Shown here: positions 1 to 64,000 of the stretch, piece by piece
Layout of the letters: each line of letters begins with the position of its first letter
Numbering within the stretch: the first letter of the stretch is position 1
Origin: Candidatus Praeruminimicrobium purgamenti
Lineage (GTDB): Bacteria > Elusimicrobiota > Endomicrobiia > Endomicrobiales > Endomicrobiaceae
Direction of reading: 5' to 3'
Length of the DNA: 64,000 bases
NCBI GenBank assembly: GCA_018433585.1
Contig: JAHDQW010000001.1
Location: forward strand, 1-64,000
Notes under the pieces: generated by a model
Seen by the model: only the letters and a program-made list of their open reading frames with translations
What the model was told of the DNA's origin: nothing
Database searches by the model: none
Program-made: the position numbers and the translations under genes

Positions 1-1
1 A

Positions 2-760
2 TCGCTTGAATATTTTGTTAATAAAACGAATAAGACAGCCGAAGATTACGGGAACATAGCTTATTGGATAAATGAACTGAACAAATACAGTTCATTATTG
101 ACATCATCCGATAAAGCTTTGATAGCTAAAGCACAGGCAATGGTTAATACTTATAAAAACTCTGACGAAGCTAAAAAGAATGAAGCTGCGGGTTCATTAG
201 CGTTTTTTGTTAACAAAACGAATAAGACATCCGACGATTACGGTCATATATCCTATTGGATATCTGAATTGAAGAAATACGATTCATTATTAACATCATC
301 CGATAAAGCTTTGATTGCCAGAGCAGAAGCAATGGTTAATACTTACAAAAATTCGGATGAAGCTAAAAAAATAGATGTGGCAGCGTCGCTTGAATATTTT
401 GTTAACAAAACAAATAAGACAGCTGAAGATTACGGTCATATAGCTTATTGGATATCTCAGTTGAAAACATACGGTTCATTGTTGACTTCAACCGATAAAG
501 CTTTGATAGCTAAAGCGGAAGCAATGGTTAATACTTATAAAAACTCTGACGAAGCAAAGAAAATAGAAGCAATCGGTTCACTGCAATATTTCGTTAATAA
601 AACTAATAAGACGTCTAAAGATTATGCACATATGTCTTATTGGATAGCTGAAGCTAAAAAGTATCAATCATTATTAAGTGATTCAGATAAAGCCTTGATA
701 GCTAAAGCGGAAGCAATGGTTAATGCATATAATGCTCCTTATAATAATAAGTTGAATGAA
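2..760 (+). repeat. In-frame 192-bp tandem repeat encoding 64-residue units
   Basis: Equivalent codons recur at 98, 290, 482 and 674, exactly 192 bases apart. The window opens inside an earlier copy, and the last copy breaks down after about 25 residues. Each unit carries SDKALIAKAEAMV, then NSDEAKK, then FVNKTNKT and a Tyr/Trp-containing helix. Copies are close but not identical. The array continues upstream, so the total copy number is unknown. A stalk or adhesin-like helical repeat is a guess. Confidence 0.95.
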
Positions 761-3700
761 TTAGAACAGAAATTAAAAGATGCAGGATATACTGTAAAGA
801 GGTCAGGAACAGACAATATATATTTTACTGTTTCAAAGAAAGGAAGCGATCTTGTTCTAAAAGTATATTTGGAAGATTTTACAAGCGTAGAGTCTATAAA
901 CCAAATATTTGATACTTATGAAAAGTTAAAAACAATATCAGATAAAGTAACATACAAGGCAGATGCAAACGGATACTGGTATTTCGAAGTTAAACTCTCA
1001 GTCGGAACTATGAAGGTTTATCCTTTTGATAAATCCGGTAAATTTAATTTTGATATTGAAAAGACGAAGAAAATAGTCGAAATTTATAATAAATTCAATC
1101 AGTTAAGTTCTGTTTACAATGTTTCAATAGAAACAGACGCAAACGGATATCTTTACATAAAGGTTGTTAAAAACGGCGTTGAGGTGCAAATTTATCCTTT
1201 TGATTCAAACGGGAATCTCCTTGAAATATTTGATAATTATTCCGTACAAGATATAGTTGATGTGTATATGTATAATAAAATCGGAGAAGATAACTTTGTT
1301 TCTGACAACAGCGGATTTATGCAGAAGAGACTGGATGTCAGATTAAAAGAAGCTAAGGCATATTTTGATCAGTTAAGGGAACAAACTTCCGGTACTGAAA
1401 CAACCGTTCAGACGGAAGATGGAACTACTACAACTACGACTACGGAACTGACGTTTTGGGATAAGGTTTCGAATTTCTTTGTAAGCATTTGGAACTGGGT
1501 GCGCTCTTTGTTCGGATTAAAACCTCTGAAATTGAAAGAGCCTGCTACAGTTACGACGACTACTCCTTCAACAACCAAGACTACGACAACAGAAAAAGAA
1601 GATGCAATTCCTAACAGCGTTTACACATATCAGGAAAATGGCGCTAAAGTAGAAGTCAAATTGAAAGATACTTTCGATATCAACGGAGAACAAGCCGAAG
1701 TTTATGTGAAAGTATTTTATGATAAAGACGGTAATTATTTGGGAGTAGAAGAATTTGTAAGTTATAAAGATGAATTCTATACAAAGACTGCAACACAGGG
1801 TGAAGATTCTGTTGATACTGTAGCTGATGTTACCGTTGATGGAATTTTATCAGTTGATTCTGACGGTAATTCTCAGGCTTTAACAGACAGCCTTTGCTCG
1901 GAATTAGCCGAGAAATCTTTGAGAGAAAATGATTTTGAGGCAAGCGGACGTATACTCCATGCAGGCACAAACGGCAAAGATGCGGATATGATATTTATAA
2001 CAAATATCAAATTTAACGGTATAGATACAAAAGCCTATATGAATAATGTTTCTATGAATTCAGACGGCACTTATTCAGGCGATATTATAACAAACGAAGG
2101 CGAAAAAATCGGAGAAATGAAGTCGATAAGAATATCAAATGTATACGGAACAATATCTACTACTGATTATGAAAGCATTTTCTCAAACGCAGAAACAAAA
2201 TCGGATAATGAATATTATAAGAGCTTTGAAATAAAATATGACGAAGCTATAGAAAAAGACGCTAAGTTTGAAATGCATATTGCTTCAGACGGATCGGTTT
2301 ATTACACTTATGACGGCAAAAAGACGGAAATAATTTACGGCGATTATTATAATATGAAAGATGCTGAAGCCGAGGCTTTTTCTTTGGACAAGGGAGGAAT
2401 AATAGCTCCTTCAAGATTGTTTATTCCAAAAAATACTGTTTGCCATATAATTAGAAACGGACAGGAAATAGAAGTAAGAATAGCTACGGAAGATTTATAT
2501 GCTTATTCAAAAGGTCAAAAGACTGCATTGAACGGAGTGATTTATACTTATGATGCCGATGGCAAAATTATAAGTCAAACGAGTACATCATTAACAAGCG
2601 AAGAATCGGATTCTGTTGTTTCAACTTTTAAAGATACCGAAATAATAAAGGAAGGAAATAAATGGTATTCCAGAAATGTCAGAATTACTTCTGAAGTTAA
2701 TAATGAAGGAATGATAACGGCTACATATTCATATAAAAATAAAGACAACGGAATAACATACACAAACGGTTCTGTCTTTACCGGAAAAGCAGTTTATAAT
2801 AAAGCAACAGACAGCTTCTATTACGAAACCAGCAGTGAAGTTATAAAAACATTTGACGGTATGAGTTACGCCCAAGCTGTACAGGATACTGATTTACAAT
2901 CATCCGTGCTTACTGAGTTGGTAAAGAAAGCTATTTCAGAATATTCATTTGCTTCCAACTTCGCAGGCCAAGTGGTTGATGAAAACGGGGAATCTATTTT
3001 AGATGCTGACGGAAAAATAAGAACCGATAAAATACAAACGCTTCTTGAAAATTTAACATATGCGAAAGAACAGACTGTTGATGAAAACGGTAATGTCATT
3101 TTGACAGGCTGGAGTATTTATTACAAAGGCATAGAACAGCCTGTAATTAAAATAACGCCTGACGGATTTGTCGATTTTTCTCTGGAAACAGACGGCATTA
3201 AAACAGGTATAAGATACACAATGTCGGATATAAATGAAGACCCTGTCAGCTTGGTTGCAATATCAGACAACAAGACTTTGGTTGTTGATTACTATGAACG
3301 TTCTGCATTTATTGAAGAGAGAGATCCTAATGATGAAAATGCATTGTTGAAGAGATATTATCTTTCTCCTAACGGTACGGAAGTTTTTTCTCAGGAAGCT
3401 CTGCTTAAAGTTATTAAGGAACAAAAACCTACGACTGTTGAAGAATTATTGAATCTTAAAGTAAACGGCAGCAGTTTGTACAGATTAACAAGAACTGAGG
3501 AGTTTACTTATACTGATACATTGCATAAATTTTTGGAAATACCGAGCTATACTTTAACTACGGCGTATTCTGTTGACGGTACTTCAAAAGTAGTCAGCGA
3601 AAGTAAATTAGATTCTTTAAGCTTAGAAAAACAAATAGTTGAATATACGGTAAAAGTATATGACAAAGATATAAATTTTGAAAAGAATGTTAAAATTTAC

Positions 3701-6700
3701 AGAAACTTGCAGGGACAGACAATGGCATCTTATGAGTTGGATAAAGACGGAAAGCCTATCACTGCGGATTTCTACTTTGATTACAATGAATTCGGTATTG
3801 CTAAACGTTCCATATCGTTGGTTAAAGACGGCGACAGTTGGGTCGTTCTAAGAGAATCTGATTATATTGACAGAGCTGTTGTTCCTACTTACAACGATAA
3901 AAACATAACCGAATCTGCAGTATTCAGATTTAAAACTATAGAATTGGCTGATACGGTTAAGATTGATTTGAATACTACAAATTTATCCGAGAATATTTCT
4001 TCAATAGAAAAATTGGATTTAACAGGCAGAAATATAAAACAGGTTAGCGTAACAGCTACGGACGGATACGGAAGAAGAGTTCTTTCTTTTGACGGATATT
4101 CTTTGGATCAGAAAGGAAACTTGTCAGGAGAGCCTAGGTATGTGACTTTCAGTTTTTATAACTCAGATACATCTGTAAGCTTCTTGAATGTTAGCGAATT
4201 ATTGGGTTATGCCACAAATACGGTAACATGTGTATATAATGAAAAATTCGGATATGACGTTACTAAATATTTGGGATTAAACAGTGACGGAAGCATTACT
4301 GTAAAAAGCGGAGTTTCTAAACTTGAAGAATCAGTTATGAGCAGTAATTTTACTTCGACTTCCAATGGAAAGAATATATTGGTTTATAACGTAAACAGCG
4401 AAAAATGGAATACAAGATCCGTAGCAGAAAGCGGATATAATTACAACGGAACGTATAATTACCAGATTTTTAAAGGACTTCCGTTTAAAGGTAAAATTTT
4501 GAAAGGACAGCTTTGGGAAAATGCTACAAAATTATACTATGATTCAAAAGGCTTCCCATCAGAAACATATTTAATTAAAGATGACGGAACTGAAGTTTTG
4601 TATCAGAAACATTATACCGTTTTAATAAATGATCATCCTGGATGTTATTTCATTTATTCAGTAGATCAGGATAACACGGTAACCGAAGCAGTAGATAATA
4701 TGATTTACGGCAAACAGATAGATGCTTCGTTGGATGAAGACGGCGACGGGATAATTGTTGTCGATACAATGGATGAAGCGGCAGGTTTAGCGGAAAGATC
4801 TGGCATGTATTTTGAAAACGGAGTTCATAAGTATAATGTTGAAAGCAAATTTGCTCCTATAGTATATATCGATTATAACTTCTCTTCATTTTCAACGTCT
4901 GTCGTAGAATATGTTAAAGTTTTGTTGAAATATCATTCAGGCAACACTTTACTTGCGAATATATTTGATACGCAAAAGAGACAGAATTTAGTTCCGTTTT
5001 TGGGTACGGTATCAGGATTCCTTCTTGTCTTTACGGTTGTTTTGCCGATAGCTTTATATTTAACCGCAAAAGGCTTGGCAAGCACTGTATTTAAACCTAG
5101 AAAATTCAGAAAACAGGCAAAGGTAAAAATAGCAGAAAAAGAAGGAGTTCCTCCTCAAGAACCTATTGTACAAGAGGAGAAAACCGAAGAAGTAACAAAA
5201 GAAGAATCTTTAATAAACAGCAAAAAAGATAATATAAATCTTAGAATCTCAAGAATCAATAAACATATGAGGTTGCTTGGAGATTATAATGATTATCTGA
5301 CTTCTCTTTTTTATGAAGATCCTACGGTTCTCGCAGACAGATATTTGAAAGATCTCGATAACTATAAAGAAATAAGAGAAAAAGCTTTGCAGGCATCGTC
5401 TTCAAATAATCTTGATGTAAAGTTTGATTTTATTGAAAATTATATTTTAAAGAATATTGTATATCTTTTACATCTTTGTATAACCGACCAGCAGACTAAA
5501 TGGGGTGACGATATGCAAGGCAAAGGTGTTTTGAGAGATATAAAAGATAAAGCAGATTATACGATGTCGGATATAGACCTCAAAACTGTCTTTAAATATT
5601 ATTTGGAAGGCGTAGCAAATAAAAAAGAAGAATTGAATAAAAATACTTCTCTCACACAGGAAGAAAGAGCTCAAGAGATGCTTGCGTATAAGAATGCTCA
5701 TGATCCTATGGTTGAAAATAATTTGACTAAATATTTTAATGAAGTATCAAAAATCATATCAGAAAATAGTGCAGACGAAAAATTAAAAAAATCTCAGGCT
5801 ATAATGAAAAAAGCCGAGGAAATTCTTACTCCTATGAGGAAATGGCTTGCAGAAGAGTATGAAAGAAGAGGAATAGATCAGCCAAGATATCCGGTTGTAA
5901 CTCCTGTTTTAGATAAGGTTATAAGAGGCGTATGGGTAATTTCAGGAGCCTTTATTTTTGCAGGAATATTGGCAGTATCATTGCCTGCTTTGCCTTTCTT
6001 GGCTTCATTCGGGATAGGAGCTTTGTTGAGTTCTCTTTTTGTATTTAATCATTGGATATCTGCCCAGGCTAAAATTGCGCAGAAAGAAACTTCAAAGAAA
6101 AAAGATGACGCACAAATAAAGAAAGATGAAAATATAAAACGTTTGGCCGATATTGTAAATAAAATAACGATGGTTGTTACTTTTGTTGCTGCTGTTGCTT
6201 TCGGGGCATTGGGAGTTATTACAGCGTCAGGGACGTTGACTGTAGGAGTTATTTTGAGCAGTTTCTTTGCTCCTGTTGTGTTGGCCAGCGGATGGTATAT
6301 GATAGGACATTGGCTGCTAAGGCTTGCTCCTTTCTTAAAGTTCAGATTTATTGAAATACCTAAAATGTTTGCCGATATAATAAAATCTGCAAAAGAATAT
6401 AAAGGGGATGTTAAAGACCCTATATTGAAAGAAAATATATCAATGTATAAAAAGTTCTTTGCAGTATACGGTACTCTGAGCGTATTAATAGTTGTTCCTA
6501 CATTATTTTTTGCAATACCTGTGCTTCCGGCAATAGCTTGGTTGGTTGCAGGTCCTATTTTATTCCTTACCGTTTTAATGTTATGGAATACTGTATGGAA
6601 TTTTATGATGGCTGCAAAAGGCACTGCGTATCATCAGGAAGGCAAAGTATCGACTATCACATCAATGAAGCAGATAGATGCTAAGAAATTAAATGTTGTA

Positions 6701-9700
6701 AGAAATAACGGATACCTGCTTGCAGGCTTTAAAGATGCGTTGGTAAAAAATACCTTGCTTGACTTTGATTTGATTACCGATGAGCAGGCAAAAGAATTGA
6801 ATAAGCTTATAGATGATAAAACTATTAACAAAATGCCTGAAGGTTTGAACAGTCAGGCTCAGGAAGAAATAATAAGATTCTTTAATCTTATAGAATCTTT
6901 ATTACAACAGTACGGCGGGGAAAAAGGCTTCCAGTATAAAGTTGATTCTTTGATGGTTGACCAATTGCTCCCTGTGATAGTAAAAGGAACAGGTAAAAAG
7001 AGAATTATTCCTGATGTCGCTTTCTTGGACGGAGAAGCTACCGCGAAAGAAGAAACTGTTAAAGCTATTATTAAATCAGGTTTCAGAACAATGAAAGAAA
7101 CTTATCCTGACAGTTGGTCTATCTTCATGCATAAATTATTGAAAGAATACAATGTAGTTGACGTTGATTCTTTTATTAAAGAAAATAATTTAAATGAATT
7201 AGATACAACACTGAAAAATACTATCAATACAATCGCCGAAAAAACAGGAAGAGACGTTAAATCTGTTGAACATGATGTCCTTTATAACTGGGTAATATAC
7301 AGAAGTGACGGATATTTAAAGACTCTTCTTTACGCTGAGAAATCTGCCGAAGTCGCATTGAGAAGTTTCTTAAAATATAAATTGAGCTCTAAATATTCAG
7401 GTGAAGAATTGGATAAGAAAGTTGCCGAGGAATTAAAATCTTTGTTAATGTTTGTTCACGTACATGAAGATATAGACCCTGATAAGGCAAGCAGCAATTA
7501 CGGCAGCGGTGAAGCACAGACGATTGTCGAAGAATTAGGTAAGAGAGGATATTTGCTAAATAAATACGGAGCAGGCGCTGATGACGGAGTTATCAGAATT
7601 CTTATGTCAACAAAAGGAAATAAGAATGATGAATATGCAAAAGATGCCGCTTCAAAGTGGACTGTAAAGACGGACAAATGGTCTATTACTTATGAAAATA
7701 TGTCAAAATTCTTATCTGAAAACGGTAAAGACGATGCGATGATAGTTAACCTTGACAGAGATCATTTCTTCTTCCCGTCACATTTCTTCTTCCTGCCTAT
7801 ATTGTCAAGCCAGTTTGCCGACGATCCTAATATGGGCTGGGCTTTAGCTCAGCTGGATATGAAAACTGCTGGAGTTTCTCCTGTTGCAGCATCACATGCT
7901 GCTGCCGAAGATGTATGGAATAATTTGACATTGTCTGCACAGCAGGAATCGGCGACTAATATATTGATAAGAAATTTAAAAGCTGAGCTTGCAAAGAAAG
8001 GCGTTAAAAAATTAGATGATATTAACTATATGGCTTTAATATTCCCTAAATTTGTCGATTCAAACGGTAATATACGTTTGGCAAACAGATTGGACTGGCC
8101 GGCTTCGGAACTGGCGGCAAGATATGTTAATGAAACATCAGAAACTGTAAGTAAACTTGAAACGTTGAGAAGCGAATTAGCTGCAAAACTTTCAAAACAG
8201 GGAATTGATATATCAAAAATTGATATAGAAAGTATTATTTTCAATATGCAAAAAACATCTGACGGCAATTACAGCTTGTCAGACAGAAGCAAATGGACTG
8301 CTGAAGAATTGGCAGCGGAATATTTGAAAAATGCAGAGGCTTATAAAGCAAAGCCTATGTATGAACAAGTTGGAAGTTTTGCTTTCTACGGTCCTGGTTT
8401 TATGAGGTATAGTGTTCTTGGAAGATGGGGATACTATATGTCAAATATTGAAGATACCGGAGCGGCAGGAGAAGCGTTAAAAGACGGTTACCACGGCGGA
8501 TATGCTCCGTATATAGTCAACGGCAGACCTAGAGAGATGTTGATGGATTCAATAACTGCTTTCCAAACAAGATTCGGAGGACTTGTTGTAGATTATGCAA
8601 GATCTGTTCCGTTCCAGCAGTTGTTGAAGAGCGATAAAGTTCATTGGACGCAGAAATTAACTCTTTTCAATAATTTTAATTTCTACTTTAATAAACCTAT
8701 AGCGATATTCTTTAACGCTTTGATGTTTGTAGGATCGCTGTTGTTGAGCTTCAGTCCTTTTGCTCCTTTAGCATTCGGAGTAATGTTTATGGCGACAGGG
8801 TTCCTGCTGTCACAGGCAATATCTTCAGGGACAGTCGCTTTATACGTTGAAAGGTTCGGAAAAGTAAAAGGCATAAAAGAATATATGGGAATTATGTGGG
8901 CGTTGGTTTCAACTTTTGTCAGTCTTTTGCCTTTGCATGTAGAGAAAGTTTTAGGCTCATTTGAAGGAAAAGCCGGCGTGTTTACAAGCGGAATCAAAGA
9001 TATAGTATATCCGCAGATGAAATTTAAGGAATTATACAGTTCGTATTCGGCAAGCATTAAATTCGGAATAGGATTGCTTGTTATAGCATTATTGTCACCT
9101 GTAAGTCCGTTCGGTTTTATAGGACAGTTCTTTGTTTACATGATGGCATTTGTGTTTATATTCGGTCCTTTCACTTTTAATGCGGATCATACGAAAGCCG
9201 AAAAGAATGTTTTGAAAATAGCTTTAGGCTCTCTTGCCGCAGAGGCTGTTGTTCTGTTGGCTTTGCCTGTTGTTGCTCCTATAATCCAGATATTAGGATA
9301 TTCAACTATAGCGGTTGCCGCAATTGCGCTGGGCATAATTCACAAAAAATCGCCGAGAGGAAGTTCTTATGTAAGAGCATTCCAAGACGGTGTTAAAGCA
9401 ATTTTCTGGTCGGTTATAAATCCTAGAATTTCTTCAATATTAGACGGTGGACTGAAATGGTTATGTGAAAGAAATTCTGATATGAAAAAAGTCGAAAATG
9501 CCGATGCAATATTACTATTGGGAACAAAATATCCAAAAGTTGCAATAGGTGCATATAATTTGCTGTACTCGGCTACAAATGAAGAATTAGAAGCAAAAGG
9601 AATTGATCCTAAAGATGAAGAAGCCGTAAAAGCATATAAGAAATCAAAGAAAGAGCTGAATGCGAAGAAACCGATATTTATATTAGCCGGCGTAGGAAGA

Positions 9701-12700
9701 GAAACTGGTACTTTGGCTGATATGAAAGCCGGAAAAAATACAAGAATTGATAAAAAGAAAGAAAAAGCAGACATGACCGCTTATACTAAAGCATTGGCTA
9801 AAATAGATGAAATCTTTGATACTTTAGCTTCTAAATCACAATCTGATTTATGGAAAGAACTTCAAAATAAATTTGGAATTGTTAAAGGTAGAAAACAGGC
9901 TAAAGATCAGTATGTCGCAAGCAGAATACTTGAATTACAAAACGAAGGAAAGTCTGTTGATGAAATATTTAAAACCATAGAAGAAGAAACTGTTAAAAAT
10001 GGCGATGAAGAAAAAACTTGGACGCAATTCTATTTCAAAAACGGCGCATTAACATCTGAAGATTTGCAGGCTATAGCTGACGGAAGAATAACAATAGAAG
10101 AAATAGCCGTAAGCAAATTATTGGATAAATCTACCAGAGATAAAGTTTTAATGCCTGAAGCATTTTTATACTATGCAATATTAGTTGTTATGGGTGTTGA
10201 TGAAGCAAACATAAAAATAGATGCTCAATCTACTACTACTGTTGAAAATATGCTTTTAGGTACAGAGTTAATGAAACAGTATCTTAAAGATAATAAAGAT
10301 GCTTCATTGAATAAATTACTTGTTATGCAAGAACCGTATTTGCAGAAAAGAGCAAAAGCCACTGTTCAAAAACAATTGCCTAAAGCTTGGAATGAATGGA
10401 AAGGACAAATAATCAGTTATGCTCCTTATTTGTACGGTAATGCCGAATCATTTAATATTCCTACGACAAATGAAATGAGAAAGAACTTTGTCAGTGAAGT
10501 CGATAAAATGATGGCACGTTCTTTTGACGGCAATCTTGTAGGAGAAAAAATTTCTTTCGGCATTATGTATTCTTCTGAAAAAATGAGATTTATGAATAAA
10601 TTCAAAATAGATGAAGAAAGCGGTATTTTGAAATTAACATTCTTCTTATTTAGCAAGATATGGGTTGCTGCCGATGCGACGATAAAATCCTTAATATTTA
10701 ATGCAAAATTAAAAAGATATAACGAAAAATATAATGCACAGATATTAAAGACTCCTACGACAGAGGAAACACCTGCGGATGTCTCTTCAGATGAGGATAC
10801 ATTCTCTCAAGAAACTGCTGCTCCTCAGGCATCGCAAGCGATTAATGTAGATGAACAAAAAGCTGCGGCTGCAAATGCTAAATTTAACGAAATCAGAAGC
10901 AGCATAAAAGCAATAGAAAAGTTGTTGAATGACGGAATGAATGAAAGAGCATTAAATGCTTTTAATGATTGGAAAAAAGCAGGCGAATATGAAAAACTGC
11001 AGCAAAATATAGGACTTGCTCTGGATAATGCGGATTATTCATTCTCAGACAGCCAGAAAAAGAAATTAGATTTATACAAAAAATATGAACAAATTATATT
11101 AGACAGTATAAAATTCCAGAAACATAATATATCTGTTATAGAAAGTCCTGCATTTATAGCGGATATATTACAGTGGATAAATACGTTTGATATATTGAAA
11201 GAAATGTTGGCGGCTAAGCCTTCATTAGCTTCCGAGATGGGATTAAAGATAAACAAAAAAGGCGATATAACAGGATTTACAGATTCCAAATATGAAGCTA
11301 TATCAAGGTCAATGGCAAAAGAAGTAAACAGAAGATTGGCAAGCAGAGACGGATATTTACAATTCTCGACAGATCCTGCAGATGCAAAAGGGTATGAAAG
11401 ATACAACAGAGTCAAAGAAGGCGTAGTTCAGGTAATTACAAGAGCTATATATGATAAAGTTGTAGTCAATGAATGGGTATATGAAGGTGATTTTGAGAAA
11501 GAATTAAATATCACTGCTTACGAAATAGCATATGACTATTTTGCCGGAATAATAAGACAGGTAAAAACAACAGAAAAGCTCGATTTGTCTGGTTTATCTG
11601 AAAGTGAAAAGACGGCGGTAGAAAAAGCCGTAAAAGAAATAAAATCGTATGAAGAGAAAAATGTCACAAGAAATAATGTAATAAACGAAGCGGAAGAAAC
11701 AGGATATTTAGTATCCAGTTTGATAAATGCAAGCGGCAAAGGTTTGGAAGTATTAGGTAAATTTGATAAGAAAGCCTTGATTTATTCTGCGGCTCCTGGA
11801 ACAGGTAAAGATGAATTAGCCGGCAGAATATTAGGAAAAGGTATTGTAGGAAGGTTAGTAGATCCTGCTGCAAAAATGAAGATTTTGCACACAAGAGATT
11901 TAAGACCTGGCGAAGTACAAGGCGAAAAGTATGTATTTTATAAACCTGAACAGTTGTCAGATCTGTCAAAAGCAGATTCTAATGTAATAACTGTATTGGT
12001 AAACGGACAGCTGCAGGGAGCCGTATTAGGAGAAAAGGCAGAAGTTCCTGTATTTGAAACAAACGATAAAGGTAAAGTCGGTAATGCCCAAATAAAGAAA
12101 CAAGAAGTAAAAGGAATAGGCGCATTATACGGAACGAATAAATTAAGTACCTTGGAAGGCGGTTTCGGCTGGGCATTGGTCGCAAAGAAAGCTCATCCTC
12201 AGGGAAGCTTTATATTTATAAGTCCGTTTACCGATGAAGAGATATTTGTAAGAGGTAAAAATAATCAGTTTATTTCAGAAACATTCCAGGGAGAGCAGGA
12301 GTTAAGACTCGCTAATGAATGTTTACAGGAAATGATAACAGAAAACAAAGGTGAAGTCGATTTAAGCAAAGATGATAATCTCAACAAACTTATAACTAAA
12401 GTTGAAGAACTCCTTGGAAAAGAAATAGCACTAAAAGTAAAAATATCGGCCGAAGCTAAGAAAAAAGCAGATGCCATTGCTGCAGAAGCAAAATTTGATG
12501 AGTTAAGAGCCGAGATAAAGACAGTAGAAACTCTTTTAAACTCTGGCAGAAATACAGATGCTCTTAAAGCATTAGAAAAAATGGGTAGTAAATATGCTGA
12601 CTTGCAGAATGCTGTAGATGCTGCTTTGAAAGCAGGATATGCTTTTGATAAAAAGCAGAAAAAGAAGCTTGAACAATATAGAAATTATAAGGAAATTATA

Positions 12701-15700
12701 GAAGACAGCATATCTGCCCAGAATGCTAATATGGAAATTATAGCATCATCTGAATTTATAGGAGAAATAATAGAATGGATAAATACATTTAAAATTCTAA
12801 CCGATAAATTTAAATCGAATCCAAAAATAGGCAAAGACATGGGGTTCGTTATAGACAGAACCACTGGAAAAGTAATTGGGTTCAGCAATCCTGAGAAGAC
12901 GGGAAATATAATAAGATCAATGGCCAAGGAAGTAAATAGAAGGCTTGCCAGCAGAGATGATTATTATGAATTCTCAAAAGATAAAACAGATGAGTCTAAG
13001 GAAGACAACTTAGAAAGGTATAACAGGGTAAAAGAAGGAGTAGTACAGGTACTTACAAGCTCTCTATATCAGCAGATGTTAATAAACGAATGGGTATATG
13101 ATGGCAATTTCGAAACTGAGCTTAATAAGACTGCGTATCAGATGGCATATTTCTACTTCATGAATATGGTAAAAGAGATGAAAGCGATTGATGAAAAATC
13201 GCTTGATTTTTCTGGACTTAGCGTAGAAAATAAGAAAGCTGTATTGAAAGCATTCCGTGCGATAAAAGCATATAATCAGCCTAAAGATGTAACGCGAGAC
13301 AATATAATAGAAATAACAGAAGAAATAAGTCTTTTGATAAAGAATTTAATTAACGCAAGTCCGAAGAAGATGAAAGTTCTTGGCAGGTTTGACAGTAAGA
13401 CTTTGATATATTCAGCGGCACCGGGAACTGGTAAAGATGAATTAGCTGGCAGAATAATGAAAGAGGGAATAGGAGTAGTAGGAAAACTTCTTGATCCTGA
13501 AGCCGATATGAAGATTTTGCACAGCAGGAAACTGAGAGATGGAGAAGTTCAGGCAAAGAAATATGTATTTTATGACCCTGAAGTTTTGAAGAAATTAGAG
13601 AGTGAAGAAATATTAGTAGTTTTGGTAAACGGTCAGCCTCAGGGAGCGGTACTTGGAGAAGCAGCAGAGGTAGATGTATATGAAGCCAATACGCCAAAAG
13701 CAAGGGCCAGTAAAGATAAAAAAGTAGGAACAATTGAAGTCAAAGGACTTGGAGCATTATACGGTGCAGAGAAACTTAGCAAGGTAGAAGGTGGCTTGGG
13801 ATGGGCATTAGAGGCGATGAGACTGCACCCAAAAGGAAGTTTCATCTTCATAAGCCCATTTACAAGTGGTCAAATAGCTGTAAGAGCCAATAATGAGAGA
13901 TTGATATCACAAGTCTTTAAAGGTGGAGAAGAGTTAAGACTTGCTAATGAATGTATACAAGCAATGATAGCTGAAAATAAAGGTGAAGTCGATTTATCTA
14001 AAGACCGTAACCTGAGCAAACTGATATCAAAAGTTGAAGACTTATTAGGCAAGAGACTTGCTAAAGTAACGGTTGAAACTGAAAGAAAATTTGATGAATT
14101 AAGAAGAGTAATAAAACAAACGGAAAAGTTGTTAAATGACGGAATGAATGAGAGAGCATTAAATTCTTTCAATGCATTAAAAGAATCAGGACAGTACAAA
14201 ATATTGAAGAAAAATATAGAAAATGCATTGAAATCTAAAAAATATGCTTTTGATAAAAAACAAAAATCAAAGTTGGAATTGTATCTGCAATATGAAAAAG
14301 AAATACAAAACAGCATTAAGGCTCAGAATGCGAATATTGCAAAGATAGAATCCCAGGCATTTATCCAGGATATGATTGAGTGGATAAATACATTCAGCGT
14401 CTTAACAAAAATGTTCAGCGTAGATCCTGATAAGGCAAGAAGAATGGGGCTAATAGCTGATAAAAACGGAAAAGTTACCGGTTTTATAAATGCTCAGACT
14501 GAATTTTTGGCAAGAGCTATGGCAAAAGAAGTGAACAGAAGATTGGCAAGCAGAGACGGATATTTCCAATTTAATGAAGGCGATAAAGGAATAGAAAGGT
14601 ATAACAGAGTTAAAGAAGGCGTAGTTCAGGTATTGACAAGAAGCTTATATAATAAAGTGATAGTCAATGAATGGGTATATCAGGGAGATTTTGAAAAAGA
14701 GCTGAATATTACAGCTTACGATATGGCATATCAATATTTTATCGGTATGGCCCAGGAAATGACAAAAGCTACAGTTGATACAAAAGGATTAACAGCAAAA
14801 GAAATAAAAGATATAAACAAAGCTGTTAATAAGATTAAACAATATTTAGGCGCAAATAAGACTGTTACAAGAGAAAATGTTGTATCAGAAACTGATACTA
14901 TAGGCAAGCTTATCAGCGGATTAATAGGAATAAAAGGTTTGGGCATATTTACAAACTTTGATAAAAAAGCGTTGATTTACTCTGCAGCTCCTGGAACAGG
15001 TAAAGACGAATTGGCCGGCAGAATATTAGGCAAGGAAACAGGAGTAGTCGGCAGACTTCTTGATCCTAATGCAAAGATGAAAATATTGCATACAAGAGAT
15101 TTGAGACCTGGAGAAAAGCAAGGCGAAAAGTATGTTTTCTTTGACGCTGACGTATTAAAAGAATTAGCATCTGTAGACCAGAACATAATTGTAGTTTTGG
15201 TAAATGGTCAGGTTCAAGGTGCGGTTTTGGGAGAAAAAGCAGAAGTTCCTGTATATGATGTCGATTATGAAAAAGGCAAAATAAAAGGTGTTCAGACCGG
15301 CAAACAAGAAGTGAAAGGACTCGGAGCTCTTTACGGCACTGATAAATTAAGTGCTCTTGAAGGCGGCTTAGGCTGGGCATTGGTTGCAATGGATAAACAT
15401 CCTGAAGGCAGTTACATCTTTATAAGCCCTTTCACGGACAGTCAGATAGAGATAAGAGCAAACAACAGCGAAATGATAAATAAGACTTTCAAAACTTCCA
15501 AAGAATTGAGACTTGCCAATGAATGCATGCAGGAAATGATAATTGAGAACAAAGGCGAAATAGATCTGAAAAAAGGCAACAATCTTAATGTTTTGATTGC
15601 CAAAGTTGAAGAATTATCAGGCAGTAAGATAGAGCATTCTTCTGTATCCGACGGCGGAACTTATCAAGATGCATTGAATAAATTATCGGCTCTTGAAAAG

Positions 15701-18040
15701 GCAAATTTCAATCTTGACATAACTCTTTCTCCTCAGGAATATGAAAAGAGGCTTATGAAAGAAATTGAAAGAATAAAAGAAGAAACCAAGAAAATTGTTG
15801 AAGATGCCGTAAGATCAGGACAGGAAAGACTTATGGGTGAATTAAGACAGGCAAGATTCTTGGCCGAGCAGGCTCAGATAAAAGCTTGGAAAGAGCAGGT
15901 TATATTTAAATCTTCAAATAATAAAAAAGGCGATGATTTGGTTTACAGAGCAAATTATGTGTTTGATTTGGCTGAAAAAGAGGTAAATAATTATCCTTAC
16001 GCAATATCTCTTTATAAGATAGCTCAGAAACAGTATGAAGAAGCAGTATCATCATATAATATTCTGCTGCTTCCTGAAGGAGATAAGCCGTCGGCGGTTA
16101 ATGCAGCTAAAAAATCTACCGAAGACGCGGCAACGGCAACAGTAAAACCTTATGCATTGGCTACAGGCATATCCCAGGAAATAGCAAATGTTTCTCTCGG
16201 AGCAAAAACATTGCCTAATACGTTGAAAATTACTCCGCAGCTTGTTTCCGAAGGAAATTTAAACGGATATAGAAAATTATTTGCTATACCTATAAGAATT
16301 TCAGGCAAGATACTTAAAGTTAATGCAAATATGGCAGTTTCTGAAAACGGTGAAATATCGGTATTGTTCTCCCTTAACGGTAAGTCAAAAGAAATGTTTG
16401 ACAGAATGTTGGAAGGAAAATCTGCCGAAGAAATTCAAAAAATTACTCAGGAATTGACTGATATGTATACTGCGGCTTATTACGGCAGATTGAATTCAGA
16501 CGGTTTTGCAAGACAGAAATTCTTAAAATATACTCTGAACGGCAAATTTACGTTTGCTTTCTTCAATACTACCGATATAGCTAAATTTAAAGCAGATATA
16601 GAAAAAGCATACAGAGAATCAATCGAAAATATCGGCAAGTATTCTAATGATGCTTTATTTAAGGAATTTATAGAAACAGAAATTAATCAATCTGTAATAC
16701 CTGCAGGAAGGAAAGAAGTAGATGTTAAAATGACAAAGTTGTCTAATCTGATGAAGACCCTTGAACATTCAAGAAATTCCGGCGTAACCGCAATCAATCT
16801 TGATGCTGAAGGATTGTCTCAGGCAGACACCGTAACTGCAATAAGAGTTATAAGAGACTACGGTTTAGATGTAAATATTGTAGTAAATCTTAAAGATATC
16901 ACTGATGTTAATGCTGAAGCGGAAAAAATCAATACGATGAAAGGTTTAACGGGCGTAAGGTTTATTTCAGACGGATCTACATCTCAAATAGAACAGATGG
17001 TTCCTGAATTTAACTTTGCGTTAGTACCTAATATTTCCGTTGATTTTGGACAGAAGATTACATCCAAGGAAGTAGAGTTTGTAAAGGCAAAAGGTTATGA
17101 ACTTGTTCTCAATTTGGACACATTGCCTTCGGAAGTTATGAGAAATGTAAAAAATATTGAGACATTTATGAACGAATTGGGAATTACGGAACTTATAGAA
17201 AACGGTAAATTTATACCTAAATTCAGTTCAGATGACGCAATTAAGAACAATGCTATAGCTCAGAGATTCCTGCAGGGCAAGAACATAATTGCCGTTGCGG
17301 TTGAAAAGTCAATAGCAAAATCTTCTGATATAACAAAACAGATAATTTACGGCAATAAAATAAAACAAAGTTATAACAGAGGAATGTCGGTTGAGTTATA
17401 CGATGCGTTTAATTCAAACGTTAAGTTCTCTTCATATGCAAAGATATTGGGAGATAAATCATTGTCTTATGATAAGTTAAAAGAAATCTATGACAGTGAA
17501 ATCAAACAACAATTGACAGATATCGGAAGAAATGCGGTATCTTCCATACTTGCAGGGGAAGCTTTAACCGATGAACAAAAAATTGAAAAAGTATCAATGG
17601 TAAGACAACTGCTGAGCGGTATGATAAGTTCTTATGCCGAAAGAGAAGTTTTCTCAAAATTGTTAAGCGAAAGAGAAATTAATATCGGCGAAATGAATAC
17701 ATCAGACAGAAAATATGTAAGATATTTGACTACTCAGCTCTTGATTTCCGGTATATCCGCGAAAGATATAATAGAAAGGTTGGGAAATATAGAGCACAGC
17801 AAAACATTGTCTTTAACGGAGATAAAAGATGCATTAAAATCAGACATAACAAGAATATTGAATGCTCTCAACGAGTCTGACGTAATAATCGAACCGTTAG
17901 ATAAAGCGCAGACGGCAAAAACTTTGGAGAATATAGATACGATTCTTGCATCTACCGACAGATTGCTTGATGTTAATGCTTTGAACAAGAGCTTGTCTGT
18001 ATCTGTTGACGGAGTAAAAGGAATATTGGCTGCGGCATAA
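2..18040 (+). CDS. Giant multidomain membrane protein 1 (5' end outside window)
   Basis: The frame is open from base 2, so the true start lies upstream; 6,012 residues are visible. In order: 64-residue tandem repeats (to ~760); two small alpha/beta repeats; two Thr-rich linkers (~1395-1455, ~1545-1605) around a Trp-rich amphipathic stretch; a long beta-rich, Gly/Asp-turn region (~1605-4900); a membrane segment (~4990-5070) followed by a basic patch; a charged helical part; several membrane helices (~5920-6620); a glycosyltransferase-2-like domain (~6900-8640: DRDH at ~7754, an ED pair at ~8451, QTRFG at ~8562); about seven more membrane helices (~8690-9340); a DUF218/YdcF-like domain (~9490-10400); three guanylate-kinase-like modules (10880-15635); a coiled coil (~15700-16080); and a C-terminal alpha/beta part ending in GILAAA. 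The basic patch places the glycosyltransferase core in the cytoplasm and the N-terminus outside. Substrate and product are unknown; making or exporting a surface glycan is one guess. The gene is certain, its domain roles are not. Confidence 0.9.
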   Translation, partial: SLEYFVNKTNKTAEDYGNIAYWINELNKYSSLLTSSDKALIAKAQAMVNTYKNSDEAKKNEAAGSLAFFVNKTNKTSDDYGHISYWISELKKYDSLLTSSDKALIARAEAMVNTYKNSDEAKKIDVAASLEYFVNKTNKTAEDYGHIAYWISQLKTYGSLLTSTDKALIAKAEAMVNTYKNSDEAKKIEAIGSLQYFVNKTNKTSKDYAHMSYWIAEAKKYQSLLSDSDKALIAKAEAMVNAYNAPYNNKLNELEQKLKDAGYTVKRSGTDNIYFTVSKKGSDLVLKVYLEDFTSVESINQIFDTYEKLKTISDKVTYKADANGYWYFEVKLSVGTMKVYPFDKSGKFNFDIEKTKKIVEIYNKFNQLSSVYNVSIETDANGYLYIKVVKNGVEVQIYPFDSNGNLLEIFDNYSVQDIVDVYMYNKIGEDNFVSDNSGFMQKRLDVRLKEAKAYFDQLREQTSGTETTVQTEDGTTTTTTTELTFWDKVSNFFVSIWNWVRSLFGLKPLKLKEPATVTTTTPSTTKTTTTEKEDAIPNSVYTYQENGAKVEVKLKDTFDINGEQAEVYVKVFYDKDGNYLGVEEFVSYKDEFYTKTATQGEDSVDTVADVTVDGILSVDSDGNSQALTDSLCSELAEKSLRENDFEASGRILHAGTNGKDADMIFITNIKFNGIDTKAYMNNVSMNSDGTYSGDIITNEGEKIGEMKSIRISNVYGTISTTDYESIFSNAETKSDNEYYKSFEIKYDEAIEKDAKFEMHIASDGSVYYTYDGKKTEIIYGDYYNMKDAEAEAFSLDKGGIIAPSRLFIPKNTVCHIIRNGQEIEVRIATEDLYAYSKGQKTALNGVIYTYDADGKIISQTSTSLTSEESDSVVSTFKDTEIIKEGNKWYSRNVRITSEVNNEGMITATYSYKNKDNGITYTNGSVFTGKAVYNKATDSFYYETSSEVIKTFDGMSYAQAVQDTDLQSSVLTELVKKAISEYSFASNFAGQVVDENGESILDADGKIRTDKIQTLLENLTYAKEQTVDENGNVILTGWSIYYKGIEQPVIKITPDGFVDFSLETDGIKTGIRYTMSDINEDPVSLVAISDNKTLVVDYYERSAFIEERDPNDENALLKRYYLSPNGTEVFSQEALLKVIKEQKPTTVEELLNLKVNGSSLYRLTRTEEFTYTDTLHKFLEIPSYTLTTAYSVDGTSKVVSESKLDSLSLEKQIVEYTVKVYDKDINFEKNVKIYRNLQGQTMASYELDKDGKPITADFYFDYNEFGIAKRSISLVKDGDSWVVLRESDYIDRAVVPTYNDKNITESAVFRFKTIELADTVKIDLNTTNLSENISSIEKLDLTGRNIKQVSVTATDGYGRRVLSFDGYSLDQKGNLSGEPRYVTFSFYNSDTSVSFLNVSELLGYATNTVTCVYNEKFGYDVTKYLGLNSDGSITVKSGVSKLEESVMSSNFTSTSNGKNILVYNVNSEKWNTRSVAESGYNYNGTYNYQIFKGLPFKGKILKGQLWENATKLYYDSKGFPSETYLIKDDGTEVLYQKHYTVLINDHPGCYFIYSVDQDNTVTEAVDNMIYGKQIDASLDEDGDGIIVVDTMDEAAGLAERSGMYFENGVHKYNVESKFAPIVYIDYNFSSFSTSVVEYVKVLLKYHSGNTLLANIFDTQKRQNLVPFLGTVSGFLLVFTVVLPIALYLTAKGLASTVFKPRKFRKQAKVKIAEKEGVPPQEPIVQEEKTEEVTKEESLINSKKDNINLRISRINKHMRLLGDYNDYLTSLFYEDPTVLADRYLKDLDNYKEIREKALQASSSNNLDVKFDFIENYILKNIVYLLHLCITDQQTKWGDDMQGKGVLRDIKDKADYTMSDIDLKTVFKYYLEGVANKKEELNKNTSLTQEERAQEMLAYKNAHDPMVENNLTKYFNEVSKIISENSADEKLKKSQAIMKKAEEILTPMRKWLAEEYERRGIDQPRYPVVTPVLDKVIRGVWVISGAFIFAGILAVSLPALPFLASFGIGALLSSLFVFNHWISAQAKIAQKETSKKKDDAQIKKDENIKRLADIVNKITMVVTFVAAVAFGALGVITASGTLTVGVILSSFFAPVVLASGWYMIGHWLLRLAPFLKFRFIEIPKMFADIIKSAKEYKGDVKDPILKENISMYKKFFAVYGTLSVLIVVPTLFFAIPVLPAIAWLVAGPILFLTVLMLWNTVWNFMMAAKGTAYHQEGKVSTITSMKQIDAKKLNVVRNNGYLLAGFKDALVKNTLLDFDLITDEQAKELNKLIDDKTINKMPEGLNSQAQEEIIRFFNLIESLLQQYGGEKGFQYKVDSLMVDQLLPVIVKGTGKKRIIPDVAFLDGEATAKEETVKAIIKSGFRTMKETYPDSWSIFMHKLLKEYNVVDVDSFIKENNLNELDTTLKNTINTIAEKTGRDVKSVEHDVLYNWVIYRSDGYLKTLLYAEKSAEVALRSFLKYKLSSKYSGEELDKKVAEELKSLLMFVHVHEDIDPDKASSNYGSGEAQTIVEELGKRGYLLNKYGAGADDGVIRILMSTKGNKNDEYAKDAASKWTVKTDKWSITYENMSKFLSENGKDDAMIVNLDRDHFFFPSHFFFLPILSSQFADDPNMGWALAQLDMKTAGVSPVAASHAAAEDVWNNLTLSAQQESATNILIRNLKAELAKKGVKKLDDINYMALIFPKFVDSNGNIRLANRLDWPASELAARYVNETSETVSKLETLRSELAAKLSKQGIDISKIDIESIIFNMQKTSDGNYSLSDRSKWTAEELAAEYLKNAEAYKAKPMYEQVGSFAFYGPGFMRYSVLGRWGYYMSNIEDTGAAGEALKDGYHGGYAPYIVNGRPREMLMDSITAFQTRFGGLVVDYARSVPFQQLLKSDKVHWTQKLTLFNNFNFYFNKPIAIFFNALMFVGSLLLSFSPFAPLAFGVMFMATGFLLSQAISSGTVALYVERFGKVKGIKEYMGIMWALVSTFVSLLPLHVEKVLGSFEGKAGVFTSGIKDIVYPQMKFKELYSSYSASIKFGIGLLVIALLSPVSPFGFIGQFFVYMMAFVFIFGPFTFNADHTKAEKNVLKIALGSLAAEAVVLLALPVVAPIIQILGYSTIAVAAIALGIIHKKSPRGSSYVRAFQDGVKAIFWSVINPRISSILDGGLKWLCERNSDMKKVENADAILLLGTKYPKVAIGAYNLLYSATNEELEAKGIDPKDEEAVKAYKKSKKELNAKKPIFILAGVGRETGTLADMKAGKNTRIDKKKEKADMTAYTKALAKIDEIFDTLASKSQSDLWKELQNKFGIVKGRKQAKDQYVASRILELQNEGKSVDEIFKTIEEETVKNGDEEKTWTQFYFKNGALTSEDLQAIADGRITIEEIAVSKLLDKSTRDKVLMPEAFLYYAILVVMGVDEANIKIDAQSTTTVENMLLGTELMKQYLKDNKDASLNKLLVMQEPYLQKRAKATVQKQLPKAWNEWKGQIISYAPYLYGNAESFNIPTTNEMRKNFVSEVDKMMARSFDGNLVGEKISFGIMYSSEKMRFMNKFKIDEESGILKLTFFLFSKIWVAADATIKSLIFNAKLKRYNEKYNAQILKTPTTEETPADVSSDEDTFSQETAAPQASQAINVDEQKAAAANAKFNEIRSSIKAIEKLLNDGMNERALNAFNDWKKAGEYEKLQQNIGLALDNADYSFSDSQKKKLDLYKKYEQIILDSIKFQKHNISVIESPAFIADILQWINTFDILKEMLAAKPSLASEMGLKINKKGDITGFTDSKYEAISRSMAKEVNRRLASRDGYLQFSTDPADAKGYERYNRVKEGVVQVITRAIYDKVVVNEWVYEGDFEKELNITAYEIAYDYFAGIIRQVKTTEKLDLSGLSESEKTAVEKAVKEIKSYEEKNVTRNNVINEAEETGYLVSSLINASGKGLEVLGKFDKKALIYSAAPGTGKDELAGRILGKGIVGRLVDPAAKMKILHTRDLRPGEVQGEKYVFYKPEQLSDLSKADSNVITVLVNGQLQGAVLGEKAEVPVFETNDKGKVGNAQIKKQEVKGIGALYGTNKLSTLEGGFGWALVAKKAHPQGSFIFISPFTDEEIFVRGKNNQFISETFQGEQELRLANECLQEMITENKGEVDLSKDDNLNKLITKVEELLGKEIALKVKISAEAKKKADAIAAEAKFDELRAEIKTVETLLNSGRNTDALKALEKMGSKYADLQNAVDAALKAGYAFDKKQKKKLEQYRNYKEIIEDSISAQNANMEIIASSEFIGEIIEWINTFKILTDKFKSNPKIGKDMGFVIDRTTGKVIGFSNPEKTGNIIRSMAKEVNRRLASRDDYYEFSKDKTDESKEDNLERYNRVKEGVVQVLTSSLYQQMLINEWVYDGNFETELNKTAYQMAYFYFMNMVKEMKAIDEKSLDFSGLSVENKKAVLKAFRAIKAYNQPKDVTRDNIIEITEEISLLIKNLINASPKKMKVLGRFDSKTLIYSAAPGTGKDELAGRIMKEGIGVVGKLLDPEADMKILHSRKLRDGEVQAKKYVFYDPEVLKKLESEEILVVLVNGQPQGAVLGEAAEVDVYEANTPKARASKDKKVGTIEVKGLGALYGAEKLSKVEGGLGWALEAMRLHPKGSFIFISPFTSGQIAVRANNERLISQVFKGGEELRLANECIQAMIAENKGEVDLSKDRNLSKLISKVEDLLGKRLAKVTVETERKFDELRRVIKQTEKLLNDGMNERALNSFNALKESGQYKILKKNIENALKSKKYAFDKKQKSKLELYLQYEKEIQNSIKAQNANIAKIESQAFIQDMIEWINTFSVLTKMFSVDPDKARRMGLIADKNGKVTGFINAQTEFLARAMAKEVNRRLASRDGYFQFNEGDKGIERYNRVKEGVVQVLTRSLYNKVIVNEWVYQGDFEKELNITAYDMAYQYFIGMAQEMTKATVDTKGLTAKEIKDINKAVNKIKQYLGANKTVTRENVVSETDTIGKLISGLIGIKGLGIFTNFDKKALIYSAAPGTGKDELAGRILGKETGVVGRLLDPNAKMKILHTRDLRPGEKQGEKYVFFDADVLKELASVDQNIIVVLVNGQVQGAVLGEKAEVPVYDVDYEKGKIKGVQTGKQEVKGLGALYGTDKLSALEGGLGWALVAMDKHPEGSYIFISPFTDSQIEIRANNSEMINKTFKTSKELRLANECMQEMIIENKGEIDLKKGNNLNVLIAKVEELSGSKIEHSSVSDGGTYQDALNKLSALEKANFNLDITLSPQEYEKRLMKEIERIKEETKKIVEDAVRSGQERLMGELRQARFLAEQAQIKAWKEQVIFKSSNNKKGDDLVYRANYVFDLAEKEVNNYPYAISLYKIAQKQYEEAVSSYNILLLPEGDKPSAVNAAKKSTEDAATATVKPYALATGISQEIANVSLGAKTLPNTLKITPQLVSEGNLNGYRKLFAIPIRISGKILKVNANMAVSENGEISVLFSLNGKSKEMFDRMLEGKSAEEIQKITQELTDMYTAAYYGRLNSDGFARQKFLKYTLNGKFTFAFFNTTDIAKFKADIEKAYRESIENIGKYSNDALFKEFIETEINQSVIPAGRKEVDVKMTKLSNLMKTLEHSRNSGVTAINLDAEGLSQADTVTAIRVIRDYGLDVNIVVNLKDITDVNAEAEKINTMKGLTGVRFISDGSTSQIEQMVPEFNFALVPNISVDFGQKITSKEVEFVKAKGYELVLNLDTLPSEVMRNVKNIETFMNELGITELIENGKFIPKFSSDDAIKNNAIAQRFLQGKNIIAVAVEKSIAKSSDITKQIIYGNKIKQSYNRGMSVELYDAFNSNVKFSSYAKILGDKSLSYDKLKEIYDSEIKQQLTDIGRNAVSSILAGEALTDEQKIEKVSMVRQLLSGMISSYAEREVFSKLLSEREINIGEMNTSDRKYVRYLTTQLLISGISAKDIIERLGNIEHSKTLSLTEIKDALKSDITRILNALNESDVIIEPLDKAQTAKTLENIDTILASTDRLLDVNALNKSLSVSVDGVKGILAAA
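10880..15635 (+). repeat. Three tandem ~530-residue modules, each ending in a guanylate-kinase-like domain
   Basis: Copies begin at 10880, 12491 and 14087 with K-F-(N/D)-E-(I/L)-R; the first two starts are 1,611 bases apart and the last two 1,596. Each has a helical first half containing EVNRRLASRD and RYNRVKEGVVQV, then a second half with SAAPGTGKDELAGRI (near 11786, 13412, 14981). That is followed by a (T/S)R-x-LR-(P/D)-GE segment and K-Y-V-F, then LVNGQ and GALYG. The P-loop followed by TR-x-x-RPGE and a Tyr resembles guanylate kinase's GPSGVGK and TTR-x-PRPGE. The copies differ throughout, so the duplications are not recent. Confidence 0.85.
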
Positions 18041-18052
18041 AATATTCTATGC

Positions 18053-18090
18053 GTTTTGGCGGAATCTTACAAACACGGTTCCGCCAAAAC
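18053..18090 (+). terminator. Hairpin after giant gene 1
   Basis: A perfect 12-bp inverted repeat (18053-18064 with 18079-18090, GTTTTGGCGGAA and its complement) with a 14-base loop lies 12 bases after the stop codon. There is no clean T-run after it, so it may be a weak terminator or an mRNA-stabilising stem between giants 1 and 2. Confidence 0.55.
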
Positions 18091-18129
18091 ACTGCAGTTT
18101 ATAAAATCTTTCATTAGGCGGTAATCACC

Positions 18130-21100
18130 TTGCTAAAAATTAATAAAAAACAATTAAGTAAACTGTGTTCAATAATAACTGCGGCATGCTTTTCTGTTAC
18201 TATACTGAGCAATAACATATTTGCCGTTGCCGAATATGGAACCGGTACAAACGGCAATAAATATTTTGTATCATATAAAAGCATAATTTCAGAGAAGTAC
18301 GGCAAGGTTACTTCTTATAACGATTTAAACAGCGATACAGTTGTTATTAATATACAGGATTTACATTGTGATTACGGCGTACAGAAAAATATAGCTTCTT
18401 TAATAAAAGAGCTTGATAAACATCAAAACAATATTAAAAATATATATGTTGAAGGCGGTTTCGGGAATATAGATACGTCTTTTTTCTCGAATTTGGATAA
18501 AAATTATAGAAATAAAGTTCTGGAGAATCTTTTAAAGTCCGGAAATCTTACCGGAGCTGAATATTATTCTGTAATAAGCGGCAAAACAGGATTTTTAAAA
18601 GGGATAGAAAATAAAGAACTGCACGAAGAGAACATTGCAAGGCTCGTCAATATATTAAATGACAGAAATACAAATCTAAAATACTTGTCAAATATTAACA
18701 GAGAAATAGATTTTTTAAAAGCTAAATATCTTAGTTCAAACAATAAAGAATTCAATGAAATAATATCAAAATATGAAAACGGGGAAATACGCCAGGATAA
18801 GTACTTCAGTTATTTGTCGTCTTATTTAAATAAAAACCGGATAAATATGTCAAAATATCCAAATTTGTCCATTTATTTAGGACTGTCTCAGAACGGTAAA
18901 AATTTAGATTTTGATAAAGTAACTGCGCAGTTGGAAAGAGTTGTGCAAATTATAAAAAATTCTGTTTCGTATGAAGAATATAACAGCTTTCTAAACGCGA
19001 CTGATAATTTGACCGATGTGTTATCTCTGAAAAAAAATATAGAGCTGTTTTGTCAGTCTGAGAATATTTCGTTAAACGATAAATATCCTGATTTATATAA
19101 ATTCCTGTCGTTAAAAAACAAAGCAGTAAGTTTTAATCCTTTGGAATTGGTTAAGGAAGAAAGAAATCTTACGGATGTTGTAAGAACTTATCTCTCTGAA
19201 GACCAAACAGATTTGGAAATTGCGTACTTAAGTGATTTCCAAAAATATTTTTCAGGATATTTAACATCTAGTTTAACGGCAGCGCAATGGGAATATTTTA
19301 AAACAGGTATTGATAAATTTAAAGAATTATATGCGAAATATTCAATATCAAACGATGTAGCAAAACTTGATAAAGAGTTTGAACAGCTTAATAAATTCTA
19401 TGAAGTTAATACTGATAGAAATAATATATTTGTGGATAATATGGGTTTGGGGAACGGCGCTATTTATGTTGCTGCTGAGCAGAAGAGCACTCCTGCGGAA
19501 ATGTTAAAAAATGCAAAAAATATTGTAATACTTGTCGCCGGAGGTTACCATACTTCAGGGGTTAATAAAATATTGAACGATAAAAATATCAGCAATATTA
19601 CGATAACACCTAATGTGTTGAGCGCGTCATCTGTTTTAACAAAGCAGAATTATGAATTTATAGCAAAACAGCAGACTATACAAAATCAGACTATAGCGCT
19701 CGGACTTTTGTCAAATGCAACTCAAAGGGAACAAATCCGGCAGATAGTCGGGGCTTTGTTTTTAGGTCAAAATTTAGACGGTGTTAATATTTCTATTTTA
19801 GTCGAACAGTTAAATCAGTTGTTCGGACAGAAAATAAAAGTAACAAATTTAATTGATGAAAATAAACTTGAATTTGCCATGCCTGACGGGAATTCTTTCA
19901 AAATAGACGTTAACGAAAATGTTTCAAGAATTATCAACGAGCAAAATTTAAAAGAAATGCCGTCTTCGGTTTTAGCTCAGGTAACAGGCGATAAATTAAA
20001 TGAAATAGCAAATTTGGTTTTAAAAACTACATTTAATATGGGACAAGAAATTTTTGCGCCTCAGATATATAAAATAAGTAAAGAAGTCTGTGTTTTTATG
20101 GTGGAAAACAAATGGTATCTCGGCAACGGTGCCGTATGGGATATAGCAAATTCCGGTTATTCGGGACAAACTCTTGACGGGGTTGATCCAGTGATATATG
20201 AGTATATGCCTGAAGTTATGCAAAATGCTCTTTTAAATAAAGAAAACAATAATAATCCTGGCGCTTCAAAAAAACCAAAACAGTCTTTAGGAAAAACGAT
20301 AAGCAATGCAATAAGAACAGTAATTTTGCCGATATTGCTTGTAATAGTTATGTTGTCTTCCACAGGATGCAGTATTTTTAATAACAGCAATAATACTCCT
20401 ACTCCTCCTGTGCAGATAGAGCAGGTAATAGATCTTACATCGTCAGAGAAACAGTTTCAGGAAAACATAGAACAGCAGCTTGATAAATATTATGCAGGCA
20501 ACGGCTCTTTCAAGTCGTTCCTTTATGAAAATATGAGTGAATCGAATAAGTCCGGTTTAACTAAAGACCAGATTACTGCCCTGCAAAATTTACAAAACTT
20601 ATATGACCAGTCACTAGCCGCATTAAGTTATATGCAGATGGGTGAAATAGCGAAAGCAGAAAGTATTTTGTGCTCAATAAGAAATGGCGTGAATATGTAC
20701 AAGTCAAATTTAGAACAGAAACAAGTAACAGGCGAAATCGTTTGGGTAGGTATTGCGATAATGCAGTATAAGTTGCTTACAGGCAGCGACAGGTTTGATG
20801 ATTTATTGGAAAAAGTAGAACTCCAGCTTATTTTTGTAGAGGGAGATAAAGGGGCATATTCGGGAACGCCAAAGGAAAGTTGGCTCTCTACCGAACATGC
20901 ATTGGATATCATTGCCTACTATAATTTAAAACTGCAATTTGATGCTTCTGATGAAAAAGCTAAGACGAAATTGACGGATGCATCGTCGTTTCTTTATAAT
21001 AATTTATATATAAAAGAAGAGGGGAGGTTTAAAAGAGGAAGAGATGATAATTTCTCTGTTTTAGACACTTGCTCATGGGGAATTCAGGTTTTAACTGCAG

Positions 21101-24021
21101 TAAAAAGCATGCATCCCGACCTTTATAAAAATACGGAACTTAAAAATATTGATTTGGATAAATTATTGGAATATGCTGAAAATAATTTCAGCTTGAAAGT
21201 TGAGCATAACGGAGTTACATATAATAATTTGTACAGATGGAGTAATGAAACTACAAGCCCTGTCAGTTTTGAATGGACTATGCAAATGGCTGTAACGTAT
21301 AATTTGTTGGGGAATACGGATAAGGCAAATGCAATCTTGGCGGATGTAAAAGCCTATTCAAAAGCTTTAGGCTTTAATGACAGTATTCCTTACAGCAATG
21401 TAAACAATACAAAGAATTATTCAGATTACGGGTGGGATGTTTTCGTTGTCCCTGCATTGTGTACGACTGTCGGTCAGACAATGCAAATAGAATTCGGAAG
21501 TTTTTTCTTTCCTATATCTAAAATAAAAGGTATTGAGTACTCTGAATCATCGGGAGAATATGAATCTATTCACTTTATTGAATATTACGGAAGCAATTGG
21601 AAGACTTATGCAAGCAATATTTTGCTTGATTTAAGATATTCGAAAGAAATTGAAGTTAAACTCAAGCTTATAGGTAATTATGAAAATCCAAAAATAAGAT
21701 ATCAACTGTTGCCCGTAACAAAGGGATCTCAAAATTTAGAAGGGACAGTATTCGGTTATAATATGGAAGACTTCTCTTTTGACAGTGACGGGAATATGAT
21801 TCTTAAAATTTCTATGGATAAATTTTTGACATCTCAGATGGGAAATAAAGCTTTGGAAATGACTCAGGAAGAACTAAAATATTATCTTATGGATTTGGAA
21901 CACATAAAATTCATTATTATTGCTGGAAAAACTTCTTTCGGAACCGCAATAAACAAAGAAAATTTAAATATAGAAATAAAAAGTATCAATATTAAATATG
22001 AAGACGGGAAAACAAAGAAATATATTAATGACGAATCTTTACTTTCGTCTGATGAAATGACGTCTGCAAGCAGTAAACCGGGATCGATTCTTCCTGAAAC
22101 TTTCGGCGCTGTTAATGATTTAATATTAAAGGGCGAAATTTCAATGTGGAATATGCTGAAAGAAATATTGAAAAAAGAGACTTTTTATTCGATAATACAT
22201 CCTGTTAAGTTTGTTTTAAATCATAAAACGCAGCCTGGGCAAACAGGCGCAAAAGCAGTTGTTTATTCGACTTTTATAGCAGCTTTTACCGCGTTCAATA
22301 TTTTATTATTTACGGCAGCGCCTGTTTTGTTAATACCTTTGATAAGTTTAATAACAGGTCTGATGGCTAATATAACTACCCACACATTGATAGATTATTT
22401 TTATTTAAAATCTTCAGGTTTACAGGAAGCTGTGAGACTTTACGGTTCTGAAAAAGTGAAGTTTTCCGAATCAGGGAAGCTGAATATTGCTGATTCTCAA
22501 AAAGCTGTTCCTATGTTTGTTATAAACGATAAGCCTTCCAATTTTCAGGAATTTGATTTTAAACCGATATCGGTTAAATTTAAATCAAAAGACGGTAAAG
22601 AAGTTAAAGGATGGCTTGGCAGATATAAAGGTGCGTCTGTATTGTTTGCGGACGGAGCAAATTATGAAGATATCGTTAATAATTTCAGACAAACAAGACA
22701 GTTTTCGCAATCCAATAAAAAAATCAGCGCAAATGTGGATATAATAGAAATTGATTTAAATAATCCTGATTCTGACATCAAATATTCAAAGAGCGGAAAT
22801 CCGTTGGCAGGTTTAAATGCTTTGAAAACAAATAATATCATTGATATTCAAAAAGAAGTATCACTGTTGAATAATAAAAAAGTTGAAGCGATAACAATTA
22901 ATCAAAATATAGCTTTATTTATTGATGATAATGCGGATAATATAATGTCATACAATGATTTGTTGTCATCTATAGAACTTTATGTTAAAAATGATAACCT
23001 CGGTACAGATTCAAAAATTTTGTTTACGGATAAATATCTGGACAGAATTATCCAGCTTATCAGACAAGATGTTTCAAAAGATGCTAAATCAAAAGAAGAA
23101 ATCGAAAAACTTACGGCTGAAAAATTTATGCAGATTCTTAAGGAAGCGAAAAGTAAAAATAAAGATATTTCCGTCGTTTTTGACCAGCCGGAGACAACAG
23201 ATTTTAATAAGTATTTTCAATATGGAATATTTTCTTATGTTGCCAACGGTAAATATTTTGACAGTGTTTCCGGAACTGACGTAAATACAAAAATTGTTAC
23301 AAATTTTGACCAGGTTCAGGGATTTGACGGTTCAATATCAATAATAAAAGTAAGTTTGTTTAAGGATAAAATAGCTAAGTCATCAGGTATATTTACATTC
23401 TTGAATTCAGCCATGAATATAAAAGAAATGCTTGAAAAAAGAAGTGTTGATTTTGTAAGGCAGACTGCAAATAATTTTGATTTTAATCAAATACCTCAGA
23501 TTTCTGATGGTGCTCTTATAGATATAATAAAAGCTAAAGATACGGATAAATACAGCCTGCTGGCAAAATATATAAATGACGCAAGCTCTATTGCAATGTA
23601 TTATAACGGTTTAAAAAACGCAAACGAAAAAGAAATTTTTATCAACACTCTTTTAGAAAGAATGCTGGCTGTTAATTTATTAAGACAGAAAGAGGCGTAT
23701 GAAGGATTAAAAGACCACAGACTTGAAGAGATACTTGCAAAGGCTTTGACGGCAAAGTATATAAATAATATAGATTCTTCTCTTAAATATGAGGATTTTT
23801 TCAGCGTGAATGATTCCATGACGGCTTCTGAAGTTGAACAGAAACTGCTGGAAAGAGTTTCTTTCCTGACAAATGAGGCTTTTAATAAAAACAGTCCTCA
23901 GGCCATAAATGAAATTATAGAAATACTGCCTTTATATGCCGACAGAAATACCGAGTTAAGAACGACGAAAGTTGAATTGATAAACGTTCAAAATATCAGA
24001 GGTATTTTGAGCGCGGCTTAA
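18130..24021 (+). CDS. Giant secreted multidomain protein 2 (TraB/ChaN/TIKI-like + glycoside-hydrolase-like)
   Basis: 1,963 residues from a TTG start with AGGCGG 8 bases upstream; the start is chosen because a signal peptide follows (basic Lys run, hydrophobic core, likely cut after AVA at ~34). Residues ~45-500 have NIQDLH (His79), VEGG (Glu108) and AGGYHTSG (His474), like the GxxH/Glu pattern of the TraB/ChaN/TIKI superfamily, and match the start of giant 3. A hydrophobic segment at ~725-745 ends in a lipobox (LSSTGC, Cys747). Residues ~760-1140 look like an (alpha/alpha)6-toroid carbohydrate enzyme, with GEIVWVGIAIMQY, STEHALD, DTCSWG and SFEWTMQMAV. Then come a beta-rich, possibly carbohydrate-binding part (~1140-1310), two membrane helices (~1375-1430), and a helical tail ending in IRGILSAA. 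It lies 89 bases after giant 1. Activity is not established; catalytic residues of the toroid cannot be fixed from sequence alone. Confidence 0.88.
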   Translation: MLKINKKQLSKLCSIITAACFSVTILSNNIFAVAEYGTGTNGNKYFVSYKSIISEKYGKVTSYNDLNSDTVVINIQDLHCDYGVQKNIASLIKELDKHQNNIKNIYVEGGFGNIDTSFFSNLDKNYRNKVLENLLKSGNLTGAEYYSVISGKTGFLKGIENKELHEENIARLVNILNDRNTNLKYLSNINREIDFLKAKYLSSNNKEFNEIISKYENGEIRQDKYFSYLSSYLNKNRINMSKYPNLSIYLGLSQNGKNLDFDKVTAQLERVVQIIKNSVSYEEYNSFLNATDNLTDVLSLKKNIELFCQSENISLNDKYPDLYKFLSLKNKAVSFNPLELVKEERNLTDVVRTYLSEDQTDLEIAYLSDFQKYFSGYLTSSLTAAQWEYFKTGIDKFKELYAKYSISNDVAKLDKEFEQLNKFYEVNTDRNNIFVDNMGLGNGAIYVAAEQKSTPAEMLKNAKNIVILVAGGYHTSGVNKILNDKNISNITITPNVLSASSVLTKQNYEFIAKQQTIQNQTIALGLLSNATQREQIRQIVGALFLGQNLDGVNISILVEQLNQLFGQKIKVTNLIDENKLEFAMPDGNSFKIDVNENVSRIINEQNLKEMPSSVLAQVTGDKLNEIANLVLKTTFNMGQEIFAPQIYKISKEVCVFMVENKWYLGNGAVWDIANSGYSGQTLDGVDPVIYEYMPEVMQNALLNKENNNNPGASKKPKQSLGKTISNAIRTVILPILLVIVMLSSTGCSIFNNSNNTPTPPVQIEQVIDLTSSEKQFQENIEQQLDKYYAGNGSFKSFLYENMSESNKSGLTKDQITALQNLQNLYDQSLAALSYMQMGEIAKAESILCSIRNGVNMYKSNLEQKQVTGEIVWVGIAIMQYKLLTGSDRFDDLLEKVELQLIFVEGDKGAYSGTPKESWLSTEHALDIIAYYNLKLQFDASDEKAKTKLTDASSFLYNNLYIKEEGRFKRGRDDNFSVLDTCSWGIQVLTAVKSMHPDLYKNTELKNIDLDKLLEYAENNFSLKVEHNGVTYNNLYRWSNETTSPVSFEWTMQMAVTYNLLGNTDKANAILADVKAYSKALGFNDSIPYSNVNNTKNYSDYGWDVFVVPALCTTVGQTMQIEFGSFFFPISKIKGIEYSESSGEYESIHFIEYYGSNWKTYASNILLDLRYSKEIEVKLKLIGNYENPKIRYQLLPVTKGSQNLEGTVFGYNMEDFSFDSDGNMILKISMDKFLTSQMGNKALEMTQEELKYYLMDLEHIKFIIIAGKTSFGTAINKENLNIEIKSINIKYEDGKTKKYINDESLLSSDEMTSASSKPGSILPETFGAVNDLILKGEISMWNMLKEILKKETFYSIIHPVKFVLNHKTQPGQTGAKAVVYSTFIAAFTAFNILLFTAAPVLLIPLISLITGLMANITTHTLIDYFYLKSSGLQEAVRLYGSEKVKFSESGKLNIADSQKAVPMFVINDKPSNFQEFDFKPISVKFKSKDGKEVKGWLGRYKGASVLFADGANYEDIVNNFRQTRQFSQSNKKISANVDIIEIDLNNPDSDIKYSKSGNPLAGLNALKTNNIIDIQKEVSLLNNKKVEAITINQNIALFIDDNADNIMSYNDLLSSIELYVKNDNLGTDSKILFTDKYLDRIIQLIRQDVSKDAKSKEEIEKLTAEKFMQILKEAKSKNKDISVVFDQPETTDFNKYFQYGIFSYVANGKYFDSVSGTDVNTKIVTNFDQVQGFDGSISIIKVSLFKDKIAKSSGIFTFLNSAMNIKEMLEKRSVDFVRQTANNFDFNQIPQISDGALIDIIKAKDTDKYSLLAKYINDASSIAMYYNGLKNANEKEIFINTLLERMLAVNLLRQKEAYEGLKDHRLEEILAKALTAKYINNIDSSLKYEDFFSVNDSMTASEVEQKLLERVSFLTNEAFNKNSPQAINEIIEILPLYADRNTELRTTKVELINVQNIRGILSAA

Positions 24022-24051
24022 AGCAGAATAGAATATAACAAATTGATCTGT

Positions 24052-24096
24052 TCGGACGGGGGGATATTTTGGTATTTCTCCGTCCGAGTTTTTTTT
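24052..24096 (+). terminator. Rho-independent terminator after giant gene 2
   Basis: A 10-bp stem (24052-24061 TCGGACGGGG with 24078-24087, one G-U pair) is followed by eight T at 24089-24096. It lies 31 bases after the giant 2 stop codon and just before the next promoter. Confidence 0.88.
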
Positions 24097-24122
24097 GATA
24101 ATCAGATTAAATATACTATAAT
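24095..24122 (+). promoter_or_regulatory. Sigma-70-type promoter for the ftsH-like/giant 3 operon
   Basis: TTGATA (24095-24100), a 16-base spacer, and a consensus TATAAT (24117-24122) directly downstream of the terminator. The ribosome site AGGGG at 24145-24149 leaves a plausible short leader of about 25 bases. Confidence 0.8.
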
Positions 24123-24155
24123 ATAAAGAACGTATTTTAATAACAGGGGTTGTTA

Positions 24156-25820
24156 ATGAGAAAATTAAGAATATTTTTTATGGATAATTGGGGCAAGATT
24201 TTGGTGGCATTATCAATACTTCTTTTAGTATTGCTGACTTTATGGGGTCTCAGCAAACTTGAGTCCTTTTATAGAAATATGACAGTTGCTACGCTTCCTA
24301 TGCAGATTCTTATAGGCGGTATGCATGCTATGGTATTTGTCGGGGCATATCTGTTTTTTATGAAAGGCGGATTCGGGAAGATAACAAAGAAAAGAATAAA
24401 AGCTTCTGATATTAATGTTAAATTCAGCGATGTTATAGGGCTTGAAGGCGCAAAAAGAGAAGCTATGGAAGTTGTTCAGCTGATAAAAGACGGCGCAAAA
24501 GTGAAGAAAATAGGCGGTAAAATAGTTAAAGGCATCATTCTTATGGGGCCTCCGGGCTGCGGTAAAACCTTGCTTGCAAAAGCTATTGCTACAGAATCAA
24601 AAATGCCTTTTTTATCCATATCAGGCAGTGAATTTGTAGAAGTTTTTGTCGGAGTCGGAGCTTCCAGAGTCAGACAGTTATTTCAGAAAGCAAGAAAACT
24701 CGCTTATGCGGAAGGTGCATGTATCGTTTTTATAGATGAAATAGAAGTTATAGGAAGAGGAAGAACTTTTTCATATATGGGCGGCGGGGAAGAAACAAAC
24801 AGCACTCAAAATCAGCTGCTTGTCGAACTGGACGGACTTGACAGCAAAAGGCATAACATAGTCGTTATAGGCGCTACAAACGCTAATGAAAGCGTTATGG
24901 ATAAAGCTCTTTTAAGACCGGGAAGATTTGACAGAAAAATATATATAAATCTGCCTAATCTTAAGGAAAGAGAGGAACTTTTTAAATTTTATTTGAAAAA
25001 AGTTAAGGCTGATCCGGAGATAGATGTTTCAAGACTGGCTAAAAAATCGGTTTATAAGTCTCCTGCAGAAATAGAGAATATAATAAAAGAATCCGCTCTT
25101 ATAGCTACGAGAAAAAACAAAGATATTATTGATATAGACGATATTTCTGATGCAATTGACAGAATAGATTTAGGGCTTGAAAGTCATATAAGCATGAGTG
25201 ATAAAGAAAAAGAGATGACTGCTTATCACGAGGCCGGACATGCCGCAACATTGTATTTCCTTCATCCTACGGATGATGTTTTTAAAGCCACAATAAAATC
25301 AAGGGGAGATGCATTGGGATTAGTTTCGCATAATCCTAAGGAAGAACTTCATACCCAAAACAAAGAAAAACTCATAGCTGACATTATTGTCAGTCTTGCA
25401 GGATACGGCGCAGAAAAAATAAAGTACGGTACAACTTCAACGGGAGTATCTTCCGACTTTAAAAAAGCAATGGCAATAGCCAATGCAATGGTTTGGCAGT
25501 TTGGAATGGGCGAAGACGGATTTATAGGTGATTTTACAGTCATACCGAAAGAAAACATGTCTACTAATTTAAAAGAAAAATTAAATCAGCAAACCATGAA
25601 AATCTTGGATTCGTGTCTGAAAAAGGTTAATATTTGTTTGACTGAACAGTGGGATATTGTAGATGAAATGGCAAAAGCGTTAATTGAAAAAGAAGAACTT
25701 GATTATGATGACATAGATGCAATTTTTGCAAAATACGGTAAGAATAAAGATAAATCTTATATAAATACTAATATTGCGGGAGATAAAGCCGTTAAACAGC
25801 CGGACATACAAAATGTTTAA
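24156..25820 (+). CDS. FtsH-like membrane AAA+ zinc metalloprotease with short periplasmic loop
   Basis: 554 residues. An ATP-driven inner-membrane protease of the FtsH family that would extract and degrade membrane or tailed proteins. Two membrane helices (~14-34 and ~50-72) are followed by an AAA+ module: Walker A GPPGCGKT, pore loop FVEVFVG, Walker B IVFIDEIE, and ALLRPGRFDR with the arginine fingers. The M41 protease domain has HEAGH and a later Asp in GVSSDF. The loop between the helices is about 15 residues, against roughly 70 in standard FtsH, and the protein is shorter than the usual 600-650. I take ATG 24156, with AGGGG 6 bases upstream, over the in-frame TTG at 24150. It is first in an operon with a lipoprotein, a secreted protein and giant 3. 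It may be a specialised paralogue rather than the housekeeping FtsH, so I give no symbol. Confidence 0.92.
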   Translation: MRKLRIFFMDNWGKILVALSILLLVLLTLWGLSKLESFYRNMTVATLPMQILIGGMHAMVFVGAYLFFMKGGFGKITKKRIKASDINVKFSDVIGLEGAKREAMEVVQLIKDGAKVKKIGGKIVKGIILMGPPGCGKTLLAKAIATESKMPFLSISGSEFVEVFVGVGASRVRQLFQKARKLAYAEGACIVFIDEIEVIGRGRTFSYMGGGEETNSTQNQLLVELDGLDSKRHNIVVIGATNANESVMDKALLRPGRFDRKIYINLPNLKEREELFKFYLKKVKADPEIDVSRLAKKSVYKSPAEIENIIKESALIATRKNKDIIDIDDISDAIDRIDLGLESHISMSDKEKEMTAYHEAGHAATLYFLHPTDDVFKATIKSRGDALGLVSHNPKEELHTQNKEKLIADIIVSLAGYGAEKIKYGTTSTGVSSDFKKAMAIANAMVWQFGMGEDGFIGDFTVIPKENMSTNLKEKLNQQTMKILDSCLKKVNICLTEQWDIVDEMAKALIEKEELDYDDIDAIFAKYGKNKDKSYINTNIAGDKAVKQPDIQNV

Positions 25821-26583
25821 ATTATCAGTAAAGCTTTTATTGGCTGTTTTTTTGTTTTCTTCCTGTGCGCCGACATATCCTAAAGACAGATTGCTTGATG
25901 ATGTAAAAAAACTTGTAAAAAAAGAATCAGGACAGGATTGTAAACTTGTAAAAATAGAAGACACTTTTTATCTTGATATGGAGATGAAAGGGCTTACGTC
26001 TTCAAATACAAAAGTCGTCAGTGATGCTGTTATGAGCTTGCAGAATGCTGTTTTTGCAATAACACGGGTTGCTTTGAGTTCGGATGCTGACATAAAAATA
26101 ATGGTCATAACGGCTTATGATCCGTCTTATAACGTATCTTTAAGAATGTTTCAGAATATAGATGATGTTAAAGGGTATTTTTATCAGCGTATTTCCAGGG
26201 GAGACTACGAACAGAGGCAACTGCTTGAGTTTGAAGGTCCCGAAATGGCAGAAAAGGCCGTCAATGACAAACATCATATAACGCAGGAAGAGTATGTCGC
26301 AAGGCTTACGATTTCTCAGATTAATATGATCGGCAGAAAAAATCCCGTTTTAACGCCTTTAATAAATGCGTTGGAACTGCGATTCGGATATATAACAGAC
26401 GGAACAATTTATCTTTCATCTAAAGATTCGGACAATATAGGGACTGAAGATTTACTCAAAAAAATTATATCTGACGAAATTGTGAAAAATTTGCAAAAAT
26501 ATAAGCTTTTTTCGATAAAATCAGTTATACTATTAGATAGTAAAGGATCTGTAATTTTTGAAGTTCCTGTTACATCAAATTAA
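25813..26583 (+). CDS. Putative lipoprotein
   Basis: 256 residues. The ATG at 25813 overlaps the ftsH-like stop by 8 bases and starts a clean lipoprotein signal: Lys-containing N-region, hydrophobic core, lipobox FSSC with Cys18. An in-frame start at 25774 would bury this signal. The mature part is mixed alpha/beta with no family I recognise. Overlap with the protease gene suggests translational coupling, so a periplasmic or membrane partner of the protease or of giant 3 is possible but unproven. Confidence 0.85.
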   Translation: MFKLSVKLLLAVFLFSSCAPTYPKDRLLDDVKKLVKKESGQDCKLVKIEDTFYLDMEMKGLTSSNTKVVSDAVMSLQNAVFAITRVALSSDADIKIMVITAYDPSYNVSLRMFQNIDDVKGYFYQRISRGDYEQRQLLEFEGPEMAEKAVNDKHHITQEEYVARLTISQINMIGRKNPVLTPLINALELRFGYITDGTIYLSSKDSDNIGTEDLLKKIISDEIVKNLQKYKLFSIKSVILLDSKGSVIFEVPVTSN

Positions 26584-26592
26584 AAGGTTTTT

Positions 26593-27054
26593 ATGAGAAA
26601 AATAAAAAGTATTTTTATTGTTTCTATTTTGCTTTTTAATTTATCGGCAAGCTTGCCTGCCGATGTTTTGCGGATGCACGGCAATGTGGGAAGTTTTGAT
26701 ATCAGCTCTTTTGTTGCCGAAGAAATGCAAAATGTTTTTGAATCTGTATTAACGCACGGCAATTCAGGGCAGACATCTCAAAATAAAGCGGAAAAACAGA
26801 ATTCGTACAGCATAAATACAAATGTCTTTTCTCAGTTTGTTATTTTTAAAAAAGCATCAAATTGCAGAGTATGCACACACTATGCTGATATGAAAGAGGA
26901 CATTTTTTTTGACAGCGGTTTTTTAAGTAATTATAAAACAGTCTTCCTGCGAAGCGGACTGACGGGATATGAAATGAGATTAAATTCATATATAGCGGAA
27001 ATTGTTCCGAATAATGATTTGTTTATTTTTACGGATAAAAATAGCAAAGGCTGA
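26593..27054 (+). CDS. Small secreted protein of unknown function
   Basis: 153 residues with a signal peptide (MRKIKS, hydrophobic core, likely cut near SLPA at ~23). The mature part has a CRVC pair, a Ser/Gln/Lys-rich linker, and a final part whose stop codon lies inside a terminator stem. It is 9 bases after the lipoprotein gene. I recognise no family. The CxxC could bind metal or form a disulfide. Confidence 0.75.
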   Translation: MRKIKSIFIVSILLFNLSASLPADVLRMHGNVGSFDISSFVAEEMQNVFESVLTHGNSGQTSQNKAEKQNSYSINTNVFSQFVIFKKASNCRVCTHYADMKEDIFFDSGFLSNYKTVFLRSGLTGYEMRLNSYIAEIVPNNDLFIFTDKNSKG

Positions 27055-27080
27055 CAATTATTGTCAGCCTTTATTATTTT
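27046..27080 (+). terminator. Intrinsic terminator overlapping a stop codon, just before giant gene 3
   Basis: A perfect 12-bp stem AAAGGCTGACAA / TTGTCAGCCTTT (27046-27057 with 27061-27072) with a 3-base loop is followed by ATTATTTT. The stop TGA (27052-27054) is inside the left arm. Giant 3's ribosome site begins at 27082, so this probably reduces, rather than fully stops, transcription into it. Ribosomes reaching the stop would cover the left arm. Confidence 0.8.
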
Positions 27081-27091
27081 CGGAGGGCAGT

Positions 27092-30000
27092 ATGATAAAG
27101 ATAAAAAAAATTCTTTCAGTATTTATATCGCTTTCATTATGTGTAACACTTTTCCCTGTCAAGGCGCTGTCATCTGCCGTAACTCCGAACTTGTATAATT
27201 TTGACAGTTTCGGGAAAATCACTTCGGCACATTTTTACGACACGGATACAGTTGTTATAAATATACAGGATTTGCACAATAACAAAGAAGTTCAGGAAAA
27301 TATTTATAAACTTCTTACATCTCTTGATAAGCGGTATAAAAATATAGAGTTTTATCTTGAAGGGGCTTCCAAAAATATTGAATTTGGCGATTTTATAAAA
27401 GCTGCAGGTAAAGAAAATGCCGACAGATTTATTAACACTTTGTATATGGAATCCGGCATAAGCGGGAGCGAATATTTCGGCTATCAGAATAATAAAATTT
27501 TAAAACCGATAGAAGAAAAAGCTGTATATGATGAAGGCATAAACAATATCGCGTCTTTGCTTCAAAAAAAAGAAATTATTGAAAAATTACTAAAGATTAA
27601 ATATAGAAATATTAAAAGGCTTTCAGGAATATATCTTAACGGGGATCAAAAAAAAGTTTTAAGGTTATACGGCAGATATACAGACAAGAAAATTTCTTCT
27701 TCTGATTTTTATAAAAGGATTACAAAGGAACTTGAAAAAGCAAACATTAATCCGAATAAATATGTGAATTCCTCTATTTACAGAGCTATCCTTTCTGAAA
27801 ATTTGAAAACTGACCAAAACCAGATAAAAAAACAGCTTCAGTATCTGCTGTCTTCTTTAAAAGGAACGGTTTCATTTCAGGAGTATTCAAATTTAATTAA
27901 AGAGTCCGATAATTTTTTAAATATGGATATAGTTTTTTCCTATATCAGCATGAAAGTAAGCTCCGATGACAAATACAGAAAATATCCTGATTTGTTCAGA
28001 TTGATTAAATTGAAAGAACTGGCTTCTTTGATAGATCCTTTGGATTTGGTGCAGGAAGAAAAAGAAATGATCGGCGATCTATTGCTTTCATATTCTACAA
28101 ATTCCGCAAATAAAGATATTGTTTTCTTGAATATGTTTTTTCCGGCATATAGAAATTTGCTTACGGCAAATATAAGTTATCAAGAATATGAATATTATAA
28201 AAATAATATACGTAAATTTTACAATTCATATTTAAAATATGTCAGAGATGATGATTTTTTTGAATTATACGAATATTCCGGCACAGCCGAACGATTTAAC
28301 AATCTTAATATCGAAAGAAACAATTTGTTTGTAAAAACTTTAATTGAAGACTATAACGGGGATTCGTCCAATAAAACACAAATCTTCGGCAGATATGCAA
28401 ATATAAACGCCGTTTTGAATTCTCTTCCGAAAGTAAAGAAAATCAAGGTTATTGTAGCCGGAGGATTTCACACTTCAGGAATAAACGATCTTTTGGATAA
28501 CGATAAAATTTCGTATATAACCATAACGCCTTACGTTAAAAGTGAAGACGATACTTATGAACAACGCTATTCTGATTCATTGCTTCTGCAGGCTGAAGCG
28601 GACAGAAATGCCATAGCCGGCGAACCTTTATTGGAACAAAAGGCTCCTGCATTTTCAAATAATTTGGCGTCTGTCCTTAAGGATTACAGAAACGACGGAT
28701 ACAGTTGGGAAAAAATATCTTCATATATCAATGAAATTATTCGGGCAAATAATTTTCAGAACTCTATAAGATTTACTGTTTCCGGCGATAAAGCTGTTTT
28801 AGATGTTGTCAGCGACGCAGGGATAAAATATCAAATAGAATATAAAAACGGAAAAGTTTCAATAAAAAATAATGAAGAGTTAAGCCGCAATGCCGGCTCA
28901 GGCAATTCTACGGCTTTGGGTAAAAATATAAAACTTCTTATTAAAGAAGCTTTGACTCTTTCTTCAGTGTCACGTATGCTTGGTATATCCGTAAGAGACG
29001 AAATAGAACAAACGATGAGCGGAAAAGATATTAATGAAAATCAAAAAGCTGCAGATTTGTTAAGAAAACATAATATTTTGCTTCCTGAATTTGCGGATAA
29101 ATTTTTTGCTTCTTTGTTTAGAGTTTCTTCTAAAGTTAAATCTAATGAACGTTTGGAAAAATTACTTTCTGCCGTTCTTAGGGATTACGGACAGGAAGAA
29201 TTTAAGAATGCAAAAATTGTTGTAGGAACTTCGCCTAAACTTATAGGCGCAAAAGCTGACGGATACGGAGGAACGCAGGACTACGGATGTTTGGTTTATG
29301 TTGCCAGAGAAACAGACGGTAACGGAATTTACAGGGCAAAAGAATTTTTTATAGCGGATGCGTTGATGCAGAAGCTTGAAGACAGAAACGATGAGGAAGT
29401 ATTAAGATTTTTTGAAAATTTGTTAAATCACGAAAAACTTGAATCAATTGCTTTGCAGGGAGAAAGCGAAGTTTTTAATTCTTATGTAAAAATTAATAAT
29501 AAATCCAAAAATACCGGTACTTTCCATGAATTTGTATATTCAGCTGATTTTAATGATTTTCTCAAAGAACAGGGATATTCACAGGAACATTATGCTGTTC
29601 AGGTAGAATTGTTGGATGTTTTGGATAAAATTATCCAAGAAACAAATGACAGTAATTCAGAATATTCAAATGTTATTTCGGTAAGTGATTTGTCAGAAAA
29701 GAAAGACTATTCGGCCGACAAAATAAGAGATTTTTTAAATATCAGAATAGGTGTTCAGGATGTTACGAAACAATATATAAATGAACTTGCGGATAAAATT
29801 ATAAAGCAGATTGAAAAAGAACAAAGAGTGCAAATAAATAAAAATTCAGATATAAAACAAATATCGGGTATATTGGATAAATATGTTATTTCTTACAGGC
29901 AGTCAGACGGCGAAAAGTACATGAAAGATATTGCCGAATCAGTAAAGAACAGACTTGAAAATTTAATAATCCACCGTATGGAACTCGACCAAACTTCAGA

Positions 30001-33000
30001 GAATGCCAAAAATATAAAAGTGAAGATAACAATAGTCAGCGAAAATTTAGAAAGTACGGGATATGATGATAAATTCTTTTTAGACGATCCAAAATCGGTG
30101 CAAAACAGGAATATATTATTTATCGATGATATCATGTCGAAGCAAAGCGACACTTTTAACAGAATTTATGAATTATTTATGAAGTCAAAATCAAATAAAG
30201 TGCAGGGTTGCGTATTCTTCGATTTATCAAAAGAATCAGAGCAAAATTTATTGTCAAATATGGCTTATGAATTAATAATAGAGCCTCAAAGCGACGGAAG
30301 TTCAATATTAAATAATATAATAAACGACCTTAACGGAAATGTTTCAAAATATATTGTTCCATGGCTTATAAGGCTTATGTCTGAAAACAAAGACGTTTTT
30401 AAAGGAATAATTAAAGGATTAAACGAATCTTCTAAAAAACAGCTTATAAAAAGCATATATAATATTTTAGAGCAGAAGCAAAATATCAAAAAAGTTTCAT
30501 CTTATGAAATCTTTTATCTTTTGATGTGTCTGTCAAATGAAAAAATATTGGATGCTGCCGGTAAAAATGAAATACTTCAAGTATATAAAAAAAGCGATCT
30601 TGAAAATCTTGTGAAAGAAAAACAAGACGGCAAAGGCTTGGTAATGGAAGCAAAATATGATGATTGGAAAGATAATGTTCCTTTTCTTATATTGTACGCT
30701 TCGCTTCAAGGTTATTCAATTATAGACCTTTCCGGAATCAGCACTTTGAATTTTCAGGAAAGAAAACTCATATCCGAATATGCAAATAAATATAAAATTT
30801 CTATTGTTGATAAAAAAACAAAATCCAAACATGAATATGCGTCAAAACTTAATGAGCCGGGACTTAACGAGGCTGTAACTGTTTTGAGGGCAAAAGTCGA
30901 CGGATACAGACAAGTTTTTGACGAAGCTGTGAAAAAAATAAACGGCAACAAAAAATATTTTGATGAGGCTGCGCTTGATAAAGCAAATAAAGAATACAGT
31001 GGAAATATAAAATCCGCAATGCAGGAAGCAAAACAACTTGCGCTGAATATACTGAAGAAAGACGGAATACCTATAGATGAAAGATTATTTCTTATAATAA
31101 TCGGCGGTTCTTTAGTCAAAGGAAATATGATGGCTGATTCGGATATCTATTACGATGTTATAGTGCCGGACGGCTTTACGGCAAGGTCAATAGAAGCATA
31201 TTTTACGCCTTTGTATTTTTCGATACTTCAAAAAATGGGGCTTAATAATTATCATGTGTTGAAATATTCAACAACGCGCATAAGCAGAAGAAACATAAAT
31301 ACTTTTGTGGATGAAAAAGACGTTGCGGTGTTTTTAGATTATGAACCTATTGACGGGAACACTAATAATTCTCTTTACAGAAAATACATGGATAAAGTTA
31401 TTGAAGAAGCAGTTTCCAGAGGTAAAGAAACTTTGGAAGATTTATCGGTCGTAACAAAGCAATATTATCCTATTTCAAAAGAAGGACACGGCGAACTTGG
31501 TAATTCCTTTGTACAGTCGCACACCGAAAGCGAATCGTTCAGCAACAGATGGACGCTGATGGCATTTGAATCAAAATTAAAAGAAATAATTTTCCAATAT
31601 ATATACGACAATCGTGATAAAAATGAAATTGATATGGCAAAAATTCCAAGAAGCGTTGAAGAGCAGATTTCTTTTATCAAAAAAAACATAATGAGAAACG
31701 ATGCGGAAAATTTAAAGCTTGACAGGTTATACAGAGCTTGGATGATTCTATCCGGATACAGGTATGTCAAAACAAATAATACATGGACTATTTCTTCAGA
31801 AGAAGAGAAGCAACAGAGAGACTTGATAAACGAATTTGTAAAGCCTGAGACGGCAGGAAAAAGAAATTTTAAAACTATCACAAAAATTGCAAAAAGGGCT
31901 GATAATTACGGCGATGTATTATCTACTATAGAGAAATTTTTCTATGATAATGTTTCGTCTGTTGACACATACAGAAAAGCCTATGACAGTTATTCGCATA
32001 TATCTAAATGGATGACTTATAATTTAAAAGCTGATAAAGCCCAAAATCAGGAGATATGGAATAAAGCCAAGATAATGTCTCTTCTTGTTGAAATAGACAG
32101 CGAAGAAATAAGAAACAAGTTGAAAAATATACAGTATATAAGCCAATATACCGATGATATTTTTGCAAGTTTGGATAATATAAAAAAAATAGACAGAGAC
32201 TTTCCGGTATATTCAAATCTTGACGGAGAAAGATCTCTTCAGAATTATTGGAATGCCGTTATAACGACCGCAAAAACGCCTGACACAATGCTTGCTCTTC
32301 TTGCTTATAAGCTTACTAAAGCCCAATATTCTGATAATCAGGATGATAAAAAATTAATATACACGGTTTACCTGCCTTTGTCAAAAAGATTCGGACAGAG
32401 CGAGATATATGAGTATATAAGAAATACGTTGTTTGAATTCGATTATCCTAAAGAATATTTAAATTTATTAAGCGTAATTAAAAGTTTATACGGTAAGACT
32501 TATTCTGAAATAAACGATATTAATGAAACGATTTATAAACAATTTACGAAATATTTACGCGGTGAAAACGTAACGATAAAGTTCAGAACAAAATCTTTGT
32601 ACAGTATATACGAGAAAATCAATTCAAAAAGAGTAAATGACGAGGATATAAAACCTGTGACGCAGATTGAAAAGGATTTTATAACATTTATTCTTAAAGA
32701 CAGGAAAACTTTTCTCGAGAATGACAAAGAACTGAGGGAATACAGCGATATGCTGGCAGATATGGTAAAGAGCGTTTATTTCGAAAAAATTTCTTACACC
32801 GATAATTATGAAAAAATGAAAGAAGACATATTGTCTATCATAAACAAGAGATTTTCAGTGCAGACTGATAAAGAAAAAGAATTCTGTAATGCTTTAATTA
32901 AAAACTTTAAACTGCAAATATTCCAGAATTCGCAGTTTGTAGAATTTATATCGGTTATGATACAAAGAGCCGAAAATGAAAAATCAAAAGACGATAATGC

Positions 33001-35716
33001 TAAAAACCAGACTTTAAGAGATTATTTGTCGTCAAATCAGGAATTGTTTAAAAATAAATATTCGGCGTGTGTCTGGCTGTTTGATTTGTTCGGCGAAAAT
33101 CTTAAAGATTTGGTCGGACTTCATATAATTTCAGAAGACGGGAAATATCAAAAAGTTGAAGAAATGCTGGAGAAATATAAAAACAAGACAATATTTTCCG
33201 ATCTTAAAATTAATCCTAACAATACGCAGAGCAGATTAAAAATGAACGGACTTATAAACGGCAAAAGGCTGTTGATTCCTTCAGAAGTTTGTTTGTATAA
33301 AGAAACTGATTACAATAACGAAACTTACGGACTTTATAACACTGGTAAAATATCGGCTTCGCATTACATATACAAAATGGGCGCAGGATGGAATGCAAAT
33401 TATCTGGAAAATATTTTTGCGCATACAGTTGATTTAAATTATATGTATTCTCCTTCCGAAGACAATCAGGAATCTAAAAAATTTATTTTTACTTCCGATA
33501 ATTTTGTCACTACATATGATGTATCCGATAATTTTAAAAGAATTGCTTCACAATTTGACGATATCATAACATGCTTTGTCGAATATAACGATAAAATATA
33601 TGTTCAGGTGCTGCCGAAAGGTTCTACCGTATATGATTTAGGTATGTTCAAAGAATTTTCAGACAGAGGCGAAGTTTCTGTTTATGATGAATACGGAGAT
33701 GCTTTGGAAGCTGACGCTAAGGTCGAAAATATAAAAAGATACAAAATATTTAAAGATAGCATAGGTATGAAAATTCCGCAGGAACAGGAAGATTTTCATA
33801 CTACGAGATCCAAACTCCAGTATGAAAGAAGAAATTCTTCGAAAAAACAAACTGAGGAAGTTAAAACATTAACTGAATTAAGAAAGAAAATAAAACCTGC
33901 TGACATTATAAAATTGTCTTCAATCCTATTGAATAATTCTGAATTAATTGACATGAAAGAACTTACGGCTAAAGAAATCGCAGCTCAGATAAGTTCTAAG
34001 GAAAATACTGACGGATTAAACAAACAGCAGTTTCAGGATAATTTGGAACTTCTTATTACAACATTGCGGCATATTTTAAAAAGTTACGGATTAGATAAAG
34101 TAAATCTTTCCCATTTCTTAGTTAAATCTGTTGATGTTGCAAATCATTATAAACTGGCGAATGCATCTGAATTATATGAATGCGTTGCATACGGGATTAT
34201 AAACCTTGATTCAATAAAGACATATTTCTATACGTTTATAAATATAGAAACTAATAATTTTGCAGAGGTTATCGATAAAATAAACAGAGTTATGAAGATA
34301 AAAGAATTGTCAGACCCTGCTCAATACGGCAGAAATAAGATAGTTTTCAATATAAAAGACTCAGAAGGGAGAATAACAGAAGTAAAAACATATGTTTTGG
34401 AATCTTCTTTAACTGATTCAGAAATGATAAAAAAATTGTTTTCGATAGAGGGGATAAAAAATATTTCTTCAAAGAAAAATAAAAATGAATCAGGAACTTT
34501 TGTCAGTTTGGAATCTTTAAGGGCAAAAGATCCTCTTCCGTTGATGTCTTTAGGAAATAATGTAGAAGAACTTGTACGTTATGCGGCGCAGTTTCATTCA
34601 CAGCTTGTCCCTCAAATATTGAAAGGAACAGAGTTGGTCGGACAGAATGAAGATTTTATCTCTGCTCTTAACGAATATCCTGTGCTTTTTACTCAGATGT
34701 TGTTGAGTTTGTATGAACAAGGACGGAATGATAACGGAGAACTTTTATCAAAAGAAACGCCTTATCTTAAACAGTCCGAAACGGATAGAATTAAAATTGA
34801 AATAAGCGATAAATTAAGCGTTTCAAAAGTTAATATTGAAGTTTCAACAAATGCAGATTTGGTATTGAATGAAGATACATATTCTTTTGCAACGCTGGCA
34901 GTTTCCGGCGATGAAGCTACGCTTTATATAAGCGAAATGTTTTTAAAATCTCTTGAAAGCGTTCAGGAAAAAAGAAGTTTGCTGTTAGATGAATTGGCAT
35001 CTCATGAAATAAATGAATATCTTTCATTGACGTCAGGACGGGCATCGGACTATAAAGAATTTCACGAGCAAATAAAAGATAATGAAAACCAGCGCGAACT
35101 TTTTGATTTTGCCGATAATGTCGCAAAACAGATAATGATTACAAGAAAACAAAATTCATTGTATGAAATTAAAAATTTTCTATCGGATTTTATTGCAAAT
35201 TCCGTAATTGATAAAGAATCTGTCAAATTCGCATTAAACGGAAAAACAGATAACGAAAAGGAATCGGCGGAAAAAACTTTAAATGATTCTGTCGGCGGAA
35301 TTACAAAGTTGATTGTTTATACGCTTACCGGAGATATAAAAGCGTCATTAAACGGCAGAGACGGGTTATCTGCAATTCCTGTCGAAATATTGAAGTCAAT
35401 GGTCGTTTCTCTGTCTGATATGAACAAAGATGAGAAAATGGTTCTTTATAAATTGTTTAAATCCGTGAAAGATAAAGGAAATCCGCAATTTGAATCAAAA
35501 GAATCAGTAATAAAAACATTGACGGAATTGACTGCTAATGATCCCCAGTCGGATAAATATCAGTATTTATTGTCTCAAATAGTAGAGCAAATATATACAG
35601 CTGCAGATATTCGAAATATGATTGCTGAAGAACTTCCGTCTGTTAAAGTCGAGACAAATATTTCCGATACTAAGGTTTCTATTGAAAGGATGCGTAACAT
35701 ATTGGCTGCGGCGTAA
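27092..35716 (+). CDS. Giant secreted multidomain protein 3 (TraB/ChaN/TIKI-like + nucleotidyltransferase-like + RelA/SpoT-like)
   Basis: 2,874 residues. ATG 27092 has GGAGG at 27082-27086 and begins a signal peptide (MIKIKK, hydrophobic core, cut near ALSSA); the in-frame ATG at 27002 would run through the upstream gene and terminator. Residues ~45-490 match giant 2's first domain (NIQDLH with His62, AGGFHTSG with His460). Near residue 1338, GGSLVKGNMMADSD resembles the DUF294/GlnD-type nucleotidyltransferase motif. Residues ~1634-2200 follow RelA/SpoT in order: LALLAYKL, VYLPLSKRFGQ, RTKSLYSIYEK, LKDLVGLHII, ISASHYIYK, then a TGS-like LPKGSTVYDLG. The HD and several catalytic positions are replaced, so activity is doubtful. 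Near 2638, HEINE and a later FHEQ could bind metal. The tail is MRNILAAA. An exported protein carrying a fold of cytoplasmic alarmone enzymes is odd. The gene is certain; its role is unknown. Confidence 0.88.
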   Translation: MIKIKKILSVFISLSLCVTLFPVKALSSAVTPNLYNFDSFGKITSAHFYDTDTVVINIQDLHNNKEVQENIYKLLTSLDKRYKNIEFYLEGASKNIEFGDFIKAAGKENADRFINTLYMESGISGSEYFGYQNNKILKPIEEKAVYDEGINNIASLLQKKEIIEKLLKIKYRNIKRLSGIYLNGDQKKVLRLYGRYTDKKISSSDFYKRITKELEKANINPNKYVNSSIYRAILSENLKTDQNQIKKQLQYLLSSLKGTVSFQEYSNLIKESDNFLNMDIVFSYISMKVSSDDKYRKYPDLFRLIKLKELASLIDPLDLVQEEKEMIGDLLLSYSTNSANKDIVFLNMFFPAYRNLLTANISYQEYEYYKNNIRKFYNSYLKYVRDDDFFELYEYSGTAERFNNLNIERNNLFVKTLIEDYNGDSSNKTQIFGRYANINAVLNSLPKVKKIKVIVAGGFHTSGINDLLDNDKISYITITPYVKSEDDTYEQRYSDSLLLQAEADRNAIAGEPLLEQKAPAFSNNLASVLKDYRNDGYSWEKISSYINEIIRANNFQNSIRFTVSGDKAVLDVVSDAGIKYQIEYKNGKVSIKNNEELSRNAGSGNSTALGKNIKLLIKEALTLSSVSRMLGISVRDEIEQTMSGKDINENQKAADLLRKHNILLPEFADKFFASLFRVSSKVKSNERLEKLLSAVLRDYGQEEFKNAKIVVGTSPKLIGAKADGYGGTQDYGCLVYVARETDGNGIYRAKEFFIADALMQKLEDRNDEEVLRFFENLLNHEKLESIALQGESEVFNSYVKINNKSKNTGTFHEFVYSADFNDFLKEQGYSQEHYAVQVELLDVLDKIIQETNDSNSEYSNVISVSDLSEKKDYSADKIRDFLNIRIGVQDVTKQYINELADKIIKQIEKEQRVQINKNSDIKQISGILDKYVISYRQSDGEKYMKDIAESVKNRLENLIIHRMELDQTSENAKNIKVKITIVSENLESTGYDDKFFLDDPKSVQNRNILFIDDIMSKQSDTFNRIYELFMKSKSNKVQGCVFFDLSKESEQNLLSNMAYELIIEPQSDGSSILNNIINDLNGNVSKYIVPWLIRLMSENKDVFKGIIKGLNESSKKQLIKSIYNILEQKQNIKKVSSYEIFYLLMCLSNEKILDAAGKNEILQVYKKSDLENLVKEKQDGKGLVMEAKYDDWKDNVPFLILYASLQGYSIIDLSGISTLNFQERKLISEYANKYKISIVDKKTKSKHEYASKLNEPGLNEAVTVLRAKVDGYRQVFDEAVKKINGNKKYFDEAALDKANKEYSGNIKSAMQEAKQLALNILKKDGIPIDERLFLIIIGGSLVKGNMMADSDIYYDVIVPDGFTARSIEAYFTPLYFSILQKMGLNNYHVLKYSTTRISRRNINTFVDEKDVAVFLDYEPIDGNTNNSLYRKYMDKVIEEAVSRGKETLEDLSVVTKQYYPISKEGHGELGNSFVQSHTESESFSNRWTLMAFESKLKEIIFQYIYDNRDKNEIDMAKIPRSVEEQISFIKKNIMRNDAENLKLDRLYRAWMILSGYRYVKTNNTWTISSEEEKQQRDLINEFVKPETAGKRNFKTITKIAKRADNYGDVLSTIEKFFYDNVSSVDTYRKAYDSYSHISKWMTYNLKADKAQNQEIWNKAKIMSLLVEIDSEEIRNKLKNIQYISQYTDDIFASLDNIKKIDRDFPVYSNLDGERSLQNYWNAVITTAKTPDTMLALLAYKLTKAQYSDNQDDKKLIYTVYLPLSKRFGQSEIYEYIRNTLFEFDYPKEYLNLLSVIKSLYGKTYSEINDINETIYKQFTKYLRGENVTIKFRTKSLYSIYEKINSKRVNDEDIKPVTQIEKDFITFILKDRKTFLENDKELREYSDMLADMVKSVYFEKISYTDNYEKMKEDILSIINKRFSVQTDKEKEFCNALIKNFKLQIFQNSQFVEFISVMIQRAENEKSKDDNAKNQTLRDYLSSNQELFKNKYSACVWLFDLFGENLKDLVGLHIISEDGKYQKVEEMLEKYKNKTIFSDLKINPNNTQSRLKMNGLINGKRLLIPSEVCLYKETDYNNETYGLYNTGKISASHYIYKMGAGWNANYLENIFAHTVDLNYMYSPSEDNQESKKFIFTSDNFVTTYDVSDNFKRIASQFDDIITCFVEYNDKIYVQVLPKGSTVYDLGMFKEFSDRGEVSVYDEYGDALEADAKVENIKRYKIFKDSIGMKIPQEQEDFHTTRSKLQYERRNSSKKQTEEVKTLTELRKKIKPADIIKLSSILLNNSELIDMKELTAKEIAAQISSKENTDGLNKQQFQDNLELLITTLRHILKSYGLDKVNLSHFLVKSVDVANHYKLANASELYECVAYGIINLDSIKTYFYTFINIETNNFAEVIDKINRVMKIKELSDPAQYGRNKIVFNIKDSEGRITEVKTYVLESSLTDSEMIKKLFSIEGIKNISSKKNKNESGTFVSLESLRAKDPLPLMSLGNNVEELVRYAAQFHSQLVPQILKGTELVGQNEDFISALNEYPVLFTQMLLSLYEQGRNDNGELLSKETPYLKQSETDRIKIEISDKLSVSKVNIEVSTNADLVLNEDTYSFATLAVSGDEATLYISEMFLKSLESVQEKRSLLLDELASHEINEYLSLTSGRASDYKEFHEQIKDNENQRELFDFADNVAKQIMITRKQNSLYEIKNFLSDFIANSVIDKESVKFALNGKTDNEKESAEKTLNDSVGGITKLIVYTLTGDIKASLNGRDGLSAIPVEILKSMVVSLSDMNKDEKMVLYKLFKSVKDKGNPQFESKESVIKTLTELTANDPQSDKYQYLLSQIVEQIYTAADIRNMIAEELPSVKVETNISDTKVSIERMRNILAAA

Positions 35717-35724
35717 ATATGCGT

Positions 35725-35753
35725 TTGAAAAAAACGGGCTAAATTGTTAGAAT
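35725..35753 (+). promoter_or_regulatory. Candidate promoter for ybaB
   Basis: TTGAAA (35725-35730), a 17-base spacer, and TAGAAT (35748-35753) lie just after the giant 3 stop. The predicted start of transcription would be ~20 bases before the ybaB ATG, leaving its GGAG ribosome site (35769-35772) in the leader. Confidence 0.6.
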
Positions 35754-35780
35754 TAATAAAATTTATTTGGAGACAACATT

Positions 35781-36080
35781 ATGGAACTTTTTAAAATGGC
35801 TAAAGAAGCAATGTCGATGAAAAGCAAATTGAAAGAGATGGAAAAGGTGCTGAAATCTAAAGTTATAGATATAAATTATAAGGGCATTTTGATTAAAATG
35901 AATGCTAAAAATGAAGTAATCGATTTAAAACTTCCTGAAGATATTACCCAGAAGTCTGTGAAGGATATTGAAAAACTTATGCTGTCAGCTTTCCAAGAAG
36001 CTATAAAGAAATCCCAAGATGCTATGGCAGAAGAATCAAAGAAACTTATGGGCGGGATGAATTTTCCGGGTTTAAACTGA
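35781..36080 (+). CDS. ybaB: YbaB/EbfC family nucleoid-associated protein
   Basis: 99 residues, the usual family length. YbaB/EbfC proteins are small dimeric DNA-binding proteins, often encoded beside dnaX and recR. The order matches: Met/Lys-rich first helix, a strand with Ile/Val pattern, then a long helix and the typical C-terminus MGGMNFPGL. GGAG lies 8 bases before the ATG. Here it sits before lptF rather than beside dnaX/recR. Confidence 0.92.
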   Translation: MELFKMAKEAMSMKSKLKEMEKVLKSKVIDINYKGILIKMNAKNEVIDLKLPEDITQKSVKDIEKLMLSAFQEAIKKSQDAMAEESKKLMGGMNFPGLN

Positions 36081-36133
36081 TTTTTGTAAACAACTGTTTG
36101 TTGTTGATAGCATAAATATAAATAATATTTGCC

Positions 36134-36167
36134 GCTTTTTTCAAATGCTGAAATGCTTTTGAAAAAG
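36134..36167 (+). terminator. Possible hairpin between ybaB and lptF
   Basis: CTTTTTTCAAA (36134-36144) can pair with TTTGAAAAAG (~36158-36167). The stem is A/T-rich and followed by only a short mixed T stretch, so termination is uncertain. Confidence 0.35.
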
Positions 36168-36198
36168 GTTTCCTATTTTAATGATTTACTCATAAAAC

Positions 36199-37401
36199 AT
36201 GATAAAAATACTTCATAAATATATTGTTAAAGAATTTATAGGTTCATTCGTATTCGGACTTACTATTTTTTCAGCTATACTGTTGTTGGACCAAATCTTT
36301 CAATTGGTTGATTTATTTTTATCAAAAGGCGTCGGCTTTTTCTTAATATTTCAATTGTTTGTCCTTATAATACCGAATATCTTATCTCTTACGATTCCCA
36401 TGGCTATTTTGTTCGGAGTTTTGTTGAGTTACGGAAGATTTTCCGAAGACAATGAAATTACCGTGATGAAAGCAACCGGCGTGAATTATAAAACTTTATC
36501 AATGCCTATTATTATTTTTGTTGTTTTTATAAGCATTGGACTTATTTATTTTAACCACTCTTTGTCGCCTTCGACACATATGTATTTCAGGACATTGTAT
36601 AAACAGATTCTTACCAAGACGCCTTTGGCAAAGTTTGACGAAAAAACGATAACAGATATAGGCGGATACAGAATATACGCGCATAAAGTCAATTCAAAAA
36701 CAAATACTTTGTCAGGCGTTAATATTTATAAATTCGTAGATGACGATAAAAACGAAGATCCTAAAAATTATATTGAAAGCGGCAATAAAGCAAAAAAAAT
36801 AAAAGATAAGAAAGAAGAAAAATCTGATAAAAAGGATGAAAAAAATAAAAATGACGCCAGCATCCCTTGGCGTATAGCTTCGTCGTCAGCCACAGTATCG
36901 GTTGAAAAAAATATTATTACGTTAAAACTATACGACGGATATTGGCAAAGATCCGACCCTAATAAATTAGGAAGTATGATCCATATGAATTTCAGCACAT
37001 ATAAATTTTCTATACCTTTCGGAGACAGCATAAATTTTGATGATGTCTCTTTAGGAGAAATGACGTCTTCAAAATTAAGAGCAAAACTTAAAACTTTTCA
37101 GGATAATGATCCTCAGATTTATACATACAGCAACGAATATTGGCTGAGATGGGTTCTTGCCGTTGCGCCTGTCGTTTTCGCGATAGTTGCAATACCAATA
37201 GGAATTATGGCCGGCAAGGGAGGAAAAGCTATAGGATTCGGTATGAGTTTATTTGTTATATTCGTATATTATATGTTTTTGGTAATGGCATTGAATGTCG
37301 GGGAAAAAGGTTATGTCCCGTCGCGTTATATAATGTGGCTGCCGGATTTTGTGATTGCTTTTGCCGGACTTATTCTGTTTAAAAAGATGGGTAAAAAATA
37401 A
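36199..37401 (+). CDS. lptF: LPS export ABC transporter permease LptF
   Basis: 400 residues, YjgP/YjgQ family. With LptG it forms the inner-membrane channel of the LptB2FG machine that lifts LPS toward the outer membrane. Three N-terminal membrane helices (~13-35, ~48-75, ~95-120), a periplasmic beta-jellyroll-like part, then three C-terminal helices (~310-395) are visible, with the family's early SYGRFSEDNEI segment. Residues ~193-222 form a Lys/Glu/Asp-rich low-complexity insert in the periplasmic part, unusual for the family. lptG starts immediately after the stop. lptB and lptC are not in the window. Confidence 0.93.
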   Translation: MIKILHKYIVKEFIGSFVFGLTIFSAILLLDQIFQLVDLFLSKGVGFFLIFQLFVLIIPNILSLTIPMAILFGVLLSYGRFSEDNEITVMKATGVNYKTLSMPIIIFVVFISIGLIYFNHSLSPSTHMYFRTLYKQILTKTPLAKFDEKTITDIGGYRIYAHKVNSKTNTLSGVNIYKFVDDDKNEDPKNYIESGNKAKKIKDKKEEKSDKKDEKNKNDASIPWRIASSSATVSVEKNIITLKLYDGYWQRSDPNKLGSMIHMNFSTYKFSIPFGDSINFDDVSLGEMTSSKLRAKLKTFQDNDPQIYTYSNEYWLRWVLAVAPVVFAIVAIPIGIMAGKGGKAIGFGMSLFVIFVYYMFLVMALNVGEKGYVPSRYIMWLPDFVIAFAGLILFKKMGKK

Positions 37402-38487
37402 ATGAGAATAATATATTGGTATATTACAAAAAAATTTTTAAAACCGTTATTTTTTGCCACATTCGCATTCGGTTTTATTGTTATGATTTCCGAATTTTTC
37501 AGAGAAATGAGTTTTTATATGGAACAAAAAACTCCGTTTTCTTTGATCGTGGAATATCTTTTTTTAAGCCTGCCGTGGTGGATTATAGATGTTTTTGCCG
37601 TTTCAGTTTTGTTGGCGTTACTTTTTTCTTTGGGTGAACTTGCGAAAAGAAATGAGATAACGGCGATTAAAGCTGCAGGAGTAAATACCTGGAGATTAAT
37701 AGCTCTTTTCATGTTTCTGGGACTTTGTATAGGTATAATAGATTTTTCAGCGAGAGAATTTATAATACCTCATACGGTTGTAAAAGCTGAATACACCAAG
37801 AATATAAAAATAAAAAAGAAAGAACCGTCCAATACGATTAACGAATATTATAATTTAATAGTCGCTCTCCCTGACAATTCAAGGATGTCAGTCGGGTATC
37901 TTAATGTAAAAGACGGCTATATGAGAAATATAATTGTCGATAAATATGACGATAATTTTTATCTTAAAAACAATATTGTCGTCGGAGAAGCTTATTACAG
38001 ACACGGCGGCTGGCTGTTAAAAAACGGAGTCGAGAGAAATTTTAATCATGGCAAAGACTGGAATGAGAGATATTTTGAAAGTAAAATTTTCGGTTTAACC
38101 GTTAAACCGGGCGATTTTATAGTGCAGAATACTAGATATGAGCAGATGACCTTAAAAGAATTCAAAGAATATATACAAAAAAGGCAGATGCTCGGAGAAA
38201 AAACTTTAAAAGAACAGATAAAATATGATATGAGGTTTGCGAACGTTTTTTGCCATATAATAGTTATGATGATCGGGATACCTTTCGCTTTAGGGCTTGG
38301 CAATAAATTCGGTAAAATTATCAGTTTTACTTTTGCGTTAATATTTTCTTTTATTTATTGGAGCGTCAGAGCTGTCTGTTTGTCTCTTGGCGAAAATCAG
38401 ATCTTAGATGTTTGGCTTGCCGCATGGCTTCCAAATATCATATTCGGCGTTATAGGCATTTATCTCATGTCCAGAATAAAAAAATAA
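37402..38487 (+). CDS. lptG: LPS export ABC transporter permease LptG
   Basis: 361 residues, second YjgP/YjgQ-family permease and partner of LptF. The ATG directly follows the lptF stop with no gap, so translation is probably coupled. It has three N-terminal membrane helices with LAKRNEITAIKAAGVN after helix 2, a periplasmic beta-rich part (~120-265), and three C-terminal helices. Assignment as LptG rather than LptF rests on order and length. Confidence 0.92.
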   Translation: MRIIYWYITKKFLKPLFFATFAFGFIVMISEFFREMSFYMEQKTPFSLIVEYLFLSLPWWIIDVFAVSVLLALLFSLGELAKRNEITAIKAAGVNTWRLIALFMFLGLCIGIIDFSAREFIIPHTVVKAEYTKNIKIKKKEPSNTINEYYNLIVALPDNSRMSVGYLNVKDGYMRNIIVDKYDDNFYLKNNIVVGEAYYRHGGWLLKNGVERNFNHGKDWNERYFESKIFGLTVKPGDFIVQNTRYEQMTLKEFKEYIQKRQMLGEKTLKEQIKYDMRFANVFCHIIVMMIGIPFALGLGNKFGKIISFTFALIFSFIYWSVRAVCLSLGENQILDVWLAAWLPNIIFGVIGIYLMSRIKK

Positions 38488-38501
38488 TAATATCGGCTTT
38501 T

Positions 38502-38538
38502 AAAATTCATTGAATTTTCGATATAAAAGATGTAAAAT
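38502..38538 (+). promoter_or_regulatory. Candidate secA promoter with overlapping palindrome
   Basis: TTGAAT (38510-38515), a 17-base spacer, and TAAAAT (38533-38538) precede secA. An inverted repeat AAAATTCA-T-TGAATTTT (38502-38518) overlaps the -35 element and could be an operator or just part of the A/T-rich spacer. The predicted transcript would start near 38545, before the GGAG at 38565. Confidence 0.5.
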
Positions 38539-38575
38539 CATAAGGATAAAATTTATTGATTTACGGAGTTTTAGG

Positions 38576-41182
38576 ATGATTAAAGAATTGATCGGCGCTA
38601 TTTTCGGCTCGCAGAATGAAAGAGACATTAAAAAAATAAAACCAATAGTTGACCAAATAAACGCATTAGAACCTTCAATAGAAAAACTTTCCGATGAAGA
38701 ATTAAAAGCCAAAACGCAGGAATTCAAAAAAAGACTCGGTGAAGGCGAGACGCTGGATTCTCTTCTTCCGGAAGCTTTTGCCTGCGTAAGAGAAGCTTCG
38801 AGAAGAACTCTCGGACTCAGACATTTTGACGTTCAGATGATAGGCGGATATATTCTTCATAAGGGCAAAATTGCAGAGATGAAAACCGGTGAAGGTAAAA
38901 CGCTTGTAGCTACTTTAGCCGTATATCTGAATGCTCTGGAAGGGAAAGGCGTTCATGTAGTTACGGTAAACGATTATCTTGCAAAAAGAGACAAAGAATG
39001 GATGGAACCTGTATATAATGCTCTCGGTATGACAGTCGGAAGCGTATGCCATGATGTTTCAAACGAAGAAAGACAGGGCGCATATAACAGCGATATAACA
39101 TATGTTACAAATAATGAATTAGGTTTTGATTATTTAAGAGATAATATGGTTGTGTCAAAAAACCAGAGAGTTTTAAGACCTTTACATTATGCGATCATCG
39201 ACGAAGTCGACTCTATTTTGATAGACGAAGCCAGAACTCCTCTCATTATTTCCGGCGCAGGCGAAAAATCAACTGATAAATACTATATTTCCAATAAAAT
39301 TGTTCCTATGCTCAGCGGCCGTCATGTTACGGAATCCGAAGAGATAAAAGCAAAATATGACGGTATAGACTTGTCAAAAGGCTATGATTATTTAATAGAC
39401 GAAAAAAATCACACTGTTGTTTTGACGGAACAGGGCGTACAAAAAGCCGAGAAAGTTTTAGGATTAAAAAATATATATGAAGATATGCAGTCTGAATGGG
39501 TGCATCATTTGACGCAAGCTATAAGAGCCCACGAACTTTACAAAAGGGATGTCGCTTACGTCGTAAAAAACGGAGAAGTTATAATCGTTGATGAATTTAC
39601 GGGAAGACTTATGCCTGGCAGAAGATGGTCGGACGGACTGCATCAGGCTATAGAAGCAAAGGAAAATTTGCAGATAGCCGAAGAAAACCAGACTCTTGCA
39701 ACCATAACTTTCCAGAATTTTTTCAGAATGTATAAGAAGATTGCAGGTATGACCGGTACTGCTTTGACGGAAGCCGGCGAATTTTGGGAAATTTACAAGC
39801 TTGAAGTCGTTGAAGTTCCGACCAATAATCCTATGGTCAGAAAAGATTATCCTGACGTAATTTACAGAACCGAAAAAGAAAAATACAATGCTATAGTTGA
39901 TGACATAGAAAAATGCTGGAAAGCCGGACAGCCTGTTTTGGTAGGTACGAGATCAATCGAAAAATCTGAAAAAGTTTCTGACTGTCTTAGGAAAAAAGGT
40001 ATTCCTCATCAGGTTCTTAATGCTAAATTTCATGAGTTGGAAGCTCAGATTATTGCTCAGGCGGGCGCAAAATCCGCAGTGACTATTGCAACAAATATGG
40101 CCGGAAGAGGAACAGATATCGTTCTTGGAGCCGGAGACGTTGAAAATAACGAATTTGTAAAAAAAGCAGGCGGATTATATATTATAGGCACTGAAAGACA
40201 CGAGTCAAGAAGAATAGACAATCAGTTGAGAGGTAGATCGGGAAGACAGGGAGATCCGGGAGCTTCAAGATTTTATCTTTCGATGCAGGATGAATTGATG
40301 AGACTGTTCGGCTCGGATAAAATGTCCGTTTTAATGCAAAAGCTCGGGCTTAAAGAAGGCGATGATATTCAGCACCCTTGGATATCAAAGGCTGTAGAAA
40401 ATGCCCAGAAAAAAGTAGAAGGAATGAATTTCGACATAAGAAAACAGCTTATAGATTTTGACAATGTTATGAATAAGCAGAGAGAAGCTATTTACAGCCT
40501 GAGAAATGAAATTTTGGAAGGCGAAGATATATCGACTACAATACAGGATATGCTGTTGGAATCTGTAGAGGAAAAGATAGATTTGTGGGCTCCTGAAAAA
40601 TCTTATCCGGAACAGTGGGAATGGCAGAATTTTTATGCTTGGATGATGAGATCTTTTTCTATAAAATTTGAAATGAATAATCCTGAAGAATTAAATTATT
40701 TGACAAGAGAAGCTTTGAAAGAAATACTGCTTGGAAAGATAAATGAAGCATACGCTAAGAGAAAGGAAGAATTGGGAGCCGAACTGCTCGGACATATAGA
40801 AAGAATGGTTCTGCTGCAGATGATTGATCTTGCATGGAAAGAAAATCTTTACGAATTAGACCAGCTTAAAAAAGGTATAGGTTACAGAGCTTATGCCCAG
40901 AAAGATCCGAAAATAGAATATCAGAAAGAATCTTTTATCCTTTTCGACGGCATGATGAAAAGAATCAGAGAAGCTACTATAGAATATGTTTTTAAAGTTC
41001 AGGTTAACGTAACGGCAAGACCTGTGCAAAAACAGCAGGAAGAATCTGTTCAAATCTCATCTTCTTCGAATGCAGAAAAAACAAAAGTCAGCGTTAAAGA
41101 CATTAAAAAAATAGGCAGAAATGACTTGTGCCCATGCGGCAGCGGCAAAAAATATAAGAAGTGTTGCGGAGCAAATAATTAA
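38576..41182 (+). CDS. secA: Preprotein translocase ATPase SecA
   Basis: 868 residues. The motor that pushes unfolded proteins through SecYEG, and presumably the route for the giant signal-peptide proteins here. Visible: Walker A GEGKT in KTGEGKTLVATL, Walker B-type DEVDSILIDEAR, the second helicase domain with MAGRGTDIVLG and RGRSGRQGDPG, and a C-terminal zinc-binding CPCGSGKKYKKCCG that binds SecB or phospholipid. I choose ATG 38576 (MIKELIGAIFG, standard SecA N-terminus; GGAG 7 bases upstream) rather than the in-frame start at 38510, which would add 22 non-homologous residues and include the promoter. Confidence 0.98.
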   Translation: MIKELIGAIFGSQNERDIKKIKPIVDQINALEPSIEKLSDEELKAKTQEFKKRLGEGETLDSLLPEAFACVREASRRTLGLRHFDVQMIGGYILHKGKIAEMKTGEGKTLVATLAVYLNALEGKGVHVVTVNDYLAKRDKEWMEPVYNALGMTVGSVCHDVSNEERQGAYNSDITYVTNNELGFDYLRDNMVVSKNQRVLRPLHYAIIDEVDSILIDEARTPLIISGAGEKSTDKYYISNKIVPMLSGRHVTESEEIKAKYDGIDLSKGYDYLIDEKNHTVVLTEQGVQKAEKVLGLKNIYEDMQSEWVHHLTQAIRAHELYKRDVAYVVKNGEVIIVDEFTGRLMPGRRWSDGLHQAIEAKENLQIAEENQTLATITFQNFFRMYKKIAGMTGTALTEAGEFWEIYKLEVVEVPTNNPMVRKDYPDVIYRTEKEKYNAIVDDIEKCWKAGQPVLVGTRSIEKSEKVSDCLRKKGIPHQVLNAKFHELEAQIIAQAGAKSAVTIATNMAGRGTDIVLGAGDVENNEFVKKAGGLYIIGTERHESRRIDNQLRGRSGRQGDPGASRFYLSMQDELMRLFGSDKMSVLMQKLGLKEGDDIQHPWISKAVENAQKKVEGMNFDIRKQLIDFDNVMNKQREAIYSLRNEILEGEDISTTIQDMLLESVEEKIDLWAPEKSYPEQWEWQNFYAWMMRSFSIKFEMNNPEELNYLTREALKEILLGKINEAYAKRKEELGAELLGHIERMVLLQMIDLAWKENLYELDQLKKGIGYRAYAQKDPKIEYQKESFILFDGMMKRIREATIEYVFKVQVNVTARPVQKQQEESVQISSSSNAEKTKVSVKDIKKIGRNDLCPCGSGKKYKKCCGANN

Positions 41183-41203
41183 AAAAATACAATCGGATTT
41201 AAT

Positions 41204-42691
41204 GTGAGAAAATTCAGACTTAAATACTTTTTTCTGTCAATATTATCTGGTTTGTTAATAGCTTTGTCATTTCCTAAAATTAATGCTTTTTATTTAGCGT
41301 GGATAGCATTTATACCTCTTATATACTGTTCACTGAGAAATTGTGTCAGGAATTCTTTAATATATGGTTTTATATCCGGTATGATATGCAGTGCTTTTTC
41401 TTTATACTGGATTTTTTCCGTCCTTGAATATAATACAAATTCTTACATACAATCTTTTGCGGCATCCGGTATTTTATGGGCATATTTGTCTCTTTATTTT
41501 TCTTTATGGTCAGGAATTATTAGTTTTTCAAGAAGACATTTTCATCCGGTGCTGTCTTCGCTCTTTGGAGCATGCGCATGGGTAACCCTTGAATTTATCA
41601 GAACTTACTTTTTAACCGGATTCGGATGGAATTCTCTCGGTTATTCACAATCTTCGTTTGTTCATATAATACAAATAGCTGATATTACCGGAGTATACGG
41701 AGTATCGTTTATTATTGTGTTTATAAATATGCTTTTGTATTATTGGCTCCAAGATTCGAAAAACAAACGGTATTTGGTTTTGTCGGCAGCATTGTTTTTT
41801 GCCGTTATACTTTACGGGTCAGTGAGAATCGGCAAGTATAACCCGACATACGGCGAAAAAATTTCTGTCGGAGTCGTACAGCCTAATATAGACCAATACA
41901 AAAAATGGAATGATTCTTATATTGATTATATTTTACAGACTTTAGGAAATAATGCCGAGTATTTTAAAGATAAAAATATCGACCTTCTGATTTATCCGGA
42001 AACGGCTTTGCCTGGATATTTACAGAATGATTTAAAATTGCAAAATACTGTAAACGATATTTCTTCTTTTTCAAAACTGACGTTAATAGGTTCACCGGGT
42101 TTTTATAATGAATTAATTTATAATTCGATTTTTGCCGTAAAACAAGACGGCACAATATTAAATTCTCACAATAAAAATCATTTGGTTGTTTTCGGCGAAT
42201 ATATTCCGTTTAGAAAAATTTTGGCAAAATATTTCGGTGTTTTAAATTCTCTCGGGGATTTTTCAAAAGGTCAAGCTATGCAGATTTTCAGATATAATAA
42301 TCTTGCCGTTGGGGCTACGATATGCTCAGAAAATTTCTTTCCTGATTTATCAAGGAAATTAGTCGTTAACGGTTCTAAAATATTGACAAATCACACAAAC
42401 GATGCATGGTTTTTTGATTCGTTTGCTCCGTACCAGCATTTTGTTATGAATATTTTTAGAGCAATTGAAAACAGAAAAAATCTTATAGTAAGCGCAAATA
42501 CGGGTATATCGGCTGTAATAGATTCAAGCGGTAATGTGCTTACAAAAACAAAAATAAATGAGAATCTAAGTTTTATAAGCGATGCATATCAGAATGAAGA
42601 TATCACAATTTACGACAGAATAGGCGACGGATTTTCTTACTTATGTTCGGCGTTTACCTTGTTTATTATAATATTAGTTTTTGTCTTATAG
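41204..42691 (+). CDS. lnt: Apolipoprotein N-acyltransferase Lnt
   Basis: 495 residues. Adds the third acyl chain to the N-terminal Cys of lipoproteins in the inner membrane. About six N-terminal membrane helices precede a nitrilase-type periplasmic domain, and a last helix closes the protein. The Glu-Lys-Cys triad is visible: Glu266 in YPETALP, Lys324 in NKNHLVVFGEYIPF, Cys374 in GATICSEN. The start is GTG 41204; the overlapping ATG two bases earlier is out of frame. It lies 21 bases after secA and 9 bases before prfB. Confidence 0.95.
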   Translation: MRKFRLKYFFLSILSGLLIALSFPKINAFYLAWIAFIPLIYCSLRNCVRNSLIYGFISGMICSAFSLYWIFSVLEYNTNSYIQSFAASGILWAYLSLYFSLWSGIISFSRRHFHPVLSSLFGACAWVTLEFIRTYFLTGFGWNSLGYSQSSFVHIIQIADITGVYGVSFIIVFINMLLYYWLQDSKNKRYLVLSAALFFAVILYGSVRIGKYNPTYGEKISVGVVQPNIDQYKKWNDSYIDYILQTLGNNAEYFKDKNIDLLIYPETALPGYLQNDLKLQNTVNDISSFSKLTLIGSPGFYNELIYNSIFAVKQDGTILNSHNKNHLVVFGEYIPFRKILAKYFGVLNSLGDFSKGQAMQIFRYNNLAVGATICSENFFPDLSRKLVVNGSKILTNHTNDAWFFDSFAPYQHFVMNIFRAIENRKNLIVSANTGISAVIDSSGNVLTKTKINENLSFISDAYQNEDITIYDRIGDGFSYLCSAFTLFIIILVFVL

Positions 42692-42700
42692 GAGCAGACG

Positions 42701-43787
42701 ATGCTTGAGAAATTAAAGGAAAAGACAGATGTTTTGAGGAGGTCTCTTTGACATTGATTCAAAAGTCAAAGAGATTAATGATTTAGATGAAATCGTTTTA
42801 GCGTCTGATTTTTGGCAGGACCAAAATAAAGCAAAAGCAACAATGTCAAAGTTAAACGGTTTGAAAGATTTGGTAGGCAGTTGGCAAAATTTAAATTCAA
42901 GAGTTGAAAGTTTATCGGAAATTAAGCAATTAATAGAAGATGAAAATGAAGAAGATTTAAGTAAAGATCTGGAAAAAGACATAATAGAGTTAGAAAAAGA
43001 TATAGAAACTCTTGAGATTAAAACTAAACTTTCCGGTCAGCATGATAAGAGTAATGCTATCATGTCAATACATGCAGGCGCAGGCGGCACTGAATCGTGT
43101 GATTGGGCGCAAATGTTGGTCAGAATGTATTCAAGATGGGCGGAAAACAAAGGATTTCAATTCAGCACCGTTGATATATTAGACGGAGATGAGGCCGGAA
43201 TAAAAAGCATAACTTTTATTATCAAAGGAGAGTATGCCTACGGACTTTTACAGGCAGAAACAGGCGTTCACAGGTTGGTTAGAATTTCTCCGTTTGATGC
43301 GAACAAAAGAAGGCATACATCTTTCGCTTCAGTCGACGTTATACCTGAAATTGACGACGATATTGAAATAATAATAGAAGATAAAGACATAAGAATTGAT
43401 ACTTACAGGGCAAGCGGAGCCGGCGGTCAGCATGTAAATACTACTGATTCCGCAATAAGAATAACGCATTTGCCTACAAATATAGTTGCCCAGTCTCAGA
43501 CAGAAAGATCTCAAATAAAAAACAGAGCTACGGCTATGAAACTTCTTAAAGCAAGATTGTATGAATATGAACAGGACAAAAAAAGACAGTCTTATGAAAA
43601 ACATTACGACGAAAAAGGCGCAATAGGCTGGGGTAACCAGATAAGATCTTATGTCTTTATGCCTTACCAACTTGTTAAAGACCACAGAACAGAATATGAA
43701 ACGTCCCAGGTAGAGAAAGTTATGGACGGCGATATTGATGAATTCATCAGTCAATACTTAAATTGGAAATTAAGCAGATCTGTGTAA
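42701..43787 (+). CDS. prfB: Peptide chain release factor 2, made by +1 programmed frameshift
   Basis: 361 residues after frameshifting. ATG 42701 (GGAG at 42691) gives 16 codons to an in-frame TGA at 42749; a +1 shift at CTT-TGA-C continues from Asp (GAC, 42750) to 43787. RF2 ends translation at UGA and UAA. Downstream are the SPF anticodon-like tripeptide (VRISPFD), which marks RF2 rather than RF1, and the GGQ loop (SGAGGQHVNTTDSAIR) that triggers peptide release. Annotating only the downstream frame from 42843 would lose the N-terminal helices. Confidence 0.96.
42737..42752 (+). promoter_or_regulatory. RF2 autoregulatory +1 frameshift site
   Basis: Internal Shine-Dalgarno AGGAGG (42737-42742), then TCT, slippery CTT (42746), stop TGA (42749) and C, the standard prfB layout. 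Low RF2 slows reading of UGA and lets ribosomes slip one base forward, so RF2 controls its own level. Confidence 0.96.
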
Positions 43788-43903
43788 CAGAATAAATTTA
43801 TAAAAAATGTTGCTGTAAAGTTTTTGCTTGTTTTTATGAAATCATAATTTTTAAGATATACATTTTATTAATTTAAATAGTTATTTTTATAGAGTGTAGA
43901 AAA

Positions 43904-46075
43904 ATGAACTTTTATGCATTATTTCCGACTATAACATCGATTCTTTTTTTGGTTATGGGAGTTTATGTTTATCTAAAAAACAGAAAAAATATAGTGAATT
44001 TTGTATATTTACTGTTTTGTCTGTCGGTTTTTGTATGGATGTTTTCATTTTCCATGATGTATTGGTCAAATACAGCTTCCGATGCTTATATTTTTGCAAA
44101 GATTGGATTTATAGGAATTTTGTTCATACCTGTGTTTATGTTTCATTTTGTAGTTGCTTTTTTAGGAAAAAATGAAACATATAAAACACATATAAAAATT
44201 CTTTACATTTGTATAATTCCGTGTATGCTGATAGATTTTTTGACTAAGTGGTTTTACAGCGGAGTTAAGGTTTGTTTTTGGGGATATTATCCAGTAGCCG
44301 GAAAATTATATTTTTTGATATTGCTTCAATTCGTTGTAATGTTCTTTTATGCGATATCGTTACTTATAAAAAGCAGTTATAATAATTCATTCAGCGCCAT
44401 GAAACAGCAGCAGATTAAATATTTGATAACAGCTTTTATAATTACATCTTTTGGTAGTGTCGATTATATTGCTAAATATCCGATAGAAATTTATCCTTTT
44501 GCGTACATATTGATGATTTTATTTATATTTGTTGTAGCGATGTGTGTAATAAAATACAATCTAATGGACATAAAGGTAGTTTTAACTCAGACAGGAATAT
44601 TAATAATTTTATATGCGTGTGTTTTAGGTGTTCCGTTTTATATCGGACTTGCTACTGAAAAATGGTTTTTTGCTTCAATAATATTGTTTGTCTTTTCAAC
44701 TACAGGCCCTGTTTTTTTTAGATATTTGCAGAAAAAAACAGGACAAATATTATTATCGGAACAGGAAAAATATCAACACTTGTTAGTTCAAGCTTCAAAA
44801 GGAATGGTTAATCAGCAAGATTTATATAAGTTGTCAAACCTTATAGTAAGAATTATAAATAAAAATGTTAAAGTTCAGTTTGTTTATCTGTTTATTCAGA
44901 ATGAAAATAGAGAAAAATATTATTGTGTAGCAAGTAAAGGAATATCAGAAACAAATAAAGAAAGTGAAATTTTTGTCGATAATATAGTAATTGAATATAT
45001 GAAAAAAATAAAAAAACCGTTTTTTTTTACAGAACTGAAAGATGATTTGCAGAAAATTTTTTGTTCTGTTACAAATGGTATAAATTTGATAGTTCCGTCT
45101 GTTTTAAAAGACGAATTAATCGCTTTTTTGATTTTAGGAGATAAAATTAATAAATCGATTTATTCTTCGCAGGATATAGAAGTTTTTAAAACATTGTCTA
45201 ACCAGGCCGGACTTGCAATAGAAAATTGTTATTTTTTAGAAAAATCAAAACAACAACAAAAAAAATTATTTGAAGCAGAAAAATTGGTTTCGATAGGCGG
45301 AATGGCAGATGGGATGGCTCATCAAATAAAAAACAGACTTAATCAATTTTCTATGGTCAGCGGAGAAATAGGTTTTGAAGTAGATAATTTTGTAAAAGAA
45401 TATAAGTCTTTTATTGATAAGGAACCTAATGTCAGGCATATGGTTGAATATTTGAAAGAAATGTCAGATTCTATTTCTAAGAATGTAAAGAAAACAAACA
45501 ATGTATTGCAGGGAATATTAAATTTTGCAAAAACTACAGAGAAAGACATAGTTTTTTCATATTTTTATTTGAAAGAAATAATTGAACAATCCGTAGGTTT
45601 GATCAGAGTTAAGCACCAGAAAGAAGATATTCCTCTGCTTTTGGAATTGCCAGAAAATGACAGACTTTACGGAATTAAGTCACAGATTCAAGATGTAATT
45701 TTTAATTGTATAGATAATGCTTTTGAAGCCATTTTGGAAAAAGAAGAATATTTAAGGAATTCGATGTTGGAAAATGCTAAAAATCTCAAAGAAAACAATG
45801 TTTTTATTCCAAAGATAAAAATTACTTTACAGTATATAAATAAAAATGCAAGAATATATATCAAAGATAACGGCATCGGTATAAAAACTGAACATCAACC
45901 TAAGATATTTTCAGCTTTTTTTACGACAAAACCGTCAAGCAGATCCGGTTCAGGAATCGGATCTTATGTCGTAAAAAGAATGATAGTCGAAAATCATAAA
46001 GGAGATATATCTTTTAGATCTCAATATGGCGTAGGCAGCGTTTTTGTTATAACTTTGCCGATGGGAAAAGTATAA
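43904..46075 (+). CDS. Membrane sensor histidine kinase (7-8 TM, GAF, HATPase)
   Basis: 723 residues. About eight membrane helices in the first ~275 residues, a coiled linker, a GAF-like domain (~290-440, ending QAGLAIENC), a dimerisation helix with the phospho-His in GMADGMAHQIKNRL, and an ATPase domain with N-box NCIDNAFEAI, G1 DNGIGI and G2 GSGIGSYVVKRM. It would sense a membrane or intracellular signal and phosphorylate an unseen response regulator; none is encoded nearby. The cytoplasmic half is nearly the same, in places at DNA level, as that of the kinase at 47665. The 116-base gap upstream holds no clear promoter or ribosome site that I can support. Confidence 0.92.
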   Translation: MNFYALFPTITSILFLVMGVYVYLKNRKNIVNFVYLLFCLSVFVWMFSFSMMYWSNTASDAYIFAKIGFIGILFIPVFMFHFVVAFLGKNETYKTHIKILYICIIPCMLIDFLTKWFYSGVKVCFWGYYPVAGKLYFLILLQFVVMFFYAISLLIKSSYNNSFSAMKQQQIKYLITAFIITSFGSVDYIAKYPIEIYPFAYILMILFIFVVAMCVIKYNLMDIKVVLTQTGILIILYACVLGVPFYIGLATEKWFFASIILFVFSTTGPVFFRYLQKKTGQILLSEQEKYQHLLVQASKGMVNQQDLYKLSNLIVRIINKNVKVQFVYLFIQNENREKYYCVASKGISETNKESEIFVDNIVIEYMKKIKKPFFFTELKDDLQKIFCSVTNGINLIVPSVLKDELIAFLILGDKINKSIYSSQDIEVFKTLSNQAGLAIENCYFLEKSKQQQKKLFEAEKLVSIGGMADGMAHQIKNRLNQFSMVSGEIGFEVDNFVKEYKSFIDKEPNVRHMVEYLKEMSDSISKNVKKTNNVLQGILNFAKTTEKDIVFSYFYLKEIIEQSVGLIRVKHQKEDIPLLLELPENDRLYGIKSQIQDVIFNCIDNAFEAILEKEEYLRNSMLENAKNLKENNVFIPKIKITLQYINKNARIYIKDNGIGIKTEHQPKIFSAFFTTKPSSRSGSGIGSYVVKRMIVENHKGDISFRSQYGVGSVFVITLPMGKV

Positions 46076-46152
46076 AAGAAACGAATATAATTTATAATGT
46101 AACTAGTGATTGTAAAATTTAAAATAATTAATAATTTTTTAGGAGGTTATTA

Positions 46153-46587
46153 ATGCCAAGTTTTAATTATAAAATCAAGGTTCCTGCATCAAGTTCTCAA
46201 GTTTATGAAGTTTTAAAAAATATTACGTCTTTTAGTGATTTTATGAATTCGGTAAAAAAAATTGATATATTGAAGCAAGAAAAAAATATTGTTCATACTG
46301 AATGGAATGTCGATTTTGACGGTGTTCCAATTAATTGGACTGAAGAAGTTGTCTTCAATGATAAGACATATAACGTTAAATTTAAATCTTTATCCGGAGA
46401 TTATTTGAGAAGCGGACAATGGAATGTTTATCAGGACAGCGATAAAAAAACTTGGGTTTCTCTAGAAATGACATATGAATGGAATGTTCCTAATTTTGAA
46501 CATTTCTTCGGTAATATTTATAATAAAAAAGCCGAAAAAGCTACAAAAGGTATGCTTTACGCTTTAAAAAAGAGGATTTCAAAATGA
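46153..46587 (+). CDS. SRPBCC (START/polyketide-cyclase-like) protein
   Basis: 144 residues with the small helix-grip pattern: an N-terminal strand then PASSSQVYEVLKNI, a Phe-rich hinge, alternating strands, and a long C-terminal helix. The family binds hydrophobic ligands such as lipids or quinones (COQ10-like, cyclase-like). AGGAGG at 46141-46146 is a near-perfect ribosome site. Its stop overlaps the start of the acyl-ACP-reductase-like gene (ATGA), so the two probably work on a shared lipid substrate; that is an inference. Confidence 0.85.
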   Translation: MPSFNYKIKVPASSSQVYEVLKNITSFSDFMNSVKKIDILKQEKNIVHTEWNVDFDGVPINWTEEVVFNDKTYNVKFKSLSGDYLRSGQWNVYQDSDKKTWVSLEMTYEWNVPNFEHFFGNIYNKKAEKATKGMLYALKKRISK

Positions 46588-47663
46588 ATACATTTGCTTT
46601 TTTATTCCATCCTTTTGATTTGCCTATTTTGTTTAAAAAAGGAATAAAAGAAGAATCAATCGGAAGAATGAATCAAAGATTTGTAGAAAGAACATTGAGA
46701 TGGCTGGAACCGATAAAAAGAGAATCTGCAAAAATAAAATCAATAACAGGAAGCGAAGCTTTATGTGAAATGATAATGGTACCGCTTATTTGTGACCAAA
46801 TTTTATATATGGATCCGAAATTTGTTTTGGATAAGACGATTAAAGCGGCTGAGCTGGCCGTGAAGATGAAAGTCAGTTTAATAGGGCTGGGAGCATATTT
46901 ATCACCTGTAGGCAGAAGGGGTGTGTTAATATCGAAAGCAGTTAATACTCCTGTAACTTCAGGGACTACTTACACAATCTCTACGGCGATAGAAGCGACA
47001 ATAAAAGCGACGGAATCAATAGGACTAAAAATTCAAAATACAAAAATTACTATAATAGGAGCCACAGGGTCAATCGGCAAAGCTTGTGCCAGTTTCTTGG
47101 CAAGAAAAGTTAATACACTTGTTCTTTCAGCGAGAAATATTGAAAGGTTGGAAAAATTAAAATCGGAGTTAGAACAAATGCATGGTGTCAGCGCTAAAAT
47201 AGAATGCAATGTTAATCCGAAAGAATCCGTAAAAAACAGCGATATAGTTGTAATATCAACAAGTTGTCCAAGCGAAATACTTAGTGTTTTTGATTTACCT
47301 GCCGGCTGTATTGTTTGTGATATTTCAGTCCCTCATAATATAACTGCAAGCGATGCAGAACAAACAGATGTTTTAGTTATAGACGGAGGTCTTGTCCAAG
47401 TTCCAAGCCCTGTAGATTTTGAGTATCTTGCTCTTCCTCCGGGCGTTGCATATGCCTGTTTATCAGAAGCAATGATTTTGGCATTAGAGGGAAGGTTTGA
47501 GAGTTTTTCATGCGGCGGAGAAATTTCTTATGAAAAAATAATGGAAATAAATGCTTTAGCTGCAAAGCACGGTTTTAAGTTGGCTAATTTCAGAAGTTTT
47601 GGCAAGATTGTCGATGATGCAACAATTGAAAGAATAAAAAAAGCGAGAAAAAACCGTAAATAA
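46584..47663 (+). CDS. Long-chain acyl-ACP reductase-like protein
   Basis: 359 residues. Resembles cyanobacterial acyl-ACP reductase (AAR), which makes fatty aldehydes from acyl-ACP with NADPH. Shared landmarks in order: FAFLFHPFDLP at the start, TSGTTYTISTAIEA, a Rossmann loop GATGSIG (~156), a DISVPHN segment, catalytic-type Cys292 in AYACLSEAMILALEGRF, and a final MEINALAAKHGF. Cyanobacterial AAR is ~340 residues, so length fits. The gene overlaps the SRPBCC gene by 4 bases and is followed after 1 base by a histidine kinase. No aldehyde-deformylating oxygenase is seen. Product (aldehyde or alcohol) is unknown. Confidence 0.8.
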   Translation: MNTFAFLFHPFDLPILFKKGIKEESIGRMNQRFVERTLRWLEPIKRESAKIKSITGSEALCEMIMVPLICDQILYMDPKFVLDKTIKAAELAVKMKVSLIGLGAYLSPVGRRGVLISKAVNTPVTSGTTYTISTAIEATIKATESIGLKIQNTKITIIGATGSIGKACASFLARKVNTLVLSARNIERLEKLKSELEQMHGVSAKIECNVNPKESVKNSDIVVISTSCPSEILSVFDLPAGCIVCDISVPHNITASDAEQTDVLVIDGGLVQVPSPVDFEYLALPPGVAYACLSEAMILALEGRFESFSCGGEISYEKIMEINALAAKHGFKLANFRSFGKIVDDATIERIKKARKNRK

Positions 47664-47664
47664 A

Positions 47665-49866
47665 ATGTGGATATTCTTTGCAGTATCATCTTTAGCGGCA
47701 TTTGTCTTTTGTATAACTTTTGCAATATTGTCTTTCGTTAACAACAGACAATCAGAATTGAATACCAGATTTTCTATTGTCAGTTTTGTAATAGGAATGT
47801 GGGCTATATTCCCGTTTATTGTATCTGTTATTAGTAATTATGAACTGGCTTTGTTTTACGGAAGATTTATATATATTTTTGCATTGTTTACTCCTCCTGC
47901 TTTTTTTCATTTCGTTTTTGTCACTCTTGATATTCATGAACGTAAAATCAATAAATATTTAATACGAAGTTTCTATATAATATCTTTTGTATTTACGATG
48001 TTTTCTTATTCAAATTTATTCATAAAAGGAATAGTTTCCCATGCTCCTAATGCTCATGTTATTCCGGGGCCTTTATATGTAGTATACATATTGTTTTTTT
48101 CTGCATTATGCCCTTATTCTATAGTTTTGCTGTTTGATAAATATAAAACATCTACAGGGTATAAAAGAGAACAATTAAAATTTCTGGCATTTGCTTTCTC
48201 GATAGCTTTAATTGCAGGAGGAATGCATGTATTATCCGCATATATTCCGGTTGAAATTATACCTCATGATTTATTGTTAATCGTTTGGTGTGCTACGGTT
48301 GTTTATTCAATTTCAAAATATAGATATCTAGATATAAAAATAACTTTGGTGAAAAGCTCTCTGTTTATTCTGATATATTGTTTGGTTTTGGGTATCCCTT
48401 TCTTTATAGGATTTTATACAAAGATGTGGTTTTTTGCTTCTTTGTTGCTTTTTGGTTTTTCTACGGCAGGACCTATATTTTTCAGATATTTACAGCGAAA
48501 AGCTGAAAAAATTTTATTGTCTGAACAGGAAAAATATCAACAGTTTTTGGTACAAGCTTCAAAAGGAATGGTAGAACAGCATGATTTAGGAAAATTATCA
48601 AATCTTATAGTCAGGATGATAAAAAAAGCCGTCAAAATACAGTTTGTAAGTTTATTTGTTTACGATGAGCACAGAAATGTTTATTTCAATATTGCAAACA
48701 GAGGATTTGAAAACGGCTTAAGTAAAATAGAGTACAAGAAAGAAAACAAAATTATACAGTACATGGTTAAAGAGAAACAGCCCGTAATGTTTTTAAGTTT
48801 AAAAGAAAATTTAAAAAATGAAATTGCTCCTTTATCTGACGGCATTAATTTAATAGTTCCGTCTATTTTAAGAGACGAATTAGTTGCTTTTTTGATTTTG
48901 GGGGATAAAATTAATAAATCAATTTATTCTTCGCAGGATATAGAAGTTTTTAAAACATTATCTAACCAAGCCGGGCTTGCAATAGAAAATTGTAATTTTT
49001 TGGAGAAATCCAAAAAACAGCAGGAAAGGTTATTTGAAGCCGAGAAATTAGCTTCGATAGGAGGAATGGCAGACGGAATGGCTCATCAGATTAAAAACAG
49101 ACTTCATCAATTCGCTATGGTGGGCGGAGAATTGAGAATGGAAATAGAAAATTTTGAAAATGATTATAAACCGTTTGTTTCTCATGAACCTAAAATTGAA
49201 GAAATGGTCAGATATCTTAAAGAAATAGCCGATTCAATAGGCGTAAACGTTAAAAAAACAAACGGAGTTTTGCAGGGAATTTTGAATTTTGCAAAAACCA
49301 CTGAAAAAGACACATATTTTTCATATTTTTCATTAAAGGAAATTATAGAACAGTCTGTCGGATTGATAAAAGTAAAACATCAAAAAGAAGAAATTCCGGT
49401 AATTATTGAAGTTCCTGAAGACGACAAACTTTACGGTGTTAAATCGCAGATTCAGGAAGTAATTTTTAATTGTATAGATAATGCTTTTGAAGCAATTTTA
49501 GAAAAAGAAGATCATCTGAAAAAAAATCTGCTATATGATTTTAAAGATGATAAAATCAATAAAAATTTTGTACCTGAGATAAAAATCACTTTACAGTATG
49601 TCAATAAAAATGCAAGAATATATATAAAAGACAACGGTATAGGAATAAAAGCGGAAAATCAGGCAAAAATATTTTCGGCTTTTTTTACGACAAAACCGTC
49701 AAGCAGATCAGGTTCCGGGATAGGTTCTTACGTGGTAAAGAGAATGATAGTCGAGAATCATAAAGGCGATATATCTTTCAGGTCGCAGTACGGTGTAGGA
49801 ACGACTTTTGTGATAAATTTGCCTATGTCTAAAAATATATCTGAACTTGAAGTTGTGAATAATTAA
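47665..49866 (+). CDS. Membrane sensor histidine kinase, paralogue of the 43904 kinase
   Basis: 733 residues with the same plan: eight membrane helices (~first 280 residues), GAF-like domain, phospho-His in GMADGMAHQIKNRL, N-box NCIDNAFEAI, G1 DNGIGI, G2 GSGIGSYVVKRM. Its sensor half differs clearly from the 43904 kinase while the GAF-to-ATPase half is very similar, so the two probably sense different inputs but address the same partner. Only 1 base separates its ATG from the acyl-ACP-reductase-like stop, which indicates coupling with the SRPBCC/reductase pair. Confidence 0.92.
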   Translation: MWIFFAVSSLAAFVFCITFAILSFVNNRQSELNTRFSIVSFVIGMWAIFPFIVSVISNYELALFYGRFIYIFALFTPPAFFHFVFVTLDIHERKINKYLIRSFYIISFVFTMFSYSNLFIKGIVSHAPNAHVIPGPLYVVYILFFSALCPYSIVLLFDKYKTSTGYKREQLKFLAFAFSIALIAGGMHVLSAYIPVEIIPHDLLLIVWCATVVYSISKYRYLDIKITLVKSSLFILIYCLVLGIPFFIGFYTKMWFFASLLLFGFSTAGPIFFRYLQRKAEKILLSEQEKYQQFLVQASKGMVEQHDLGKLSNLIVRMIKKAVKIQFVSLFVYDEHRNVYFNIANRGFENGLSKIEYKKENKIIQYMVKEKQPVMFLSLKENLKNEIAPLSDGINLIVPSILRDELVAFLILGDKINKSIYSSQDIEVFKTLSNQAGLAIENCNFLEKSKKQQERLFEAEKLASIGGMADGMAHQIKNRLHQFAMVGGELRMEIENFENDYKPFVSHEPKIEEMVRYLKEIADSIGVNVKKTNGVLQGILNFAKTTEKDTYFSYFSLKEIIEQSVGLIKVKHQKEEIPVIIEVPEDDKLYGVKSQIQEVIFNCIDNAFEAILEKEDHLKKNLLYDFKDDKINKNFVPEIKITLQYVNKNARIYIKDNGIGIKAENQAKIFSAFFTTKPSSRSGSGIGSYVVKRMIVENHKGDISFRSQYGVGTTFVINLPMSKNISELEVVNN

Positions 49867-49924
49867 TAAAAATACGCGGTTTTATTGAATTTACAGACTA
49901 AAAAATATACAATAAGGAGCAATT

Positions 49925-50803
49925 ATGATAGGGTCAAATGAAATTGCAGAAGCCAAACTGTTCCATAGAGGAAAAGTAAGAGATGTCTTTAATTATAAAG
50001 ACGATTTTCTTATAGTAGCTACCGACAGGATTTCCGCGTTTGATTATGTTTTGGGTTCTCTTATTCCTGAAAAGGGTAAAATTCTTCATAAATTATCAAT
50101 GTTTTGGTTTGATTTTGTTCAGGGTATAATACCAAATCATATAATTACTGGTAATTTTGATAATTTTCCTGAAGAGCTTAAGAAATATGAGTTCTTGAGA
50201 GACAGATCTATGATTGTAAAAAAAGCAAAAAGAATAGATATTGAATGTATAGTCAGAGGGTATCTTGCAGGTTCAGGATGGAAAGAATACCAAAAATCAC
50301 AAACTGTTTGCGGAATCAAATTGCCTTCAGGATTGAAAGAATCTTCACAGCTTCCGGAACCTATTTTTACGCCTTCAAGTAAAGAAGAAGGCGGGAAGCA
50401 CGATGAAAATATTTCTTTTGAAGAGACTGCTAAAAGAATAGGCGACGATTTAGCCGCCCAGTTGAGCGAAGTTTCAATAACTTTATATAAAAAAGTCAGC
50501 CAGTACTGCCTGTCAAGAGGAATAATTCTTGCAGATACAAAGTTAGAGTTTGGTATTTATAACGGTAAATTAATTTTAATAGATGAAATTTTTACGCCTG
50601 ATTCTTCAAGATTTTGGGAAGAAAACAAATATGCTGTAGGCGTTTCTCAGGATAGTTTGGATAAACAATTTGTAAGAGATTATCTTGAACGGATAAAATG
50701 GGATAAGCAGCCTCCGGTACCTTCACTGCCGGAAGATGTAATAAATAAAACAAAAGCTAAGTATGTAGAAGCTTATGAAAAAATAACGGGCAGGTCTTTT
50801 TAA
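49925..50803 (+). CDS. purC: SAICAR synthetase (PurC)
   Basis: 292 residues. Joins CAIR and aspartate using ATP in purine synthesis. It has the family start KLFHRGKVRDVF, DRISAFDYVLGS, the VRGYLAGSGW segment and IFTPSSKEEGGKHDEN. AAGGAG sits 6 bases before the ATG. First gene of a pur/pyr run; the next gene begins right after its stop. Confidence 0.97.
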   Translation: MIGSNEIAEAKLFHRGKVRDVFNYKDDFLIVATDRISAFDYVLGSLIPEKGKILHKLSMFWFDFVQGIIPNHIITGNFDNFPEELKKYEFLRDRSMIVKKAKRIDIECIVRGYLAGSGWKEYQKSQTVCGIKLPSGLKESSQLPEPIFTPSSKEEGGKHDENISFEETAKRIGDDLAAQLSEVSITLYKKVSQYCLSRGIILADTKLEFGIYNGKLILIDEIFTPDSSRFWEENKYAVGVSQDSLDKQFVRDYLERIKWDKQPPVPSLPEDVINKTKAKYVEAYEKITGRSF

Positions 50804-51268
50804 ATGATATTTGAGATTGAGATTAAAACAAAAAAAGGATTTTCTGATCCTCACGGTATTCATACTGTATCAGATATAGAAGGCATCGGCATTAACGGCA
50901 TAAAAACAGCTGAATATATTGCCGTATACAGAATTGCCGGAGACATAACGCTTAAACAGGCGGAGATAATAGCTTCTGAACTTTTAAGCGATAAGATAAC
51001 AGAGGATTTTTGCATAAAAGAATATAAAACTCCGGAACAGAAAAAGATAGAAGAAAATTCAATAGAAGTATGGTTTAAGTCAGGCGTTACGGATACGGTA
51101 AGCGAAAGTGTCGTTAAAGCAATAAAAGATTTGGGCATAGATGAGGAAGTTGTTGTTAAAACGGGCAAAAAATATCGTTTAAAAGGGGAACTGAATTCAA
51201 ATAAATTAAAGAAAATCGCAACAGGATTGCTCGCAAACACTTTGATTCAGGAATATTTAATAAAATGA
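50804..51268 (+). CDS. purS: Double PurS-domain protein (FGAM synthase subunit)
   Basis: 154 residues, about twice a normal PurS (~80). PurS is a small partner that bridges PurL and PurQ. Half 1 (~1-75) reads EIEIKTKKGFSDPHG, then a helix and ITLKQAEIIASELLSDKI; half 2 (~85-154) reads IEVWFKSGVTDTVSESV, VKTGKKYRLKG and LLANTLIQEYLI. Both show the strand-PDP(x)G-helix-gK(x)Y-LLaN plan, half 2 closer in its end. It starts at the base after the purC stop and overlaps purL by 4 bases. A tandem fusion within one chain could replace a PurS homodimer. Confidence 0.85.
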   Translation: MIFEIEIKTKKGFSDPHGIHTVSDIEGIGINGIKTAEYIAVYRIAGDITLKQAEIIASELLSDKITEDFCIKEYKTPEQKKIEENSIEVWFKSGVTDTVSESVVKAIKDLGIDEEVVVKTGKKYRLKGELNSNKLKKIATGLLANTLIQEYLIK

Positions 51269-53667
51269 ATGTAAATATAATAGAAATAATTAATCTTGAC
51301 GATAAACAGCTGGTTGAACTCAGCAAGAAAAACGTTTTATCGCTTTCTCTTGTTGAAATGAAAGAAGTTCAGAAATATTTTAAAAATATTAAAAGAAATC
51401 CTACCGATGTAGAACTTGAAACTATAGCTCAGACATGGAGTGAACATTGTAAGCATAAGACTCTTACCGGGAATATTGAATATTGCGAAGAAAAAAACGG
51501 TAAAAAAGTTACTAAAAAATATAAAAATTTGCTTAAAGAAACTATTTTTAAAGCTACAGTTGAATTAAATAAAAAATGGTGCTTGTCGGTTTTTAAAGAC
51601 AATGCAGGCGTTATTGATTTTGATAAAACAAACGGTGTTGCATTTAAAGTTGAAACGCATAACCATCCTTCCGCTTTGGAACCGTACGGAGGTTCCGCAA
51701 CAGGCATAGGAGGAGTTATCAGAGATATTTTGGGAGTAGGTTTAGGAGCAAAGCCGCTTGCCAATACCGATGTTTTTTGTTTCGGGCTTCCTGATACAAA
51801 ATCTTCAGAAGTTCCTGAGGGAATGCATCATCCTAAAAGAATAGCTAAAGGCGTTGTTTCAGGCGTGAGAGATTACGGTAACAGAATGGGAATACCTACC
51901 GTAAACGGAGCTGTTTTTTTTGATAAAGGATATATGGCAAATCCTTTAGTTTATTGCGGGACAATGGGGATAATACCTAAAAATAAAACAAGCAAAGAAG
52001 TAAAATCAGGAGATTTGGTTTTGGTTGTTGGAGGAAGAACAGGCAGAGACGGTATTCACGGAGCGACTTTTTCGTCTGTTGAACTTGATAAAGAATCTGA
52101 CGTAAGCGCCGTTCAGATAGGTAATCCTATCGTCGAAAAAAAAGTTTTGGACACAATGCTTAAAGCCAGAGATTTGAAGTTATACAGAGGCGTTACGGAC
52201 TGCGGAGCCGGCGGGCTTTCAAGCGCTGTCGGAGAACTCGGTGAAAAAACAGGCGTTGTAGTTGAACTTGAAAAAGTGCCTTTAAAATATAAAGGGTTGA
52301 AGCCGTGGGAGATATGGATTTCAGAGGCGCAGGAAAGAATGGTCTTTGCGGTACCTTCAAAAAATAAAAAGAAAATTTTAGATTTATTCAAGAAAGAAAA
52401 TGTTGAGGCAACTTTTATAGGTAAATTCACAAATGATAAGAAATTGACTTTGACTTATAACGGGGAACAGGTAGCATGTATGGAAATGTCTTTCCTGCAT
52501 GACGGAGTTCCTAAACCTACGAGACAGGCTGTATGGAAAGAACAAGTTATTAAAAAGCAATCTCCGGTAAAAGTATCGGCGGCTGTTTTATCTTCAGATA
52601 TAAAGAATGTTTTGGCAGATATAAATGTCTGTTCAAGGGATTATATAATAAGGCAGTACGATCACGAAGTTCAGGGACAGACTGTAGTGAAACCGCTGCA
52701 GGGCAACTCAATCACGAATTCAGGTCCTTCTGATGCGGCTGTTATTTGGCCTTATACTGTCGTAAAAAATACAAAGAAAGCAATAGTTTTATCAAACGGG
52801 CTTAATCCCGAGTACGGTAAAATTGACACATATAAAATGGCTGCTTCAGCGATTGAGGAAGCTATCAGAAATGCCGTATGCGTAGGAGCAGACCCTGAAA
52901 AAATTTCTTTATTGGACAATTTCTGTTGGGGAAATCCAAATAAACCTGAAATTTTAGGCAGTTTGGTAAGAGCAAGCCAGGCTTGTTATGATTTGTCTAA
53001 AGGGTTTGACATACCTTTTATTTCCGGCAAAGACAGTTTGTATAACGAATATACTATTGCGGGTAAAACATATTCAATACCGCCTGCTCTTTTAATTTCT
53101 GCGATGGGAGTAATAGATAATGTCGGTAATACTGTTACGATGAATTTAAAAGATTCAGGGAATTATATATATTTAATTGGCGTGACAAAAAATGAATTGG
53201 GCGGTTCTGTATACGCAAAAAACAAAAATATTAAAGGCGGTTTTGTACCCGGACTGGATATAAAAAATTCAAAAAAATTGATAAAGAAAGTTAATTCTGC
53301 CATTGTGAAAAGTCTTGTTGAGGCATGTCATGATTGTTCTGAAGGCGGATTTATTACAGCTGTTTCCGAGATGGCTTTTGCCGGTGAGAAGGGTGTGACG
53401 ATAGACGCTGATTTAATAAAAGTTGATGATAATAAAATGACGCTGGCTGAAGTGCTGTTTTCGGAATCTAACACAAGGTTTATTGTCGAAGTAAAACCTG
53501 AAAATTCATCTGATTTTGAAAAAATATTCAAAGGGCATATTTTTTCAAAAATAGGATGCGTATCTGATGATAAAAATTTAACTTTGACATCTAAAAAATC
53601 AAAAATTTCAATAAAAGAAAATATAATAAATTTACAAAAGGCATGGCAAAAAACATTGCAATGGTAA
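51265..53667 (+). CDS. purL: FGAM synthase subunit II (PurL, small type)
   Basis: 800 residues, the small PurL that needs PurS and PurQ. It converts FGAR and ATP to FGAM with ammonia from PurQ. Visible: SEHCKHKT, THNHPSALEPYGGSATGIGG (ATP/Mg site), a central GVTDCGAGGLSSAVGE and a C-terminal CHDCSEGG of the second AIR-synthase-like half. Its ATG overlaps the PurS stop (ATGA). Confidence 0.97.
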   Translation: MNVNIIEIINLDDKQLVELSKKNVLSLSLVEMKEVQKYFKNIKRNPTDVELETIAQTWSEHCKHKTLTGNIEYCEEKNGKKVTKKYKNLLKETIFKATVELNKKWCLSVFKDNAGVIDFDKTNGVAFKVETHNHPSALEPYGGSATGIGGVIRDILGVGLGAKPLANTDVFCFGLPDTKSSEVPEGMHHPKRIAKGVVSGVRDYGNRMGIPTVNGAVFFDKGYMANPLVYCGTMGIIPKNKTSKEVKSGDLVLVVGGRTGRDGIHGATFSSVELDKESDVSAVQIGNPIVEKKVLDTMLKARDLKLYRGVTDCGAGGLSSAVGELGEKTGVVVELEKVPLKYKGLKPWEIWISEAQERMVFAVPSKNKKKILDLFKKENVEATFIGKFTNDKKLTLTYNGEQVACMEMSFLHDGVPKPTRQAVWKEQVIKKQSPVKVSAAVLSSDIKNVLADINVCSRDYIIRQYDHEVQGQTVVKPLQGNSITNSGPSDAAVIWPYTVVKNTKKAIVLSNGLNPEYGKIDTYKMAASAIEEAIRNAVCVGADPEKISLLDNFCWGNPNKPEILGSLVRASQACYDLSKGFDIPFISGKDSLYNEYTIAGKTYSIPPALLISAMGVIDNVGNTVTMNLKDSGNYIYLIGVTKNELGGSVYAKNKNIKGGFVPGLDIKNSKKLIKKVNSAIVKSLVEACHDCSEGGFITAVSEMAFAGEKGVTIDADLIKVDDNKMTLAEVLFSESNTRFIVEVKPENSSDFEKIFKGHIFSKIGCVSDDKNLTLTSKKSKISIKENIINLQKAWQKTLQW

Positions 53668-53672
53668 AAAAT

Positions 53673-54452
53673 ATGAAGAAATTAAAAGTAATTATAATAA
53701 GGACGGCTGGAACAAATTGTGATTATGAGCTTCAATCGGCATTTGAGTTGTGCGGAGCAGATGTTGACAGAGTTCATATAAATGAACTGATAGACAATAA
53801 AAATAAAGTAATGTCTTATGATATTTTGGCCGTACCGGGAGGATTTTCTTACGGCGACGATATAGCTTCGGGTAAAATATTATCAAATGAATTGAAAAAT
53901 AAATTAGGAGATAATATTAAAAAATTTGCTTTAAGCAAAAAGCCAATTATCGGTATATGCAACGGTTTTCAGGTACTTGTGAAAATGGGACTTTTGCCTC
54001 AGCCTGAACAATTTGAACAAATTTCAACATTGTCATATAACGATTCTAATAAATTCGAATGCAGATGGGTATATTTGAAAACCGAAAAGAAAAATGACAA
54101 AACTTTATGTCTTTGGACAAAAGATTTGCCTGAAGTAATATCTTTGCCGGTGGCTCACGGCGAAGGCAAGTTTATTGCCGATGAAAAAATTCTTGCACAA
54201 ATAGAAAAAAAATCTCAGGTTGTTTTCAGATATTGTGACAAAAACGGAGCGAAGGCTGATTATCCTTTAGATCCAAACGGTTCTCTCAATGCCATAGCAG
54301 GTATATGCAACGAGCAGGGAAATGTTTTCGGATTAATGCCTCATCCTGAAAGATATATATATTCTTTACAGCATCCGGCAAGAGAAGGTTATGACGGTGT
54401 TTACGGATGGGGTAAAAAAATATTTCAAAATGCAATAGAATATTTAAAATAA
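53673..54452 (+). CDS. purQ: FGAM synthase subunit I, glutaminase (PurQ)
   Basis: 259 residues from the chosen ATG 53673 (MKKLKVIIIRTAGTNCD, the usual PurQ beginning). In-frame ATGs at 53643 and 53661 are alternatives; none has a well-placed ribosome site, and 53643 or 53661 would overlap the purL end. Class I amidotransferase: nucleophile Cys in GICNGFQVL, His and Glu in MPHPERY. It supplies ammonia to PurL. Confidence 0.92.
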   Translation: MKKLKVIIIRTAGTNCDYELQSAFELCGADVDRVHINELIDNKNKVMSYDILAVPGGFSYGDDIASGKILSNELKNKLGDNIKKFALSKKPIIGICNGFQVLVKMGLLPQPEQFEQISTLSYNDSNKFECRWVYLKTEKKNDKTLCLWTKDLPEVISLPVAHGEGKFIADEKILAQIEKKSQVVFRYCDKNGAKADYPLDPNGSLNAIAGICNEQGNVFGLMPHPERYIYSLQHPAREGYDGVYGWGKKIFQNAIEYLK

Positions 54453-54470
54453 TTTTAAGGCGGTACAGAA

Positions 54471-54770
54471 ATGAAAAGTTGTATTACTTGTTTTTACCAG
54501 GGCGACAATAATGTCGACGTTAACGGCGAAGGCAAAGTTTTTTGTATGGTTGACTGCAAGTGGAGAAAAGAGCAGGATTTTTGTTCGAAGTTTGTTGATT
54601 ACGCAGATTTGAGCAAGGAAATAAGATGCCAATATGCCATGAAAGAAAACGGCGGAAATAATATAAAATCAATAATAAAGGCAAACTGGTACGTTATGAT
54701 AGGAACTTTTATAGTGGCTTTTATAACGTTTTTGATTGTTGTTAAGTTTTTTGACAGATATATTTTTTAA
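54471..54770 (+). CDS. Small Cys-rich protein with C-terminal membrane anchor
   Basis: 99 residues with Cys4, Cys7, Cys25, Cys29, Cys38 and Cys53 (CxxC, CxxxC, two more) before one membrane helix at ~73-94 and a short basic end. AAGG at 54457-54460 precedes the ATG. The six Cys may bind zinc or an iron-sulfur cluster; with no signal peptide, the Cys part is probably cytoplasmic. It sits between purQ and purD, so it is cotranscribed with purine genes, but I recognise no family and cannot link it to the pathway. Confidence 0.82.
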   Translation: MKSCITCFYQGDNNVDVNGEGKVFCMVDCKWRKEQDFCSKFVDYADLSKEIRCQYAMKENGGNNIKSIIKANWYVMIGTFIVAFITFLIVVKFFDRYIF

Positions 54771-54793
54771 ATTTTCTAAACCGGAGTATTTTC

Positions 54794-56074
54794 ATGAAAG
54801 TCCTTGTAATTGGTAACGGCGGAAGAGAACACTCTATCATTTGGAAACTTTCCAAAAGTCCGAATGTTGAAAAAATTTATTGTACAATCGGAAATGCAGG
54901 CATATTTAAGCAGGCGGAAGTACTTAATATTGACGTTAATGATTTTGTTTCACTCTCATATTTTGCAACACAGAAAAAAATTGATTATACGTTTGTAGGG
55001 CCCGAAGTTCCTTTGGCAAAAGGAATAGTTGATTATTTTAACAGTAAAAATTTGAAAATATTCGGTCCGTCAAAAAAAGGCGCTATGCTTGAATCAAGCA
55101 AAGCTTTTGCTAAAGATTTTATGAAAAAATACGGTATAAGAACAGCCGAATATTCTGCTTTTGATGATTTTAAGTCTGCTCATAATTTTTTAAAATCTTG
55201 GGAAGACAATAAAAAAATAGTTGTTAAAGCCGACGGACTTGCAGCCGGAAAAGGCGTTGTAATGTGTCAAAATAAGCAAGAGGCTGAAGATGCCGTTAAG
55301 GCAATGATGCAGGATAAAGTTTTCGGCGATTCAGGAACAAAAATAGTTTTTGAAGAATGGCTTGAAGGAGAAGAAGTTTCTGTTTTGGTTTTTACCGACG
55401 GAAAACATTTCTCGATAATGCCGCCGGCACAGGATCATAAAAGAGTCGGTGACGGTGATACGGGGCTTAACACGGGAGGGATGGGGGCGTATGCTCCTGC
55501 GCCTATAGCAACACCTGAATTGATAAAAAGTATTAATGACGATATATTGCCTAAAATTTTGACCGGTTTTCAAAAAGAAAAAATAGATTATAAGGGCGTA
55601 TTGTACATAGGTTTTATGATAGTTAAAGGGCAGCCTTATGTTTTGGAATTTAACTGCAGATTCGGAGATCCTGAAACCGAAGCGATTTTGCCTCTTTTAG
55701 AAACGGATTTGTCGGATATAGTGGTTCATATACTTGAAGGCAGACTCAATGAAATTGATATAAAATGGTCAAATAAAGCGTCTGTATGCGTAGTTTTATC
55801 TTCAGGAGGATATCCTGAAAAATATGATACCGGCATACCGATATACGGCCTTGATAAAATATCCGAAGACGAAGCAATTGTGTTTCACGCAGGAACCGCA
55901 AAGGATTTGGAAAATGAGCCTGTAACTTCAGGAGGCAGAGTTATAGCTATGACATCTGTTGCCGAAGATATAAAATCTGCAATAGATAAAGTTTATAAAG
56001 CTGTTGAAAAAGTTAAGTTTATGAAAATGCATTATAGAAAAGATATAGCTCAGAGGGCATTAAAAAATGGATAA
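54794..56074 (+). CDS. purD: GAR synthetase (PurD)
   Basis: 426 residues, ATP-grasp enzyme that joins phosphoribosylamine and glycine. It begins MKVLVIGNGGREHSI, has GPEVPLAKGI, the ATP-binding VVKADGLAAGKGVV, DHKRVGDGDTGLNTGGMGAY, and the metal-binding EFNCRFGDPETE. GGAG is 8 bases before the ATG. Its last 8 bases overlap purE. Confidence 0.97.
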   Translation: MKVLVIGNGGREHSIIWKLSKSPNVEKIYCTIGNAGIFKQAEVLNIDVNDFVSLSYFATQKKIDYTFVGPEVPLAKGIVDYFNSKNLKIFGPSKKGAMLESSKAFAKDFMKKYGIRTAEYSAFDDFKSAHNFLKSWEDNKKIVVKADGLAAGKGVVMCQNKQEAEDAVKAMMQDKVFGDSGTKIVFEEWLEGEEVSVLVFTDGKHFSIMPPAQDHKRVGDGDTGLNTGGMGAYAPAPIATPELIKSINDDILPKILTGFQKEKIDYKGVLYIGFMIVKGQPYVLEFNCRFGDPETEAILPLLETDLSDIVVHILEGRLNEIDIKWSNKASVCVVLSSGGYPEKYDTGIPIYGLDKISEDEAIVFHAGTAKDLENEPVTSGGRVIAMTSVAEDIKSAIDKVYKAVEKVKFMKMHYRKDIAQRALKNG

Positions 56075-56600
56075 AAAAATAGAAGTGGCTGTAATAATAG
56101 GTTCGGATTCCGATTTGCCTGTAGTTTCGGAAACTTTAAAACTTTTTGATAAATTTAAAGTTTCTTATTCAATTAATGTTGCGTCTGCACACAGAACGCC
56201 GTCATTGGTTAAAGATTGCGTTCAGCAGGCTGTTTCGAAAGGGGTTAAAGTTTTCATAGCTGCAGCCGGTATGTCAGCTGCATTACCCGGCGTTGTAGCT
56301 TCGGAAACAATTTTGCCGGTTATCGGCATACCTATTGACGGTAAAAATTTATCAAGCATGGATGCTCTTTTTTCAATAGCGCAAATGCCTCCTTCAATAC
56401 CTGTCGCATGTGTGTCAATAGGCAAGGCGGGAGCAGTAAATGCGGCTGTTTTGGCTTTGCAGATACTTGCGCTTAATAATGCGTCTGTTGCCGAACAGCT
56501 TGTCGAATATAAAAAAAATGTTGCTGCGGCAATTATAGAAAAAAATGAAAAGTTAAATAAAATAGGTTATGTTAAATACATAGAGGAAATGAAAAAATAG
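56067..56600 (+). CDS. purE: N5-CAIR mutase (PurE, class I-type)
   Basis: 177 residues. Catalyses the carboxyl shift producing CAIR for PurC. It has IIGSDSDLPV, SAHRTP and AAAGMSAALPGVVA. No purK is visible, so N5-CAIR would have to be made by a PurK encoded elsewhere, or this PurE works directly on AIR and CO2. It overlaps purD and abuts pyrR. Confidence 0.95.
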   Translation: MDKKIEVAVIIGSDSDLPVVSETLKLFDKFKVSYSINVASAHRTPSLVKDCVQQAVSKGVKVFIAAAGMSAALPGVVASETILPVIGIPIDGKNLSSMDALFSIAQMPPSIPVACVSIGKAGAVNAAVLALQILALNNASVAEQLVEYKKNVAAAIIEKNEKLNKIGYVKYIEEMKK

Positions 56601-57143
56601 ATGGCAGAAAAAAATAAAAAAATTATTGCGGATTCAAACAAAATACAATTGTTGATCAATAAACTGGCAAAAGATATTTTAGAAAAAAATATTGATATTT
56701 CTGAAATTGCGGTTGTAGGTATACAGACAAGAGGCGTTTATCTTGCGAAAAGGCTTTTAAAAGAGCTTCTTGCTGTAAAAAATATCAATATGGAAATTCC
56801 TTTCGGAATTCTTGATATCACTTTGTACAGAGATGATTTGGGAGAGATGGGGGCGGATATTCCTACGATTAAAGATACTAATATTCCTTTTGATATAAAC
56901 GCTAAGAATATAATATTGGTAGATGATGTTTTATATACGGGAAGAACCATTCGTTGTGCTCTTGATGTTTTAAAAGATTACGGAAGACCAAAATCAATAC
57001 AATTAGCTGTTTTAATAGACAGGGGTTACAGAGAACTTCCGATACAAGCTAATTTTACAGGTTTATCATACCATACGAAAGAACAGGTTTGTGTTGAATT
57101 AAGCGAAGTTGACGGTCAGGACGTGGCTTACATTTGCGATTAA
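56601..57143 (+). CDS. pyrR: PyrR: pyrimidine operon regulator / uracil phosphoribosyltransferase
   Basis: 180 residues. PRPP loop in IILVDDVLYTGRTIRCALD, plus AVVGIQTRGVYLAKR and LIDRGYRELPIQ as in PyrR. In Firmicutes PyrR binds pyr mRNA when UMP is high; it can also make UMP from uracil. ATG follows the purE stop with no gap. I find no PyrR-type attenuator between purE and pyrB (only 24 bases after pyrR), so its regulatory target is not visible here. Confidence 0.95.
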   Translation: MAEKNKKIIADSNKIQLLINKLAKDILEKNIDISEIAVVGIQTRGVYLAKRLLKELLAVKNINMEIPFGILDITLYRDDLGEMGADIPTIKDTNIPFDINAKNIILVDDVLYTGRTIRCALDVLKDYGRPKSIQLAVLIDRGYRELPIQANFTGLSYHTKEQVCVELSEVDGQDVAYICD

Positions 57144-57167
57144 ATTAATTTTTAACAGAGAGGGGAT

Positions 57168-58121
57168 ATGCCTTTTAATAGGAAAGACCTTTTAGGTTTG
57201 GAAGATTTAGATAAAAAAGAAATTCAGACTATTATTGATTCCGTCAAGCCGTTTAAAAGTTTATTTACAAGATCAATTAAAAAAGCGCCTGCTTTAATAG
57301 GCAAAACAGTTGTAAATTTGTTTTATGAGCCTTCTACCAGGACAAGAACTTCTTTTGAAATTGCCGCCAAAAGGCTTTCAGCCGATGTTGTAAATATAGC
57401 AACTGCCACTTCAAGCGTCGTTAAAGGTGAAAGTTTAATAGACACCGGCAAAACCCTTGAAGCAATGAAGGCTGACATTATAATAATAAGACACAGCCTT
57501 GCAGGAACGCCTGAAATACTGGCAAAAAATTTAAACGCGTCAATTATAAATGCCGGAGACGGTTTTCATGAACATCCTACGCAGGGACTGCTGGATTTAT
57601 ATACTATTTACGAAAAAAAGAAAAAGATAGAGGGATTGAAGATTCTTTTAGTCGGCGATATCTTACACAGCAGAGTTGCAAAGTCAAATATATGGGCATT
57701 GACAAAAATGGGCGCAAAATTGAGAGTTGTCGGACCTCCGACTTTAATTCCTAAAAATATTACGGATTTGGGCGTGGAGATTTTTTATGATCTTGATAAA
57801 GCCATAAAAGGTGTTGATGTTGTTAATATTTTGAGAATTCAGATGGAAAGACAGCAGGAAAATCTTTTTCCTTCGGTGCATGAATACGTTGAATTGTATC
57901 AGGTTACATCAGAGAGACTGGCAAATGCAAAACCTGATGTTTTGATTATGCATCCCGGACCTATGAACAGAGGAATAGAAATATCTTCAAGTGTTGCAGA
58001 CAGTCCGTCGGCAGTCATAAACGAACAAGTTACAAACGGTATTGCCGTAAGAATGGCTGTATTGTATCTGCTTGCTGCGGCAAGAATTAAACAGGGGAAA
58101 AAACATGTCAATTCAAATTAA
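57168..58121 (+). CDS. pyrB: Aspartate carbamoyltransferase catalytic chain (PyrB)
   Basis: 317 residues, second step of pyrimidine synthesis. Carbamoyl-phosphate loop FYEPSTRTRTSFE, HPTQGLLDLYTI, and C-terminal MHPGPMNRG are visible. GAGGGG lies just before the ATG. No pyrI-like regulatory chain is nearby. pyrC overlaps its end by 17 bases. Confidence 0.97.
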   Translation: MPFNRKDLLGLEDLDKKEIQTIIDSVKPFKSLFTRSIKKAPALIGKTVVNLFYEPSTRTRTSFEIAAKRLSADVVNIATATSSVVKGESLIDTGKTLEAMKADIIIIRHSLAGTPEILAKNLNASIINAGDGFHEHPTQGLLDLYTIYEKKKKIEGLKILLVGDILHSRVAKSNIWALTKMGAKLRVVGPPTLIPKNITDLGVEIFYDLDKAIKGVDVVNILRIQMERQQENLFPSVHEYVELYQVTSERLANAKPDVLIMHPGPMNRGIEISSSVADSPSAVINEQVTNGIAVRMAVLYLLAAARIKQGKKHVNSN

Positions 58122-59391
58122 AAATATCAGAGTTGTCGACCCTTCAAATAAAACCGATAAAGTCGGAGATATATTTATTGAAAACGGTGAAATAGTTTCA
58201 AAGTTGTCAGGGACTCCCGATAAAGTGATTGACGGTAAAAATAAAACGGCTGTCCCCGGTCTTATTGATATTCATTCTCATTTAAGAGAACCCGGACAGG
58301 AAGAAAAAGAAACAATAGCAACAGGCACAAGATCTGCCTGCAAAGGCGGGATAACCACAGTTTTCTGCATGCCTAACACAAAACCTGTTACGGACAATGC
58401 ACCGTCTGTGGAATATATTCTTATGAAGTCACAGAAAGAAGGAAAAGTTAATGTTTTCCCTATAGGGTGCATAACTAAAAATTCTCAAGGTCAGGAACTG
58501 GCTGAAATCGGCATATTAAAAAAAGCTGGTATTGTCGCAGTTTCAGACGACGGAGTTCCTGTCAGCAATTCTCAGATAATGAGAAGAGCTTTGGAATATA
58601 CAAAAATGTTTTCAATTCCGGTAATTGCTCATTGCGAGGATAAAGAATTATCAAAAAACGGAGTAATGAATGCCGGTAAAAATTCTATGATTTTAGGCTT
58701 GAGAGGGATTCCCAATCAAAGCGAAGATGTTATGGTTGCAAGAGATATTATGCTTGCCGAACTTACATCTGGACGTCTTCATATAGCTCATGTGTCGACT
58801 GCCGGTTCTGTAGAGCTTGTAAGACAGGCGAAGAAAAAAGGATTAAACGTAACATGTGAAACGTGTCCTCATTATTTCACTTTAACTGACGATGCCGTAA
58901 AAACTTACGATACAAATTACAAAATGAATCCGCCGTTGAGAAGACAAAAAGACGTAGATGCCGTTAAAGAAGGTCTTGCCGACGGAACTATCGACTGTAT
59001 TGCGACTGATCATGCACCTCATACTTTTGAAGACAAAAATAAAGAATTTGATTTGGCCCCGTTCGGAATAATAGGTTTTGAAACTTTATTGTCTCTTGTT
59101 TTAAATGAGCTTGTAGATAAAAAGGTTTTGTCTTTTCAGGATGCAATAGCTAAAATGACCGTTAATCCGGCAAAAATTTTTTCATTGGAAAAAAGAGGCA
59201 GTTTGGCTGTAGGCTCAATAGCCGACATCACAATAATAGATACTGAATACAGTTATGAATATAAAAAAGAAAATATTTTGTCAAAAAGCAAAAATTCGCC
59301 TTTTATCGGAAGAAAATTTAAAGGCGGAGCTGTTATGACTATTGTCGGAGGAAAAATAGCTTGGTCTCAAAAAGATGGGATAATCAATTAG
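58105..59391 (+). CDS. pyrC: Dihydroorotase (PyrC, class I type)
   Basis: 428 residues. Closes carbamoyl-aspartate to dihydroorotate with two metals. Ligand motifs: DIHSHLREPG, MPNTKPVTDN, AHCED, HVSTAGS and ATDHAPHT. I choose ATG 58105 (MSIQIKNIRVVDPSN, AGGGG 7 bases upstream) over an in-frame start at 58072 that would add 11 residues inside pyrB. Confidence 0.96.
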   Translation: MSIQIKNIRVVDPSNKTDKVGDIFIENGEIVSKLSGTPDKVIDGKNKTAVPGLIDIHSHLREPGQEEKETIATGTRSACKGGITTVFCMPNTKPVTDNAPSVEYILMKSQKEGKVNVFPIGCITKNSQGQELAEIGILKKAGIVAVSDDGVPVSNSQIMRRALEYTKMFSIPVIAHCEDKELSKNGVMNAGKNSMILGLRGIPNQSEDVMVARDIMLAELTSGRLHIAHVSTAGSVELVRQAKKKGLNVTCETCPHYFTLTDDAVKTYDTNYKMNPPLRRQKDVDAVKEGLADGTIDCIATDHAPHTFEDKNKEFDLAPFGIIGFETLLSLVLNELVDKKVLSFQDAIAKMTVNPAKIFSLEKRGSLAVGSIADITIIDTEYSYEYKKENILSKSKNSPFIGRKFKGGAVMTIVGGKIAWSQKDGIIN

Positions 59392-60128
59392 AAATTAAAG
59401 AAAATAAAAAAATTTGTTTAAATTTTTATGAATTCAAAGTGGTTTCAAAACAAATTGCATCAGCTGCCGTTGCAGGCCAGTTCTGCATGATAAAGCTGGA
59501 ATCTGTTTATTTAAGAAGACCTTTGAGCATATATCATATAAATAAAAAAACTTCAGAAATATCTTTTCTTTACAAAGTTTTAGGGAAAGGAACCGATAAG
59601 CTGGCTTCTTTATCTAAAGGTACAAAAATCAAGGTTCTGGGCCCGCTTGGTCAGGGTTATGATTTGAAACCTTCATTAAAAAAAGATTCTGAACCTGTAT
59701 TGGTTGCCGGCGGAACAGGAATTGCTTCTATTTTCTGCCTGGCAAGCAGTCTGAAAAAAACAGGGAAATTGTTTTACGGAGTGAAAACAAAAGAAGAATT
59801 GTTGTGTATTTCTTTGTTTAAAAAATTAGGCTGGAAAATATTTGTTTCAACCGAAGACGGTTCCAGAGGATATAAAGGTTTTATAACAGATTTGCTTCAA
59901 CAGAAACTCAATAAAAACAATATCGTCTATACATGCGGACCTACACCCATGATGAAAAAAGTTATATCATTAGCTAAAGGTTTAAATTTATCAGGATATG
60001 CTTCTTTAGAAGAAAAGATGGCTTGCGGCGTAGGCAATTGCCAGGGATGCGCGGTTAAGATAGGCGAAGAATATAAAATGGTCTGCAAAGACGGACCTGT
60101 TTTTAAAATTTCCGAAGTATTTCTTTAA
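59361..60128 (+). CDS. pyrK: Dihydroorotate dehydrogenase electron-transfer subunit (PyrK)
   Basis: 255 residues from TTG 59361, overlapping pyrC by 31 bases. PyrK passes electrons from NAD to PyrD. It has an FAD part with YLRRPLSIY, an NAD part with VAGGTGIASIF and YTCGPTPMM, and a [2Fe-2S] Cys cluster in CGVGNCQGC with a fourth Cys in MVCKDGPVF. A PyrD gene would normally follow but does not, so it must lie elsewhere. Confidence 0.94.
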   Translation: MVSKRWDNQLEIKENKKICLNFYEFKVVSKQIASAAVAGQFCMIKLESVYLRRPLSIYHINKKTSEISFLYKVLGKGTDKLASLSKGTKIKVLGPLGQGYDLKPSLKKDSEPVLVAGGTGIASIFCLASSLKKTGKLFYGVKTKEELLCISLFKKLGWKIFVSTEDGSRGYKGFITDLLQQKLNKNNIVYTCGPTPMMKKVISLAKGLNLSGYASLEEKMACGVGNCQGCAVKIGEEYKMVCKDGPVFKISEVFL

Positions 60129-60181
60129 AAATAAAGCAATATATATGTCAATTATAAAAAATCGTATTTTATAGAAAAAAA

Positions 60182-61831
60182 GTGGATATATTTATATACT
60201 TGTTGTTTTCGATGCTGTCGCTTTTTACACCTCTTAGCTTTGCCGCTACAGAACCTTGGGCTTTTCTTGTAATGCAGGCGGCAATATGTTTAATCATCGT
60301 ATATTTTTTATTTAAAAGACGCTCCTTAGTTATTTCTTTTTCAGCAGCAGTAGTAAGTTGTATTTTTATTTTTCTGATAAGTTATTCTGTAATTCAGCTT
60401 TTTAATCCCCGCTCTATTACACAGCCTGTTTCAATATTCCCTTTTACGCTGTGCCGTTTTTACACTTTAACGGAATTGATGAGTTTTTTAACCTATTTTT
60501 TGCTTTTTACAGCAGTTACGCAATTATTTGAAAGTTATAAAAAAATTACAAAAGCGTTATTTTTGTTTTCTCTTTCGGCAGGTGTTGTCGCTGTCATTTC
60601 GGTTTGTTTCCCAAAAGGAGAATACATAAAGTTTTTTTTGGATAAGACTATTTTCAGCGCTTTCGGCCCTTTTGTTAACAGAAACAGCGCCGGTATATTT
60701 TTTTCAATGTCTTTTTTTATTACGTTGACTTTCACAATCACCGGTTTTTTTAAATATAAAAAATATTTATATGATAATAAAAAAAATGAATTTATCATAA
60801 GACAGGCAATACAAATTCTGCTTTCAATATTTTTATTGATTTGCGTCATTTTGACCCGTTCGCGCGGCGCTATGCTTGCAACTTTTATTTCTTTATTTTC
60901 TTTTTCCGTATTATCAGCTTTTTATTTTCCGAAAGAATCCAAAAGAAAAATAAAATATACGGCGGTACTCATCTTTTTGTTCGTGATATTATCATTCTGT
61001 ATTTTAAAAAATTTTGATTCTATAAATTCTTTTTCAGGAAGATATCACGGAGGCTTTTCCGAACAGGCAAGAAAAATTCTGTATAAATCGGCTTTTGATA
61101 TGCTTAGGGATTATCCGTTAACGGGTGTTGGTGTTGCAGCTTTCCCTGTTGCCGTAAATAAATATCTGGAAACGCCTATAGAGGCTTATCCGGAACACTT
61201 GCATAACGATTGGCTGGAATTGATTCTTGGAATAGGGTACCCTGCCGGTGTATTGCTTATTATACTTGTATCGTTCCTTATTTACAATTTACTGTCAAGA
61301 ATTAAGTTTTTGCGAACTGAAAAACAAATTTGCTTTATTGGTTTATTGACGGCATCTTTTACTTTGTTGCTCGGAAGTTTAGTTGATTTTCATCTGCATA
61401 TACCTGCTAATGCCTTCGTTTTTTTCAGCGTTCTCGGTTTATTGTCGGCAGCCTCTTTCCATAAAAATAAAATATATGAATTTAATATGACGATATATTT
61501 TAAGAGTATGCTTATAATTATGCTCATATGTATGATATATGTTTCTGCCAGGAACACATTTGCATGGAAATATTTTGTATTTGGTGAAAATTTATCGCCT
61601 AATGCAAAAATAGAATATTATGAAGAAGGAATATCTCTGACGGATAATCCGAGATACTTGGAAAAATTAATTTTGCTTTATTATAATGCGGCATTTAACA
61701 ATTCTTTTTCAGTTCAAGAGAGACAATATTATTATCAAAAGGCACTTGGAACGTCAAAAGATTTTCTGATAAAATATCCTTTCAGCAGACAAATATCAAA
61801 AGTTTATTCAAATCTTTCATCCGTAAATTGA
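60182..61831 (+). CDS. O-antigen ligase (Wzy/WaaL-type) membrane protein
   Basis: 549 residues from GTG 60182; ATG 60212-region starts would trim the first helix. About ten to twelve membrane helices, with the family's large loop holding FVNRNSAGIFF, TRSRGAMLA, GVGVAAFP and HLHNDWLELILGIGYPAG. Such proteins polymerise surface glycans or attach them to a lipid. It begins a polysaccharide locus with the Wza-like and Wzc-like genes. Polymerase and ligase cannot be told apart here. The 53-base gap before it has no clear promoter. Confidence 0.85.
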   Translation: MDIFIYLLFSMLSLFTPLSFAATEPWAFLVMQAAICLIIVYFLFKRRSLVISFSAAVVSCIFIFLISYSVIQLFNPRSITQPVSIFPFTLCRFYTLTELMSFLTYFLLFTAVTQLFESYKKITKALFLFSLSAGVVAVISVCFPKGEYIKFFLDKTIFSAFGPFVNRNSAGIFFSMSFFITLTFTITGFFKYKKYLYDNKKNEFIIRQAIQILLSIFLLICVILTRSRGAMLATFISLFSFSVLSAFYFPKESKRKIKYTAVLIFLFVILSFCILKNFDSINSFSGRYHGGFSEQARKILYKSAFDMLRDYPLTGVGVAAFPVAVNKYLETPIEAYPEHLHNDWLELILGIGYPAGVLLIILVSFLIYNLLSRIKFLRTEKQICFIGLLTASFTLLLGSLVDFHLHIPANAFVFFSVLGLLSAASFHKNKIYEFNMTIYFKSMLIIMLICMIYVSARNTFAWKYFVFGENLSPNAKIEYYEEGISLTDNPRYLEKLILLYYNAAFNNSFSVQERQYYYQKALGTSKDFLIKYPFSRQISKVYSNLSSVN

Positions 61832-61864
61832 AGTTTTGGTATATTTTTTATAGAATATCAAGCT

Positions 61865-62536
61865 ATGAATAATATTTATTTAAAAATAGTGGTTTTTTCA
61901 TTTATCGGATGTATGTTTATTTCATGCGCTTCTATGCCTTCTCATGATGATACAAATCAAAATATAAAACAGAATCCGCAAGAACAACAGATTAATAATC
62001 AGGTTTTAAACGATATTTCGCAAATACAAAACTCAAATGATTATATTTTGCAGCCTGGAGATTTGTTGGAAATTACTGTTTTTATGGAAGACGGGATGAA
62101 CAGAACTTTAAGAATAAGCGGTAACGGAACTATAACATTCCCTTTAATCGGAAATCTAAAAATAAGCGGATATTCTGTCGCACAGGCAGAAGACGTTCTT
62201 GTGAAGGAACTTAAGCAATTTATAAAGAATCCTCAGATTTCTATGCTGATAAAAGAATACGGAAATAAAACCGTATATGTTCTCGGTCAGGTTAAAAAAC
62301 CTTCTTCAATAGAAATACCTCCTGAAAAGTCTTTAACTGTACTTGAAGCAATAACTTCTGTCGGAGGCTTTACTGATATTGCGAATATTTCAAAAGTTAA
62401 GGTTTTAAGAATGGAAAACGGTAAACAAAAAAGTATTGAAGTTGATATAACGCAGATAACAAAACAAGGGAACAAGTCTCTGGATATTTCTCTTATGCCC
62501 GGAGATATAATTTTTGTTCCGCAAAGCATGTTTTAA
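61865..62536 (+). CDS. Polysaccharide export outer-membrane lipoprotein (Wza-like)
   Basis: 223 residues. Lipoprotein signal with lipobox FISC (Cys21). A linker of Asn/Gln precedes the export domain (YILQPGDLLEITVF, GNGTITFPLIGN) and one SLBB-like domain (VYVLGQVKKPSSIEIP, LEAITSVGGF). It ends MPGDIIFVPQSMF, shorter than E. coli Wza (~379), so the transmembrane ring helix may be missing. wzc-like gene begins 9 bases later. Confidence 0.93.
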   Translation: MNNIYLKIVVFSFIGCMFISCASMPSHDDTNQNIKQNPQEQQINNQVLNDISQIQNSNDYILQPGDLLEITVFMEDGMNRTLRISGNGTITFPLIGNLKISGYSVAQAEDVLVKELKQFIKNPQISMLIKEYGNKTVYVLGQVKKPSSIEIPPEKSLTVLEAITSVGGFTDIANISKVKVLRMENGKQKSIEVDITQITKQGNKSLDISLMPGDIIFVPQSMF

Positions 62537-62545
62537 AGGATAAAT

Positions 62546-64000
62546 ATGTCTGAACATTTAAACAATTCCGAAAATATAAACAATGAACAAATAGATTTTG
62601 CATATTACTTTTCAGTAATACTTAAACATATATGGCTATTGGCAGGTTTTATTCTTATAGGACTTGTAATATCCGTATTGTTAAATTCTTTTATGCAGCC
62701 TGTTTATAAATCATCGGTATTAATGATGATAGACAGAGAAGATTCAGGGAAAATAGATCCGGCATCTTTAAATTCATGGACAAGCGATGAGGATTATTAC
62801 AGAACTCAATATAAACTTTTGGAATCAAGATCTCTTTTGGAAAAAGTACATAAAGAAATGGGATTAGACCAATATCAGGAATTTAAAAATCCCGACGGTT
62901 GGATTAAATTAAAAGATAAAATTAAGATTGTTCCGATAACAAGAAGCCGTCTGCTTAATTTAGAAGTTGTCTCTTATGATAAAGATTTAACTTCTAAAAT
63001 AGCCAACAGTATAGCAAACACTTTTGTCGCAGATAATATTAATAACAGAATTTCTATAGCAAAAGACGTTATTTCCGCTTTAGAAGCGACAGAAAGAAGT
63101 CCTAAACAACAGGAACTTCTAAATTCAATGCCTCAGGTTGTAAACAGCGATTTTATAAAAGGATTGAAAGAACAGGAAATAAATTTATACGGGCAGTATG
63201 TTAAAGCTATAGCAAAGTATACTAAAAATCACCCTGATGTGATTTCTCTGCAAAATCAGCTTGATGCCATAAGAATAAAAATAGAACTTGAAACTAAAAG
63301 ATTGGTTCAGAGTATTAAGATAGAGCTCTCAGGACAATTTTCAGGGAATAATATACGTATAATAGATGAGGCTCTTCCTCCGCAGTTCCCGTTCAGACCT
63401 AATAAAATAATTAATTTGGTTATAGGGTTAACCGGCGGTTTTATTTTAGGTTTGCTGGTAATTTTCTTTTTGGAATTTATAGATAAAAGCATTAAAACTT
63501 CCGATGATTTACAAAACAAGTTAAAACTTGCTTTTCTTGGCTTCATACCTACCGATAAAAATAAAAAAGCTAAATCAGAATATGAAATTATGGTTAAAGA
63601 AGGAAATTCTGTAATGGCTGAGCAGATAAGAAATGTCCGCACTATGTTGAATTTTGCTTTATCAGACGATAGAAAAGCTCCTATATTAATAACCAGTTCT
63701 GTACAGGGAGAAGGTAAAAGCCATTTAGCCGTAAATCTGTCGGTAGCAATTTCGCAAACGGATAAAAAAGTTCTATTAATAGACGGAGATTTCCGCCGTT
63801 CAAGGCTTCATAAAGTTTTTAAGCTTTCAACAGAAAAAGGATTAAGCAATGTTTGGGATGAAAATCAGACAAAAAGAGATTTTTCTTCTAACGTGCAGCC
63901 GACAGACGTTGAAAATCTTTTTGTTATGACTTCAGGAACAAGACCTCCTAATCCGTCAGAATTGCTGAATACACCTTTGCTTGAAGCCTTTGTTAAATGG
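62546..64000 (+). CDS. Wzc-like tyrosine autokinase / chain-length protein (3' end outside window)
   Basis: 485 residues visible; the frame is still open at the last base. AAAGGA precedes the ATG. An N-terminal Wzz-type part has membrane helix 1 (~33-55), a periplasmic coiled region, and helix 2 (~290-312) after PPQFPFRPN. The cytoplasmic BY-kinase shows Walker A QGEGKSHLAVNLS and Walker A' LLIDGDFRRSRLH. Wzc controls capsule or exopolysaccharide length with the Wza-like channel. The Tyr-rich tail cannot be seen. Confidence 0.94.
   Translation, partial: MSEHLNNSENINNEQIDFAYYFSVILKHIWLLAGFILIGLVISVLLNSFMQPVYKSSVLMMIDREDSGKIDPASLNSWTSDEDYYRTQYKLLESRSLLEKVHKEMGLDQYQEFKNPDGWIKLKDKIKIVPITRSRLLNLEVVSYDKDLTSKIANSIANTFVADNINNRISIAKDVISALEATERSPKQQELLNSMPQVVNSDFIKGLKEQEINLYGQYVKAIAKYTKNHPDVISLQNQLDAIRIKIELETKRLVQSIKIELSGQFSGNNIRIIDEALPPQFPFRPNKIINLVIGLTGGFILGLLVIFFLEFIDKSIKTSDDLQNKLKLAFLGFIPTDKNKKAKSEYEIMVKEGNSVMAEQIRNVRTMLNFALSDDRKAPILITSSVQGEGKSHLAVNLSVAISQTDKKVLLIDGDFRRSRLHKVFKLSTEKGLSNVWDENQTKRDFSSNVQPTDVENLFVMTSGTRPPNPSELLNTPLLEAFVKW

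What the first reader, a model, noticed from the sequence alone, without database searches (positions are those of the whole stretch)
31990..33680. Degenerate RelA/SpoT architecture inside an exported giant protein
Giant 3 has, in the right order, the segment after the HD domain (VYLPLSKRFGQ), synthetase RxKxxxSIxxK (RTKSLYSIYEK), LKDLVGLHII, ISASHYIYK and TGS-like LPKGSTVYDLG. LADRLHN is replaced by LAYKLTK and the EVQIRT Arg is lost. The protein has a signal peptide, so an alarmone-enzyme fold would lie outside the cytoplasm, with a ~150-residue insert.
Basis: partly seen in the sequence, partly recalled or inferred. Interest (0 to 1): 0.82.

Follow-up and report, generated by a model that had tools for sequence, protein, structure and literature searches.

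The report
Exported giant protein carries remodelled alarmone-synthetase module
A 2,874-residue protein that an uncultured gut-and-groundwater bacterium (Endomicrobiaceae) appears to send out of the cell contains a conserved, re-engineered copy of the enzyme that makes the starvation alarm nucleotide ppGpp: its degrading half is dead, but its ATP- and magnesium-binding site is kept, so it may still act on nucleotides outside the cell that makes it.

Summary
Residues ~1620-2220 of giant 3 (ATG at 27092, 2874 aa) are a true RelA/SpoT homologue (RSH): truncated HD, synthetase, TGS. Profile-profile comparison with 21 canonical RSHs of the same phylum gives E 8e-17; all 13 PDB profile hits are RSH (best 9e-10); the AlphaFold model's best 16 PDB matches are Rel/RelA/SpoT. 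The host is Elusimicrobiota (Endomicrobiaceae); its genome also has an ordinary 484-aa RSH. "Degenerate" is only half right. HD metal ligands and guanosine (G-loop) residues are lost across relatives, but the ATP/Mg2+ residues R,K,S,K,D,E,H are invariant in 15 giants, kept preferentially (Fisher p 6e-4) and under purifying selection (dN/dS 0.05-0.09). Relatives with complete N-termini have signal peptides. The ~150-aa insert is real but confined to two genera. At least 12 giants of this genome share signal peptide, N-domain and [IVML]LxAA-like tail; siblings carry intact-looking HD-GYP, NUDIX, cytidine deaminase, phosphatase and PPDK motifs. Best reading: an exported, hydrolase-dead RSH module that binds ATP-Mg and probably uses a non-guanosine acceptor outside the producer. 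Activity is inferred, not shown. Small exported alarmone synthetases are known (mBio 2025); a long-RSH module inside an exported giant is a new variant.

The parts
27092..35716 (+). Giant 3: 2874-aa signal-peptide-bearing giant protein
   Evidence: Single ORF; GGAGG five bases before ATG 27092; full-length orthologues in relatives
27092..27175 (+). Signal peptide (n/h/c regions, ALSS cleavage-like site; boundary approximate)
   Evidence: Sequence; only hydrophobic stretch in the protein; signal-peptide-like start in relatives with an N-terminus
27173..28681 (+). Shared N-terminal domain of the giant family (IQDLH...EGA...GGFHT), fold unidentified
   Evidence: 12 loci in own genome, 62 of 341 genomes of the phylum; no PDB match
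29879..30226 (+). Phosphoribosyltransferase-like domain (FIDDIMSKQSDTF); boundaries approximate
   Evidence: Profile A8 against PDB: HPRT 3ohp E 4.1e-5, PyrR and PRPP synthetase next
31103..31156 (+). Nucleotidyltransferase-like motif GGSLVKGNMMADSDIYYD (resemblance only)
   Evidence: Invariant G1338 G1339 S1340 S1350 D1351 Y1353; no supporting PDB hit
31943..32395 (+). Relic of RSH HD hydrolase domain, metal ligands lost
   Evidence: hhalign; residue table; helical in model
32396..32632 (+). RSH synthetase, first part, with ATP motif RTKSLYSIYEK (32585-32617)
   Evidence: dN/dS 0.053
32633..33082 (+). Lineage-specific helical insert of about 150 residues inside the synthetase domain
   Evidence: Absent or short in other genera; predicted helices with pLDDT mostly 80-93
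33083..33382 (+). RSH synthetase, second part: DLVGLHI (Asp 33107), catalytic-type Glu of EVCLYK (33284), SHYIYK (His 33362)
   Evidence: dN/dS 0.085
33560..33748 (+). TGS-like domain (VLPKGSTVYDLG)
   Evidence: hhalign reaches TGS end; ubiquitin-like fold matches among Foldseek hits
35699..35713 (+). C-terminal tail ILAAA shared by the giants ([IVML]LxAA-like)
   Evidence: C-termini compared
24156..25820 (+). Second, divergent FtsH-type AAA+ protease, adjacent to this giant in most relatives
   Evidence: AAA E 4e-40, Peptidase_M41 E 2e-39; separate canonical FtsH elsewhere; synteny
25774..26583 (+). Predicted lipoprotein between FtsH paralogue and giant
   Evidence: ORF list and N-terminus
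26593..27054 (+). Small signal-peptide-bearing protein upstream of giant 3

Best explanation
Giant 3 is a Sec-exported multidomain protein. Its residues ~1620-2220 derive from a long RSH (HD-SYN-TGS) that entered an exported giant-protein family, most simply once, early in Endomicrobiales. The HD half no longer hydrolyses alarmones and serves at most as scaffold. The synthetase half keeps the residues that hold ATP and Mg2+ (Arg, Lys, Ser, Lys of RxKxxxSxxxK, the metal Asp and Glu, the ribose His) but has replaced the guanosine-binding G-loop and its partners with a largely fixed new set (SaRelP Arg91 position to Ser, Arg112 position to His, mostly Arg/Lys in place of Ser/His of YxSxH, Tyr in place of the ExQxR Arg). 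Most likely it still binds ATP-Mg and either transfers pyrophosphate to an acceptor other than GDP/GTP or senses ATP, outside the producing cytoplasm (periplasm, surface or a partner cell), as one module of an exported set of nucleotide- and phosphate-handling giants. Shown: homology, conservation, selection, signal-peptide-like N-termini, family context. Inferred: export itself, ATP binding, catalysis, acceptor, target.
For: Homology. Giants form one side of a branch with 100/100 support against canonical RSHs, root not fixed. Kept in all 15 giants that cover the sites: R234, K236, K244, D257, E317, H336 (own-RSH numbering), plus Ser at the SaRelP S84 position; these correspond to the SaRelP ATP/Mg residues R78, K80, K88, D107, E174, H190 (position mapping mine; residue roles from PMC5794853). 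ATP-site residues are kept more often than other canonical-invariant SYN residues: 6/9 against 3/37, p 6e-4. Purifying selection: dN/dS 0.053 and 0.085 in SYN, against 0.111 for the whole giant and 0.024 for the canonical RSH. Own genome already has an ordinary RSH, so this is an extra copy. Sibling giants keep enzyme motifs. Precedent for active exported alarmone synthetases: PMC12691689.
Against: No activity data. Two ATP-contact arginines (SaRelP R91 and R112 positions) are lost in the family, Q and R of ExQIRT are lost, and the distant relative L118 has Gln for the catalytic Glu. The model is moderate (pLDDT 75.5, residues 463-527 below 50). Signal peptide judged by eye and hydropathy, not by a trained predictor. 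ATP is scarce outside cells.
Confidence: 0.5

Rival explanations
1. Pseudoenzyme: the RSH fold has been reused as a structural or ligand-binding module (for example a scaffold, or a sensor of nucleotides) without catalysis.
For: HD ligands lost, G-loop lost, R91 and R112 equivalents lost, L118 lost the Glu; TGS and HD columns little conserved; the neighbouring nucleotidyltransferase-like motif lacks its second Asp.
Against: Metal Asp and Glu, ATP-motif residues and His are the preferentially retained ones, which a bare scaffold does not need.
Confidence: 0.33
2. Exported effector that acts inside a partner, host or prey cell, making an alarmone-like or otherwise modified nucleotide or RNA, as toxic SAS enzymes do.
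For: Siblings carry enzymes whose substrates are cytosolic (HD-GYP, NUDIX, cytidine deaminase); giants are absent from most genomes of the reduced genus g8; EAS and toxic SAS precedents (PMC12691689).
Against: No delivery system or immunity gene was identified next to it; a 2874-aa multidomain chain is unlike known toxSAS effectors.
Confidence: 0.2
3. Decaying relic with no function, passively kept in a giant ORF.
For: Weak single-sequence scores.
Against: Open reading frame intact in the relatives, dN/dS 0.05-0.09, invariant residues across families of the order.
Confidence: 0.03
4. The apparent RSH order is a chance motif resemblance.
For: Pfam on the window protein alone is E 0.61.
Against: hhalign E 8.4e-17, 13/13 PDB hits RSH, top 16 fold hits RSH, reciprocal retrieval of canonical RSHs across the phylum.
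Confidence: 0.01

Closest known systems
Long RSH enzymes (Rel, RelA, SpoT; HD-SYN-TGS)
   Same: Domain order, fold, ATP motif RxKxxYSIxxK, DxxG Asp, Glu of ExQIRT, HWxYK-like motif, TGS
   Different: Exported giant context; HD ligands lost; G-loop YxSxH and QxR lost; insert; no ACT/ZFD C-terminal domains (own canonical RSH also lacks them)
Exported alarmone synthetases (EAS; SaEAS, VpEAS; PMC12691689)
   Same: Sec signal peptide plus RSH synthetase fold (8vx3 at rank 24, E 0.25)
   Different: EAS characterised so far are small single-SYNTH enzymes with a canonical active site; this one is a long-RSH derivative inside a 2874-aa chain with changed acceptor site. That survey limited its search to avoid large multidomain RSHs and does not mention Elusimicrobia
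Huge proteins of Elusimicrobiota and Omnitrophota (PMC11573180, PMC10066038)
   Same: Giant ORFs frequent in this phylum
   Different: Those works report few annotated domains; here a defined family with shared N-domain, tail and enzyme modules is described

Membership tests
RSH superfamily (homology) | Significant profile and fold similarity to HD-SYN-TGS RSH | tested here: met
   two relatives over the Pfam cut-off
RSH hydrolase (HD) | HD metal-binding residues | tested here: not met
   Histidine and HD ligand positions replaced in the relatives
RSH (p)ppGpp synthetase | ATP/Mg site: RxKxxxSxxxK, Asp, Glu, His | tested here: met
   Invariant in 15 giants; but R91 and R112 equivalents lost
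RSH (p)ppGpp synthetase | G-loop Tyr for guanosine and ExQxR | tested here: not met
   Tyr to Q/L/F in all but one giant; Q to C/V/I; R to Y or F
RSH (p)ppGpp synthetase | Pyrophosphate transfer from ATP to GDP/GTP | not testable with these tools
   Needs biochemistry
Exported alarmone synthetase (EAS) | Sec signal peptide with SYNTH domain | tested here: met
   Signal-peptide-like N-terminus plus SYN fold; cleavage not tested
Exported alarmone synthetase (EAS) | Canonical active site and alarmone synthesis | tested here: not met
   Acceptor-site residues changed; activity itself not testable here

The most novel reading that the evidence does not exclude
Endomicrobiales export a family of giants (common signal peptide, N-domain and LxAA-like tail) that act as vehicles for copies of cytosolic nucleotide and second-messenger enzymes, including a remodelled alarmone synthetase and an intact-looking HD-GYP domain, so that nucleotide signalling chemistry takes place outside the cell or in a partner cell.
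Probability: 0.25. Interest if true: 0.85.

Novelty: new variant of a known kind. Interest (0 to 1): 0.66.

Why it matters
Alarmone chemistry is normally cytoplasmic; exported alarmone synthetases were only characterised in 2025 and are small. A long-RSH derivative with a selectively preserved ATP site and a rebuilt acceptor site, held inside an exported giant, points to a new substrate. It also gives a concrete handle on the unexplained giant proteins of Elusimicrobiota: many of the giants contain recognisable cytosolic enzyme domains and form one family with shared ends.

Tried and rejected
First guess of Omnitrophota was wrong: named relatives are Endomicrobiaceae, Elusimicrobiota. Chance resemblance and pseudogene decay rejected. 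My guess that the N-domain is a TIKI/ChaN-like fold was not supported: no PDB profile hit, no Foldseek hit from a weak model. The nucleotidyltransferase-like motif found no PDB support. Viral contigs held no relative. A genome-contig scan with the full alignment failed for lack of conserved stretches and was run with six sequences. The tree cannot place the origin of the giant module because the separating branch is very long.

Full report
What was checked. ATG 27092 has GGAGG five bases upstream, so the protein is most likely 2874 aa and the signal-peptide-like stretch is its N-terminus. The protein has no other hydrophobic segment above the threshold used. Nearest named relatives are Endomicrobiaceae (Elusimicrobiota), including Candidatus Ruminimicrobiellum and Proruminimicrobium.

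Is it RSH? The window sequence alone gives only weak hints: Pfam RelA_SpoT E 0.61 and a PDB best hit to an RSH at 0.039. Homologous segments were found in 20 of 60 related genomes, the strong ones inside ORFs of about 1400-5900 aa. A profile of 16 such segments hits 13 PDB sequences, all RSH, best 8.7e-10. Compared with 21 canonical RSHs of the phylum it scores 98.8% probability, E 8.4e-17, 329 columns from the second half of HD to the end of TGS. Used on 341 genomes of the phylum, it retrieves ordinary ~485-aa RSHs at up to 7e-20, and giant versions in 21 genomes: 19 of the same family and two of other families of the order. Two giant relatives exceed Pfam's curated RelA_SpoT cut-off. The AlphaFold2 model (pLDDT 75.5, pTM 0.68) has Rel, SpoT and RelA as its best 16 PDB matches (best E 9.9e-7), followed by small alarmone synthetases and, for the C-terminal part, ubiquitin-like folds as expected for TGS. 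TM-scores are low (about 0.2-0.5) because of the insert and a poorly predicted linker.

Which residues are kept? Aligned with the canonical RSHs, the HD ligand positions are replaced in the giants. In the synthetase, RxKxxxSxxxK, the Asp of DxxG, the Glu of ExQIRT and the His of HWxYK are kept in all 15 giants that cover them. In SaRelP these positions contact ATP (R78, K80, S84, K88, H190) and Mg2+ (D107, E174) (PMC5794853; the position mapping is mine). Lost are the R91 position (Ser, Ala in one), the R112 position (His in all but one), the G-loop Tyr that binds guanosine (one giant keeps it), the Ser and His of YxSxH (mostly Arg and Lys instead) and Q and R of ExQIRT. Among canonical-invariant synthetase positions, ATP-site ones are kept 6/9 against 3/37 for the rest (p 6e-4). 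Between the window protein and its same-genus orthologue dN/dS is 0.053 and 0.085 in the two synthetase parts, 0.084 in the HD relic, 0.061 in the TGS part, 0.111 overall and 0.236 near the C-terminus; the canonical RSH gives 0.024 (synonymous sites are near saturation, so values are rough). This is a maintained, remodelled domain, not a decaying one. The 150-residue insert is confined to this genus and Ruminimicrobiellum-type relatives.

Origin. All giant segments, including those of the two other families, fall on one side of a branch against canonical RSHs with 100/100 support. That branch is very long and the root is not fixed, so one capture is the simplest reading but the donor is unknown. 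The own genome keeps an ordinary 484-aa RSH.

Context. Giant 3 follows a second, divergent FtsH-type protease, a predicted lipoprotein and a small exported protein; the FtsH paralogue lies next to this giant in most relatives while the canonical FtsH lies elsewhere. A terminator-like hairpin sits at 27046-27072 just before giant 3. Giant 3 also has a phosphoribosyltransferase-like domain (PDB HPRT 4e-5). Its N-domain occurs in 12 loci of the genome and in 62 of 341 genomes of the phylum, in ORFs up to 12,656 aa. The siblings have signal-peptide-like N-termini and mostly end in [IVML]LxAA or similar. Their Pfam content is PPDK_N and PEP-utilizers, HD_5, metallophosphatase, NUDIX, cytidine deaminase, and guanylate kinase in giant 1; NUDIX box, deaminase zinc motifs, HD-GYP signature, phosphatase motifs and PEP-synthase motifs look intact, while the guanylate kinase P-loop is altered.

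Mechanism. Best supported is an exported RSH module with dead hydrolase, an ATP-Mg site that is still selected, and an acceptor site that is no longer the guanosine site. Whether it transfers pyrophosphate to another acceptor, or only binds ATP, is not decided. Export, binding, catalysis and target are inferences. Small exported alarmone synthetases of Streptomyces and Vibrio show that active RSH synthetases outside the cytoplasm exist (PMC12691689), so location alone is not new; the long-RSH origin, giant context and remodelled site are.

Noticed in passing
G000 genome; loci L133-L142 and window 18130-24021, 27092-35716: At least 12 giants of one genome share a signal-peptide-like start, an unidentified N-domain (IQDLH...EGA...GGFHT) and mostly a C-terminal [IVML]LxAA-like tail; the tail's role is unexplained.
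   Followed up: partly
L137:2415-7463 (+), residues about 872-1018: Exported giant contains an intact-looking HD-GYP domain (HD_5 E 1.3e-21), a class known as c-di-GMP phosphodiesterase.
   Followed up: partly
L136:1430-15511 (-): 4694-aa signal-peptide giant with two PPDK_N stretches (E 1e-99) and a PEP-utilizing domain with intact His motif, besides a canonical 923-aa PPDK elsewhere in the genome.
   Followed up: partly
L138, L140, L141: Giants with intact NUDIX box, cytidine deaminase zinc motifs, and metallophosphatase plus HD motifs.
   Followed up: partly
L118:6139-13209 (-), L044:3-17813 (-): Giants of other Endomicrobiales families carry cytidylate kinase (P-loop intact) and metallophosphatase, or Dus, Maf, amylase-like and methyltransferase domains, together with the RSH-like segment.
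   Followed up: partly
window 98-18040: Giant 1 (cut by the contig end) has a guanylate-kinase-like domain over Pfam's cut-off with altered P-loop, and a DUF218 match below it.
   Followed up: no
window 24156-25820: Divergent second FtsH paralogue adjacent to giant 3 in most relatives, in a four-gene cluster.
   Followed up: partly
genomes of genus g8: Genus g8 (0.2-1.4 Mb genomes): the three searched had no canonical RSH over the cut-off, and most genomes lack the giants.
   Followed up: no
window 27046-27072: Hairpin of 12 pairs with T-rich tail directly before giant 3, a possible terminator or attenuator.
   Followed up: no
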